A DNA stretch of 64,000 bases, from contig NC_044008.1 in NCBI RefSeq assembly GCF_900496995.4, forward strand, positions 1,650,453-1,714,452, read 5' to 3'. The DNA is from Aquila chrysaetos chrysaetos (Eukaryota > Chordata > Aves > Accipitriformes > Accipitridae). A program made the translations under genes and the position numbers. Of this stretch, positions 1 to 64,000 are shown one piece after another. Under the pieces are notes generated by a model. That model had not been told where the DNA came from. It worked only from the letters and a program-made list of their open reading frames with translations, and made no database searches. Every line of letters starts with the position of its first letter. The first letter of the stretch is position 1.

Positions 1-144
1 GCGTTCTCTCCTCGGCCTTCCCCCACCTACCAAGAAGCCCGCGTTTCATAGGCCGCGGCCCGCAGAAACTTCGTCGCTGATTGGAAGGCGGCCCGCCGTT
101 GGCTGCCGCCTGGCTTCGCCCTGAGGAGGAGCGGACGGGGGGCT
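1..144 (+). promoter_or_regulatory. KLHDC10: KLHDC10 CpG-island promoter and 5' UTR
   Basis: Very G+C- and CpG-rich sequence directly before the KLHDC10 start codon. An inverted CCAAT box (ATTGG) lies at 80-84, about 60 bases before the ATG. No TATA box is visible, as expected for a housekeeping CpG-island promoter. The CpG-rich sequence continues through exon 1 into intron 1. The transcription start cannot be fixed from sequence alone, and the island may begin left of the window. Confidence 0.6.
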
Positions 145-3100
145 ATGTCGGCGGCAGACGGTGCCCGGGAGGGTGTCGGGGAGGGCCCGGGCGGTGCGGC
201 GGGTGGCGGTGGTCTCCTCAACCGCTTCGTACAGCTGCCGGGCAGGCCGCGCTCGGCGGGTGAGTGGTCGCCGGTTCCCCGGGCGGGGAGGAGGGGTGAC
301 CCCATCCCCGGGGTGTCGGGGACCGGGGCACCCCCGTCCCCAAGGCCCTGAGAGGACGGATACCCCGCAGTTTTGGGGTTGGGGGGGCGTTGCCCGCGGT
401 GCCGGGGCTCTGGGACGTTTTGAGGGGGAGCTGGGGTAGCCTATGGGCTTGGGATGGGGGGGGGGGGGGTGTCACCCGGTCCCGAAGGCCCCGGGGGTGG
501 TGTAGGGAGGGCCGGGGGATGTTCCCGTCCCCACGGTCCCGGGATAAGGGGTCTTGGAGTTGCGGATGGGGCGGTCACCCCTTTCCAAACGGTTTTAGGG
601 TGTTGAAGGGGAGCCACGGTCTTGAGGGGTGGGGGGGGTCACCCCTCTCCTACGAATCTAAGGGACGGCCGTTCTTCTTTCCCCATCCTGACAGTCTCAG
701 CTTTTTGGGGGATGCTCGGATGCCCCACACGGGCGGTTCATCCCCATGGACATGGGGTGTGGGGGGGGACACGGGGTACCCCGCGGTCCTTGGTGGAGGT
801 CAGCCCCATCTCAGCAGCCCTGTGATCCTGGATGGGCCTGGGCTAACCCATGGTCACCCCCCCCCTCCTCCCTCCCCAATCCCAGCGTATCACGTTTTTG
901 GGGTGGGGGGCCCCACAGTCCTGGGAGGGATGATCCTGGGATGGGGTGTCCAGGCTAGCAGAGGGACCTTGGATGAGATGCCAGCCCAGTCGTGTGACCT
1001 GGGAATGGTGGTTCTTTCTGTTTTCCACCTTCCTCCTAGCAGTGTTGGTATGTGGGGGGATTACCCCACCCCAACAGCCCCAGGATATTAGAGGGAGGAG
1101 GCCAGGGTTAACCCACAGTCGTAAGATTGGGAAGATCACCCCCATCCCAGCAGTTCTGTGATACTGGGAGGGATGTGGGGCACCCCGTGGTTCTGTGATG
1201 GGGGTATTCCCAATCGGTTTGGGGTATCCCCCCCCCTTCCTTATCTCCATGGCACCCCCTGCCCTCAAGGGCCACATGGTACTGGGGTGCTGCCACCCAG
1301 GAGGTGGGTACCCCAGGCCCAGGACATCCTTTTCTGCCCTGGCTGCCCCTGGCCCTACCACTCAGATCCCTCGACGGGGGATGTGAAGCCTCTCGCTGCC
1401 TCAGGGGTAGGAGCCTGTGTTTGGTGTGTCTGGAGCACCAGCAGCAGCGGGGAATGGGCTTTCAGACCAGGGTCCATGTTTCGATCCCTGTGAAACCTGT
1501 CTAGATCTGCAGCAAGGACGCCTTCGAGCCTTGTACAAGACCACTGTGAATTTGCTAAGTGGCTCCACACTTTCTATTTTTGGGCGAATTCTCAAACATG
1601 TTTCCTTCCTTCTGTGATAAGGGCCTTTTTTGGTAACACAAGAACTGATTATCTTCATGTTCCTGAATTTTAATCATTGGCTTGAGCAAGCTGGTAGCAC
1701 GTCCTCCTGATGCAGTTGTAACGATCCCACTTCTGGCTACCGATTATGTCCCGACATGGAATCCTGCCCTCCACCACCTGCACAGGGGCAGATGCTGCAG
1801 CCCCAGGTACAAAATGCCCCCATTCAGCTCAGCCTTAGCACGTAAGTCCAGCCTTAACAAACCTGAAGCTGATTGTCGATCTTGCTGAAAAACTACCTGA
1901 TGGAAAAATCCTGTTTGAGTCGATTGCTGGAGTTTTCTCCCCATTCAACACCTGTTAATGTCCTATTTATAGAGCTCCAGCAGCAGCCCTTACATAACCA
2001 TTGAGACAGAGGAATATTTTTTTTCCCCTCCTTCCATTTCCTCCAACCAGGTTTGTCTTCTTACCTCCCAGTTCCCTTTCAGAGTTTCCAGGAGGCATTC
2101 CTTTGTTTTCCCCACCATTCAATGCCCTAGACTTTTTCCATAAAGCATGCTATCTCCTTTTAATCCGGTTTTTACAAGTAATTACTGTCGTGAAAGCACG
2201 CAAAGAGCTTGTAGCATGCTTTGGTGTTGGATGTGTTCACTACATCCCTCCCTGCAGAGCTCTTTTGCTCTTGCTAAGCTGTGTGTCATTTGAAGTAGAT
2301 CTGGGCTGTCTCTTGGTTAAACAGAAGAGCATACACCTTGACTTACGTGCTGCTTTTGTCACGTTCTTCTTTTGCACCTACTTGTAGAAAAGGTTTTAAG
2401 CTTTTGTCACCTTTTTTACTCTGGAGAGTACAGGGAAGTGATTATGAAAGGTAAGCAGGCAGCTAGCGGGAGCTGGTGCCAGGGTTGTGCTGCTCTGTTT
2501 GCTTTCTCAAGCGGACTATTTCTATCTAGGGTTTCTCAATAGGGGCATTTCTCAAGCAGTGTCTACAAAAGAGTCTCGTTGATGGCTTAACAGCTCAAAA
2601 AAAAAAAAAAAAAAAAAAAGCTGTTCATGTTTTTGCTGCCTGGTGATGGGTAAGGACTCTTTAAACTTCTAAAATTTTGTGTTGGATAAGGGAAAGGAAG
2701 GAGCTATTTTTTGGTGTTTGTAAGCTTTAGAAAGATCAAAAATGTCAAATATAGGCGGTGTGTGGTTTGTTCTTCGTTGGAAATCTTCCTGTCCACATTT
2801 AAATTTCTTTGTTTTCATCAGGCTCTTGGGGTTAAGTGGATAGAAACAGTTTGGAAACCTAGATATATCTTTGCTTCTTGCATGCTCAGCATTTATGCTC
2901 TGTCTTAAGCTATAATTTTCCCAGTGTACCAGTCACAGTAGAGGTGTTTTTTTCATATGGAGAGGTTCAGAGTTTCTAATATATATTTAAAAAAAAATGC
3001 AACAGAAAACCCTAATATCCTGAATCCCTTTGTGTCATGTGGGGGAACAAGCCTGAAGCCAAATTGGAACCTGGGCTGCATCTGCAGGGGCATTACTAGC

Positions 3101-6100
3101 AGAGAAAGAGAGAGATGGGATCATCCTGTTCTACTCAGTGCTGTGTCCAGTTCTGGTCCCCACAAGTCAAGAAGGACGTGGACAGACGGGAGATGGTCCA
3201 AAGGAGATGGTCAGAGTGCTGGAGAACCTGCCCTATGTGGAAAGGCTGAAGGAGTCAGGTGTCTTCTCCCTGGAGAAGAGAAGGCTCAGGTGGAACCTCA
3301 TCATGGTTTTCCAGTACTTAAAGGGCAGCTGCAAAGAGGACGGAGGGTCTGTCTTCACAAGGAGCCATGTGGAGAAGACAAGGGGCAGTGGGTACAAGTT
3401 GCACTGGGAGAGGGTTCATCTCAATGTAAGAAAGACATTTTTTACAGTAACAGCAATAATTCGCTGGAACAACATCCCCAGGGATGTGGTAGAGTCCCTG
3501 TTGCTGGAGAGTTTCAAGATGTGACTGGACAAGGTGCTGAATAATCTCATGTTGGCTCCCTTTCCCACGAGAGGTTGGACCAGACGATCTTTCCCGATCC
3601 CTTCCAACCTGGCCTGTTCTATCGTTCTCATTTTCCAGAATTCCTTTCTTTATTTTCCTTTTACATTTTTTAAAAAAACAAAACAACCCAAGGAACACTC
3701 AGTTTTAGTGGTGTAAAATCTGTAATATAGAATTTCTGGGGCATATGTTTCCTCTTTTGCTCTGGTTTCTCAGTAAGGACAGTCCACTCAGAAGGACTCC
3801 TTATTTTATTCTCTGCTCTGGGATGCTATCTCATGTATTACAATCCTGTTCCTATTTTACTAATCATGGGAAATACTGACAATCAATTGCACACTTGTAG
3901 AAATGTTCGAAATACGTGATTGCTACAAAAAGGTTTGAAAACAAAAGCCTCTGAGAAGCAGGATGAAGAAGCAGACCCATTCTGGACATCAATCCAAACC
4001 CGAAAGCTCTCACAGCTGGATGTGAGAATGATCATTCTCTTAGAAATGCTTCTTTAGAGACTTCAAATATTTGAAAGGGTCTTGGCTGGTGGCCTGTAGG
4101 TTGTGTTTGGCATCCTTGGCTGGATCCTCTGGCCTCTCCCAGCTGCCCTTGACCCTGGGCAGAGTCATCGCTCAGGTGTCGGGGACCCAGGCACTGCTGC
4201 TTTCTCTCTTGGGTATTTTTTGGGCACGGGCAGCCTGCCACAAAAAGGAGCTATGTGATCTGAGGAGGCTTAACGCAGCTGGATGAACAAACAGGTTTTA
4301 AACCTTGTTCTCGGCGACATGTTCACATCCTGCTTATCCAAACATTTGTAAGGGACTCTAATTACATGAGTTACAAACTTATTTTGTCTGGCTGGTATGA
4401 AAAAGATGAAGCTTTGAAGACTGGAGTCAAAGTCAATATTGACTTGTCTTGTTCTCTCTCCCAAGAGCCAGCAGTGCTTTGGCTTCAGCCTTTGACCTAA
4501 ATGTCCTTCAGTCTTGCAGAAATCATAAATGGAAAGGGAGATACTGAAACGTGCTATTCTGGATGTTGGAAAAACTAGGTAGGAGAGAAAATCATACTGA
4601 TACCCTCTTTAGAAAACCTTAAGAAGCAGTAAAGAGGATGTGTACACACACCTTAGCTATTCACCACTGGTATGTTACTTTGGAAAGATGAGAACCAAAA
4701 GCCACACTATATTCGTTAGCTTTACATTCTGTAGTTATTTAGTTTATATTTCCAAAAATAGTGCTTGAAATACAAGTTATATTGCTAGTAGTAACACTAA
4801 TAATATTGTGGCCTAATATAAGCCTCGCACTGGGATTAGTAGGATTGAAGATCACAGATTGATGGAAAAAGCCAGCATATTGGGGCAGGTCTTGCAAGCG
4901 GAAGACCCTACACCTTGATTACAGGACAAAGTCCATGCGGTTGCAGCTCAGTGCCTGTGGCGTTCCTTTTCCTCTTAGCCTGACAGGAAGAACTTTAAGA
5001 AACTCAGAATGAGGAGGCGCAGACAATAGGCAGCAGAACTGCCTAAACTTCGTGGAAGCAGAAGGAAGCAAAACTCTTGAGGCCAAAGCATCTTGCCGTA
5101 GGAGCCAGAGGGTATAAAAGACCTGTCCAAAACTAGTCTGTCCTTCTAAATGAAGAACAACCCAGGAATTGTAGTGAGGACTTGGCAGCTGTTGTCCTTT
5201 CACCCTCTGTGCTGTATGTAAGTGATCCTGGCCGGTTTACTTGGATATGCTTGGTTCTTGTGGGTTTGAGTGGCCAGAACCACCTTATGTAAATATTTTG
5301 TAAAATAAAATCACCCTCCCCTTTCCTAAGATTTCACAGGGTTTTGTTGCACTAACTTCTTGCACCTTTTACTTTGCAAATGACCCTCCAGTGGATGTCA
5401 TGATTAAAATAGGTTGAGAAAAAAGGGAGCTTATAAAGGGTGGTGCTGGGCTTGCTGCTCTGGGAGGAGTTTGAGGCTACGCCTGGATATCTGTTGGTTA
5501 TGCTCCAGGAATAAATAAAACTGTGCTTTCTTGAGGTGGTCTGGAGGAGAGGGAAAGAAGGGCTTGATTTAAAATACTTTAGCATAGTCTTCAAATCCTG
5601 ATTTGAGCCACACATGAAATGAAGAGGATTCATGGCTGTACCTGCAATTAGTTTTCATCAGTAAATATCAAAATAGGAAATAGTCCTGTAGTTCTAGGAG
5701 GAACATCTCTCTAGATGCGAGTCTTTAACCAGAATGAAAATTCAGTATATTAAAACCACCAGTGCTTTGATTGCAGCTCAGGAATCTGGTTTTTTGTGCT
5801 AGCAATCTATTTTGGCTGAGTTTTCCTATTGTAGCCTGGCAGAATGTGATCCTTGCTTTTATTTCCCTGCCAGCTCCAAATGTTAAACTGGACGAGGTCC
5901 TCAACATTGTTCTGTTTCAGGTTACCTGATGTGCACGGCAAGTTCTAATCCATCAAATTACACAAGAAAAATGATACTGCTTTGTTCAACGAATGAACTG
6001 GGAGCTTGCACAGCGTTAGGTAGTGAGTGCTACAACGAAAGCTTGAGTCCAGATGCTTTCTGTCTATGCCATGGGACGGCTGCCTTCCCTTGCTCTGTCT

Positions 6101-9100
6101 TGTATAATATTGCTCAAGGAACTACAGGTAGAGCAGCATTTAATCTTTACTTTTGCAAAGCAGAATTACTTGGCAGAAGCGTGCTATCATCTCAGTAGGT
6201 CTGCTCTTTATCCTGCCTGCTGTGTTGAGCATGCGTTGGAGATGAAAACACAGCTGCCACACTGTGTTGTGAACACTGATAGCTGTTGCTCGGATAAGTT
6301 TTGGTAAATCACATGCATTGTTGGTGACCTGGCATTATGTTGTGCAGTGTGGTTGAGGTGATGCTCTAAATAGCTAGCTTAAAAAAGGGTGTGTACTGTT
6401 GGTTGTAAACATTTGGATGGCTGTTGTGAACTTAGGGTTGAACTACCGTCATCTTAATAAATGGTCTTTTGTGTGTTTGAAACAAACTTCATTTAGCAAT
6501 AGGAATCTGTAAGCTTTCATGTGCCATTATTTCCTGATTTTCAAATATTTGAAGAACTTTGAAGCTTGATCTGTTGATAAAAAATATGCTGCACATGTAA
6601 ACTGTTTTCTCCAAATGCATCTTGGTTGGGAAAAAAACCAAACTGGTTGCTTCCGTGAGATTTAGAAACATCGGCAACTTTTGTTGGATAAAATTCTTTT
6701 CTGAAGGTTAGAAGCCAAGTGTTTCTTCTGACCCTGAGTCTCACCTCCTGTGTGGAAACTGTGAACTCGAGACCAGTCATCCTTTTTAACTCGGGTCGCC
6801 TGCGTGAGATAATCTGGAGCCTGTACATCTTCTGAGAGGCTGATACCAGATGAATACATTTCGCTGATTCCCCTGAGTGCCCAGGAAGGTTTGTTTTACA
6901 GGGAAAAAAAAATGCACTGAGCAACTGCCTCCCTGCTGCACCAAACTCTGAGCATCCAGATGCCAGAGCATCCCCTGACTCCATCCACTGCTGGCAGGAT
7001 CTCGATCGTGCTCTTTTCCTTTGCTTTTTGGCTGCTTTAACATGAGCTGGGCAAAAGGGAAAGAAAAAACCAGGGATTTGCTGTTTCTATGGAGAAGGCC
7101 ATGTGCTGTAAGGAAAATACAGATTCTTGGGGTCAGACGTGACCCCAAGATTTGAGTGAAACATTTCACATTGGCCTTTAATTATTGCTTTGGGCTTTGA
7201 GGATCGTTCCCTGTGTATTCTGAACGGAATAAACAGTTCTCTGTAATTTCTGTTGCCTTTATCTTATGTGCTTTTCTTTTTGTGAACGGCAATGTCTTTA
7301 AACAGCCAGATGAGCAAGCAGTAAAATGGTTGCATGAAACAAGTAAGCAGTACATGGAAAAATAAATCATAAATGCTTTGACTGCTACGTTGTTAGGATC
7401 TTTCTGTAATTCAGTGACTTGGAATGGGGCAAGCAGCATGTCAAAACATTATAACTGTGCTCCAATTTCAGATGGATCTTTAGTGATCCTTTAAGGCTGA
7501 AAGAATAAAGAGGCAAAACTTTAAAATTGACACCTGCGGCTTGGAGTCAGCTGATCTGACTGTCCAAAAGGATATTTTTTGCACCCTTAGCAAGCAACAG
7601 CACGTGGCAGACTTTAGAAATGAGGCATCTTGAAGCTGGAAAGTCGTCACAGTTGCAGCTCCAAGGCAGTAACCCATGGGGAAGGGGTATGTGTTTGCAA
7701 TAAGAGTATGTTTATTTAGTCCTGCTCCTGCCATTTCTGCTAGCTACAGCCCAGTCTCTTTCTGGTAGCTGTGATGGCAAAAGAACTTGACCTGTTTCCA
7801 TTTCCAGAGTTGCCTTTTAAGCGTGAGATTAGCAGTTTCTCATACCTCCTCTTCTTTGCTCCCAAAGGATCCAGGAATCATTTTTTTCTGCTGCAGGTTG
7901 CTTTGGCTATTGCTCAGCCTCACACCAGCCCTAGTGAGGGATGATACAGGGGTCATTCTTTTCCTTTCTGCTTACAGGTTTCTGAGCAGATGGTGGGACA
8001 GCCCAGACCCTTGGCCTCTTCCTTCCAAGGCTGGTTGGGAAAGGGAGGCAGCGGCTGTGGATTTGCCACCTCAGGAGAACAGCACTGCATTGCTTTGCCG
8101 GGAACTGGTAACAAGGCATGGTAGTGATTAGGGAAAATTCCCTTAAAAAGAAAAATCAAATTCTGCAGAACCTGATGGCGTAGGCAGACCTCACCCTCTG
8201 CCAAGAGCTTCTCATTGATTAATAGATTTATTTGGTTTTTCTCTGGCACCATGGTCATGATAAGAAAAAGGATAGTTTCAGGCAGACTCTCAAAACTTCA
8301 TATTCAACTCTTTCATTGTTTATTTTTAAGAAATGAATTTGGCTAATTAGACCTTTTCCCCCCTCTTATTTAAAAAAAAAAAAAAAAACCAGCTGGCTGG
8401 CTTACTAATTCAAATAGCGGGTACTCCCCTCTTGTTTAACCTAGCCAGTGAGATGATGCCAGCATTTTTTTTCCTGCAGTCATGAAAGGGAGGATAATTG
8501 AATGGAAAGAAAACCTCTTTGTTCTTCGAAACTTGTCTTTGTGCTGCTCTGTTTGAAGTGCCTCTCACCTTACATTTGCACTGCATGTGAATCAGTGCAA
8601 CCACTTGGTACTTCACAGTTTAATTTTCTTCTTCTATAACTTTATTATAGAGCTATTGAAAAGTGGTAGAGAAATCCAGTAGACTTGAGCATAGCTGTTG
8701 ACGCATGCTGTGGTTCTGGGCATGCTGGTAGCATTTAATCTGCTCTGTAACTTCAAGTAATCTGCTGGTACCAAGGGATTTTTATGTTGGTTTTTTTTTC
8801 TCCAGGCCTTCCATAGATTTCTGTAGCTGTCAAGGCCCCAGAGCTGGAATTTAATAAACTTTTAAGTTTGTGTTAGTCAGAATAGGAACAGTATTTATGG
8901 ACCAGCGGGTGCAATTCAGCTTCGTCCTCCCCATAAGAGGGATATTTTGAATGGGAGTCTTGTTGAACACCGTTCAGGACCATTATGCTCTCTCCTCCAA
9001 AATAAAGGGTTTCTTTAAATTTTCTTAATGAACATCTCTGTTTTCTCCTCCTCCTCCTCGCCCCAGACCTACTCTGTATTCAAAGTTTTTGGAGGGGTAG

Positions 9101-12100
9101 GAAATGAATGTCTCATGCATTGGTTGCTGCGCTGTGTCACGTCAGGAAACTCGGGAACGGATATTCATGCCGCCGTTTTGCTTACTCTCCTGTTCTAATA
9201 ATACCTCTTGCAGGAGAGGTATTCAATTAGGAATCCACTTTAACAAAGTCAATCTGGGCCATCGGAGCAGCTCCCTCTGAAGTCACTCAATGAATCACTT
9301 GAAAAGGGTGAATTTAACAGGGTGTTAACAGGTCAGTGCATAGCCAGCAAGCAAGTTTCAATCGGATAGCTTGGTCCTAATTTAGGACTTTCCTTAATTA
9401 TGTCCCTGTCATGATATTTCAACTTCTTTCTGTTTGTGGAGCTTCTTATTCTCTGAAAGTTTTATTGTTCCCATTTCTCCCCTCAGGACCAAGGAAAAGG
9501 AGTCTCCTTGTGACTGCACCTTCCCATCCTTCCTTCCTGTTTCACTTTGGAGTCTTAAATTGGGAAAGCGAATGCTTTCCAAATTATATCCATCCACTTT
9601 AAAGCCATTTTCTATAACTAGCTTTACGACCTCTTTCCCACAGTTCTGTCTTGACTCAGTATGTTGTTCTGCTACTTTCCATGTCCAGTGTCAAAGAATT
9701 TATAGCGAGGCCTGGTGACTTGCAGCTTTTCACTGTGATGGTGTCTCACTGTGCTTTGCTTAGTGTTGGGTGTTTCTTTAATCTGTGGCAGGTTCAGCTC
9801 TTGGGGAGATGGGCTTTGCTAACTAGAGGAAGAAGTTAGCAAACCCTTGGGTGTTTCCATCTTCCTGCACCATCTAAAGTTTGCGCTTGTGTAATAGGCT
9901 TGTTGTGCACCGCTAATGCTGAAGCGAAAACAGATCCAAAACTTGCATGAAGAATTTCAGTAGGAGATGTGAATCATCTGATAAAACATAATTAAATGGA
10001 AATGCAGCTCTTTATTGGAGGTAAAAGTCATAGAGCTTGTCTGCTGAAGAAACTAATCTGAATTAACTCTTAAATAGATTCAGCTTTTACAGGTCTTTTC
10101 TTTAAAAAGATATAACTAGAGGCATCTTTTTCTAAGACTTTCTTCTGAAGTGAATTAAGGTCACTTCAATTCTGAATAGAAGAGTTTGGTGGCAATTTAA
10201 CTCAGTTTAACATTCAGTTCATTCATACGTTTGCGAGTGTGCTGGTGTAGGTGACTCAGAAGATGTGTTTGATAATTTTTTTTCCTGTTTTATGTGTGGA
10301 TATGTCATCTTCTCTGGACCTCTGCGAGCAGGAGGATCTAGTCCATTGAGATGAAAGGGTTAGTGAAGAGCGGAGCTTAAAACCAGCGGGCTGGAAATGT
10401 GAAGCCTTTGGAGATAACCCATTCCTTATATGTTGAGCAAACACAACTGGGGTCTGCTCGAATAGAGCAGAAAATCTGTTGTTCTCGAGCAGAGTGAAAT
10501 GAAATTGCATGTGTTTGTAGCTACAGGGGTTTGCCCTGAGCTTTTGGAAACCTTGCTCTGGTTGGCATTTCCAGCCCTCCTTTCCCTGGGAGTCACCGCC
10601 ACATAGCAGGCACAGCAGGAGGAAGCATTTCAGCTGCTCTCCTCCGCGGTTTGGTGCTCAGCTTAACGCTGAGGACAGTGGATTTCCCCTGAGCAGCTGA
10701 GTTGTGAATGCGTGACCAGGGACAGGCATCATTTCTTCTGCTAGCTCTGCCACGAGGATCCCTAGCTTCTGACAAAGGACAGTTACTGAGCGAGTGTTTG
10801 ATTGAAAAATGCATTCCTTTAGTTCACAGAGCCCTTTGAGTTGTTGGCAAGAGTAGTGGGAATGGGCAGGGAACGGCTGCATGGGAAGGGTGGTCCTTTC
10901 ACACCATTTTGGTTGCGTACTTGCAAGTATCTGTTTGACACCAGCTCCGCCTTCTGATGCCCTTTCTGTGTCTTGAAAATATCTCAAAAAAAATTGTCTT
11001 TTAAAGATAGGAGATGGGTTTCTGTGTAAATGGGAAGAGGTGAAACCAGCTGGGCTGTGTATGGGCTTAATGTACCCATCTCGCTATCTTGAGGACCTGC
11101 ATGCATCAAACATTGATCCTTTTCTGTTGAAACTTAACTGTTCTGGGACTTTATGGCAAAGTCAGGTGTCTTCCCTTTTTAATTTGAGAGGTGAATGGCA
11201 GAGAAGGCTTCCTTGGTTTTGTTTTTTAATTTATTTTCTTTGAATTATGCCTCTTACTCTTTAGTCTGTTGGCTTTATATAAAACTCAGCCTTATTCTTC
11301 TCTCTTCCCTCTGGAAAATTCTCACAGCAAGTGTTATAACTAGAGAGAAATAGGATCTATATTTAATGTAATATTTGAACTCCTAATTCCCTAATACCTT
11401 TTAAATTCAATGGATGATTGAATTAAATCCTCACTCCCCTGCAAAATGTGTGCATCAGTGCTCCCAGTCTTTGCTGGAATTAAGCTCCCATTTCAGTTCT
11501 TTCAGGTCTTTTTGGAGACCTCCAGGGCAAACACAGAAGAAGAAACAAGCAGGATGAGCTCCCTTTGGCCAAGCACAGACACGTGAGCCCTTCGCTAGGA
11601 TATCCTCTATAGGCTGCAGAGAGGCATGGGCACTTCTCAAGCATGGTTTTGTTTGCAGATATTCAGGATCAGATGAACTGCCCTCTCGAAGCATCTCTGA
11701 TTAGAAGAGTCTGAACAATTACCTTGATTGTAAATACCTATATTATCAATGTGTTCACTTAAAAATGAATCCATCTCTTTGGATAGTTTCAGAGTTTAAA
11801 ATAAAAAAGGCCAGAGGGATGGATGTTTCTCTTTCCCTTTGTGAATCACCTCTAAAGCACGTAATATTTGTTTTAACAGTTTGGTCCAGCACTAGTTCCT
11901 GGCTGCCGCTGTTAGTACATGTAATATCCACCCCTCCTGTGCGCTAATGTCCATGCCACGCTGGGTGCCCGATGGCACTGTGCTGTCTCAGTAGCCAGGC
12001 CAGACTACAGATTTTTCCATTAATTCCTTAACTTTCTTCCCCTCTCTTTCAGCCAGTGCATATTAGTTTTCTAAGTGGGGATTGCTGTGAGACACAATTA

Positions 12101-15100
12101 TTACTGGAAACAACCCAAATCTGTCAAAACTTAGCCACAAGGAGTTTGTCTGAACCCTGTAGAGCAGCTTAATTTTGGACGAGAGTTGGAGCTTACAGCA
12201 GCAGCAAACGGGGAACATGATTAAGCAAAGCTGCTTGTGCTGAGTTAAAATTCATTATTCAGTCTGGACAAATCATTTATTTCACCTTTCCTGTAGGAAA
12301 GATGCTTGATGCCTCATTTGTTATTGCTCCGCATGTCTGATTCACTGCTGATAATTGTAACAAGCTCTAAGAAGAAAACACGATGGGTCCTAATTAGATG
12401 CTTCACTGGGTCCTGTTCCATCCTAAAAGTCCGTAAAAGAGCTGTGAGAGCAGGTGGGTGGTGAAGATCACTGGCTGCTTTGGGTGGGGGGTCTTCGGGG
12501 GATCTTCTTTTGATGTTTTTTTTGGTTTGCTCTTTATTGTCAACTGAACCAAAGCGGGCCTGTCTTGAGGTGCAACAAGCAGAGGATGTGCTTGAGAGAG
12601 TGATGGTTATGCATTGAAATTGTACATTTTAGGGGACTATTATCTATCTTCCTTCTCAAGATGAAGCTTAGACTTACTCTCACCAAAAAGCTGTTGTATT
12701 GCATAGAAAAAATGACTTTTGAAACCTTCCTGGTTTAGTCAGCTTGAGATGTTCTACATGTGTCTCACAACCAGCTCCTTTGTTCAGGGACCTGATCGTT
12801 TTCTGCTCCTTTCATCTTTCTCATTCGTTATGTGGTCCTGTGTCTTGTTGAAGAAAAACATCTACCTCTGGCACTGTGCTTGGCTCTTGCTGTGCATCAA
12901 ATTCGAGCAAGCTCGGAATTACTTTTTGATCACTTGTCAGCTGAGACTTCAGTTGCTGTTGTCCAACAAGAATATTGCTGTTTAGATTTTCCTGGACTGA
13001 ATTGGTCTTTTTATCTATTCCAGTTGAGGTCTGAGCTTGAATTGTCCTCCCCGCTTTTATTTCCATTGGCTTTTAGGGAGGAGGGTGGGTAGGCAGAGGG
13101 CTTCCTTTTGGGAAGGGCTGCGTCTGCCAGTTGTCAAGCTTAACCTGTCGGATCTCAGATGGGTTCCCTGCTACGCTCCCTCCCAGTGCAAATGCCTTTA
13201 TCTATGAGCAGATTTTACTTGCTGTATCAGACGTGTGTTGATTAATGTTTAGGAAGCTGGGGGTGTCCAAGGTGAAAGAGCCTTCTTGAGATACAAGGTG
13301 CCAGGAGCAAAAGAGAAGAAATGGAGAGAAGCTTTATGTAGGACAGAGAGCAAATCATTACTTTTCTTCTTTGTTCCCACCAGTCAGCTTTAAATATAAA
13401 CATTTTGGAAATGTTTCCTAAGTGAAATCTGCCATACAGAATGATAGAAGGGGGAATTTTTAAGATATCTTGGAAATAGCTTTTACAGAAGGATTGTCAT
13501 GTGTCGACCTGCAGACAGGCCTCTTTAGGCAGGTGTGGTCCAGGGACATGAATGAGATGGTGACACAGGGAGACTCTCCCCATTCCTGCTTGGAGAAGTG
13601 GGTCTGTCATTACAGAGCTGTTTCCTCCTGGCTGCAGACATGCTTCCCTGTGGCTAAACACCAGCCACTCTTGTTGGAGAACCACTGCAGCGGGTGTAGT
13701 CCTGACCCTCAGACACAAGCTCAGCTCCTCTGCTGGCATTTCACTGAAGCTGGTTTACCTTCTCTTTTTGCTGTAGGCCATAGGTCTCCACCAGCAAGAA
13801 GTGGCCATCGTTGCGTGGCAGATAGTGCCAACTTGTATGTGTTTGGAGGCTACAATCCTGACTACGATGAGTCCGGTGGGCCAGAGAATGAAGACTACCC
13901 GCTCTTCAGGGAACTCTGGCGGTACAACTTTGCGACAGACACCTGGCATCAAATGGGCACTGAAGGGTACATGCCCAGGGAACTAGCCTCCATGTCACGT
14001 ACGTATGGAAATTCAATTCCTATGCGTCTACTCCTGAAGCTATTTTAATCGATGTCCCTGGTGGAATGCAAAACCAGGCAAGAACTGGGAAATCTGGATC
14101 CTGTTTCCAACTCTTCTGCGAGTAGGCCTTGAGTTTGGGTTGGTTTTGTGATTTTTCTTTCCTCTTTCTCTCGGGTTGAGGCAGAGGGAAAGAAAAAATT
14201 TCAAATGCAAGAGGTAGTCTCCAGGTATTTAGCTTGATAGTTGCAAGGCACCTGCACTTTCAGCAGCTAGGTGCTCAGTGCAATCAGACACCTCAAAGCA
14301 TCCAAAAATAGATCTCTTTGTTCACTAGCCATTTTTAAAAGTAGGCCTTTGGTTACCATGGTTTTAGCTTTCATTCTTTCTCTTTTAGAGTATTTCAAAG
14401 CCATAAATACATAGTGTGAATTGTAGGGTATTTGAACAATATTGAACACTCTTTACCTAGTGACTCCAGAGCTGAGAGTCGTTCTCTTTTACCGCGTCTC
14501 GCAGCAACATGCATCTCTGCTCTGTCTCTCTCTCCTAGTTGTATTGCATGGCAACAACCTGCTTGTGTTCGGGGGCACCGGGATCCCCTTTGGGGAGAGC
14601 AACGGCAATGACGTCCATGTCTGCAACGTCAAGTACAAAAGATGGGCTCTGCTCAGCTGCCGAGGAAAGAAACCCAATCGAATCTATGGCCAGGTATGAA
14701 GGACATCCCTTGTCGAGGCACTTTGCCTGTGCCTGCATACGCTGCGCTGTGTGTCACAGAAAAGGGGCCAGAGCATGGAGATCTCTTCTCTGCTAGTAAC
14801 CAGAGTTGTTCTCTATGTACATAAGTGTAAGGGAAGGCAGATACCATTTGTAAAGAAACAGAGCAGTCTTGGTTCTTTGAGATTACAAAGGAAAAGTGTA
14901 GTTTTCTTGTAGATAGAAAAGCCAAAATTTGTTAACTAAATGCCAGGTGCAGTTGAATGAAAAAGTATGTCTGATTTAAGGAGTGGTTGGTAGTTTCTGG
15001 AGTTGCTCTCTGGCCTCCTCAAAGCCTTTAAACCCAAAACTATAAATGAAAACAGTGTTTAGTAGGTCTTGTTTGTATTAGAATAACAACTTTTAAAACT

Positions 15101-18100
15101 GTCCATAATGTCCTGGATGAGCATGGTGCACAAAAAACTAGATTCACTCTCACAGGAGGACTGCCAGCTTTTGCTGTGCTTTCCAATAATACTGCCAATG
15201 TACTTGTGGTGCAGATATTTATAACCCAACTAATTTCTCGTTTAGATGTGCGCCAGACACTTAGGGAGGAAGGAAAGTAATCTTCCCCTTGCCCAGTTCA
15301 GCTCGAGCTGGCCTTTGGCAAACAGGCAGTTGGGAGCAGAAGGAGCTTACGTCTCTGCTTCCACCTTGGACTGCATCAGGGAATGGTGCCTGCACCATCT
15401 TCACAGTGTCAGTAGGCTGATAGTCCATGTGCTTTTGAATTGTACAGGCTGTCTTTATTGTTTAGTCTGACTTATCCGCTGTGTTTGGGGCTTTCTGTTA
15501 CGCTTGATGCCACTGGCTATCTGATAGCTGGTTTGCAAGATTCTCTGTAACAGTATCCGTTTAAGGTCAGTGTGGAAGAGATTCAGGGTTAACTGTGCTT
15601 TGGTTTTAGCTCCTGGGAGCCCTTGCTGCACAGATCTGTTTTGTCTGATGCCTGAAACTTAGCAGCTCCACTTCTAGGTCCTCATCTTGTGACCACGGAA
15701 TTACTTTTCCTTCCTACAGACACCCCCCACCCCCCATCTTTTGTGTATCATCCTTGTTTGCCCTTCATATTCCTCCTGAACATGTCATTTTGTAAGTTGT
15801 AGGTAGAGCTTTGCAAGCAGTGTCTTGCCTTGGGAGGGTGGGAATTCTCTCTTTTTCAGACACTGATGTCGCACGTCCTTTCTGACTGGTTTCTCTCTGT
15901 TACCTTCCAGGCCATGGCCATCATCAATGGTTGTCTCTATGTGTTTGGAGGAACAACTGGTTACATTTACAGTACCGACCTACATAAGCTAGACCTCAAC
16001 ACTAGAGAGTGGATCCAGCTGAAACCAAACAATATGTCGTGTGACATGCCAGAGGAGAGGTGAGAAGCTGGACAGTCTCAGAGACCTTTTACACAGGGGA
16101 GTCACCACCTTTACGGACAGGTTTCTGGGCACTCTTAGAGCAGTGTTTTCAGCTGTGAACGTTGCACAACCAGTGCTCCCGCAGTCTGGCGTGCAGGGGG
16201 ATGTAGGGATGGGGTGTGAAGCCTTTGCCAGGACACTGATCTGGACTGTGTGGTGCCAGAACAGAGCTGGGGACTTGGGGCAGCTGTTGAGTGCTGAGGA
16301 GGGCAAGAGGCTCCTGTTAATCGCTGTCTCTTGTCCTATTCTGTAGCAAGGCATGGAGGAAGGAGGGCTGGGAGATCAATCAGTGACCATCTTAGTGAGA
16401 GAAGGGGCTGGATATTGATGGCCATTGTGGTGCTCCATAAATGACTGGACTTAAGTTCCATGGTGCTCTGCTCTCAGAAAATGCCTTGCAGGCTTCTGGG
16501 GTGCTGCTTAGATTGCTCATGAAAGCTTCCACATCTTCTGAATGCTCCCAACGTGAGGGACTGATACAGCATAGCCAGGCTTGGGGTGTCTGCTTAAACC
16601 ACTCAAATTTGGTAGTGTTTTCTAGAAGGCTTTTGTTGTTGCTCACTTGCAGTAATTGCTTGTGCTGCTAAATGTCCTTCTTTGCACCTTCAGATACAGA
16701 CATGAAATCGCACATGATGGTCAACGAATTTATATCTTGGGAGGTGGAACTTCCTGGACAGCTTATTCCTTAGATAAGGTAAGGCAATCAGGAACCTTGA
16801 CTGCTTGCCTGGATGGGAGATTTTCTACAGTGAAGTGTTACCAGAACGGTCTCTTCATCTCGCTTTGCCTGGAGAGCTTGGTAAAAAAATAGATAACTAG
16901 GAGCAGATTGTTCTCCTATTTCTGTAAAACCTCGTCTTGCCGCAAACATGGCCTGTTGACTTACAGATGATGAATCTGTGGTACCCAGTGACCATACCAA
17001 TCTGCAAACCAGCTTCATTCTGTAGACCTGTTATTAAAGATTCTCATTTAAAAACACTTAGGACATATTTCTAAATGTTGTGTTTGTGCAAAAACAGGAA
17101 AGTACCAAAGGAAGGAATTCCTTGATGTTAAATTCAGATGTTGATACGGTGACTCTTTTCTTGTCTTCTCCCTTAATAGTATACTTTAATTTCCTTTCTT
17201 GTGGTAAATGTTTTTTCTCCAATACAATTTGGAGAGGGAAGAGTGAATTCATCTTGAATGCCGAAATTATAGACAAGGACACTTTAAATAGTGCTCCACT
17301 TCCAAAAAACTTGAAACTGCAGCAGTTAACATGACTTTTTATCTCTCCATTCTCTGCATTTCTTTCCTCCTTACGTGCAGTATGAGATAGGTATTTCTAA
17401 ACACTTTTGAGAACTGGAGGGTGTGGGTTTTAATTGGTCCAGTTTTTTTAAAAGCAGTTTTCTTTTTCTTCAGCTGTGGGGCTCAAATAGCAAAGCCTGA
17501 GATGAAAGCTTTAGTAAGCTGGTACGCTTTGAAGGTGATTTTATACCTGCTTACTCACTGGCTGTGATTAGCTGGTTTTCGTTTTACAATTAATGAAAAA
17601 GAGGTGTTTATAGTGGCTCCCTGGGTCAGAGCCTGCAACTGCATCATTGTGGTGCTCGGAGAGCCGGGAGGAGGTAATGGCTCCTCTTTGTCCCTTCAGA
17701 TCCATGCGTACAACCTTGAAACCAACACCTGGGAGGAAATTGCCACAAAACCTCATGAAAAAGTTGGTGAGTCTGGAATTTCCCCTGTCTTCCCTTGTAA
17801 ACCAGAGAGTGGCCAAGATGCTCGAAAATGCAGTTTTCTGGCAGACTGAAAGCCTTTTTCATAACCGTGTTGTACAGTACGTGACTTAACACCGGCCTCG
17901 AGGTCCTGCTTGTTTAGAGCTTTAGCAGTGAGGACTAACCCATCTGAAGCATATTTAGCAGTCTGGCTTCTCTCCCTCCCTGGGTGGGAAAGATGATAGT
18001 GGCTGGCTCTCCTCCCAGAAGATATGCATCATCTCTTCTCCCTCTGAGGGAACACGTGCTGGCCTGGTTAGCAGCAGGGGTTTCCCTGAAACCTTGTAGG

Positions 18101-21100
18101 CCCTTGGCTGCTGCTTTTCAGCAAGCCAGAGGTGAGAGCTGGAGTCTGTGGGGAATGAGATTCTGGCACATTTCTTCCTTCCCTGGAGAGCAAGTAGGAG
18201 TCAAACCTGAAACAGCTGGTTGCTAAAGTAGAGATGTTACACCCGTGATTGTAGGAAAGCAGAAGCCCCTTATAAATGAAACAAGTGACTCCTATCCATG
18301 ACTCTATGTTGAGATATAATCACCACTTGCCCAAGCACTTTAAAGCAATTATATTTGATACTTTTTTTTTTTTTATTCTCCTCAGGCTTCCCAGCAGCCA
18401 GAAGATGCCATAGCTGCGTTCAGATAAAAAATGGTAAGATCTGCGTCTTGAAAATTGGTATATCTTATACAACTTAGCAGTGACAAGCCCATCCTTCTAG
18501 CCTGAGAGATGCTGGCCTCCGACACATGTTTGTGAGAACTGCAGGGCACACGTGTATTTTCTGGAAGAGGATTTCTTTCTTGTTAACAGGCCTTAAGCCT
18601 CCCAGTTGGCACCACTCTTCACATGAGGGATCTTGCTGCTGTAGGCAGATATACTTCTGCATTGCACAGTACTGTTGCTCTCTGGAATTCTGCAGTGTTT
18701 TAGGCAACACGTAAATCTCCTTTGGACATGTGGCCACTTCAATGTAAGATATCACGTATTTTAGCCACGAGTGTCCATGATACTTTGCAACTTACTGATT
18801 GCAAGCTCACAAACAGGTATAAATGATGCTCCTGCTACAGCTTGATGACTAACCTGTTAGCTTTGCAGTCCGCTGTGAAAAGCAAAGTGCGACCAAGTGC
18901 TGAAGCCAAGTTCTTTAGAGACAAGGTATTTTGGAGATGTCTTTGATAGGGGGTCCTTTTCGTGGTGTTGTAAATCCGAGATGCTCATATGGAGTGGATT
19001 ATGAGGCAGTAGCAGAGTTAGCACCTGAGTCTTTCCATTCTCTAGTAAAGTGAGGGCGATTTTATATGTTAGAAGCTGCACGGAGCTTAGTAGAGCCTTT
19101 TGTTCTTCACTTTGATCCTCCAAATGTTCTTGCTGTAAATCACTTGTGCGGCACTGTTTGAGGCACAGCTTAGAGAGGGCTCTTCATGTGCAATCCATGT
19201 TCAATTACCTGCAATTTTGAATGGTAGAGTGTTCCTTCAACTAGATTTGGGCCTCTCCCATAGCCTCATTGTCCTACAAGAACGCATTCCTCGAAACTTG
19301 ATAAAACAAATTGCTCATAATGGACTGAAGAAGCAGTTACAATATTGATCCTTCTTTTCAAAACTCTTCAGGTCGATGACTGAATGCTGTATATTAAAGG
19401 GTGCTGAGCCATGCAGAAGAGTGCTATGCCAGATTATATTTCTTAGGAGTGCTAATTGTGCCAATAAAAGTAAGGCAGGGGCTGGGAGATGCTTCCAGTC
19501 GCCTTCATCAGCAGTATTTTGCTGCAGTGCAAGCCTCTGAGTTGAGAACTTGGGCAAAGCTGGGAGCAAGGACCTGCCTCTGGCAGGCAGCAGGACTAGG
19601 AGCCAGGGCTGTGGCTGCTCCCCATGGGTTTAAAACCACTAGAATCTGATCAAACCCAGGAACTTATGAACTCAGGTTAGCTAGGGCTTAATACAGCTTC
19701 TTAAAGTGGGAGTTGCACTGCCGTCCTGCTTCTCAACGGCATTTAGCTCTGAATCTGCCATGGTGGGGCTGGGATCACAAGCAGGCTGGGAAATGGACAC
19801 GAGCTGGCAATGTACGCTTGCAGCCCAGAAAGCCAATTGTATCCTGGGCTGTGTCAAAAGAAGCGTGACCAGCAGGTCGAGGGAGGTAATTCTTTCCCTC
19901 TGCTCCACTCTGGTGAGACCCCACCTGGAGTACTGCGTTCAGCAAAAGAAAGACGTGGACCTGTTGGAGCAGGTCCAGAGGAGGGCCATGGAAATGATCC
20001 AAGGGCTGGAGCACCTCTGCTATGAAGACAGGTAGAGAGAGCTGGGAGTGTTCAGCCTGGAGAAGAGAAGGCTCTAGGGAGACCTTACTGCGGCCTTTTA
20101 ATGTGTAAAGCAGGCTAACAAGAGAGATGGAGAAAGACTTTTACCAAGGCCTGTAGTGACAGGAGAAGGGGCAACAGTTTTAAACTGAAAGAGGGTAGTT
20201 TTGGATTGGACATAAGGAAGAAATGTTTTATGGTGAGAGCGGTGAGACACCGGAGCAGGTTGCCTAGAGTAGCTGTGGATGCCCCATCCCTGGAAGTGTT
20301 GAAGGTCCAGTTGGATGGGGCTTTGAGCAACCTGATCTAGTGAAAGGTGTCCCTGCCCATGGCAGGGGGGTTGGACGAGGTGGCCTTTAAAGGCCCCTTC
20401 CAACCCAAACCATTCTGTAATTCTATAAGTGGCCTCTGTGATTATGAATAGTGTGCTGGGACTGATTTGAGAGGTACTGAGAGCTTGTGTTGAGGTAAAA
20501 TAATTGTTGATCATAAAGCTGTTTTGGAAAGGTGATCGCTGACTTCAGTCACTGCATGTTCTGCAAATGCTGGATGAAGGATGGCTGGGCCTGTAAGCAC
20601 CATGGGTTTCCTCTCTTACAGATGTGTTCGTTTGTGGAGGCTATAATGGAGAAGTGATTCTGGGAGATGTTTGGAAGCTGAATCTGCAAACTTTCCAGTG
20701 GGTCAAGCTCCCAGCTGCCATGCCGGAACCAGTGTATTTTCACTGTGCTGCTGTCACACCAGTAAGTGACTCATTTCTTTCCTATGTAGCTGAAGTTCAA
20801 GCCATTCATTCAAGCACTCTGACATTTGTGTGGGCTGCAAATAGAGCTGAACCGATGTTACCAAGGAGGTGACCTCCACTGGATGCAGCATCTTTAGGCA
20901 GGCTGAGGGCTGGTGTGAGGTCACTGCCTTGACTCCTTTTACTCCTGCTGCTGTTTAAAGAGCGGTAGCACACAGTATATTCTGCTTTCTGAAAGCAGTG
21001 ATGCGGCATTTTAGCTTTTAAACCGTATCAGCTTCAAGGAGTAATTCTATGTGTGAACAGCAGTTCCTGTTTGCAAAAGGAGAAAAAGCACAAATACTCC

Positions 21101-22239
21101 CCCAAGTAAACTGGTTTTAGCTTACTGAGAACAGCCTGGATTAGCAGGGGAGCAGCCCTCTTTGGAAACCACTGCTAATGGTAAGATTGGTATTGCTAGA
21201 GCTTTTTGCCGTAACTAGAAGCTTAGAGACCTGTGGCTGGTAAGCAGGAGGCAGCAAGAAATGCATTTAGCTGTGACTTCAGCCTCCTTCAGCTGATCAT
21301 CGCCTTAGGGCAGCATGCGAGGGTGGAGATCAGGTTCTTTGGTTATAAGAGCAGGTGTTACCTAGTTTGGAGATTGTTATAAATGCAACTCTTTCTGAGA
21401 AACTGTAGGCCTGATAAAGGTGTTTCCCAAGGCAGCTTGGTGACTGCAGGTGGGTGCCTGGACAGCAGGAATGCCTTTTCTTTTCCTACGTATTGAAAAA
21501 ATGCCACTCGCAGAATAGGTCAGCAGCTGAGCTTTTCCCATCTCTCTGTGTTGGTGGTGTTCCTGGAGCAGGGTTATGCTGAGCAGGGAATGCAGCATGT
21601 CTTTGTATGGTGTGGTTTTAGTTTAAAAAAATACGTTCTTTTTAGCTGAAACCTAAGTATGGTTTGATACTAATTTATTAACACTTTGCCCCACTCCTAA
21701 TATTGATTTCTTGGGGTAGAATTCACCTAAAATACAGAGCAAAGCACTCTTAAGCTAGTGGGTACGTGGTTTAGGATGAGACACGTGCCCTTCAGCAGTG
21801 ATCCCTCCCCTTGGCTATGAGAGGAGCCCAGGGTGACTGGCTCAGGCAGTGACACTTCTGTTACCAGCACATAAAGGTGTGTGAGGTTAATCTCGCTCTG
21901 TCATTAACCAGCTGGGAATCTGGAGAGTCAAATCCAGGTTTTCCTGGCTGTGTTGCTCCTCAGCACGTTCTGGTGTGCCAGTTTGGTCTGTGCCCCATGT
22001 AACTCCCCTCTCTCCCTTTTCCCATCTAGGCCGGCTGCATGTATGTTCACGGAGGGGTGGTCAACATCCATGAAAACAAACGGACTGGCTCTCTGTTTAA
22101 AATGTGGCTGGTGGTACCCAGTCTGCTGGAACTGTCGTGGGAGAAGCTACTGGAATATTTCCCTCATCTAGCAACTCTCTCCAGATCTCAGCTTTTGCAC
22201 CTTGGACTGACGCAGGGACTCGTTGAGCGACTAAAATGA
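145..22239 (+). CDS. KLHDC10: KLHDC10, kelch domain-containing protein 10 (spliced; exon 2 not located)
   Basis: Substrate receptor of a cullin-2/elongin BC ubiquitin ligase. In mammals it reads C-terminal degrons, including alanine tails from ribosome-associated quality control, and it has been linked to PP5 and ASK1 control. Placed coding exons: 145-259, 13777-13998, 14539-14693, 15911-16059, 16694-16778, 17700-17766, 18386-18433, 20622-20761, 22030-22239 (stop TGA 22237). All have GT/AG borders and the phases join without a break, giving 396 codons plus stop. Six kelch blades are visible by their double glycine: YVFGGYN, LVFGGTG, YVFGGTT, YILGGGT, FVCGGYN and YVHGGVV. The C-terminal part SLLELSWEKL fits the BC-box/Cul2-box region. 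The N-terminus (MSAADG, then a glycine-rich run and LLNRFVQL) matches the family. The vertebrate protein has about 29 more residues encoded by a short exon between the first two listed here; I could not find it in intron 1. Exon 1 and the 13777 exon join in frame without it. Confidence 0.93.
300..1320. repeat. G/C-rich degenerate tandem repeat, start of KLHDC10 intron 1
   Basis: Strings of G and C with recurring words such as GGTCACCCC, CCCATCCCAGCAG, CTGTGATCCTGG and ACCCCGTGGT at irregular spacing. This suggests an old degenerated minisatellite of some tens of bases per unit. Open frames here on both strands come from base composition and are not genes. Confidence 0.5.
2597..2619. repeat. 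poly(A) tract
   Basis: Uninterrupted run of 23 A in KLHDC10 intron 1. It could be a simple repeat or the tail of a small retro-insertion; no coding relic is recognised before it. Confidence 0.85.
3040..3640 (+). mobile_element. CR1 LINE 3' fragment (+)
   Basis: A truncated chicken-repeat-1 retrotransposon in KLHDC10 intron 1. The frame shows end-of-ORF2 words typical of CR1 (GHLRPCPM-like reading, LEKRRLRWNL, then a VHLNVRKTFF-like segment), followed by the 3' tail wording around AGGTTGGACCAGACGAT and CCCTTCCAACCTGGCCTGTTC. The element is broken by stops and is not active. Borders are approximate. Confidence 0.8.
13777..13998 (+). CDS. KLHDC10: KLHDC10 exon with first kelch blade
   Basis: Begins GHRSPPARSGHRCVAD and contains the blade YVFGGYNPDYDESG followed by an acidic stretch and LFRELWRYNF. 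It ends inside a leucine codon (C, then GTACGT donor) which the next exon at 14539 completes. It starts in phase 1, needing a single G from the upstream exon; both exon 1 here and the expected missing exon would supply it. Confidence 0.95.
18362..18374. repeat. poly(T) tract at a splice acceptor
   Basis: T-rich run just upstream of the acceptor at 18384-18385 of KLHDC10; it serves as an extended polypyrimidine tract for the small 48-base exon at 18386-18433. Confidence 0.7.
19800..20435 (+). mobile_element. CR1 LINE 3' fragment (+)
   Basis: Truncated CR1 element in the KLHDC10 intron between the exons at 18386 and 20622. Recognisable ORF2-end reading includes LGCVKRSVTSRSREV and LVRPHLEYCVQ with a short gap, then the tail wording GGTTGGACGAGGTGGCC and CTTCCAACCCAAACCATTCTG. 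It ends with the short repeats ATTCTGTAATTCTATAA near 20416-20432 that mark the CR1 3' terminus. Stops and small deletions show it is dead. This is the best-preserved CR1 in the window. Confidence 0.88.
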
Positions 22240-23912
22240 GAACATCTCATGCTTCTGTCCAAGACACACTACGTTCAAGAAGCCCCCTCCTGCCCCCTAT
22301 TTATGGATACCATGGATGGTCTTGCTAAGAACATGGAGGAACCCGCTCAGCGCCTTACTCAGCAAATACATTGATGCCTTTCTAGAAATTTTTACTTTAA
22401 GTTGTTGAAAATCCACTTCTTATTTATGGATATCTAAATTACACCATTAATCAATAATACTCTCTGGGACTAATCCATAACATCCAGCCATCAAACTGTC
22501 ATCAGCACATGCTTGCAACTTAATTGGGGAGGGTGGGGAACTTTGCGAATGTCTGAGCCCATGCTTACACGTGGCGCATTCAACCTAGTATTTTCACAAG
22601 ATGTATCTAACAGAGGACATTCAATGCAGAACAACAGCTGACCTGTTCTTTTGCTTTAGATAACACTCATCCCCCTAATGCCCAGCTGAGCTCTCCCCCT
22701 ATAAAACCAAGAATTCCTTCCGCTTGAAGGCTTTGCATGTGTTTCACGGGCATGTTCCCATCTCTTTGAGCTTCAGAAGACGGCTGGAACGTCACACGGG
22801 GCAGTGAGCGAAGCTTTGCCTGTGCAGCTTTTCTGGTGCAGTGTGCAGTGATTTGAAACACCCCGTGTCTGTGTCCCTCACCTTTTCATATTGAAAGGTT
22901 TGCTTGGAAGACTGGTTAAAAGTTGCCACTTAATGGACTACTGTGTAGTTTACTTGGGGTGGTGAGGGGAGGGAAGAGGTTTTGCTGAATCTTTTTTTAA
23001 CCTTTTCGGCTCACATTGCACTCTGAACAAGCTAACAGTGAAAACTCCCCCCGTAGATTTCAGAGCTGTCTTTTAACCTGTAGTGTGTTGTACCCAGTGC
23101 TTGGGTGTGAGCTACCCATGCCAGCTCAAGTCCTGGTTATCAGCACCTGACTCTTAACGTGTACCAGTAAGCTTTTTGTTTTCCTTCCTCCCACACATCA
23201 CGTCAGCTTTTTTCTAGTTAGCTTCGTGTTCCTCTGGGGGTGGGGGATGTTATTGCTGCATGTGGTTTTAATATGGATCCTTGGAAACTCATGGATCACT
23301 TATCCCAGGAAACACAGCATCAAGAAAAGGAGAGAGGGAACATCTCTCCCTCTTGCTGTGAGCAGTGGTCATCTCTGCACAGGCAGGAGAGGAAGAAGGG
23401 ATGTCTGTCTAGCTCTTGTCTTGCTGTGCTTGATATACTGTGAAATTTGCTCCAGAGACCATGTGTAAGTGGCCGTCAAACTCTGAGCAGCTCCAGTGGG
23501 CTGGCATCAGGTTTGTGCAAAATTCTTTTTATTTGAAGACCATTTTTAAGTGCCTTTTTTTTTTTTTTTTTTAAATCAGCTTTTCCTAGTACCTCTTCCC
23601 CTTCCATCATCAAAGGCAAGGGTTAGACTGTGGGGTTTTAGTTTCTTTTTAAGAGATTGCATTTATTATGTTTAAATAAACCATAGCATTGTCTTCACAT
23701 TGTTAATCTGAACAGCACTGGCTGATTGAGTCACTGCTACCCCTCTTAGGGAGCACCTAGCCCTGATGTTCAGTTGAAGTGTTAACATTTGCCCCAATGT
23801 TAAGCTTCCCCTGTTCTTGGGCACAGATTTTTTTTCCCCCTTCTGTAGCCTCTGTTGCTGCCTTTTTTTTTTTTTTTTTTTTTTTTTTCTCCCCAAGGCC
23901 CAGAAAAATAAA
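22240..23912 (+). other. KLHDC10: KLHDC10 3' UTR
   Basis: No gene-like frame follows the stop codon at 22237-22239. Canonical AATAAA signals lie at 23675-23680 and 23907-23912, the first likely being the main cleavage signal. Two long poly(T) runs (23557-23572 and about 23863-23888) fall within or just after the UTR. The exact end is inferred. Confidence 0.6.
23675..23680 (+). terminator. KLHDC10: polyadenylation signal AATAAA (KLHDC10)
   Basis: Canonical hexamer about 1.4 kb after the KLHDC10 stop codon, followed by T/G-rich sequence. A second AATAAA at 23907-23912 could give a longer transcript. Confidence 0.6.
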
Positions 23913-26890
23913 GATTGGGAATCATAGCAGAAGCATTCTCTGGTGCTTTTGACCACAGAAACTGGTGGCAGCTGCCACCAATCTGTTGTATCTATCTGCC
24001 CCTTTCGTACCCTTGCAGGACTTGCAGCTCACAGGGCCAAGCTGGGGACCTCTGGTGCACTGCATGGCTTTTGCAGTCTCCAGCTCTATGTTTAGGCTGA
24101 CTTCTAGCAAAGAGCCTATGGGACGGAAAGCCTTTGCTCTTGGAGAACATTATCACCTTATTTCAACCCCCTTCCAAGCCTCCCTGACTGCTTGCTGGAG
24201 CAGTTCAGGAGCTGAACCCAGACCCTGCTGGCAGCTGTGGGCTGGGGAAGGGGTACCTGCTCTCCTGCCCTTGGCTTGGGATGTCCTCTTCTGCAGGACC
24301 AGGTTGGGCCAGTGGGCCTTTTCTCCAGCTCCCTCTTCTGGCCTGAACTCAGTGGCTCTCACCTCTTGCAGAGGCTGAATGTCTGCGCTTCATCTTTGCC
24401 TTCTGGCCTCCAGTTCCGCTGGGACCTTCATACTGGAACAGCCTGGTCATACATGTGCTGGGTCTTCCTTTACCTACTTTAAAGCGCATCTCCCATCATC
24501 GCCAAGGCAATATTAAAACCATTCAAGCCTGGATCTCTGCTCAAGCAGATTCCTTGAGCTCTAATGTCTTCCTTGCTCCAGCAGCCTTATGGGGCCAGCC
24601 AGGAGCTTTCCCCCGATGTGACCACAGGGAAGAGGAAGGGTGGTGGGTGTTCATCTGGGGCACATGTGGCCACAGCCTGGCTCCATACTGACACCTGTAA
24701 CACTGTCACTTAATCTTAGCTTCAAATCTTGACATGGAACATGTTCAACCACCCAGGCAGGACGGTACAGTCTTGATGTCCCTGTGACACACCAAGTCAC
24801 CACTGGGTCACCCAAACCCAAGTGCCCAAGCCCCTTCCACTGGCTGGACCACTGAAGGTCCAAGCCCAGAGCCTGCCTGTGCCCTCCACCAATGGCCTGG
24901 AGCTGGTTTCACCCTTCCGACACAGTCACGCTGCGTCCCCAGCACACACAACTTACAGGAGCATGGCCAAGAGTACTACAGAAAGATAAAAGCAGAAAAT
25001 ACAGGCATCGTCCAGTGATGGGAGTTACAAGGCCTCTCCTCTCCCAGTAAACTGGGGTTGCTGTTGCATCATGGGCACAAGAGCTTGGACATTGCTCTTC
25101 CTAAAAAAATTCCTTGTTTTAAGCACTGCAAAACTCACAGCTCCCTTTTGAGGGTTTGCTTGAGTTGCTGCTAGTCTACTGCGCATTGAATATTTGAATG
25201 ATAAAAGCTTCTCCCTGGCTTATGGTGGCAGAGGCTTCGCTCTGGGCTACAGTTTGAAGGCTGAACAGCTCCAGGCTTTTCTTGCTCCATCTCCTGCTTG
25301 TCTTCACCTCTAGCCCAAGTACTAATTCCTCCTTTTTAAGGGCAAGTTAACTCCACTCTGTGCAATACCATACTCGAGCAAAAGGGCAGAGTGTCACCAC
25401 CTCTGCCAGGGGAGGGCCAGTTCCCTAAGGGAGAGGGAAAGGATTCAGCAACTGATGGAGGGAAAAGGAGCGAAGAGCATCCGTGATACTGCCTGGGATG
25501 GGGACAGGGCACACCGAGAGAGAAAGCCATCTCGGAACAGGGTTTTGTGCGACAGCCCTGCTGCCTTCACCCCGCAACATTTCCCCTGCTCCCAGCACCA
25601 AGTAGGGCAGCTCAGGGTGATGTGGGACCTTTTCGGGGCATCCTTGCAGCCACCAGCAGCTACTGCTGGGCTTGTCCCGCTGCAAAGCAGGGCACTAGGG
25701 AAGGGACCCGCAGTGCTGGCCCTACCACGCTTTCCCAAACACAAAGGCTGGATCTGGCTCCAGAAGTCCCAAGCATCTCTCAGCCCAGGGTAGATGTTGT
25801 CTGTTTAGCCTCAGGTGAGATGTAGAACCTGCTCAGTGCCATCATCTTCTGCCCTCCCATCCTACTCCTTTTCCATCTCTTACTGCCCTGTGCCATCGAG
25901 CCCAGCTGCAGCCGTCAGCCAACTCTGGGTACTTGCCCAGGAATCTTCCCAAATCTCTGTTTGAACAACAGCAGGATTGTCCATACCGATGCTATAGTAG
26001 GAAAACAAAAAAAAAAGCTTAATAAAGCAGCATTATTAATTTCTAACGAGCAGCTGCCCTCCTTTGTGAAGGAGGGGGATCCCAGGCTGCTGCCTGCCTT
26101 ACTGTGGGCTGTTCAAAGTCTAGTCCTGTTTCTCCGTTGACTATGAGACTCTTTGGAGTCCAACACTCGCATCACAGGCAGCAGGCAGCGCTCCCGTCCC
26201 TGGTTTTTATGCCAAAGTACATCCCCGCGGGGCTGGGGATGGAGAAGGCGCTCGGGAGCCACGTTGCCTGTATTTCTGTATTTGTCAGTGTTTTGCTTGT
26301 GGGTTGGGTTTTTTTGTTTTGCTTTGTTTTGGTTTTTTTTAAGCTCTGATAATAAATCAGTCCAAGCCACCCACGCTGTCCTCTCACCTCGCCTGCTGGC
26401 GTTTCCCTTCACAGAGGGAGATGAGCCGGTCCCTGGCACGTCACACCTCGTACCCTGCGAACGGCACCGGGAGCATCCCTGACCCTTCTTAGGAGCCTGT
26501 TAGAAGACCTCCGAGCAAGGACGACCTGAGACAGTCAGACAAAACCAGCCTGAAAACAAGAGCTGGAGCTTAGGGAGTGTCACGGAGAAAGCTGGAGCCC
26601 ACAGCCGCCCCGCTGCTGGCTCTGTCCCTGCGGCACAGTGGCGGATCTCCCCTGCCGCCGGCTCTGGTGCTGTGACAGAGGACATTAAGTGCTGTCGTGC
26701 TCCGCTCCCAGGGACGCTGGCTCCAACTGAGCCATCACTGGTGCCCAACACCCACTGAGAGCCAGCCTTGGTGGCCACCAAGTAGCCATCATGCCAAGAC
26801 CATCACTGACCCGGGTCAGGGGCACAGAGGGGCTCAGACAGGGACCGAAGGCTCGTTTAAGGAGAAACGAGCTTGTTTCTGGTTTTGTAC
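23913..26890. other. intergenic region between the KLHDC10 and CAX 3' ends
   Basis: Convergent intergenic spacer. It is G+C-richer than the KLHDC10 introns. I see no conserved coding frame. Isolated AATAAA hexamers occur (for example 26021-26026) beside A-runs, plus a T-rich run near 26310-26340. Nothing else recognisable. Confidence 0.5.
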
Positions 26891-26897
26891 AAACTGC

Positions 26898-26903
26898 TTT
26901 AAT
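26898..26903 (-). terminator. possible polyadenylation signal ATTAAA (CAX gene)
   Basis: TTTAAT on the plus strand reads ATTAAA on the minus strand, about 500 bases after the exchanger's stop codon. It is the nearest plausible poly(A) hexamer I see; other sites are possible. Confidence 0.3.
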
Positions 26904-27397
26904 GACAAGACAGCTGAAAAATACCTTTTGGTGCGTTTCTAGTACGATCAAGAAGCCCTGTGTGATCCCCAGACACAAGTCCCTTCCAGGCCCAGGATCA
27001 CCCGTTGCCTGGAAGGGTGAGGATCTTCTTGGGCACCTTCTCCCAGTGCAATACATCCCAAGGGAGGGGTCTGTCCTTGAGACCACACAGAAACCCCCTT
27101 CAAGACCCTCCTCTAAGGACAGTTTTCCTTCCAACCACACAGGCGTGGGCTGGAAATACCTCTGTAAAGTGCTCTGGCGTTGAGGCTCCTTCTTGGTTCA
27201 TGAGTGCTTCTGTTGCCACCACCCTTCCCATCACTGAAGCCCCGCGGCACCCCACTGGGGGAGCCAGGCAGCAGCAGGAGCTTCAGCAAATGATGCTTCC
27301 AGACCGGAGCCAGCCCGGCCGAGTCCCTGAGACACCACATAACGCCCTGACAAGGGCTGAACCCAACTGGAGGGTTGGAGGAAGCAGAGTCCAAACC

Positions 27398-30300
27398 TCA
27401 GCAACCACTGGGCGACGGGGCGAAGAAATACACAGCCAGGAGGATGAAGTAGACCATCACCAGCACTGTGCCTAGGGCAGACAGAGCAGGTTGGAGGGGG
27501 TTACTCCCTGGAGCAAGGAGGGAGGTTGCTTTTAAGACCTGGTGTGGTCTGGATTAGCCCACTGTAGAGGACTTTCATGGTCCTCTGCAAAATCTCAATT
27601 AAAAGGGGTTTAAACTCCCTATTAAGGGTGAAAAGGGAGTCTTGGAACTGCTACAGGGCGGCAGCTCCAGCTCCTCCGAGATGGTCAACCAAGACCCCAG
27701 AGTTGCTCAAGCCACCACAGGCCAAGAGCTGCAGCAAGCAGCTGACCCCAGGGCTGTATCCAGGAGCCCCCCACCCCATCAGCACAGGGAATGTGGGTAC
27801 ACCAAGTCCCACAGCAGCCTCACGGGCGAGCGGTCACCTTGGAAGTAGTCACATTTGCCATCCATGAAGATGTAGTTCATGAGCACCACGCTGAACATGC
27901 TGGCGTAGACGTGGAGGTCACTGAAGACAAGCGTGAAGTTGGTCGGCTGCGAGGCAGAGAGGATTTTGGATTTACGGCCAACCAGGACAGCCCTGCACCA
28001 ACTGCGGTTGGAGACTTGCACATGACCCCTTGAGCCCCCTTTGCCACATGTCCCTAGGGCTGGGGACAGCATCGGCCAAGGTAGGAGACATCTGACCCCA
28101 TCCTCCCCTGCACCGAGCACAGGAGAGGAGACACTGGGGATGGTGGCCGTGCCTTTGCCACGTCTCACGGAGCGCTGCATGTCCCCAGCCCCGCTGTAGG
28201 AGGTCACCCAGGGGCTGTCCTGGGGGTACTCACATAGAAGATGGTGAAGAGCACCAGGATGGGGATCTGGAGCATGCAGACCTGGACGGCGATGCAGTTC
28301 CCAATCTCGATGCTGGGGAGGACAGAGGACTTAAGAGCTGCCAAGCACCAGGTCTCCAGCAGCCCTTAGGTTGGTCAGCTCAGGGTGAGAAAAAATCCAC
28401 CTCGGGGAGCCAAATCGTGCAGCCCAACCTGGTTCTGGCCCCATTTTTTGGGTGGCTTTAAGTCCCCTTGAGGGCAAGTTGGCAGGGATCGGACCCACCA
28501 GCGGCACGAAGCTGGGCAGCCCATCACTGGCACCAAGGCACAGCTATGGGACTGGGACAGGGCACAGGGACCACGCTGGAGGAGGACACCCCAAAACCCA
28601 TCCTTTTGAGCCATCTCACCTCAAGCTCAGGTTGTTCTGCAGGGCAAACTGGATGCCGTTGACGATCTCTGGCAGCTCAGGCACCATCGCCAGTACAGTG
28701 ACACCGATGAAGTACTGCAGGGAAGAGGTGACATCAGCGCACGCATATGGCCTGATCCTGACCACATCCAAGCTGTGGGCAACCAAGCTCCTCAGCGCGT
28801 GGAGCATCTCAACATCTTTCCCCCAGCTTTTGAGGCTCAACCCCGCAGGCAGGGCAGGTTCCCATCCCTGGAGGGCACATCTTGATCCCCAGGGCCACCC
28901 AAACCCGGGTCACCACCATCCCCGTCCCCACACTCACCTGTGAGATGGTGGAGTTGGTGAGGATGGGGCTGATGTGCTCCGTGGCCAGGTCAGCACAGGC
29001 TGACATGCAGAGGGTGGAGAGCAGGAGGATGACCAGCGCCCGCCAGCGAGACCAGTGGACCACAGCACTGTGGTGGTGGCCAGGCACTGGGGGAAGAGCA
29101 GAGAGGCGGTGGGACGGTCTGGGGTGGTGAGAAGAGCCAGCCCCACAGCCGGGGCATCCTGCGGTTTGGGGACACTCACTGTGACAGTCGCTGATGTGGA
29201 TGTCGTAGATGTGCGAGTGAGTTTTCAGGGTGAAGAAGAGGCCGATGAGGTAGGCGGCAGGGAGCAGGAGGGACACCGTGTACACCAGGGGTCTGTGGGA
29301 TACGGGTGACACGCGCTCAGTGCCACCAGGGTCTGGCGTGGAGACCCCAGGGGTGGTCCCCTGGGGATGGAGGAGGTGGGGTGCTGGATCAGAGCCCTTC
29401 ACTGGGGGGCTGAGAGGGGACCTGGGAGGGATGCGGGACCATGACCAAGCCCAGGAGATGCCACCCCAACGTGGGGACAACCCTGTCCCCACCCCAGCGG
29501 ACACTCACTGGACGTGGCTGTAGTAGAGGGTGCCGTTGTTCTCCATCTGCAGAGAGAGAGTGTGCCTGTCAACGGGGATGCCGGGGACAAGGGACAGTCC
29601 CGCTGCCACCGCCCGGCATGAGAGCAGGAGCCAGGTGGGCTCAGAGCATCCCCGACCCCAAACCCCGGCGGTCAGGGGTCCACGTCCCCACTCACCAGGT
29701 CAAAGTGACAATTGTGGCAGAGGTAGTGGCCCAGCGGGTTCTGGGTGACGTTGTGGCACTCGCCGCACACCAGCTTCCCGTACACCTTGGAGAAGAGCGT
29801 CGGGGCAAAGACGCCTGCGGGGATGGAGGGACACGGCGTGGGCACCCACGCTCGTGGGACCCCCCCCAAACCTGGGGACACCCCCGTCGCCAACTCACCT
29901 CCCACAGAGAGGAAGAGCAGAGCCGAGCTGACGCCCGCCGAGCGACTGTTGAACCGTTGCTCCTGGTGCCGGATGCCCCCGATCACCATGCACAGACCCT
30001 TGGGGATGGAGAAAGCCCCCCCCCCCAAAAAAAAAAAAATCCCCTTCGTTGCTTCGCTCACAGCATCCTCCCGGCTCTCTGCCGAGACCGGGCGCTCTCA
30101 CGCCACGAGCGTGCCGCCCCATCTCACCGGGACGAAGAGGACGCAGCCCACCAGCGTCCCCGTCAACGCCGACTTGACGATCTCGGCGTAGCAGCGGTTG
30201 CCCTCACGCGAGCCCTTGATGAGGGCCGTGATGTAGAAGGTCAGCTCCGTGATGGAGCCGAACGTGGCGTTCACCACCGCTCCCACCGCAAAGTTGCTCT

Positions 30301-33034
30301 GGGCCGAGATGCTGGAGGAGAAGGAGGGCGTCAGCGGGGCTGGCACGTGCCCCCACCTTGCCCCCAAGCGTCCCTCCTGTCACCGCTCACCTGGCAATGG
30401 CCATCCCGATGTAGTAGGACAGAGGCATGATGGAGAGCAGGGCCAACGTGAACTTGACGGGGGAACTGGTCAAGTGGTTGTGGCTGTCCACGTAGCCCAG
30501 CACCAGTGTCACCAGCACCAGCGGCAGCAGGTCTGGGGTGGCCGGTCAAGGAGATGACCGAGGTGGGGTGGGATTTGGGGACAGCCCCCCGCACCGTCCC
30601 CACTCCAGTCCACGAAAGGATACTGACAGCAAAGACGTTGATGCCGTCCACGGCGTATTTGTAGTAGTAGGGGTTGACGGCGCGGTAGCAGCAGAGTATC
30701 ACCTCCCCCTCCAGCGGCACCTCCGTCTGCAGAGGGACAAGTACCCCGAGCATCCCCCCCCACCCCAAAATCCACCCCGGAGCGGGGTGCGGGACCCTCG
30801 CCCCCACACAGAGGCACCCACCATCCTCAGGCGCCGGACGAGCACCCGCTCCGGGGGCAGCAGCAGGACGCGGGCGGCAGCGCGGGCGCTCAGCTTGGCC
30901 ACGGGGATGAGGACGATGAGGAGCCACGCGGTGACGCACACTAGCCCGTGGGCCAGCGCCAGCGCTGGGTAGCCCAGGCACAGCCACGCCACAGCGCCGG
31001 CACGCTGCTGCAAACAGGTAACTGCCTTTAGGGTTTGCCCCCCCTCAAAACACCCACCCCAGCGGAGCGGAGGCACCCATGGGTGCTATCCCCACCACGA
31101 TGGGGGGCTCCCGGGGTGCCCAGGCTCAGGAAGGGGGGTGTCACCGTGTCCGGCGTGGGGCTCACCCAGTATCTGGCGTCTGCCCAGCACCATGGGCGCC
31201 AGCGGCGCGGCACGGGACCACCGAGCAGGGCCGAGCTCTCCCCCGCGCCGGCCTCGCACGTGCCCAGCGCCCGGCGGGATTTGGGGACCTGGGGGAGACG
31301 GGGTGGGGGGGGTATCAGGATGCGGTATGGGACACCGCAGTTTATCCCCCAGTGGGGTCCCAATTCGGGGCACGCCGTTACCTCCACTTTCTGGATCACT
31401 TTGCCAAAGGGCCAGAGGAAATACCCGGCCAGGTCCCAGCAGAGCCACCCTGTGGGGACACGAGCATCAGCTCTGTTGGGGGGACACATGTCCCCTCCAG
31501 CTACAGGGCCACCCCGCAGGGAAGGGACCCAAGAGATGCCAGCACCCATCAGTGCCGTCTCAGGCTCAGCCAGGAGACCCACGGCTCACCCAGCCCTTCA
31601 CATGGGGGTCCCAAACTTGGGACTCACCATAAGAAGCCCCCACAATGGTGACAAACATCGTGGCAGCCACAAGGACATAGAGGAGTGAGAGCCACCAGCC
31701 GAAGAGCAGCAGGTAGAGGACGTTTCCACACGTCACCGTGGACCCTGCGGGATGGGAGGCACCGGATGGGACCGTTGTCACCTGCAACAGCCCAAATCCA
31801 CGCTGCCACCGCAGGGGGCTGTCCCCAGGGCCACCCACCTCCAGAGCCCCGGATGACATTGAGGTCAGAGTAGAGCTCCTTGACGATCTCCGATCGGTCC
31901 TCCCAGGGCCGCGCCGTCACGTGGCTCTTCCATTTCTTGAAGCCAAACTGCAGCGAGATTTTTTTTTTTTTTAATTATTATTTTTTGGAGGGTGGGATGA
32001 GAAAAAGAAAACCCATTACAGCCATCCGGGAGCACCCCTGGGTGCCCTCACCCATGCCACAGGCACCCACCTTGTAGTTGTTGGAGAGCTTGTTGGCCTC
32101 CACGACGTTTTCGGCTGTCAGGGTGGTTTTCACCACGCAGCTCTCGCAGACCTCGTCCGAGTGCTGCTGGCAGCAGGACGGGGGGGACAGGGCTGCGGGC
32201 GAGACGGAGGGTGACAAGGGGTGCGGGATCCCCCCCACCCCGCTGCCCTGCGTCCAGCTCATCCCACACGGCCGACCTACCTGGGGGGACGCGGGGACGG
32301 TGCTGGTGGCAGCCCAGGTCACCCAGGTCACCCTGCACGTTGTTGATGGTGACGCAGTGCCGGTCGCAGAGGGAGCCCCGGCGGGGGCCATCGCTGTCAC
32401 CCGGGGGCTCGGTGGCCTTGGGGACATCTGCGGGGGGGGGGGGGGGGGGGTTGAAGTCACACTAGGGCTGTATCCTGCCCCGGGCTCAGCGCTGCAGGAC
32501 ACCTGGGTGCTGCTGTGCTGGGATGTCACCCTGGTCCCCAAACCCCACGGGGGACACACAGAGCTCCTGGGGCGGTACCCAGGGGATGCTCGGGAGGGGG
32601 GGGACGGACACCCCCCGGTGCCCGGTGTGATGCTCGGGAGGGGGAACCCCCCAGTACCCGGCATAGGGGGATGCCCCCCGGTGCCCGGTGTGATGCTCGG
32701 GAGGGGGGAGACCCCCCCCAGTGCCCGGCATAGGGGGAACCCCCCGGTGCCCGGTGTGGTCCTTGGGAGAGGGAACCCCCCCGGTGCCCGGTGCGATGCC
32801 CGGGAGGGGGGGACCCCCCCGGTGCCCGGCACAGGGGGATGCCCCCCGGTGCGATGCTCGGGAGAGGGGACCCGGGACCCCCCCGGTGCCCGGTGTGATG
32901 CTCGGGAGAGGCGAACCCCCCCCGCCGGTGCCCACCCGACCCCAGAGACCCCCCCTCCCCGGCCGCTCACCGGGCGCATCCTGCGTGCAGCAGCAACAGC
33001 AGCGGCGGAGGCCGGGCTCACCCTCGCTGGCCAT
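27398..33034 (-). CDS. CAX-family cation/proton exchanger, type II (Vnx1/cax1-like), 20 exons
   Basis: Predicted proton-coupled antiporter moving Ca2+ or monovalent cations across an internal membrane (vacuolar type in fungi and plants). Exons, minus strand: 33034-32971, 32427-32281, 32192-32071, 31947-31839, 31744-31628, 31449-31382, 31288-31166, 31007-30822, 30726-30624, 30532-30391, 30311-30128, 29998-29899, 29814-29696, 29546-29509, 29292-29180, 29086-28938, 28714-28620, 28312-28234, 27946-27838, 27471-27398. Every junction is GT/AG and phases agree throughout: 2241 coding bases, 746 residues, stop TGA 27400-27398. A hydrophilic cytosolic N-terminus (about residues 1-148) precedes 13-14 hydrophobic segments. 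Alpha repeat 1 is GAVVNATFGSITE at 404-416; alpha repeat 2 is PELPEIVNGIQFALQNN at 640-656, followed by SIEIGNCIAVQ. Both carry the family's acidic and asparagine residues. Length and layout fit type II CAX rather than the shorter plant CAX or mammalian NCX/NCKX. The frame is intact, so I see no sign of a pseudogene. The true substrate is not knowable from sequence. Confidence 0.9.
28620..28714 (-). CDS. CAX exon 17: alpha-repeat 2 core
   Basis: Encodes YFIGVTVLAMVPELPEIVNG and the following IQFALQNNLSL. The PELPEIVN segment is the second ion-binding signature (c-2) of CAX exchangers; glutamates 641 and 644 and asparagine 647 are the expected transport-pathway residues. The exon ends in phase 2 (AG) and joins the C of exon 18 to make serine 660. 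Confidence 0.9.
28938..29292 (-). CDS. CAX exons 15-16: histidine-rich loop and flanking membrane segments
   Basis: Exon 15 (29292-29180) encodes a hydrophobic helix ending in GLFFTLKTH; exon 16 (29086-28938) begins HHHSAVVHW and continues into another helix. The join gives a short loop, residues 566-589, with eight histidines plus aspartates and one cysteine. Histidine-rich loops between transport helices are common in metal and proton antiporters. The role here is inferred. Confidence 0.85.
29696..29814 (-). CDS. CAX exon 13: CxxC...CxxC loop
   Basis: Encodes GVFAPTLFSKVYGKL, then a hydrophilic loop with cysteines 505 and 508 (CGEC) and 521 and 524 (CHNC), separated by 12 residues. This spacing resembles a zinc knuckle or rubredoxin-like metal site. 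It lies between two hydrophobic segments, so it is a loop insertion and not part of the transport core. Confidence 0.88.
30128..30311 (-). CDS. CAX exon 11: alpha-repeat 1 core
   Basis: Encodes SISAQSNFAVGAVVNATFGS and then ITELTFYITALIKG. NATFGSITE is the type II version of the first CAX ion-binding signature (c-1). Glutamate 416 is the expected conserved acidic residue. Ends in phase 0 after VLFVP. Confidence 0.92.
32430..32450. repeat. poly(G) tract next to CAX exon 2
   Basis: Run of about 20 G on the plus strand (poly(C) on the gene's strand), forming the polypyrimidine tract for the exon 2 acceptor at 32429-32428. The run length is prone to sequencing error. Confidence 0.7.
32585..32935. 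repeat. minisatellite, roughly 40-base unit, CAX intron 1
   Basis: About seven imperfect copies of a unit with the words GATGCTCGGGAG, GGGGGAACCCCC and GGTGCCCGGTGTG. Anchors (GATGCTCGGGAG or close variants) start near 32585, 32629, 32691, 32755, 32795, 32853 and 32899. It lies wholly inside intron 1 of the exchanger. The long open frames across it on both strands are artefacts of the repeat. Confidence 0.88.
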
Positions 33035-33240
33035 GGCGGGGGCGGCGGCGGTGGTCCCGGAGGTGGGGGGGGGGACGGACGGACGGATGGCTGGGATGTC
33101 GGACCGGCCCGGCCCGCCGGTATTTAACGGGTGGTGCCGGGCATGCGCCGGGCGGGGCCCCGGGAGCCGCCCCCGCTTCCCAGCGGGAGGAGCCGGGACC
33201 GAACCGCCCCCGCCGGGGGCGGGGATGCGCCGTGTAACGG
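33035..33240 (-). promoter_or_regulatory. CAX CpG-rich promoter and 5' UTR
   Basis: Extremely G+C- and CpG-rich sequence upstream (to the right) of the exchanger's start codon at 33034-33032, with repeated GC-box-like GGGCGGGG words on one strand or the other and no TATA box. The start context on the minus strand is purine-rich and followed by G, a good Kozak match. Exact start of transcription unknown. Confidence 0.5.
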
Positions 33241-33760
33241 GGATGCGGGGGAACGGGGATACGGGGCGGGGGGGGATACGGTGAACGGGGGGGGGTTACA
33301 GCGGCACAGGGGTGCAGGGGGATCCGGGGTGCGCGGTGTACGGGGGTGCACGGGGACGGGGACGCAGAGGAACCGGGGTGCGCTGTGGGGGACTCGGGGT
33401 GCGCAGGAACGGGGCGGGGGGGGGGTGCGCGGTGTATCGGGGTGCGCAAGGACGGGGATGCGCGGGGAGCGACGAATCCGTGCGAACAGGGATCGGGGCG
33501 CACAGCGATTTGGGGCGCAGAGGGACGGGGGTACACGGGGATCCGGGGTTCACGGTGTACGAGGGGACACGGGGCTCTGCGCCGGGAGCGGGGTGCAGGA
33601 GAATCCGGGGTGCGCCGGCACTGGGGTGCGTGGTTTATCGGGGTACACTGGGAACTGGGGTTCACAGGGACTGGGACGGCTGGGGACCAGGGACCGTGGT
33701 TTATCGGGGTGCACAAAGGACCTGGGCCGGTGGGGAAGAGGTTGCGCAGGATCCCGGAGG
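33235..33760. repeat. G-rich minisatellite upstream of the CAX gene
   Basis: Imperfect array of short units built on GGGGTGC(A/G)C(A/G)GGGA and GGGGATCCGGGG. Many G runs of 3-8 could form G-quadruplexes. Long proline/arginine- and glycine-rich open frames run through it on both strands because stops are rare in this composition; they are not genes. Confidence 0.75.
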
Positions 33761-35490
33761 GGGGCACGGGGATCCCGAGAGTGCGTGGGCTCCCGGGGCT
33801 GCAAGAGCGGGACGGGCTCTTCTCGAGAAACACCCATTTTTTTTTGGTCAAAGAAGAAAATTTCTGCACGTAAAGAGCCTTTCGCACACGAGAGTAACTG
33901 AGTTCGAGGGGCGAAAGGCAACGGGGACAGCCCCGCGCTGCCTTCAGGGTGCGAGATTTGGGGTTCTTGAATGTTCCTCCTTGGTACATCGATGCTGAAC
34001 CGCAGGAAAAACTCGAAACAAGCGTTTAATAAAACGAACTCATTTAATACGGGAACCAAATGAGCCATTTTGTTATCAGTCCCTTCAGAAAAACCCTGCA
34101 CCTCCCCGGGGAAACGGAGTCGACAGTAACAGTCGGTTCGCACCAAAAAATAGCAGCTCCCTCCCAGAGATAAAAAAGCGAGCACACCTCGCCCTGAGCA
34201 CAGAAAATTCCTCTTTTTCCCTCCCGGCAGTGCGTGCCTGAGGCCGGCAGTAAAAAATACAGTACAAAAATACATTATTGTAACAAAATACGTGGTGTTC
34301 TTGCCCCCGGCAACAAGCCAGGGTAATTCTCATGTCTTAGATGTACAAGTTTACGACGATGTTGTTCACCCTTGTCTTCAGCTCATAAATATCTTCAGCA
34401 TCTTGGGGCTTAGGAATTTTTACCCCTCTTTAAAAAAATAACTAACTACTAAAACTAACTATATACACTTCTAAAACCCTCATTTGTCAGAATTTACAAC
34501 AGATTCTTCCTTTATATAAAAAGGTTTTCAGCAAATATCGAATGACCTCTTCTTTGAAAGAAATCCAAGTGTTTTTTTCCTCCCAAAAGGTACATCCCCA
34601 AAAGCGGGGACTTAAAAAGTCCACCGGTTTATACAGCCGGGTCTCTCGCCGAGGTGCTGAAAGCCATGTGGCAGTCCGTAAGGCTCCCAAAATAAGAGGT
34701 TATTAGCAAAAAAAGCTGACGGGAGCCGTAAAAATCAATTAAAAAGCAAAGGCAGGGTAACACTGTGGTTGTACCAAAGGCACCCGGTATTTCAGAGCTC
34801 GCAAGACTGCCAATGTTGGGTGGCATGCTTACTTTGTACAAAAAAATAAAAATAAAAATCTTACTTACTGAAACCAGCAAGTCAAACATGGTTTTCTCTT
34901 TCCTTCACACCTTTTTGTGGGGTCAGAAAACCCAATTACACCAACAGCCAGGGATAAAAAAATAACCTTTTTCTTATCATAATAAAATGAACCAAAATGA
35001 GTCTAAACTTTTTGGCTTGGCTCTTCTCGTGCCTATCTGGAATTTCTTGCATCCCAAAGTTGGCCAAATTGCTGTATCTTTCCAAGCGATGGCTCGCTGG
35101 CGGCTGTGCACAACCTCGGGAGGGCTCTTCCAGCCCTCCAAGGCGTTGGAGTTTAGTCCCAAGATCAGTTAAGCGGTGACGGCACTGACAGATCCGTGGA
35201 AGAGAAACAGCAAACGGCTTTTTGAACAGGGTTCGTTCAGGTGAGGAGCCGGAAAAAGAAAACCCGCCTGGTGTTCATATGTAGTAGCGTTTTGACCGTG
35301 AAATGTTTTAAATAATATCATCACAAAACCTGCACAGGAGTTACAAACACTTCCCCTCCTCCCACAAAGAAGAGCTTAAATTATCCCGTTTCATAGTAAG
35401 TCCGCGTTTAAGTCAACAATGTAATGGTGTCGCTCAGTTCATCTTGCCAGAGGAGCATCGTTCCTCTGAACCGGCATCCCGCTGGAGATG
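33761..35490 (-). other. TMEM209: spacer and TMEM209 3' UTR
   Basis: After the G-rich array the composition drops to A/T-rich near 34000. Two ATTAAA hexamers on the minus strand (plus-strand TTTAAT at 34025-34030 and 34043-34048) are plausible poly(A) signals, giving TMEM209 a 3' UTR of about 1.45 kb. No coding frame is seen. Confidence 0.5.
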
Positions 35491-46414
<10,924 letters not shown>

Positions 46415-47499
46415 TTATACAGTAAGATTCTCAGTCAGCACAAGATTAAAGAAAAAAAAGCAGTAATCCACACCAAACTATATAAATGGGCTTTACCTTT
46501 AGCCAGAGTCATGTTTAGCGTATTAAAAAAAAGCAGATTCTTTTTATCAGTAAAGATAGGTAATATTTCTTTAATGAACTCTACTGCCAGCACTGTCACC
46601 TCAACAGTGTCTATTTTCACCAGTGAGGTACAAATGAGAGGATAGAGACAGATTCCAACCTCATTTTTGAAAAATAACATCCTTCAGAAGCGAGAGACAA
46701 AGCTCCTGCCTTCTCCAGGCAAAGGAAGACAGAGGAAGGAAAGGCCTTGCACAATCCTGCAGTATTTTTATTGAAAATTCCCACTCATTTCAGTAGGTAA
46801 CAGAGTATTTTCAGATTGTACAGCCACCTCCTGTGGGCTCACCACATCTGAAAGGTAGCAAGCTTTATGCCCAGTAACACCTTATGTGAAAGAAATAACT
46901 CTGGTGACCTTTTCTGCTAGTCTTGTCACCAAAATATGCTACTGTTCCTTCCTGCAACTTGCTTAAAAACTTGTCACATAATTCTTCACTAGACGGGAAC
47001 ATAAATAATTTGCTTTTTGGGAGAAATACTTCAACTGTACATTACTACCTTAAAAAAAAAAATACAAACCCCGAATCACATTACCTTCTTCTTACTGGTA
47101 CAATGATTCAACGGTGAAATAGTTAACATCAGGATTACTGGAAGAATTATACAAGAACATGTTGCCTGGTACTTTTCTTGACAGGGTTTTGATCCATTTT
47201 GAGCCCCAAGACTTCCCTTCCCACACTGACAAATGTAGCAGCCCTAAGCAGAGATCCTCTCCCCCATCCTCACATTCTCAGCCTCTCTCCCTGAACCATG
47301 TCCTCCTGCAGAAGCAGAAGTTGCACTGTTAAGGCACTGAAATAGAAGTGAGATTTGGTTCCTTTCTACTTGCTTAGGAAGGTTGGGTGTGGGGTTTTCA
47401 CCTCCAGACCCAAATATGTCCTCCCATACCCCCTGCCCTCTTCTACTAAGGCACAGTAATGAGGGAAGGCCTCACCTTGACAACCCATAAGGCACTGAC

Positions 47500-48065
47500 C
47501 CCAGTGCCACACATGGAGGTCCCCCACACCTCCTCTTGCCCCAAATCCCCCAGCTTCCCCCATGCATGCCCCTCTGTCACATATAGTCCCAGCTCCCCTT
47601 GCCCAAGACCCCAGGGAACCCTCCACTCAGATCTCGCTGTCACAGACAAAGAACCCCCACAGCTTCCCCTGCCACACACACAGGGATCCTCTGAGCTCCC
47701 CCTACCCAGACCCCGCCGTCACACGCAGGCAGCCTCCACATCTCCACCCCAGCCAGCAGCCCCACTCCACCCCGGGGGGCCTCTACAACTCCCCCCACTC
47801 AGACCCCACTGTCAGAGAAGCTGCCTCACCGCTCTCCCCCGCCCCCACCAGACCTCACCGTTACACACGGGCAGCCCCACAGCTCGCACTGCCCACAACC
47901 CTGTCACACAGAAGAGGCCCGACACCTGCCTCCCCCCCATCCTGACCCCTGTCACAGGGAGGCGGCCCCACATCTCCCCCCCCATCCTGACCCATCACAC
48001 AGAGGCGGCCCCACAGCTCCACCCGCCCACAACCCTGTCATACACGGGTGACCCTACGCCTCAGC
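47500..48065. repeat. C-rich degenerate minisatellite, about 45-50-base unit
   Basis: Repeated order of words CCCCACAGCTCCCCC, CCC(A/C)GACCC(C/T)G(C/T)CACAC and AGGCGGCC across at least ten imperfect units. The two clearest neighbours are near 47950 and 48000. Lies in the 5' intron of TMEM209. The 229-codon plus-strand open frame through it is compositional and not a gene. Confidence 0.8.
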
Positions 48066-48152
48066 GGCTCGCTGCTGGACACAGCCCGGCTCTAGGCAGC
48101 CTCCCCTCAGAGCCCCCCATGCAGGCCCCAGGAACCAGGCGGTGCTAGTGGA

Positions 48153-48166
48153 GGGGGGGGGGGGGG
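48153..48166. repeat. poly(G) tract
   Basis: Run of 14 G at the border between the C-rich minisatellite and the CpG island; length uncertain in any assembly. Confidence 0.8.
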
Positions 48167-48289
48167 CAGTCACAGTACCTGCCGCAGGACTGAGGGTCAG
48201 GGGAGGTAAGGGGACACACAATTCCCCTCAGGGAAGGCAGGGGCACCCCCTTTTCCCAGCCGGGGAGGGGGGGAAGCACAGCAGATCGC

Positions 48290-48540
48290 TCGCCCTCACA
48301 CAGGCGAAAGGAACCGGCCGCGCCGTCTGCGCCTGCGCGAGCGCCGCCGGCCGCGTCACCGGCCGCGCCGCGCGCGGAGGGAGGGGGCGGGGCCTGTCGC
48401 TGTAGGGAGGGCAAGGGAGCTCGCGCCGCGGCCGTTGGAGGGCGCCGCGTTTTGGCGGGAAGGGGCGCGTGAGGCGGGCGGCCATGTTGTTGCGCGCCGC
48501 GGAAGGTGTGAAGATGGCGGGGGGGGGGGGGGAAGACCGC
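48290..48540. promoter_or_regulatory. CpG-island promoter, probably shared by TMEM209 (-) and SSMEM1 (+)
   Basis: Dense CpG with classic housekeeping motifs: NRF1-like TGCGCCTGCGCGA at 48328-48340, a GC box GGGGGCGGGGCC at 48383-48394, a full E2F site TTTGGCGGGAA at 48451-48461, and two YY1-type sites, GCCATGTTG at 48481-48489 and AAGATGGCGG at 48511-48520. It stands between the divergent genes TMEM209 (coding start 46369) and SSMEM1 (coding start 49669), so a two-way promoter is likely. Which strand each motif serves cannot be told. Confidence 0.7.
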
Positions 48541-49668
48541 CTAACTCGCCGTCGTGCAGAGCCACACGTTGCTGTGTTTATGCTGAGTTGGCTGTATAAC
48601 TAAATTAATTGATTGCACGTAGTAATGTATATCAGAGCATGCATTGCCAAGGTCAACAGTTAAAGATTTTGGGTCTGTTTGCGCGCTGTACGGGTGGAAA
48701 TTCATATTTCTGTCCTGAAATCCTGTAAATGAAGAGGGTTGTGTGAATTTCGTGCTAAATCGGTGTATACAGAAGGTATTACCTGAGGTAAAGGTGGTCC
48801 CATTGGATAAGGTGGCTTGGGTGACAAGCTTGTCTCGTATGACTGGGTGGTAAATCGCGCAACATTGCCAGTGTGGTGACATACTGACTTAATCTCAGTG
48901 ACGTTTTCATGTGATATGGCCTTTTGAGGCAAGAAGAGCAGGGTATGTCTAAAGATGGGAAGAATTGGGAACCAGCAAGGTGAGAGGAGCTGGACCTGGC
49001 CCGCGGCAGCATATTGAGCTGAGGTGGCTGCAACAGCTCGTACAAGACAGGGGCAGCAGCTCTGCAAAAGGAAGATTATCTGGGATGTTCTGCTTATCTG
49101 GGTTATCCAGTCTGTTTCTTAATTTTCCCCACTTTGCTTCCAGTTTGGGTAAATGCAGAATATTCCAAGTTGCTCTACTGTTATTCTGTTATAAAGAGCT
49201 GGTTATAGGAAACATATGGTAATAAAAACACAGTTGGAGAAAGGGAGGAGAGAAACTTAAACAGGCTGAAAGTTCATTTGGTAGATCTAGGCCAATGGGC
49301 GAATTCAGTTGGTTTGAAAGTCTCTTGACTTTGACTCATTTCCTAAGCAAGAGGATGAAAGCAAGAAAAGCATGAAATGGAGATAATATTGAAGGACTGT
49401 TAAAAACCTACTTTGGCCTTCTAGTCTTAAACAGTGATGCGAGGATGGGGTGAATCGCTTTTTATCAGTTACAGAGGAAGAGGAGTCTTGTGGTGCAGTT
49501 CCCAGCCTTGACACAGCTCAAGTGAGAGGAGATGAATCCCACCCAACATCCCCAAAACAAGAGATGGTCAGCTGGGTAACAGGTTGCCGAGGGGCTGCTC
49601 CGAACGCGGAAACGCTCACCCCTTGGAGAGGGGACAGCCCCGTGTCCCAGGTCCAGCGACGAGGCTCC
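48541..49668 (+). other. SSMEM1: SSMEM1 upstream region
   Basis: Between the shared CpG island and the SSMEM1 coding start. The end of it, from 49453, is open in the SSMEM1 frame and has an in-frame ATG at 49564 with a strong context (G at -3, G at +4). No other gene or repeat is recognised. Confidence 0.45.
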
Positions 49669-52600
49669 ATGGGATACCCTTTTTCCTCTCTTGGGTGGTA
49701 TTACTGGCAGAATGACCCCGTGCTTTCTGGCGCTCATCGGAAACCAGATGAAAGGGAATATGATGAGGAGGAGGAAGGCTTTGGGGGGATCAGAGGGAAA
49801 ATCCTCCTTTGCTCCTGTGCTGGCATTTTGATTATCTGTCTTGTCTGTTGTGCTCGAGTAAGATATTTAATTCTGTGTTTTCTGCTGACACCTGCTGGCT
49901 TTTAGCAGAAGGTTATTGTGGGCTTACACAAAACTTTCCTGCCTAAAAGTCTTTCACAACCTCGGAAGTTGTTATTTATAATTATCTTATGGGATGATGT
50001 CACTGTTAGAACTGCTCTTTAATCTCCAGGTATAGGTAACTGATTGTATCTCTCCCAGTACCCTTCTTGTTATTACCAGTTACAATTCATCTGTGTGCTT
50101 GCTGTCCTAAAATGCAAAGCTAAAACATGATCCGATGGAGTGTGTGGTGCGTTATAAACTGCTGTATGACTCAAACACATGAAATCCGGGGACAACCCTG
50201 GGAAGTTGAAGGTCTTCATTTCCTAATTTAAGGAAATTTGAGTTGGAAAAAAGTAGCTCCACTGCGGTCAGTGTTGTTGCACTGGCATATAGCTGCAGAT
50301 TTTCCAGAGAGATCAAAATGAGGGTTCTGCTTCTAAAATGGTGCCAGTCACATCTACGAATGGTGAGCCACATACTGAAATCCCTACTCATTCTTTATCC
50401 AGGGCATACCCAAGGTGCCTTGCGGATTAGGAACATGGAAATAATCCATTACTTACAGAAATAATAGTTCTCTCACCAGTAATCCAAAATTAATTGCTTT
50501 ATAGCCAATTAACTTTGATCATCTAGGAGATGAGTTGCAGACGGAGCCCTTTGCCATGTTGGTGTTACAGCTCTAGCTCGAGAAGATGAGAAAAGAAACA
50601 TTTCTATCCAAAGGCGAAATGTGTGTGGGATTTCCAAGGAATATGGGCTTGTTGAGAGTCTCAGTAGAAATGGCGAAGGCATGAGGGCTCCCCTCTTGGC
50701 TGCGTTTTCCTGGGGCAGGGGCTGGCAGGGCTCCCTGTGCCGTAGCTGTGTGAGGACCAGTCAGCCTCACATCCCAGGGCCTCTCTCACAAGCTCACACA
50801 TGCTTTATAGAATTAGCATTATATAAGGAATTAAAGTTTATATGTTGTTCTAAGTAACATCATCTGTACAATGTTATTTCCCTGAAACAGATTCTCCAGA
50901 AAGTCCAAGGTAAAAGATTATATTCTGACAAAAGGGAGAGCAGTTCAAAAGGTAAATATGAGTTTTGCAAGTTACGTGTAGAGTTCAAAAAAGCATTACA
51001 GAAAATGCCCAGGACCCTGTGAGAGAGCAGGGGGCAATGCAGAATGTAAGTGGAGAGGGCAGAGGGGACAAGTGGGCCAGCAGGAGCACAAGAAAAGCTC
51101 AGTCCAGCATGGGTCGTCTCCCCTCTCTTCCCCCTTCCTACTGAATTGCCAAACACTTATTTTGAGAGGATGGGAGACGAGGGGGACTGTGGGCTTGAGC
51201 TCAGTCACGCTGTGTGGGTACGGCAAGGACAGAGGCTGCCTCTTCCTTCCTAACTGTGATAGGAGAGACTACTACCCTGTATCTTGGTTGCAAGAACATT
51301 TTTTAGATAGGGGCAACAACAGAGGGTCCAGACTTTACAGAAAAGAACTGACTCCACCTAAATTTGATGACTTTTGAGGCCTTTCTAGTTGGTAGGGGGG
51401 TCATATATCGGTATGGCAATTTTAAGCAACGAGACGAAATTTGGTTAGATGATATTCATTTAACCTTTCACTTCTTAACATGTCACCACTGCATTCGTGA
51501 TTCACTGCATGATACCACATCCTCTTAGGACTGTGTGGAGAGTACGTCCCACCCTGCCCACATTAAGTGTGCCAGGGCCTGGAGAGCGCTAATTGCCCTG
51601 AGTGGCCTCGTGGGGCCCCCACCCACATACCCTCCGCCCCTTGGTGTGGGAGCTGCATTTAAGCTGAGGCCATTCGTTTTGGTCCTTCTTTGAGTTGCAG
51701 TGGGTGCATGGTGGACTTGTAGCTCCTGATATCCTGGCTGTGGACCTGCTGTGTGAGTGTGGACTTAACCTGAGGATCTGGATTGTGGTTGTTCCTGGTC
51801 AGTGCCACCAGACCTGCTCTGCTCCCCTCGTTTGGGTCCCATGGGGCCATGCTGCTTGTGGTGAGCTCTCTATCCCTGCCTGCCTTGCTGTCACCTTTGG
51901 TTTCTGGCTTGCTGTGGCAGTGCACCCCTGCTCTTGCTGCTCCCTAATTTGGGTGTTTTGGTCCCTGAGCGCTACAGAGGCTTTCAGTCTGTGCAGAACT
52001 TTGCCCATAGGACTTACCCTGTGGTTCAAGGCTGGTCTCCAAACCCTGCAGGACCTTATGGCTACGGCGGGAGGGCACAGTGCTGCAGGCTTCTGTAACT
52101 CCTTCAGTGGGGATTAGGAGTGGGTATAAAGGTTTGGGCTTAAATGCAAGGGGTGGAGGCCCCAGATGAGACTAGCCAGGGCACTTGAAGCTTGTTGGTG
52201 TACTTCAGACCTTGGCATCATGTTTGGCGGGATCTCTTGGCAGCCTTTAAATCCATGCAGGATGTAGCATGAGTAATGAAGCAAGCTATAATTTTGCCCT
52301 AAATTAAGTCCCTCCTTCCTGTTTTCAAAGAGTGAATCCACAGGAGGTAGTGTGGACAGTCTGTTGGTTCTTTATGAAATGTTGAAGGCCATAGCTAGAG
52401 GTGGGATTTGACTTCCACCAGAATTACTGTAGTGCTAGAAGCAGGAAATCCTCGTGATGGTTCCTGTCTCTTCGGATAAACTCGTGTTATCCGATTTACG
52501 TTGAGGGGAGTGGAGATCTGCTTGTTTCCCAAGGACTGGGTTAGGTTAAACCTCAAAGACCTGGGGACTTGCAGGAACATACCTTACCTCACTGCAGAGC

Positions 52601-53434
52601 ATCTGTTCTTCACAGTGTGCCCCCAAGACACAACAGTTGCAGGATGACTAATTCCTGTATGTCAAAACAGGCAGAATCCCTGCCTGAGGCTCCCTTTGTT
52701 CCCAAAAACAGGAGGCCTGGCCTTACAAAAGACTTGCTTGGAGTCTGCTGTGAACACATGACAAGAAGCCCTTGCCCTGGCTGCAGAGGGGTAGGGTGGG
52801 AGTGGAGATCGGGGGAGGCTCCTCAGGGAGATGCTGACAAATGTTGAGAGCGGTATGGGTGAGAGCTTTATTAAGAGCTTCCTCTGGGGATTGTCAGAGA
52901 CTTCCTTTCCTTGGTCTCCTGGGGTTGATTAGAGTAGCTGAACTGTCTCCCTTCTGTCCTGTGTTAGTTCCCAGGAACCCCATCCGCAGGTATTACAACA
53001 GGGTCAGCACCTGGCTCTTCCTCAGTACCATTTTTAGTGGGACGAACCAGAATTGTATCCAGCAGCCCTCCGGCCCTACCTGTCATTCTGGGGCAACCGC
53101 AGCTGGGTGTTCCCACAACCGAAGGCAAGAGAGATGGTTCCCAAAGCTCAGCCAGGAGACTGCCCGACGCCATTACTCCTTCAACGTAGATAACAACAAC
53201 TCAAATATCTGGGCACCTTTACGGAAGGCGAACAAGATGAAGGCTATTCCCCATGAAGCGAGCTGTAGACAGAGTCCAGCACAAGAGCAAGGGGACCCAG
53301 AGAGCTACTGGATCAGGGAACAGCCCTGCGGGCATTGTAAAGCTGAGAGGACCCAGCAGTGGCTGTTCCAGCACTTCTTCAAGCCTGTGTCACCTCCTCC
53401 CGAGAAGGATACTTCATTAGAAGAGGATGTCTAG
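49669..53434 (+). CDS. SSMEM1: SSMEM1, serine-rich single-pass membrane protein 1 (middle unresolved)
   Basis: Function unknown; in mammals it is a testis-biased single-pass membrane protein next to TMEM209 and CPA2, as here. First coding exon 49669-49857: MGYPFSSLGW, a short acidic stretch (EYDEEEEGFGG), then one membrane helix (GKILLCSCAGILIICLVCCA), donor GTAAGA. Terminal exon ends at TAG 53432-53434 and carries the most conserved part, EQPCGHCKAERTQQWL, which matches a CxxCKAxRTxxW motif near the mammalian C-terminus. The frames of the two pieces cannot be joined directly: the first ends in phase 0, while the possible acceptors of the last (exon starts 52968, 52975 or 52990) need phase 1 or 2. 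At least one middle exon in 49.9-52.9 kb is therefore missing from this model. An ATG at 49564 could extend the N-terminus by 35 residues, but MGxxFS at 49669 fits the family start better. Confidence 0.75.
49858..52967 (+). other. SSMEM1: SSMEM1 intron(s)
   Basis: Separates the two recognised SSMEM1 coding pieces. Must contain at least one short coding exon to reconcile phase. A stretch near 50578-50650 reads REDEKRNISIQRRN and is charged like the mammalian segment after the membrane helix, but its splice phases do not fit cleanly, so I leave it unassigned. The right part, about 51530-52130, has a repeat-like look. Confidence 0.4.
51530..52130. mobile_element. possible LTR-type or other dispersed repeat
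   Basis: A 600-base block with base composition unlike its surroundings (G/T-rich, few A). It has a TATA-like ATTTAAG at 51656-51662 and strings of TTGCTGTGG and TTTGGGTCCC-like words, which look like an old solo LTR. I could not find clean TG...CA ends, a target duplication or an internal region, so this is only a suspicion. Confidence 0.25.
52968..53434 (+). CDS. SSMEM1: SSMEM1 terminal coding exon
   Basis: Open frame of up to 155 codons ending in TAG. The N-terminal half is poorly conserved (PIRRYYNRVSTWLF, then serine- and asparagine-rich sequence). The C-terminal 40 codons contain CGHCKAERTQQWL and an acidic end (KDTSLEEDV). The start is uncertain between three AG acceptors; 52968, after a good polypyrimidine tract and TTAG, is my first choice. 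The poly(A) signal is at 53634. Confidence 0.75.
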
Positions 53435-53445
53435 CCAGCCTGTCC

Positions 53446-53523
53446 AAGGAGAAGGGTCTAGCTGTAGAGTTGAGCTCCTCTAAATCCCTGTGCACCCAAG
53501 GCTTTTTTCTGCTCCTACTATAC
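53446..53523 (+). repeat. duplicated segment, copy A (SSMEM1 3' UTR)
   Basis: AAGGAGAAGGGTCTAGCTG and about 60 following bases reappear with few changes at 54475-54551. The shared words AGTTGAGCTCCT/GTTGAGCTCCT, CACCCAAGGCTTT and CTACT(A/G)TAC lie in the same order. Confidence 0.85.
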
Positions 53524-53633
53524 AACTTGCTTTCATGTGACTCTTGCTGCAACCTTAATTTGCTTGAAACACTGGCTGGCTGGATCTGTGTAAAACTATC
53601 CCAGCTGAAGATTGGTGGGATGCTAGTAATTTC

Positions 53634-53639
53634 AATAAA
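53634..53639 (+). terminator. SSMEM1: polyadenylation signal AATAAA (SSMEM1)
   Basis: Canonical hexamer 200 bases after the SSMEM1 stop codon, followed by T/G-rich sequence. Defines a short 3' UTR of about 220 bases. Confidence 0.8.
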
Positions 53640-53659
53640 GAATATATTTAAACTATCTG

Positions 53660-54225
53660 GCTTATATCTGGAAGTGTGTAACTTGTATATAAGAGTGAAT
53701 CTATAGCATTGCCTTATCCCAGTCTATCAGAGACAACTTGTTGCATAGGAGGCAGGACCCAGAGTTCATCCTTCAAAATAATCACTCCAATTGAGTATTT
53801 TTGCCGGAGTGAGATCTTTCTGCTGGCTGCCTCTTTGTAACAAGGAATGGGCTACTAGAAATCTATTGGAGCAAAACCCATGACCCAGAGCCTACGGGTA
53901 GAACTCCTCACGCCCAGTGAGAGCTGGGGTGACCTTCAGTTTGACTATGTTTTCCTCTATCTAGAAAAATGTGTAAAAGAACACCGAGGAGCTTTGTGGG
54001 TAAAGCTTTGCAAACAACTCCTCCCTTAGAGGTTTGAATGTGTCAGTGGAAAATATTTTTTTGAGGCGAAATCGGCCTCCTATCTGTTGGTTGCCTTGAA
54101 AGCTCTGATAAGTGCGAGAACTTAATCACATGGAATACAGTTACGTTTTATCTGAAAAAGGGGGTTTCTTAACAAATCCTGTGTAAATTCACTTTCGCTA
54201 GGCTGGGTTGAACTTCACTTCAAAC
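53660..54225 (+). promoter_or_regulatory. CPA2: SSMEM1-CPA2 spacer with CPA2 promoter
   Basis: Only about 590 bases separate the SSMEM1 poly(A) signal from the CPA2 start codon. The region is not CpG-rich, in keeping with a tissue-restricted pancreatic gene. A weak TATA-like TTTTATC occurs near 54146-54152. I cannot confirm the bipartite PTF1 element expected of exocrine genes. Confidence 0.4.
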
Positions 54226-57200
54226 ATGAAGCTCATTTTGATCTTCAGTGCTCTCTTCGGGGCTTCCTTGTGCCTGGAATCTTTTGTTGGGTGAGTTACG
54301 CTTTTGTGGAAGGCCTTCCATTTAAGGCCGTATTATCCAGTTGTTGTTTTTCATTACCTTAAGTTTACAAAGTCTGCTTGGGGCACATTCTTTGATTTTT
54401 ATGAGTGACTTCTCTTGTTGCTTTGGTACTCCAATGTTCGAAGGAACCCTTCTCTACTTTCATTTGGGTTTTCTAAGGAGAAGGGTCTAGCTGCAGTGTT
54501 GAGCTCCTAAATTCCTGTTCACCCAAGGCTTTGTTTTGGCTTTTACTGTACCTAGGGAGCAGTCTGAAGCCTTGATCTGGCGCTGAACCTCGCTGCAAAG
54601 CTGGAGCGTTCAGCTTGACAGATCTGGTCTGGCACAAAGCAGAGCTGAAAGACCAGAACCTGGCCTCAGGTCGGAAAGGTCACTAGCTTCTCTTTGTTTT
54701 TGAAGATTCTCATTTCACTTTAAATGCTTAATTGTCTTCAGAGCCTTTCTAAGCAATTAAAATCCTTATTTCCAACTATTGTATTCTAAAGGTTTAGCTG
54801 TATGTTGCATTGCAAAATTATTTCCTGGTATATTTCCTCACAGTCTTACTGTGTAAGAACTTAATAGAAGAGGATAAAAAAACCTAACAGATACTTCCTG
54901 AGAAGTCGTAAGTGAACACTAGATTCCAGTGAGTAAATCTGTATATGAAGATGTAAGGATTAAGAAATAATATACATAGTTTGCTAAAACCCCAGGATTT
55001 GTAAAGCCAGGAGAAGCTATTTTGATCATTTAATCTGGGCTCTGGCATAATGTAGACTGGATTCTCATGAATTAATTCGTCAGTCAAGTCCAGTAGCTGT
55101 GGTTAATGAGCCTCATCTCTTCACAGAAGAATCCAATCCAGAAATAAAGCTTATGGTGATGGAGAATCCAATAATAAGTTATTAATGTGGTGAAGTGCCT
55201 TCAGTGTTGATTTAACTTGGTTCAACAAAAGAATCTTATACTTCAGCTGGCCAGACTGAGGAACCCGGTGTTAACGAGTGTCTCTTCTCAGCGGCTGAGG
55301 CCACACTAGTAAATAAACACACACATAACTGAGCTCATATGCTACGTCCCTTGTTTACCCTGTCTTAAGATGTTTTTTTTCCAATTCTGCAGTTATTCAT
55401 GTCGGTTTGCTCCGAGTTGTCTCCATTTTTCGGTACCGCTTGCAGTGGGTGCCAGCAGAGCAGCCAGGTCAGGTCAGGATATGGGACTCCATGGACTTTT
55501 GTTCTCTCTCCAGCAGTGGCCAAATGCGTGTGCCGAGGGAAGAGAATGAAAACAAACACACGCTTTAACCACCAAACGCCATTTGCAAATGTAGCAGTAA
55601 AGCTCGGCTCACTTGCAGTAAATCCCAATCTATACAGCTAAGGAGCACATCGGTGCTTTTGGCTACGGCATTGATCCCAGGCTGTACTTCCAGTTGTTAA
55701 TTCATTATGGCTTCCAGGTTTCCTTCAGAATCCCCCCTGGTTCTCCAGAATAGGATCTTCTGTCCCCCAACTGTTGCATACACCTGTTGTTCCTAGATCC
55801 TTTTGTCATTTCATAAAAGCATTGGGTGGAAGGGACCTCCAAAAGTTTTTAGCCTACCCTCCTGCTCAGAGCAGGGCATGGAGCTGTTTCCCCTTGTTAT
55901 CATCTGCCCCTGTCGAGAAGAGTTGGTAATTTTTTTGACAAAAAGAGTTTGTCATTTTTTTAACAAACACCCCTTCCAGTTGTCGTAGGCTGCAATTAGA
56001 TCAGCCTGAACAAGCCTGAGCTCATCAGCCTCTCCTCGTGGTACTGCTTGCTTCTGCCTATTTTACCAAGCAGCCTGGAACATTGTGTATTTGAATGGGT
56101 TATATATTTTTAGTGATCTAAAAACCACTGGGAGACTGTATGTTGTGATCACTGTATGTTGTACAACGCATAGTCTAAGTTAATAGCTGAGGTTACCTCT
56201 GTAACCGGTGGAGTGAGGTACTTCCAGAAGGTGATTCATTCCACCTGGAATGGTGTAAGCCACCCTCTAATGGTATCGGCTTCTGACAGCACAGGGAAGT
56301 TTGTCAACAGTATTTGGCTAAAGTGAAGAAAGGTGACATGAATGCCATATTTAGTGTTTGGTTTGCTTTGTTGTATAGTGCTCCCCAAACATTTGATCGT
56401 TTGCCAACTTGACGAGAGTTATTTTTTTCTGCAAGTTGTTGACAAAAAATAACTAATAGATGCAAGAATGATCCTTGTAAGCAATTAAAAACTCATCCAC
56501 TTGGTGTCTTGTTTATGATGAAATCTTAAAAATTGCCATTTAACTAGTTACTAATCTTGTGCACTTGTAGCAGGCTGGCCCTGCAGGTTGTTGGTTGAAT
56601 TCTTGTGTAACACTAAGTCACCTGCATTGAAGAAGTCTGTATTGGCTGGTAGCATGCAAGTAACTACCCACTAAATTTGTGATCTCAATAACAAGCTAGT
56701 TCAACCAGACCCCTTTTTGAGACTGTTTCTGAAGATTTATTGATTTATTGCAGGCACCAGGTTCTCCGAATCAAGACAAGGAACGAAGAGGAGGTTAAGA
56801 AGTTACAACTTTTGGACTCACTGGAACACCTTGAGGTGTGTTATTACCACGGAGGTCTTATTTTTTAACATTTCAGACTGGGGTAGGACTTATCAGGGTA
56901 GGACTTTGCATCGCATTTGAAAGGTTCGTACTATACTGTGGCAGCTGCCATAAATACATTTACTGTCTCAATACTTGGTGTTTGATCTGAAAGTTCTAGT
57001 ACCAGCTTAGTATTCAGGAGTGCCTGCATTCATATTTTCTTCTTACTGGGTTTACAATCATATTTGAACTGATCTGCTCTTAAACTTAGCATCAAAAAGC
57101 TTGTCTTTAAAGTGGGGATGCTAATGTTTTTGTACTTGTCTCCCAGCGTTGTGGGAGGAATTTATTAGTTAGTCTATGCTGTACTGAAACAGGAAAACGC

Positions 57201-60200
57201 ACTATAAAATTCTAGGTTATTACTGTTCTTATTGCCATTGGTGAGAATTTTTATTCTTACTTTGAACAGTATAGAAATGAAAATTTAGAAAAGCCCTACC
57301 AAAGGAGAAATTAAAGGAGAAATAAAAACAAAACAATGGGTTTCATATTACCTAATACTGTAATACAGAGCTTTTCTTGAAACTGTTTGTGGTAAAAGGG
57401 AGAATAGTAAAATAATCATAGAATCACAGAATGGTTTGGGTTGGAAGGGACCTTAAAGACCATCTAGTTCCACCCCCCCTGGCATGGGCAGAGACACCTT
57501 CCACTAGACCAGGTTGCTCCAAGCCCCATCCAACCTGGCCTTGAACACTGCCAGGGATGGGGAATCCACAGCCTCTCTGGGCAACCTGTTCCAGTGCCTC
57601 ACCACCCTCACAGTGAAGAACTTCTTCCTTATATCTAATCTAAATCAACATTCTTTCAGTTTAAAGCCATTACCCCTTGTCCTTTCACTACATGCCCTTG
57701 TAAAAAGGGCATAATCATCATAGAAGACTAAAATTTCCTCTTGCTTGTATGACTGAAGCTCTGAAGTCAGTGAAAATGCTGACTTTAGTCTTCTGCAGAC
57801 CTTTGTTATTTTTATTGTGAGTTTGTCACATTAACTGATACAAGGTTGTGGTGAGGCCAAGCTAAAGAATGGAGCGTGCTGTAAGCATGACGGGCCACAA
57901 TACTGCAGGAGCCATTCAATTTGGGACAAATCAGCATCTCTAAAGCTTTAGAAGAGCTGTTTGCAGAACGCTTTCCCCAAACCAAATCCTTTTTCCTTTC
58001 TCTTTTCAGCTTGATTTCTGGATAAATCCGTCCACCCCTGCCCTCCCTGTGGATGTGCGAATCCCCGCTAACAGCGTCCAAGCAGTCAAAGCCTTTCTGG
58101 AGTCCCATGGGATTGAGTACTCCACCCTGATCGAAGACCTGCAGGTAGGCAATGCTACTTGGCACTTATTTAGCTTTTATATCCTTTGGAAACAAATAGT
58201 GATTCACAATCTGGCCTCATTCATTAACATGGACTCTTCTATACTCTGCTTTCCGTGAGGTCCTCCCCTTATTTTTTGTAATCTGTGGATTAATTTCTCA
58301 AAGACGATCTGTGGATTAATTTCTCAAAGACGATCTGTGGATCACTGCTGCACTGGGAAGCTGTGGAGATCACTCTGCAGATGCTATCTGAAACCATGCT
58401 GAATAGTGACATGAATAAACTCATAGGCTCCATGGGGTTGTTCTGATAACCCCTGAGGAATTTCGTGTGGTCTTTTGGCCTCGGACGTTTGGAAATCACA
58501 ACACTAAAGTTACTCATAAATCAGTAAACTCTGTTAAAAGTAGTTCAGGATCATGGTCTGAAAGAACTGCACACCACCATGTTAGAGTAAAGTCACCCAC
58601 CTGGGCACTAATCCAGCATTTCTTCATGAGCAGTAATCCCAAAATGGCATCTAAAATAGCATTAACTCAGCAAAAATACTGCCTTCCCCCCCCCCCCCCC
58701 GCCCAAGCTTTTCAATGCTATTCTTGTTCATCTTAAGACATGTTTAAAACTTAATGCTGACCATTTGAACACTGGTATTCTTGCCCACTTTGCTACAGAT
58801 ACATTCAGCAGAAACATGTCTTTGCTCCATAGCTGCAGGAAGTTTGGGTCTGGGGCTGGAGTCAGTATGCAGCACCACCATTTCATTATTCGAGATAAAC
58901 ATTTGGTCAGAAGTTTGCAAATTAAGCAGGCTTTTCTCAACATTTGAGTGTCTTCTTTTAGGTTGTTCTAGATAAAGAAAAGCAAGATATGGCCTGCAGT
59001 CAGCAAAGGGATCGCAGCAGCAACAGCTTCAACTATGGAACTTACAATTCTTTAGATTCTGTGAGTACCTCAGCTTTGGGGAAAGAGGATTCTTTATTAT
59101 GCCCTTTTTTCATGCTGTCTTCAATTAAACATCCTATATTAGGATCTAAAATGTCGTTCTATCTTCTTTTGGCGTGTTTTTAAATATATTAATTTTGTGG
59201 TCAGCACAATGAGCCAGCGCTCTCCCTGACAGAATGTTGTAACAGGCAAGTGTTGACGATACTTTTTCACACACTCTTCTGCAGAGTTCTGTCAAAACAC
59301 TTCCTTCTGACCCTCAAAAGCGATTGAGAAATAAATGAATCTTGAAATAGGGAAATATAGGAAACCAGTAGCTATCCAGCAGAGCAGAGGGTAAGGTATT
59401 TTTATTACCAGAAGCTCTTAAAGAGGGTTTTGAACTTATTCCTGAAATAAGTAGATCTTGATGATATAGCAGTGCTTCCTTCTACTTTGTAATGTTAGGA
59501 ACAGCACTGACTACACTGACATAAGGTGAGACGGGGCTTTGAAGAGGTCATAGTAATGAAGGCAAAAGGAGAGAAAAGTAGATTTCATCAAGTCCTATAA
59601 CTGTTCTGGGCAGTACTATACTTAAATGTAATGTAAATGTCATCATGACTTTTCATTTCAGATTTATGCCGAACTCGATCATCTTGCATCTGAGTTTAGC
59701 AACATTGTCAGTAAGCTGAAGATTGGGGAATCCTATGAAAAGCGGCCTTTGTATGTGCTCAAGGTATGACACATAACATATCACAGAATGTGTGCATACA
59801 TATGTGTATACATACACTAACATACATATGAATTATAGATACAGCACAATTCAGTCCAAAGCATCCCAGTCTGTATGGGATGTTCTTGACTGAAAGGTGT
59901 CAGTGAGAGTTTTAAAACTTTGTCTTGTTTGGCAGTTCAGCACTGGAGGAAGGAACCGTCCCGCAATCTGGATTGATGCTGGTATCCATTCCCGAGAGTG
60001 GGTCACCCAAGCGAGTGCAGTGTGGATAGCTAAAAAGGTCACTTCAGCAGTGATTGGTTTTTTTTTCTTTTATCTTGGGAATGCCTCTGACTATTTAAAA
60101 GTATATCACACCTGCATGTGTTTAGCCAGCTCTGCTAACTCCCCTTCACCCCTCTTAAAACACAGCTGACTCCAGAGGGAAGATGGCAGCTGCCTAGACA

Positions 60201-63200
60201 AAGAATTGAAAAATGCTATGTATTGGTAGAGCAGCTGGGAGAAGTTTAGGCAGCCAAAATGTAGTAGCTCAGGTGAAACCGTTGAGGACTGCAGGGCTAA
60301 TAGTTATACAAATAACTGAGGACTTTTTGAAGATTAGTTTGCTGCTTTGGTCTGCCGACACAGAGAAACACAGTGTCGTTGGTTACCTTCCGCAAAGTGC
60401 CAAATCTTCCAGCTCTATATAAATGAGAATTTAAATTCCGCTGCAAATGACTAAGCCACCAGAGAAGTGCAGCACAGCTGCGTATTCCCATCCTGGCTAA
60501 TCCATCTCAATCTTAGTGCCAGCCTTGGCCCATTCTCTGGGACAGGCAGGAGAAAATTTTGTTGCCCTCTTCCATTAACTTCCTGTCTTTAGAATAAAAT
60601 AGTAAAACAGATTCATTGCTCTCTCCAAGCTCCAAGTCTAACGAGGAACAGTTATAGCCAGCAGATAATTAATTTTTCTTGTTTGCCTGCTCCGAAAGCC
60701 AGATTTGCCTCTGTACCTAGCTGTTCGAGCATAAGCATGTGGGAAAGAAATATATTGGTAATCACGGTGTACGATATTGTCTCTGCTTAGATTGCCTCTG
60801 ACTATGGGAAGGATCCATCCATCACCTCTCTGCTGAACAAAATGGACATTTTCCTGCTGACAGTCTCAAACCCCGATGGCTATGTATTCACTCACACCAC
60901 AGTGAGTAAGCACGCTGTGTGTCTAAGCTGATTTAGAAAGCTGTCATGCTCTTCCAGGTGAACAGTAAATGTGAGGGAAGTAGGCTCTGAAAGTCCATTT
61001 GTTAATGCTCTAAGAAGGACCTACAAAAAGAGTTGGGCAGCCAAAGATACTAATTACTTGTCTAACCCATCTTAACCCACCAGCCCTTTGATTGTTGTCC
61101 ACTGGCCCATCTTGGCAGTCAGCCCATCAGAAATAATCTTAGGCTTGTGCCTAGGATCGCTTCCTGATGCATGGCAACTATTTCTGGGTAGCAGTTTTAA
61201 CGCAAGGACCAAGATTTGCTCCTTTTTGAAGCCATAGCATTTCTTTGTTTTAGAATCGCATGTGGCGGAAGACCCGCTCCAAGAATCAAGGCAGTCCGTG
61301 TGTTGGAGTTGATCCAAACAGGAACTGGGATGCAGGTTTTGGAGGTAGGAATGAAGTTTCTGGATTCTGGCTGTCACTGAGAAGAAAGTTCCCTCTCATG
61401 TTCCCGGATCCTGTTACACAGGACCAGCAATCACCTTAATATAAAGGATTCAGAAAGAAAATGGTCCAATAGGATGGTAGCTGTCTTTTGTAAGGTAATT
61501 TCATCTTGATTAATTGCCAGTGAGCACAAGATGAAGGCAGTCATCTGTATCTTCTAGAAGTTCGTCCCTCGAGTATTCATGCTCTGTTGCTGCTCTTTGA
61601 GCATTTATTAGTATTTAAAGCCTTGCCTTTGCCTGAAGACCTGTTCTTAGGAAAGCCTGGCTTTGTGTTGGTCTGCTTTGACCTTTTGTGAATGCCAGTT
61701 CTTACAGGTTTGCCTTTGTTCCTTCTTTGCACCAACAGGTCCTGGAGCCAGCAGTAATCCCTGTTCTGACTCTTACCGTGGGCCCAGGGCCAACTCAGAG
61801 GTGGAAGTTAAATCCGTTGTCAACTTTATTAAGAATCATGGAAACATCCGGGCCTTCCTCACCCTCCACAGTTACTCTCAGCTTCTGATGTATCCCTATG
61901 GCTATAAATGCACTAAACCGGCAGACTATGCAGAGCTGGTGAGACATAATGACTTGGCTTTGGCTTCCTCTGTTCTGCCCAGCTGGCTTTCTATACTCAA
62001 GTGTTACAGTGAGATATCAGGATAAAAACAAAAGGCTGAACTTGGCCATCCGTAACAGTGACCATCCGTGAGAGCGAACAAAAACCCAGTGCAATGCAAT
62101 GCCTCTAAAAGAGAAATCTTGGTCACATGCAAACACGTGCCATCCCCACCCATTGTCAGCCCTCTTTGCTTATGCATGTTTCCTTCTTTCCACTTTAATG
62201 ACAGCATCACAGCTGTAATAGTATCTTTGAGGCGATACGGATCTCACAATGATAATTCAAATGGAAAAGACCTCTGGAGGTCTCTAGTCTAACCCTCTGC
62301 TGAACGCAGGCAGGTTTTGGAGTCAGAGCCAATTTCAAGGTTGGATTGGGTTGCTTAGGGCCTTGCCTGGCTGAGTTTTGATTAATTGTTTTTATTTGTC
62401 TTGATATTTCTGAAGACAAATTCCACAGCTTCTTCAAGCCCATCCCAAAGTTTTTCCACCATCATGGGGATTTTCTTTTTCCCTAACACCTAAATGCAGT
62501 TTTCCCCTGTGGCAATTTGTTTGCCACTCATCCTTTTTTCCCTACACCTCCAAGGAGAGCCTGGCTCTGTTCTCTCTACAACCACCCGTTCTGTAGTTGA
62601 AGTGAGCACAAAGCTGACCACTGAGTATTGGAAGATCTCTGACTGCCTTGGGATTTTCTGGTATCTCTTGAACCTTCTCCTGACAAGACAGTCGGTGAGG
62701 TGAAACACTGGATGATCAGATATAGAACCTGCTACGATTTAATTCACCTACAATGTCACCTCCCAAAAATACTGTGGAAACTGAGTGCTGTCACTAGTAT
62801 GAGTGATTAAGAAATGGATTGATTTGGCACTAGTTTATTGGGGGCTGTGAAAGATTGGAGATTTTGTGAAAGATTGTGGAGATTTCCCCAAGTGTGGTTC
62901 AGGTTGGCAAAATCTTAACATTTAGTCTCATTGAGTGTGGCTAGTTCCTGACTCGTCCTTCATCTTCTCCTCTCCAGGATGCCTTGGGAAGAGCTGCCGC
63001 CAATTCCATCCAGTCCCTGTACGGCACCACCTTTACAGTGGGGAGCATTTGCACCACTATCTGTGAGTATTTTGCTAGTCTGAGCTTTTATGGGCTGTTC
63101 CAGGACAACAGTCTCTGTCCCCCCCACTCAAGGTTTCTCCCTCTTGGAAGCAGTGACGCTTCTGTAGAGTGACATGGCCAGTCAAATATCAGAGCGGAGT

Positions 63201-63497
63201 GTTCACATAAAAACCTAGTAGTTGTCCCTCAAAAATATAAGAAGTAGGACAGCAGAACTCAAATCAATCCTCTGTTCACCCCTCTGGCTCTTCTCCCTTT
63301 CTCTTTCAGACCAAGCCAGCGGAGGCAGCATTGACTGGAGCTATGATTACGGCATCAAATACTCTTTTGCCTTTGAGCTGCGAGACACGGGTCGCTACGG
63401 TTTCCTCCTGCCAGTCAACCAAATTATCCCAACGGCAGAGGAGACGTGGCTGGGTCTGAAAACAATCATGGAGCATGTGCGAGATAATTCATACTAA
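54226..63497 (+). CDS. CPA2: CPA2, procarboxypeptidase A2
   Basis: Pancreatic zinc metallo-exopeptidase (M14 family), secreted as a zymogen; removes bulky aromatic C-terminal residues in the gut. Exons: 54226-54290, 56754-56835, 58010-58144, 58962-59060, 59662-59763, 59936-60037, 60791-60901, 61254-61344, 61739-61938, 62978-63062, 63310-63497 (stop TAA). Phases close: 1260 bases, 419 residues, the same as human CPA2. Signal peptide [16 protein letters not shown]; activation domain to about residue 112; likely trypsin cut after Arg112 (QQRDR/SSNS). Zinc ligands His179, Glu182 (HSRE) and His306 (LHSYS); Arg and Asn-Arg substrate contacts in NRMWRKTR and DPNRNWD; Tyr358 and catalytic Glu380 (FAFELRDTG). 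Ala378 (268 in mature numbering) instead of the CPA1 threonine, and the extra cysteine pair in YGYKCTK and GSICTTI, mark it as CPA2, not CPA1. The 60037 donor is AAG then GTCACT, a weak but usable site. Confidence 0.97.
54475..54551 (+). repeat. duplicated segment, copy B (CPA2 intron 1)
   Basis: Near-copy of 53446-53523, about 1 kb downstream in the same direction, inside CPA2 intron 1. It lacks the coding sequence next to copy A, so this looks like a local duplication from the SSMEM1 3' end or a shared unnamed short repeat. Confidence 0.85.
55785..56045 (-). mobile_element. old CR1-like LINE fragment (-)
   Basis: Reverse-strand CR1 tail wording, strongly diverged: ATTGGGTGGAAGGGACCTCC, CCTCCTGCTCAGAGCAGGG, and then CAGCCTGAACAAGCCTGAGC with CATCAGCCTCTCCTCGTGG. 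Lies in CPA2 intron 1. Clearly older than the 57415 copy. Confidence 0.6.
57415..57705 (-). mobile_element. CR1 LINE 3' end (-)
   Basis: Well-preserved reverse copy of the CR1 3' terminus in CPA2 intron 2: TCATAGAATCACAGAATGG, then GGTTGGAAGGGACCTTAAAG, and CAACCTGGCCTTGAACACTG further on. This is the diagnostic avian CR1 signature and the main evidence that the DNA is from a bird. Truncated before any useful coding region. Confidence 0.93.
58281..58342. repeat. 26-base tandem repeat, about 2.4 copies
   Basis: Two exact 26-base copies at 58281-58306 and 58307-58332, each starting ATCTGTGGATTAATTTCTCA, followed by a partial third copy to 58342. Intron 3 of CPA2. Identical copies mean a recent event, likely variable between individuals. 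Confidence 0.92.
58686..58700. repeat. poly(C) tract
   Basis: Run of 15 C in CPA2 intron 3. Confidence 0.85.
59936..60037 (+). CDS. CPA2: CPA2 exon 6 with first zinc-binding motif
   Basis: Encodes [20 protein letters not shown] followed by [14 protein letters not shown]. His179 and Glu182 are two of the three zinc ligands. The HSRE form (not HARE) is the CPA1-like version in an otherwise CPA2-like protein. A weak donor (GTCACT) follows. Confidence 0.95.
62225..62560 (-). mobile_element. diverged CR1-like LINE fragment (-)
   Basis: Reverse-strand CR1 tail wording in CPA2 intron 9: AAAGACCTCTGGAGGTCTCT, CTAACCCTCTGCTGAACGCA, TTCCACAGCTTCTTCAAGCC, and further on CCTCCAAGGAGAGCCTGGCT. Old and indel-rich; borders approximate. 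Confidence 0.65.
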
Positions 63498-63593
63498 AAG
63501 CTGGGGTGGGAATCGGCTGTTTGTAGCTGCAAGCTCATAAATCCTCTTCCCTTGGTGTGCTTGTGTCAGCTGTAATGATACAGCACCTGGCTG

Positions 63594-63599
63594 AATAAA
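63594..63599 (+). terminator. CPA2: polyadenylation signal AATAAA (CPA2)
   Basis: Canonical hexamer 97 bases after the CPA2 stop codon, followed by a T/G-rich stretch. Gives a very short 3' UTR, typical of pancreatic zymogen genes. Confidence 0.85.
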
Positions 63600-63619
63600 A
63601 ACCCTGCGTGCATTCCTCC

Positions 63620-64000
63620 TACAGCAATACATGTTGGCATATAAAAAGCATTTAACGCTTGTCTTGTTCACTGCGTCTCTGTGCGCATGGTAGACTCCTT
63701 GGATTTTAGGACACAGTTGCGGTCCACTTCAGTGAAACACAGTAGGAACAGTGGCACGAGGAGGATGGAAGACGTGACCACTCGTGTGGCTATGGAGGTG
63801 TCAGAGTGACCTCCCGTGTGCGAGGTGAAGAGCGCAGGCCTTTTCCCACCCAGCTAGAAAAGAAGTCAGCTGAGGGACTTGCGTCAGTGCAGAGGCTGAG
63901 GGGAGATTAAATCTAAGAGCAGAAAGGTGTGCTGGGAAAGGAGGAGATGCTCATCCTAGCTCATGACTACTGCAAACTGTCCTGCCTTACACCCTCTGCA
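63620..64000. other. intergenic sequence after CPA2
   Basis: No coding frame, repeat or RNA gene recognised up to the window end. In mammals further carboxypeptidase A genes (CPA4, CPA5, CPA1) follow; none begins inside this window. Confidence 0.5.

Follow-up and report, generated by a model that had tools for sequence, protein, structure and literature searches.

In this report, we found that the window, by which we mean the whole 64,000-nucleotide stretch of Aquila chrysaetos chrysaetos DNA analysed here, carries an intact gene for a type II (Vnx1-like) CAX cation/proton exchanger, as judged from its sequence. Its structure and domains, the predicted fold of its closest listed orthologue, its conserved glutamates, its conservation and its descent are matters of direct observation. 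We propose that the product is a cation/H+ exchanger of an acidic organelle, which would use the V-ATPase proton gradient to bring a cation, most likely Ca2+, into the lumen through a glutamate site, with a regulatory N-terminus and a capped loop. We put the probability of this reading at about 0.7. The proposed mechanism is well supported by fold and site, and the cargo and organelle are suggested by analogy.

The coding span runs on the minus strand from 33034 to 27398 and, as rebuilt from the sequence, comprises 20 exons and 2241 nucleotides (746 codons plus the stop). Minus-strand open-reading-frame pieces were taken, and splice sites were enumerated with their phases, leading to one consistent model; the candidate fragments were picked with the expected exon count (20) already known, the original prediction having supplied no exon list. 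All 19 introns, 79 to 543 bases long, have GT donors (19/19), AG acceptors and matching phases, the weakest-looking donor being that of exon 9 (TCA followed by GTATCC). The first intron contains a GC-rich minisatellite at 32606-32923, with overlapping periods of 26, 38, 63 and 102 bases. The coding frame holds no internal stop or frameshift; the other frames of the same sequence hold 22 and 11 stops (forward) and 4, 28 and 40 (reverse), and none of 1000 dinucleotide shuffles was free of stops (mean 15.4, minimum 5). GC content at codon positions 1, 2 and 3 is 0.58, 0.43 and 0.87, against 0.65 in the introns. The 19 introns and the open frame rule out a processed pseudogene. The coordinates, exon and codon numbers, splice borders and phases of the original prediction were thus all reproduced, and the two CAX signatures that it had claimed lie at residues 408-416 (NATFGSITE) and 640-648 (PELPEIVNG).

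Individual junctions were compared with the 107 avian proteins listed in the homologue search described below, the 12 residues spanning a junction being scored as recurrent when at least 10 of 12 were found. The 11 junctions from 9/10 to 19/20 recur in 87 to 107 of these proteins. Among the early junctions, recurrence is high at 3/4 (104 of 107), 4/5 and 8/9 (82 each) and 6/7 (75), and lower at 2/3 (28), 5/6 (24), 1/2 (14) and 7/8 (10).

Table 1. Coordinates of the CAX gene, its exons and its surroundings in the window.
Feature	Position	Strand	Basis
Type II CAX gene, 20 exons, 746 codons	27398..33034	-	spliced model, Pfam, homologues
Exon 1: ATG in good context CCGCCATGGC, hydrophilic N-terminus	32971..33034	-	
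Exon 2: variable N-terminus	32281..32427	-	
Exon 3: variable N-terminus	32071..32192	-	
Exon 4: conserved FGFKKWKSHVT segment	31839..31947	-	
Exon 5: most of YccF domain (whole domain, residues 153-203)	31628..31744	-	
Exon 6: end of YccF domain	31382..31449	-	
Exon 7: variable linker	31166..31288	-	
Exon 8: hydrophobic segment 266-284	30822..31007	-	
Exon 9: exchanger core begins	30624..30726	-	
Exon 10: core	30391..30532	-	
Exon 11: first alpha-repeat, NATFGSITE, E416 (YfkE E72)	30128..30311	-	
Exon 12: core	29899..29998	-	
Exon 13: M5-M6 loop, C505, C508, C521, C524, sequon N510	29696..29814	-	
Exon 14: end of M5-M6 loop, sequon N532	29509..29546	-	
Exon 15: M6 and start of histidine-rich loop (probably cytosolic)	29180..29292	-	
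Exon 16: end of histidine-rich loop and M7	28938..29086	-	
Exon 17: second alpha-repeat, PELPEIVNG, E644 (YfkE E255)	28620..28714	-	
Exon 18: Q670 (YfkE Q281)	28234..28312	-	
Exon 19: core	27838..27946	-	
Exon 20: with stop codon	27398..27471	-	
Candidate poly(A) signal, ATTAAA	26898..26903	-	consensus match only
Likely promoter region, GC-rich, 5' of ATG	33000..33999	.	CpG observed/expected 0.87-1.03
KLHDC10 kelch-repeat exons, neighbour	13464..20869 (minimum extent)	+	domain and PDB match
TMEM209-family (PF09786) exon pieces, neighbour	39402..44240 (minimum extent)	-	profile match

The CpG-rich segment upstream of the ATG is a likely promoter region, and the candidate poly(A) signal is the single AATAAA or ATTAAA on the minus strand between position 24000 and the stop codon. 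The plus-strand kelch pieces match Kelch domain-containing protein 10 (PDB 9d8p, E 1.5e-153). Four minus-strand pieces match PF09786, which we take to be the family of TMEM209, at 21.2 to 35.1 bits, with only 42358-42774 above the cut-off of 27.3. These matches agree with the neighbours named beforehand. KLHDC10 and CAX, on opposite strands, are therefore arranged tail to tail, and TMEM209 lies upstream of CAX in the same orientation; in human, KLHDC10 and TMEM209 are presumably adjacent. To the right of TMEM209, plus-strand pieces of a zinc carboxypeptidase of the carboxypeptidase A type (PF02244, PF00246) were found at 57944-62022. An open reading frame at 49438-49902 on the same strand has a hydrophobic stretch and no Pfam match, and by human gene order may be SSMEM1. 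Scans of the window for tRNA genes and Rfam families gave no match.

The encoded protein has a YccF domain (PF03733) at residues 153-203 (63.7 bits, cut-off 27) and two Na_Ca_ex repeats (PF01699; 81.1 bits in two stretches, cut-off 24.9). The two alpha-repeats, with E416 and E644 each present in 54 of 54 aligned sequences, place it in the CaCA superfamily, and in both sequence and fold it stands nearer to the H+/Ca2+ exchangers than to NCX; its likeness to NCX/NCLX is weaker (TIGR00367, 25.6 bits, against 170.9 for TIGR00378). The TIGR00378 score, obtained with orthologue P0002, falls below the cut-off of 211.15 bits for this equivalog of typical CAX. A long N-terminus bearing YccF would mark type II CAX, and a YccF domain probably occurs in fungal Vnx1 too. 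The bird protein has such a long hydrophilic N-terminus, with YccF ahead of the exchanger. Together with the open 20-exon model, these domains bear out the earlier claim of an intact type II CAX. Annotators use the name of yeast Vnx1, a type II vacuolar monovalent cation/H+ antiporter, for homologues of the bird protein, and the likeness to it is one of annotation and description. No fungal sequences were among the matches listed in our three homologue searches, and a search of open-licence literature found no paper tying YccF to Vnx1 or to type II CAX.

The predicted core of the closest listed orthologue folds like the type I exchangers Vcx1 (4k1c), YfkE (4kjr, 4kjs) and Arabidopsis CAX1 (9vsa, 9vsc, 9vsd), whose PDB chains have 351 to 471 residues. 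Confidence in the model is modest (mean pLDDT 59.8, pTM 0.50; 53 to 57 in the blocks over the four-cysteine loop), and the YccF part is barely covered by the fold comparison.

A search with the window protein returned 741 matches, the best 120 of which are all sauropsid (107 avian and 13 reptile), most covering at least 90% of the queried residues 80-746. This strong conservation in other sauropsids accords with what had been predicted. The names on the listed matches include VNX1 protein, putative cation exchanger C521.04c and Cation/H+ exchanger protein 1, many being uncharacterized protein. With a shifted length window, the best 120 of 210 matches included an echidna protein (87% over residues 330-746), axolotl, two kinds of teleost protein, molluscs, starfish and a glass sponge (Oopsacas). 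The echidna protein as query added, among the best 120 of 740, platypus (Cation/H+ exchanger protein 2), koala, frogs, a newt, a caecilian and the coelacanth. Animal CAX proteins from reptiles, monotremes, koala, amphibians, coelacanth and teleosts share the YccF plus Na_Ca_ex architecture and the invariant glutamates. Zebrafish and Xenopus CAX, known by report and with sequences outside the rows listed, are presumed orthologues of the bird protein. Three type II peptide patterns, run over genome contigs for prokaryotic relatives, yielded 37 stretches, none of them related, in a search that reaches only motif-bearing relatives.

Descent was examined in a tree of 47 rows, namely the window protein and 46 picked from 246 listed matches, with zebrafish left out and with long outgroup branches flagged by the program. 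The window protein joins Anas first (100/99), Apteryx next (100/100) and then crocodile (92/80, not starred). Sauropsids (90/92), amniotes including mammals (100/99) and tetrapods including amphibians (99/98) follow in turn, with the coelacanth next (99/93). Teleosts have two CAX paralogues. Their cax1-like and cax2-like proteins form sister groups (100/97), which makes the bird gene co-orthologous to both and rules out that it has an older paralogue in teleost cax1. The two copies are consistent with a duplication in ray-finned fish. To judge from the alignment and tree, the bird gene arose by vertical descent within animal CAX.

Conservation is highest in the exchanger core. Among the 107 listed avian proteins (86 to 107 per region, once rows less than 80% aligned in a region were dropped), median identity is 98.1% in the core (331-746), 92% at 111-210, 88% at 256-330 and 81.5% in the N-terminus, against 70.7% in the linker (211-255), which served as the internal reference for weakly conserved sequence. 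It is very improbable, then, that the gene is decaying or an assembly chimera, open in this one genome: a first intron rich in GC and repeats, one weak donor and the many listed avian entries marked partial (at least one as low quality) would fit that idea, but the unbroken frame, the near-complete sauropsid homologues, the core identity and the invariant site glutamates speak against it.

The ion site of the bird protein departs from that of type I CAX. In YfkE, E72 and E255 are reported as essential, with N69, N99, N252, H256, S278 and Q281 as nearby polar residues (PMC10227063; that text gives both Q252 and N252, and the aligned YfkE sequence has N). In our alignment, E72, E255 and Q281 correspond to E416, E644 and Q670 and are kept, whereas N69, N99, N252, H256 and S278 are replaced by S413, C450, E641, I645 and I667. 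Thus, five of eight residues are changed and three kept, with both essential glutamates among the latter. Across 54 aligned sequences, S413, E416, E644 and Q670 never vary; all 54 have C, T or S at position 450 and I, L, V or M at 645, 53 have E or D at 641, and 46 have I at 667. The second repeat reads PELPE instead of the GNAAEH of type I. Since the surroundings of the glutamates differ, cargo cannot be deduced from Vcx1; nor, with five of eight YfkE-site residues changed, can Ca2+ be assumed to be the sole cargo.

A second departure is the four-cysteine M5-M6 loop, common to most animal CAX rows. The pairwise alignments break at residues 500-545 for YfkE and at 498-546 for Vcx1, both of which have a shorter connection here. 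The cysteines are retained in 53 (C505), 50 (C508), 52 (C521) and 50 (C524) of the 54 sequences, C508 or C524 being altered in a few distant rows. They may be disulfide-bonded or may bind zinc, alternatives that a model of this confidence does not separate. Apart from tuatara and P0227, all of the sequences (52 of 54) have at least one N-x-S/T sequon in the loop. Sequons number 116 over loop residues 498-541, whereas 200 shuffles, which treat related sequences as if independent, averaged 31 and never exceeded 46. No such excess is seen in the N-terminus (30 against 57.5), the linker (23 against 20.1) or the histidine-rich loop (6 against 6.8). The whole core (340-742) has 268 against 129 expected (maximum 156), of which the loop's share is 116; the excess is not the loop's alone, because chance N-A-T in conserved motifs such as NATFG is also counted. 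The cysteines and sequons are common to the glass sponge and putative single-celled relatives as well. Two predicted proteins, P0229 and P0244, from platypus and tuatara, are without most of the loop, perhaps owing to gene-prediction gaps.

The side of the membrane on which this loop lies can be approached through Vcx1, whose acidic loop is reported to be cytosolic (PMC10866540). That loop aligns with the bird histidine-rich loop (565-592), one membrane span past the four-cysteine loop, and so the latter is probably lumenal. The histidine-rich loop itself, LKTHSHIYDIHISDCHMPGHHHSAVVHW, encoded at 29051-29230, occupies the place of the Vcx1 acidic helix; H566 and W590 are invariant (54/54), and each histidine of the HHH cluster is present in 28 or 29 of 54.

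The exchanger that we favor would reside in the membrane of an acidic, lysosome-like organelle, where the proton gradient set up by the V-ATPase would drive it. E416 and E644 would bind protons and the cation by turns, and alternating access would carry the cytosolic cation, most likely Ca2+, to the lumen. A regulatory role is probable for the long N-terminus and the YccF segment, and on the lumenal side the M5-M6 loop may form a disulfide-bonded, glycosylated cap. Several observations weigh against this reading, namely the TIGR00378 score, the five changed YfkE residues, the cargo of Vnx1 and the modest model. Yeast Vnx1 is reported to exchange vacuolar protons for K+ or Na+ (PMC6539216), and the same gene and fold could serve mainly K+ or Na+, setting lysosomal or Golgi pH and salt, not Ca2+ stores. 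The YccF domain, probably shared with fungal Vnx1, and the remodelled second repeat, with an acidic residue for N252 and a hydrophobic one for H256, would suit such a role. Against it, Xenopus CAX is reported to import Ca2+ into mammalian lysosomes (PMC10866540), animal CAX is linked to lysosomal Ca2+ signalling (PMC4982074), and the site retains both Ca2+-binding glutamates and the glutamine; we regard a mainly monovalent cargo as rather unlikely.

The choice of organelle is a separate matter. Any secretory lumen would be a fitting place for a sequon-bearing loop with four cysteines, and a Ca2+/H+ exchanger mainly of the Golgi or another secretory compartment could therefore be envisaged; animal CAX is described as lysosomal in Xenopus (PMC4982074), and we consider a principally secretory location unlikely. 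We also offer, as a speculation that we ourselves doubt, that the type II CAX of animals and their near relatives constitute a functional class of their own. Its remodelled site (Ser, Cys/Thr/Ser, Glu/Asp and a hydrophobic residue for the three Asn and the His of YfkE) would be joined to a conserved lumenal, glycosylated CxxC...CxxC loop that senses or gates by lumenal redox, metal or pH. Such a class would have been lost in placentals, leaving lysosomal cation loading to another route.

The avian gene is not new. That birds have CAX genes has already been published (PMC4982074), and the gene is annotated in many avian database entries. A thin search of open-licence literature, by title and the start of abstracts, found no functional study of an avian CAX. 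The original prediction cited reports in zebrafish, which indeed exist, and overlooked functional work in Xenopus (PMC4982074). It also took this locus as the site of a loss in mammals, a view contradicted by the echidna, platypus and koala proteins in the database: mammals as a whole did not lose CAX. The exchanger is reported as not found in placental mammals (PMC6321814); that no placental protein appears among the best 120 of 740 echidna-query matches agrees with this absence and does not prove it.

How placental lysosomes are filled with Ca2+ is debated: CAX has not been found in these mammals, and TMEM165 has been proposed instead as the human lysosomal Ca2+ importer (PMC10866540). Since birds, reptiles, monotremes and at least one marsupial possess an intact exchanger under strong constraint, the comparison with placentals becomes testable.
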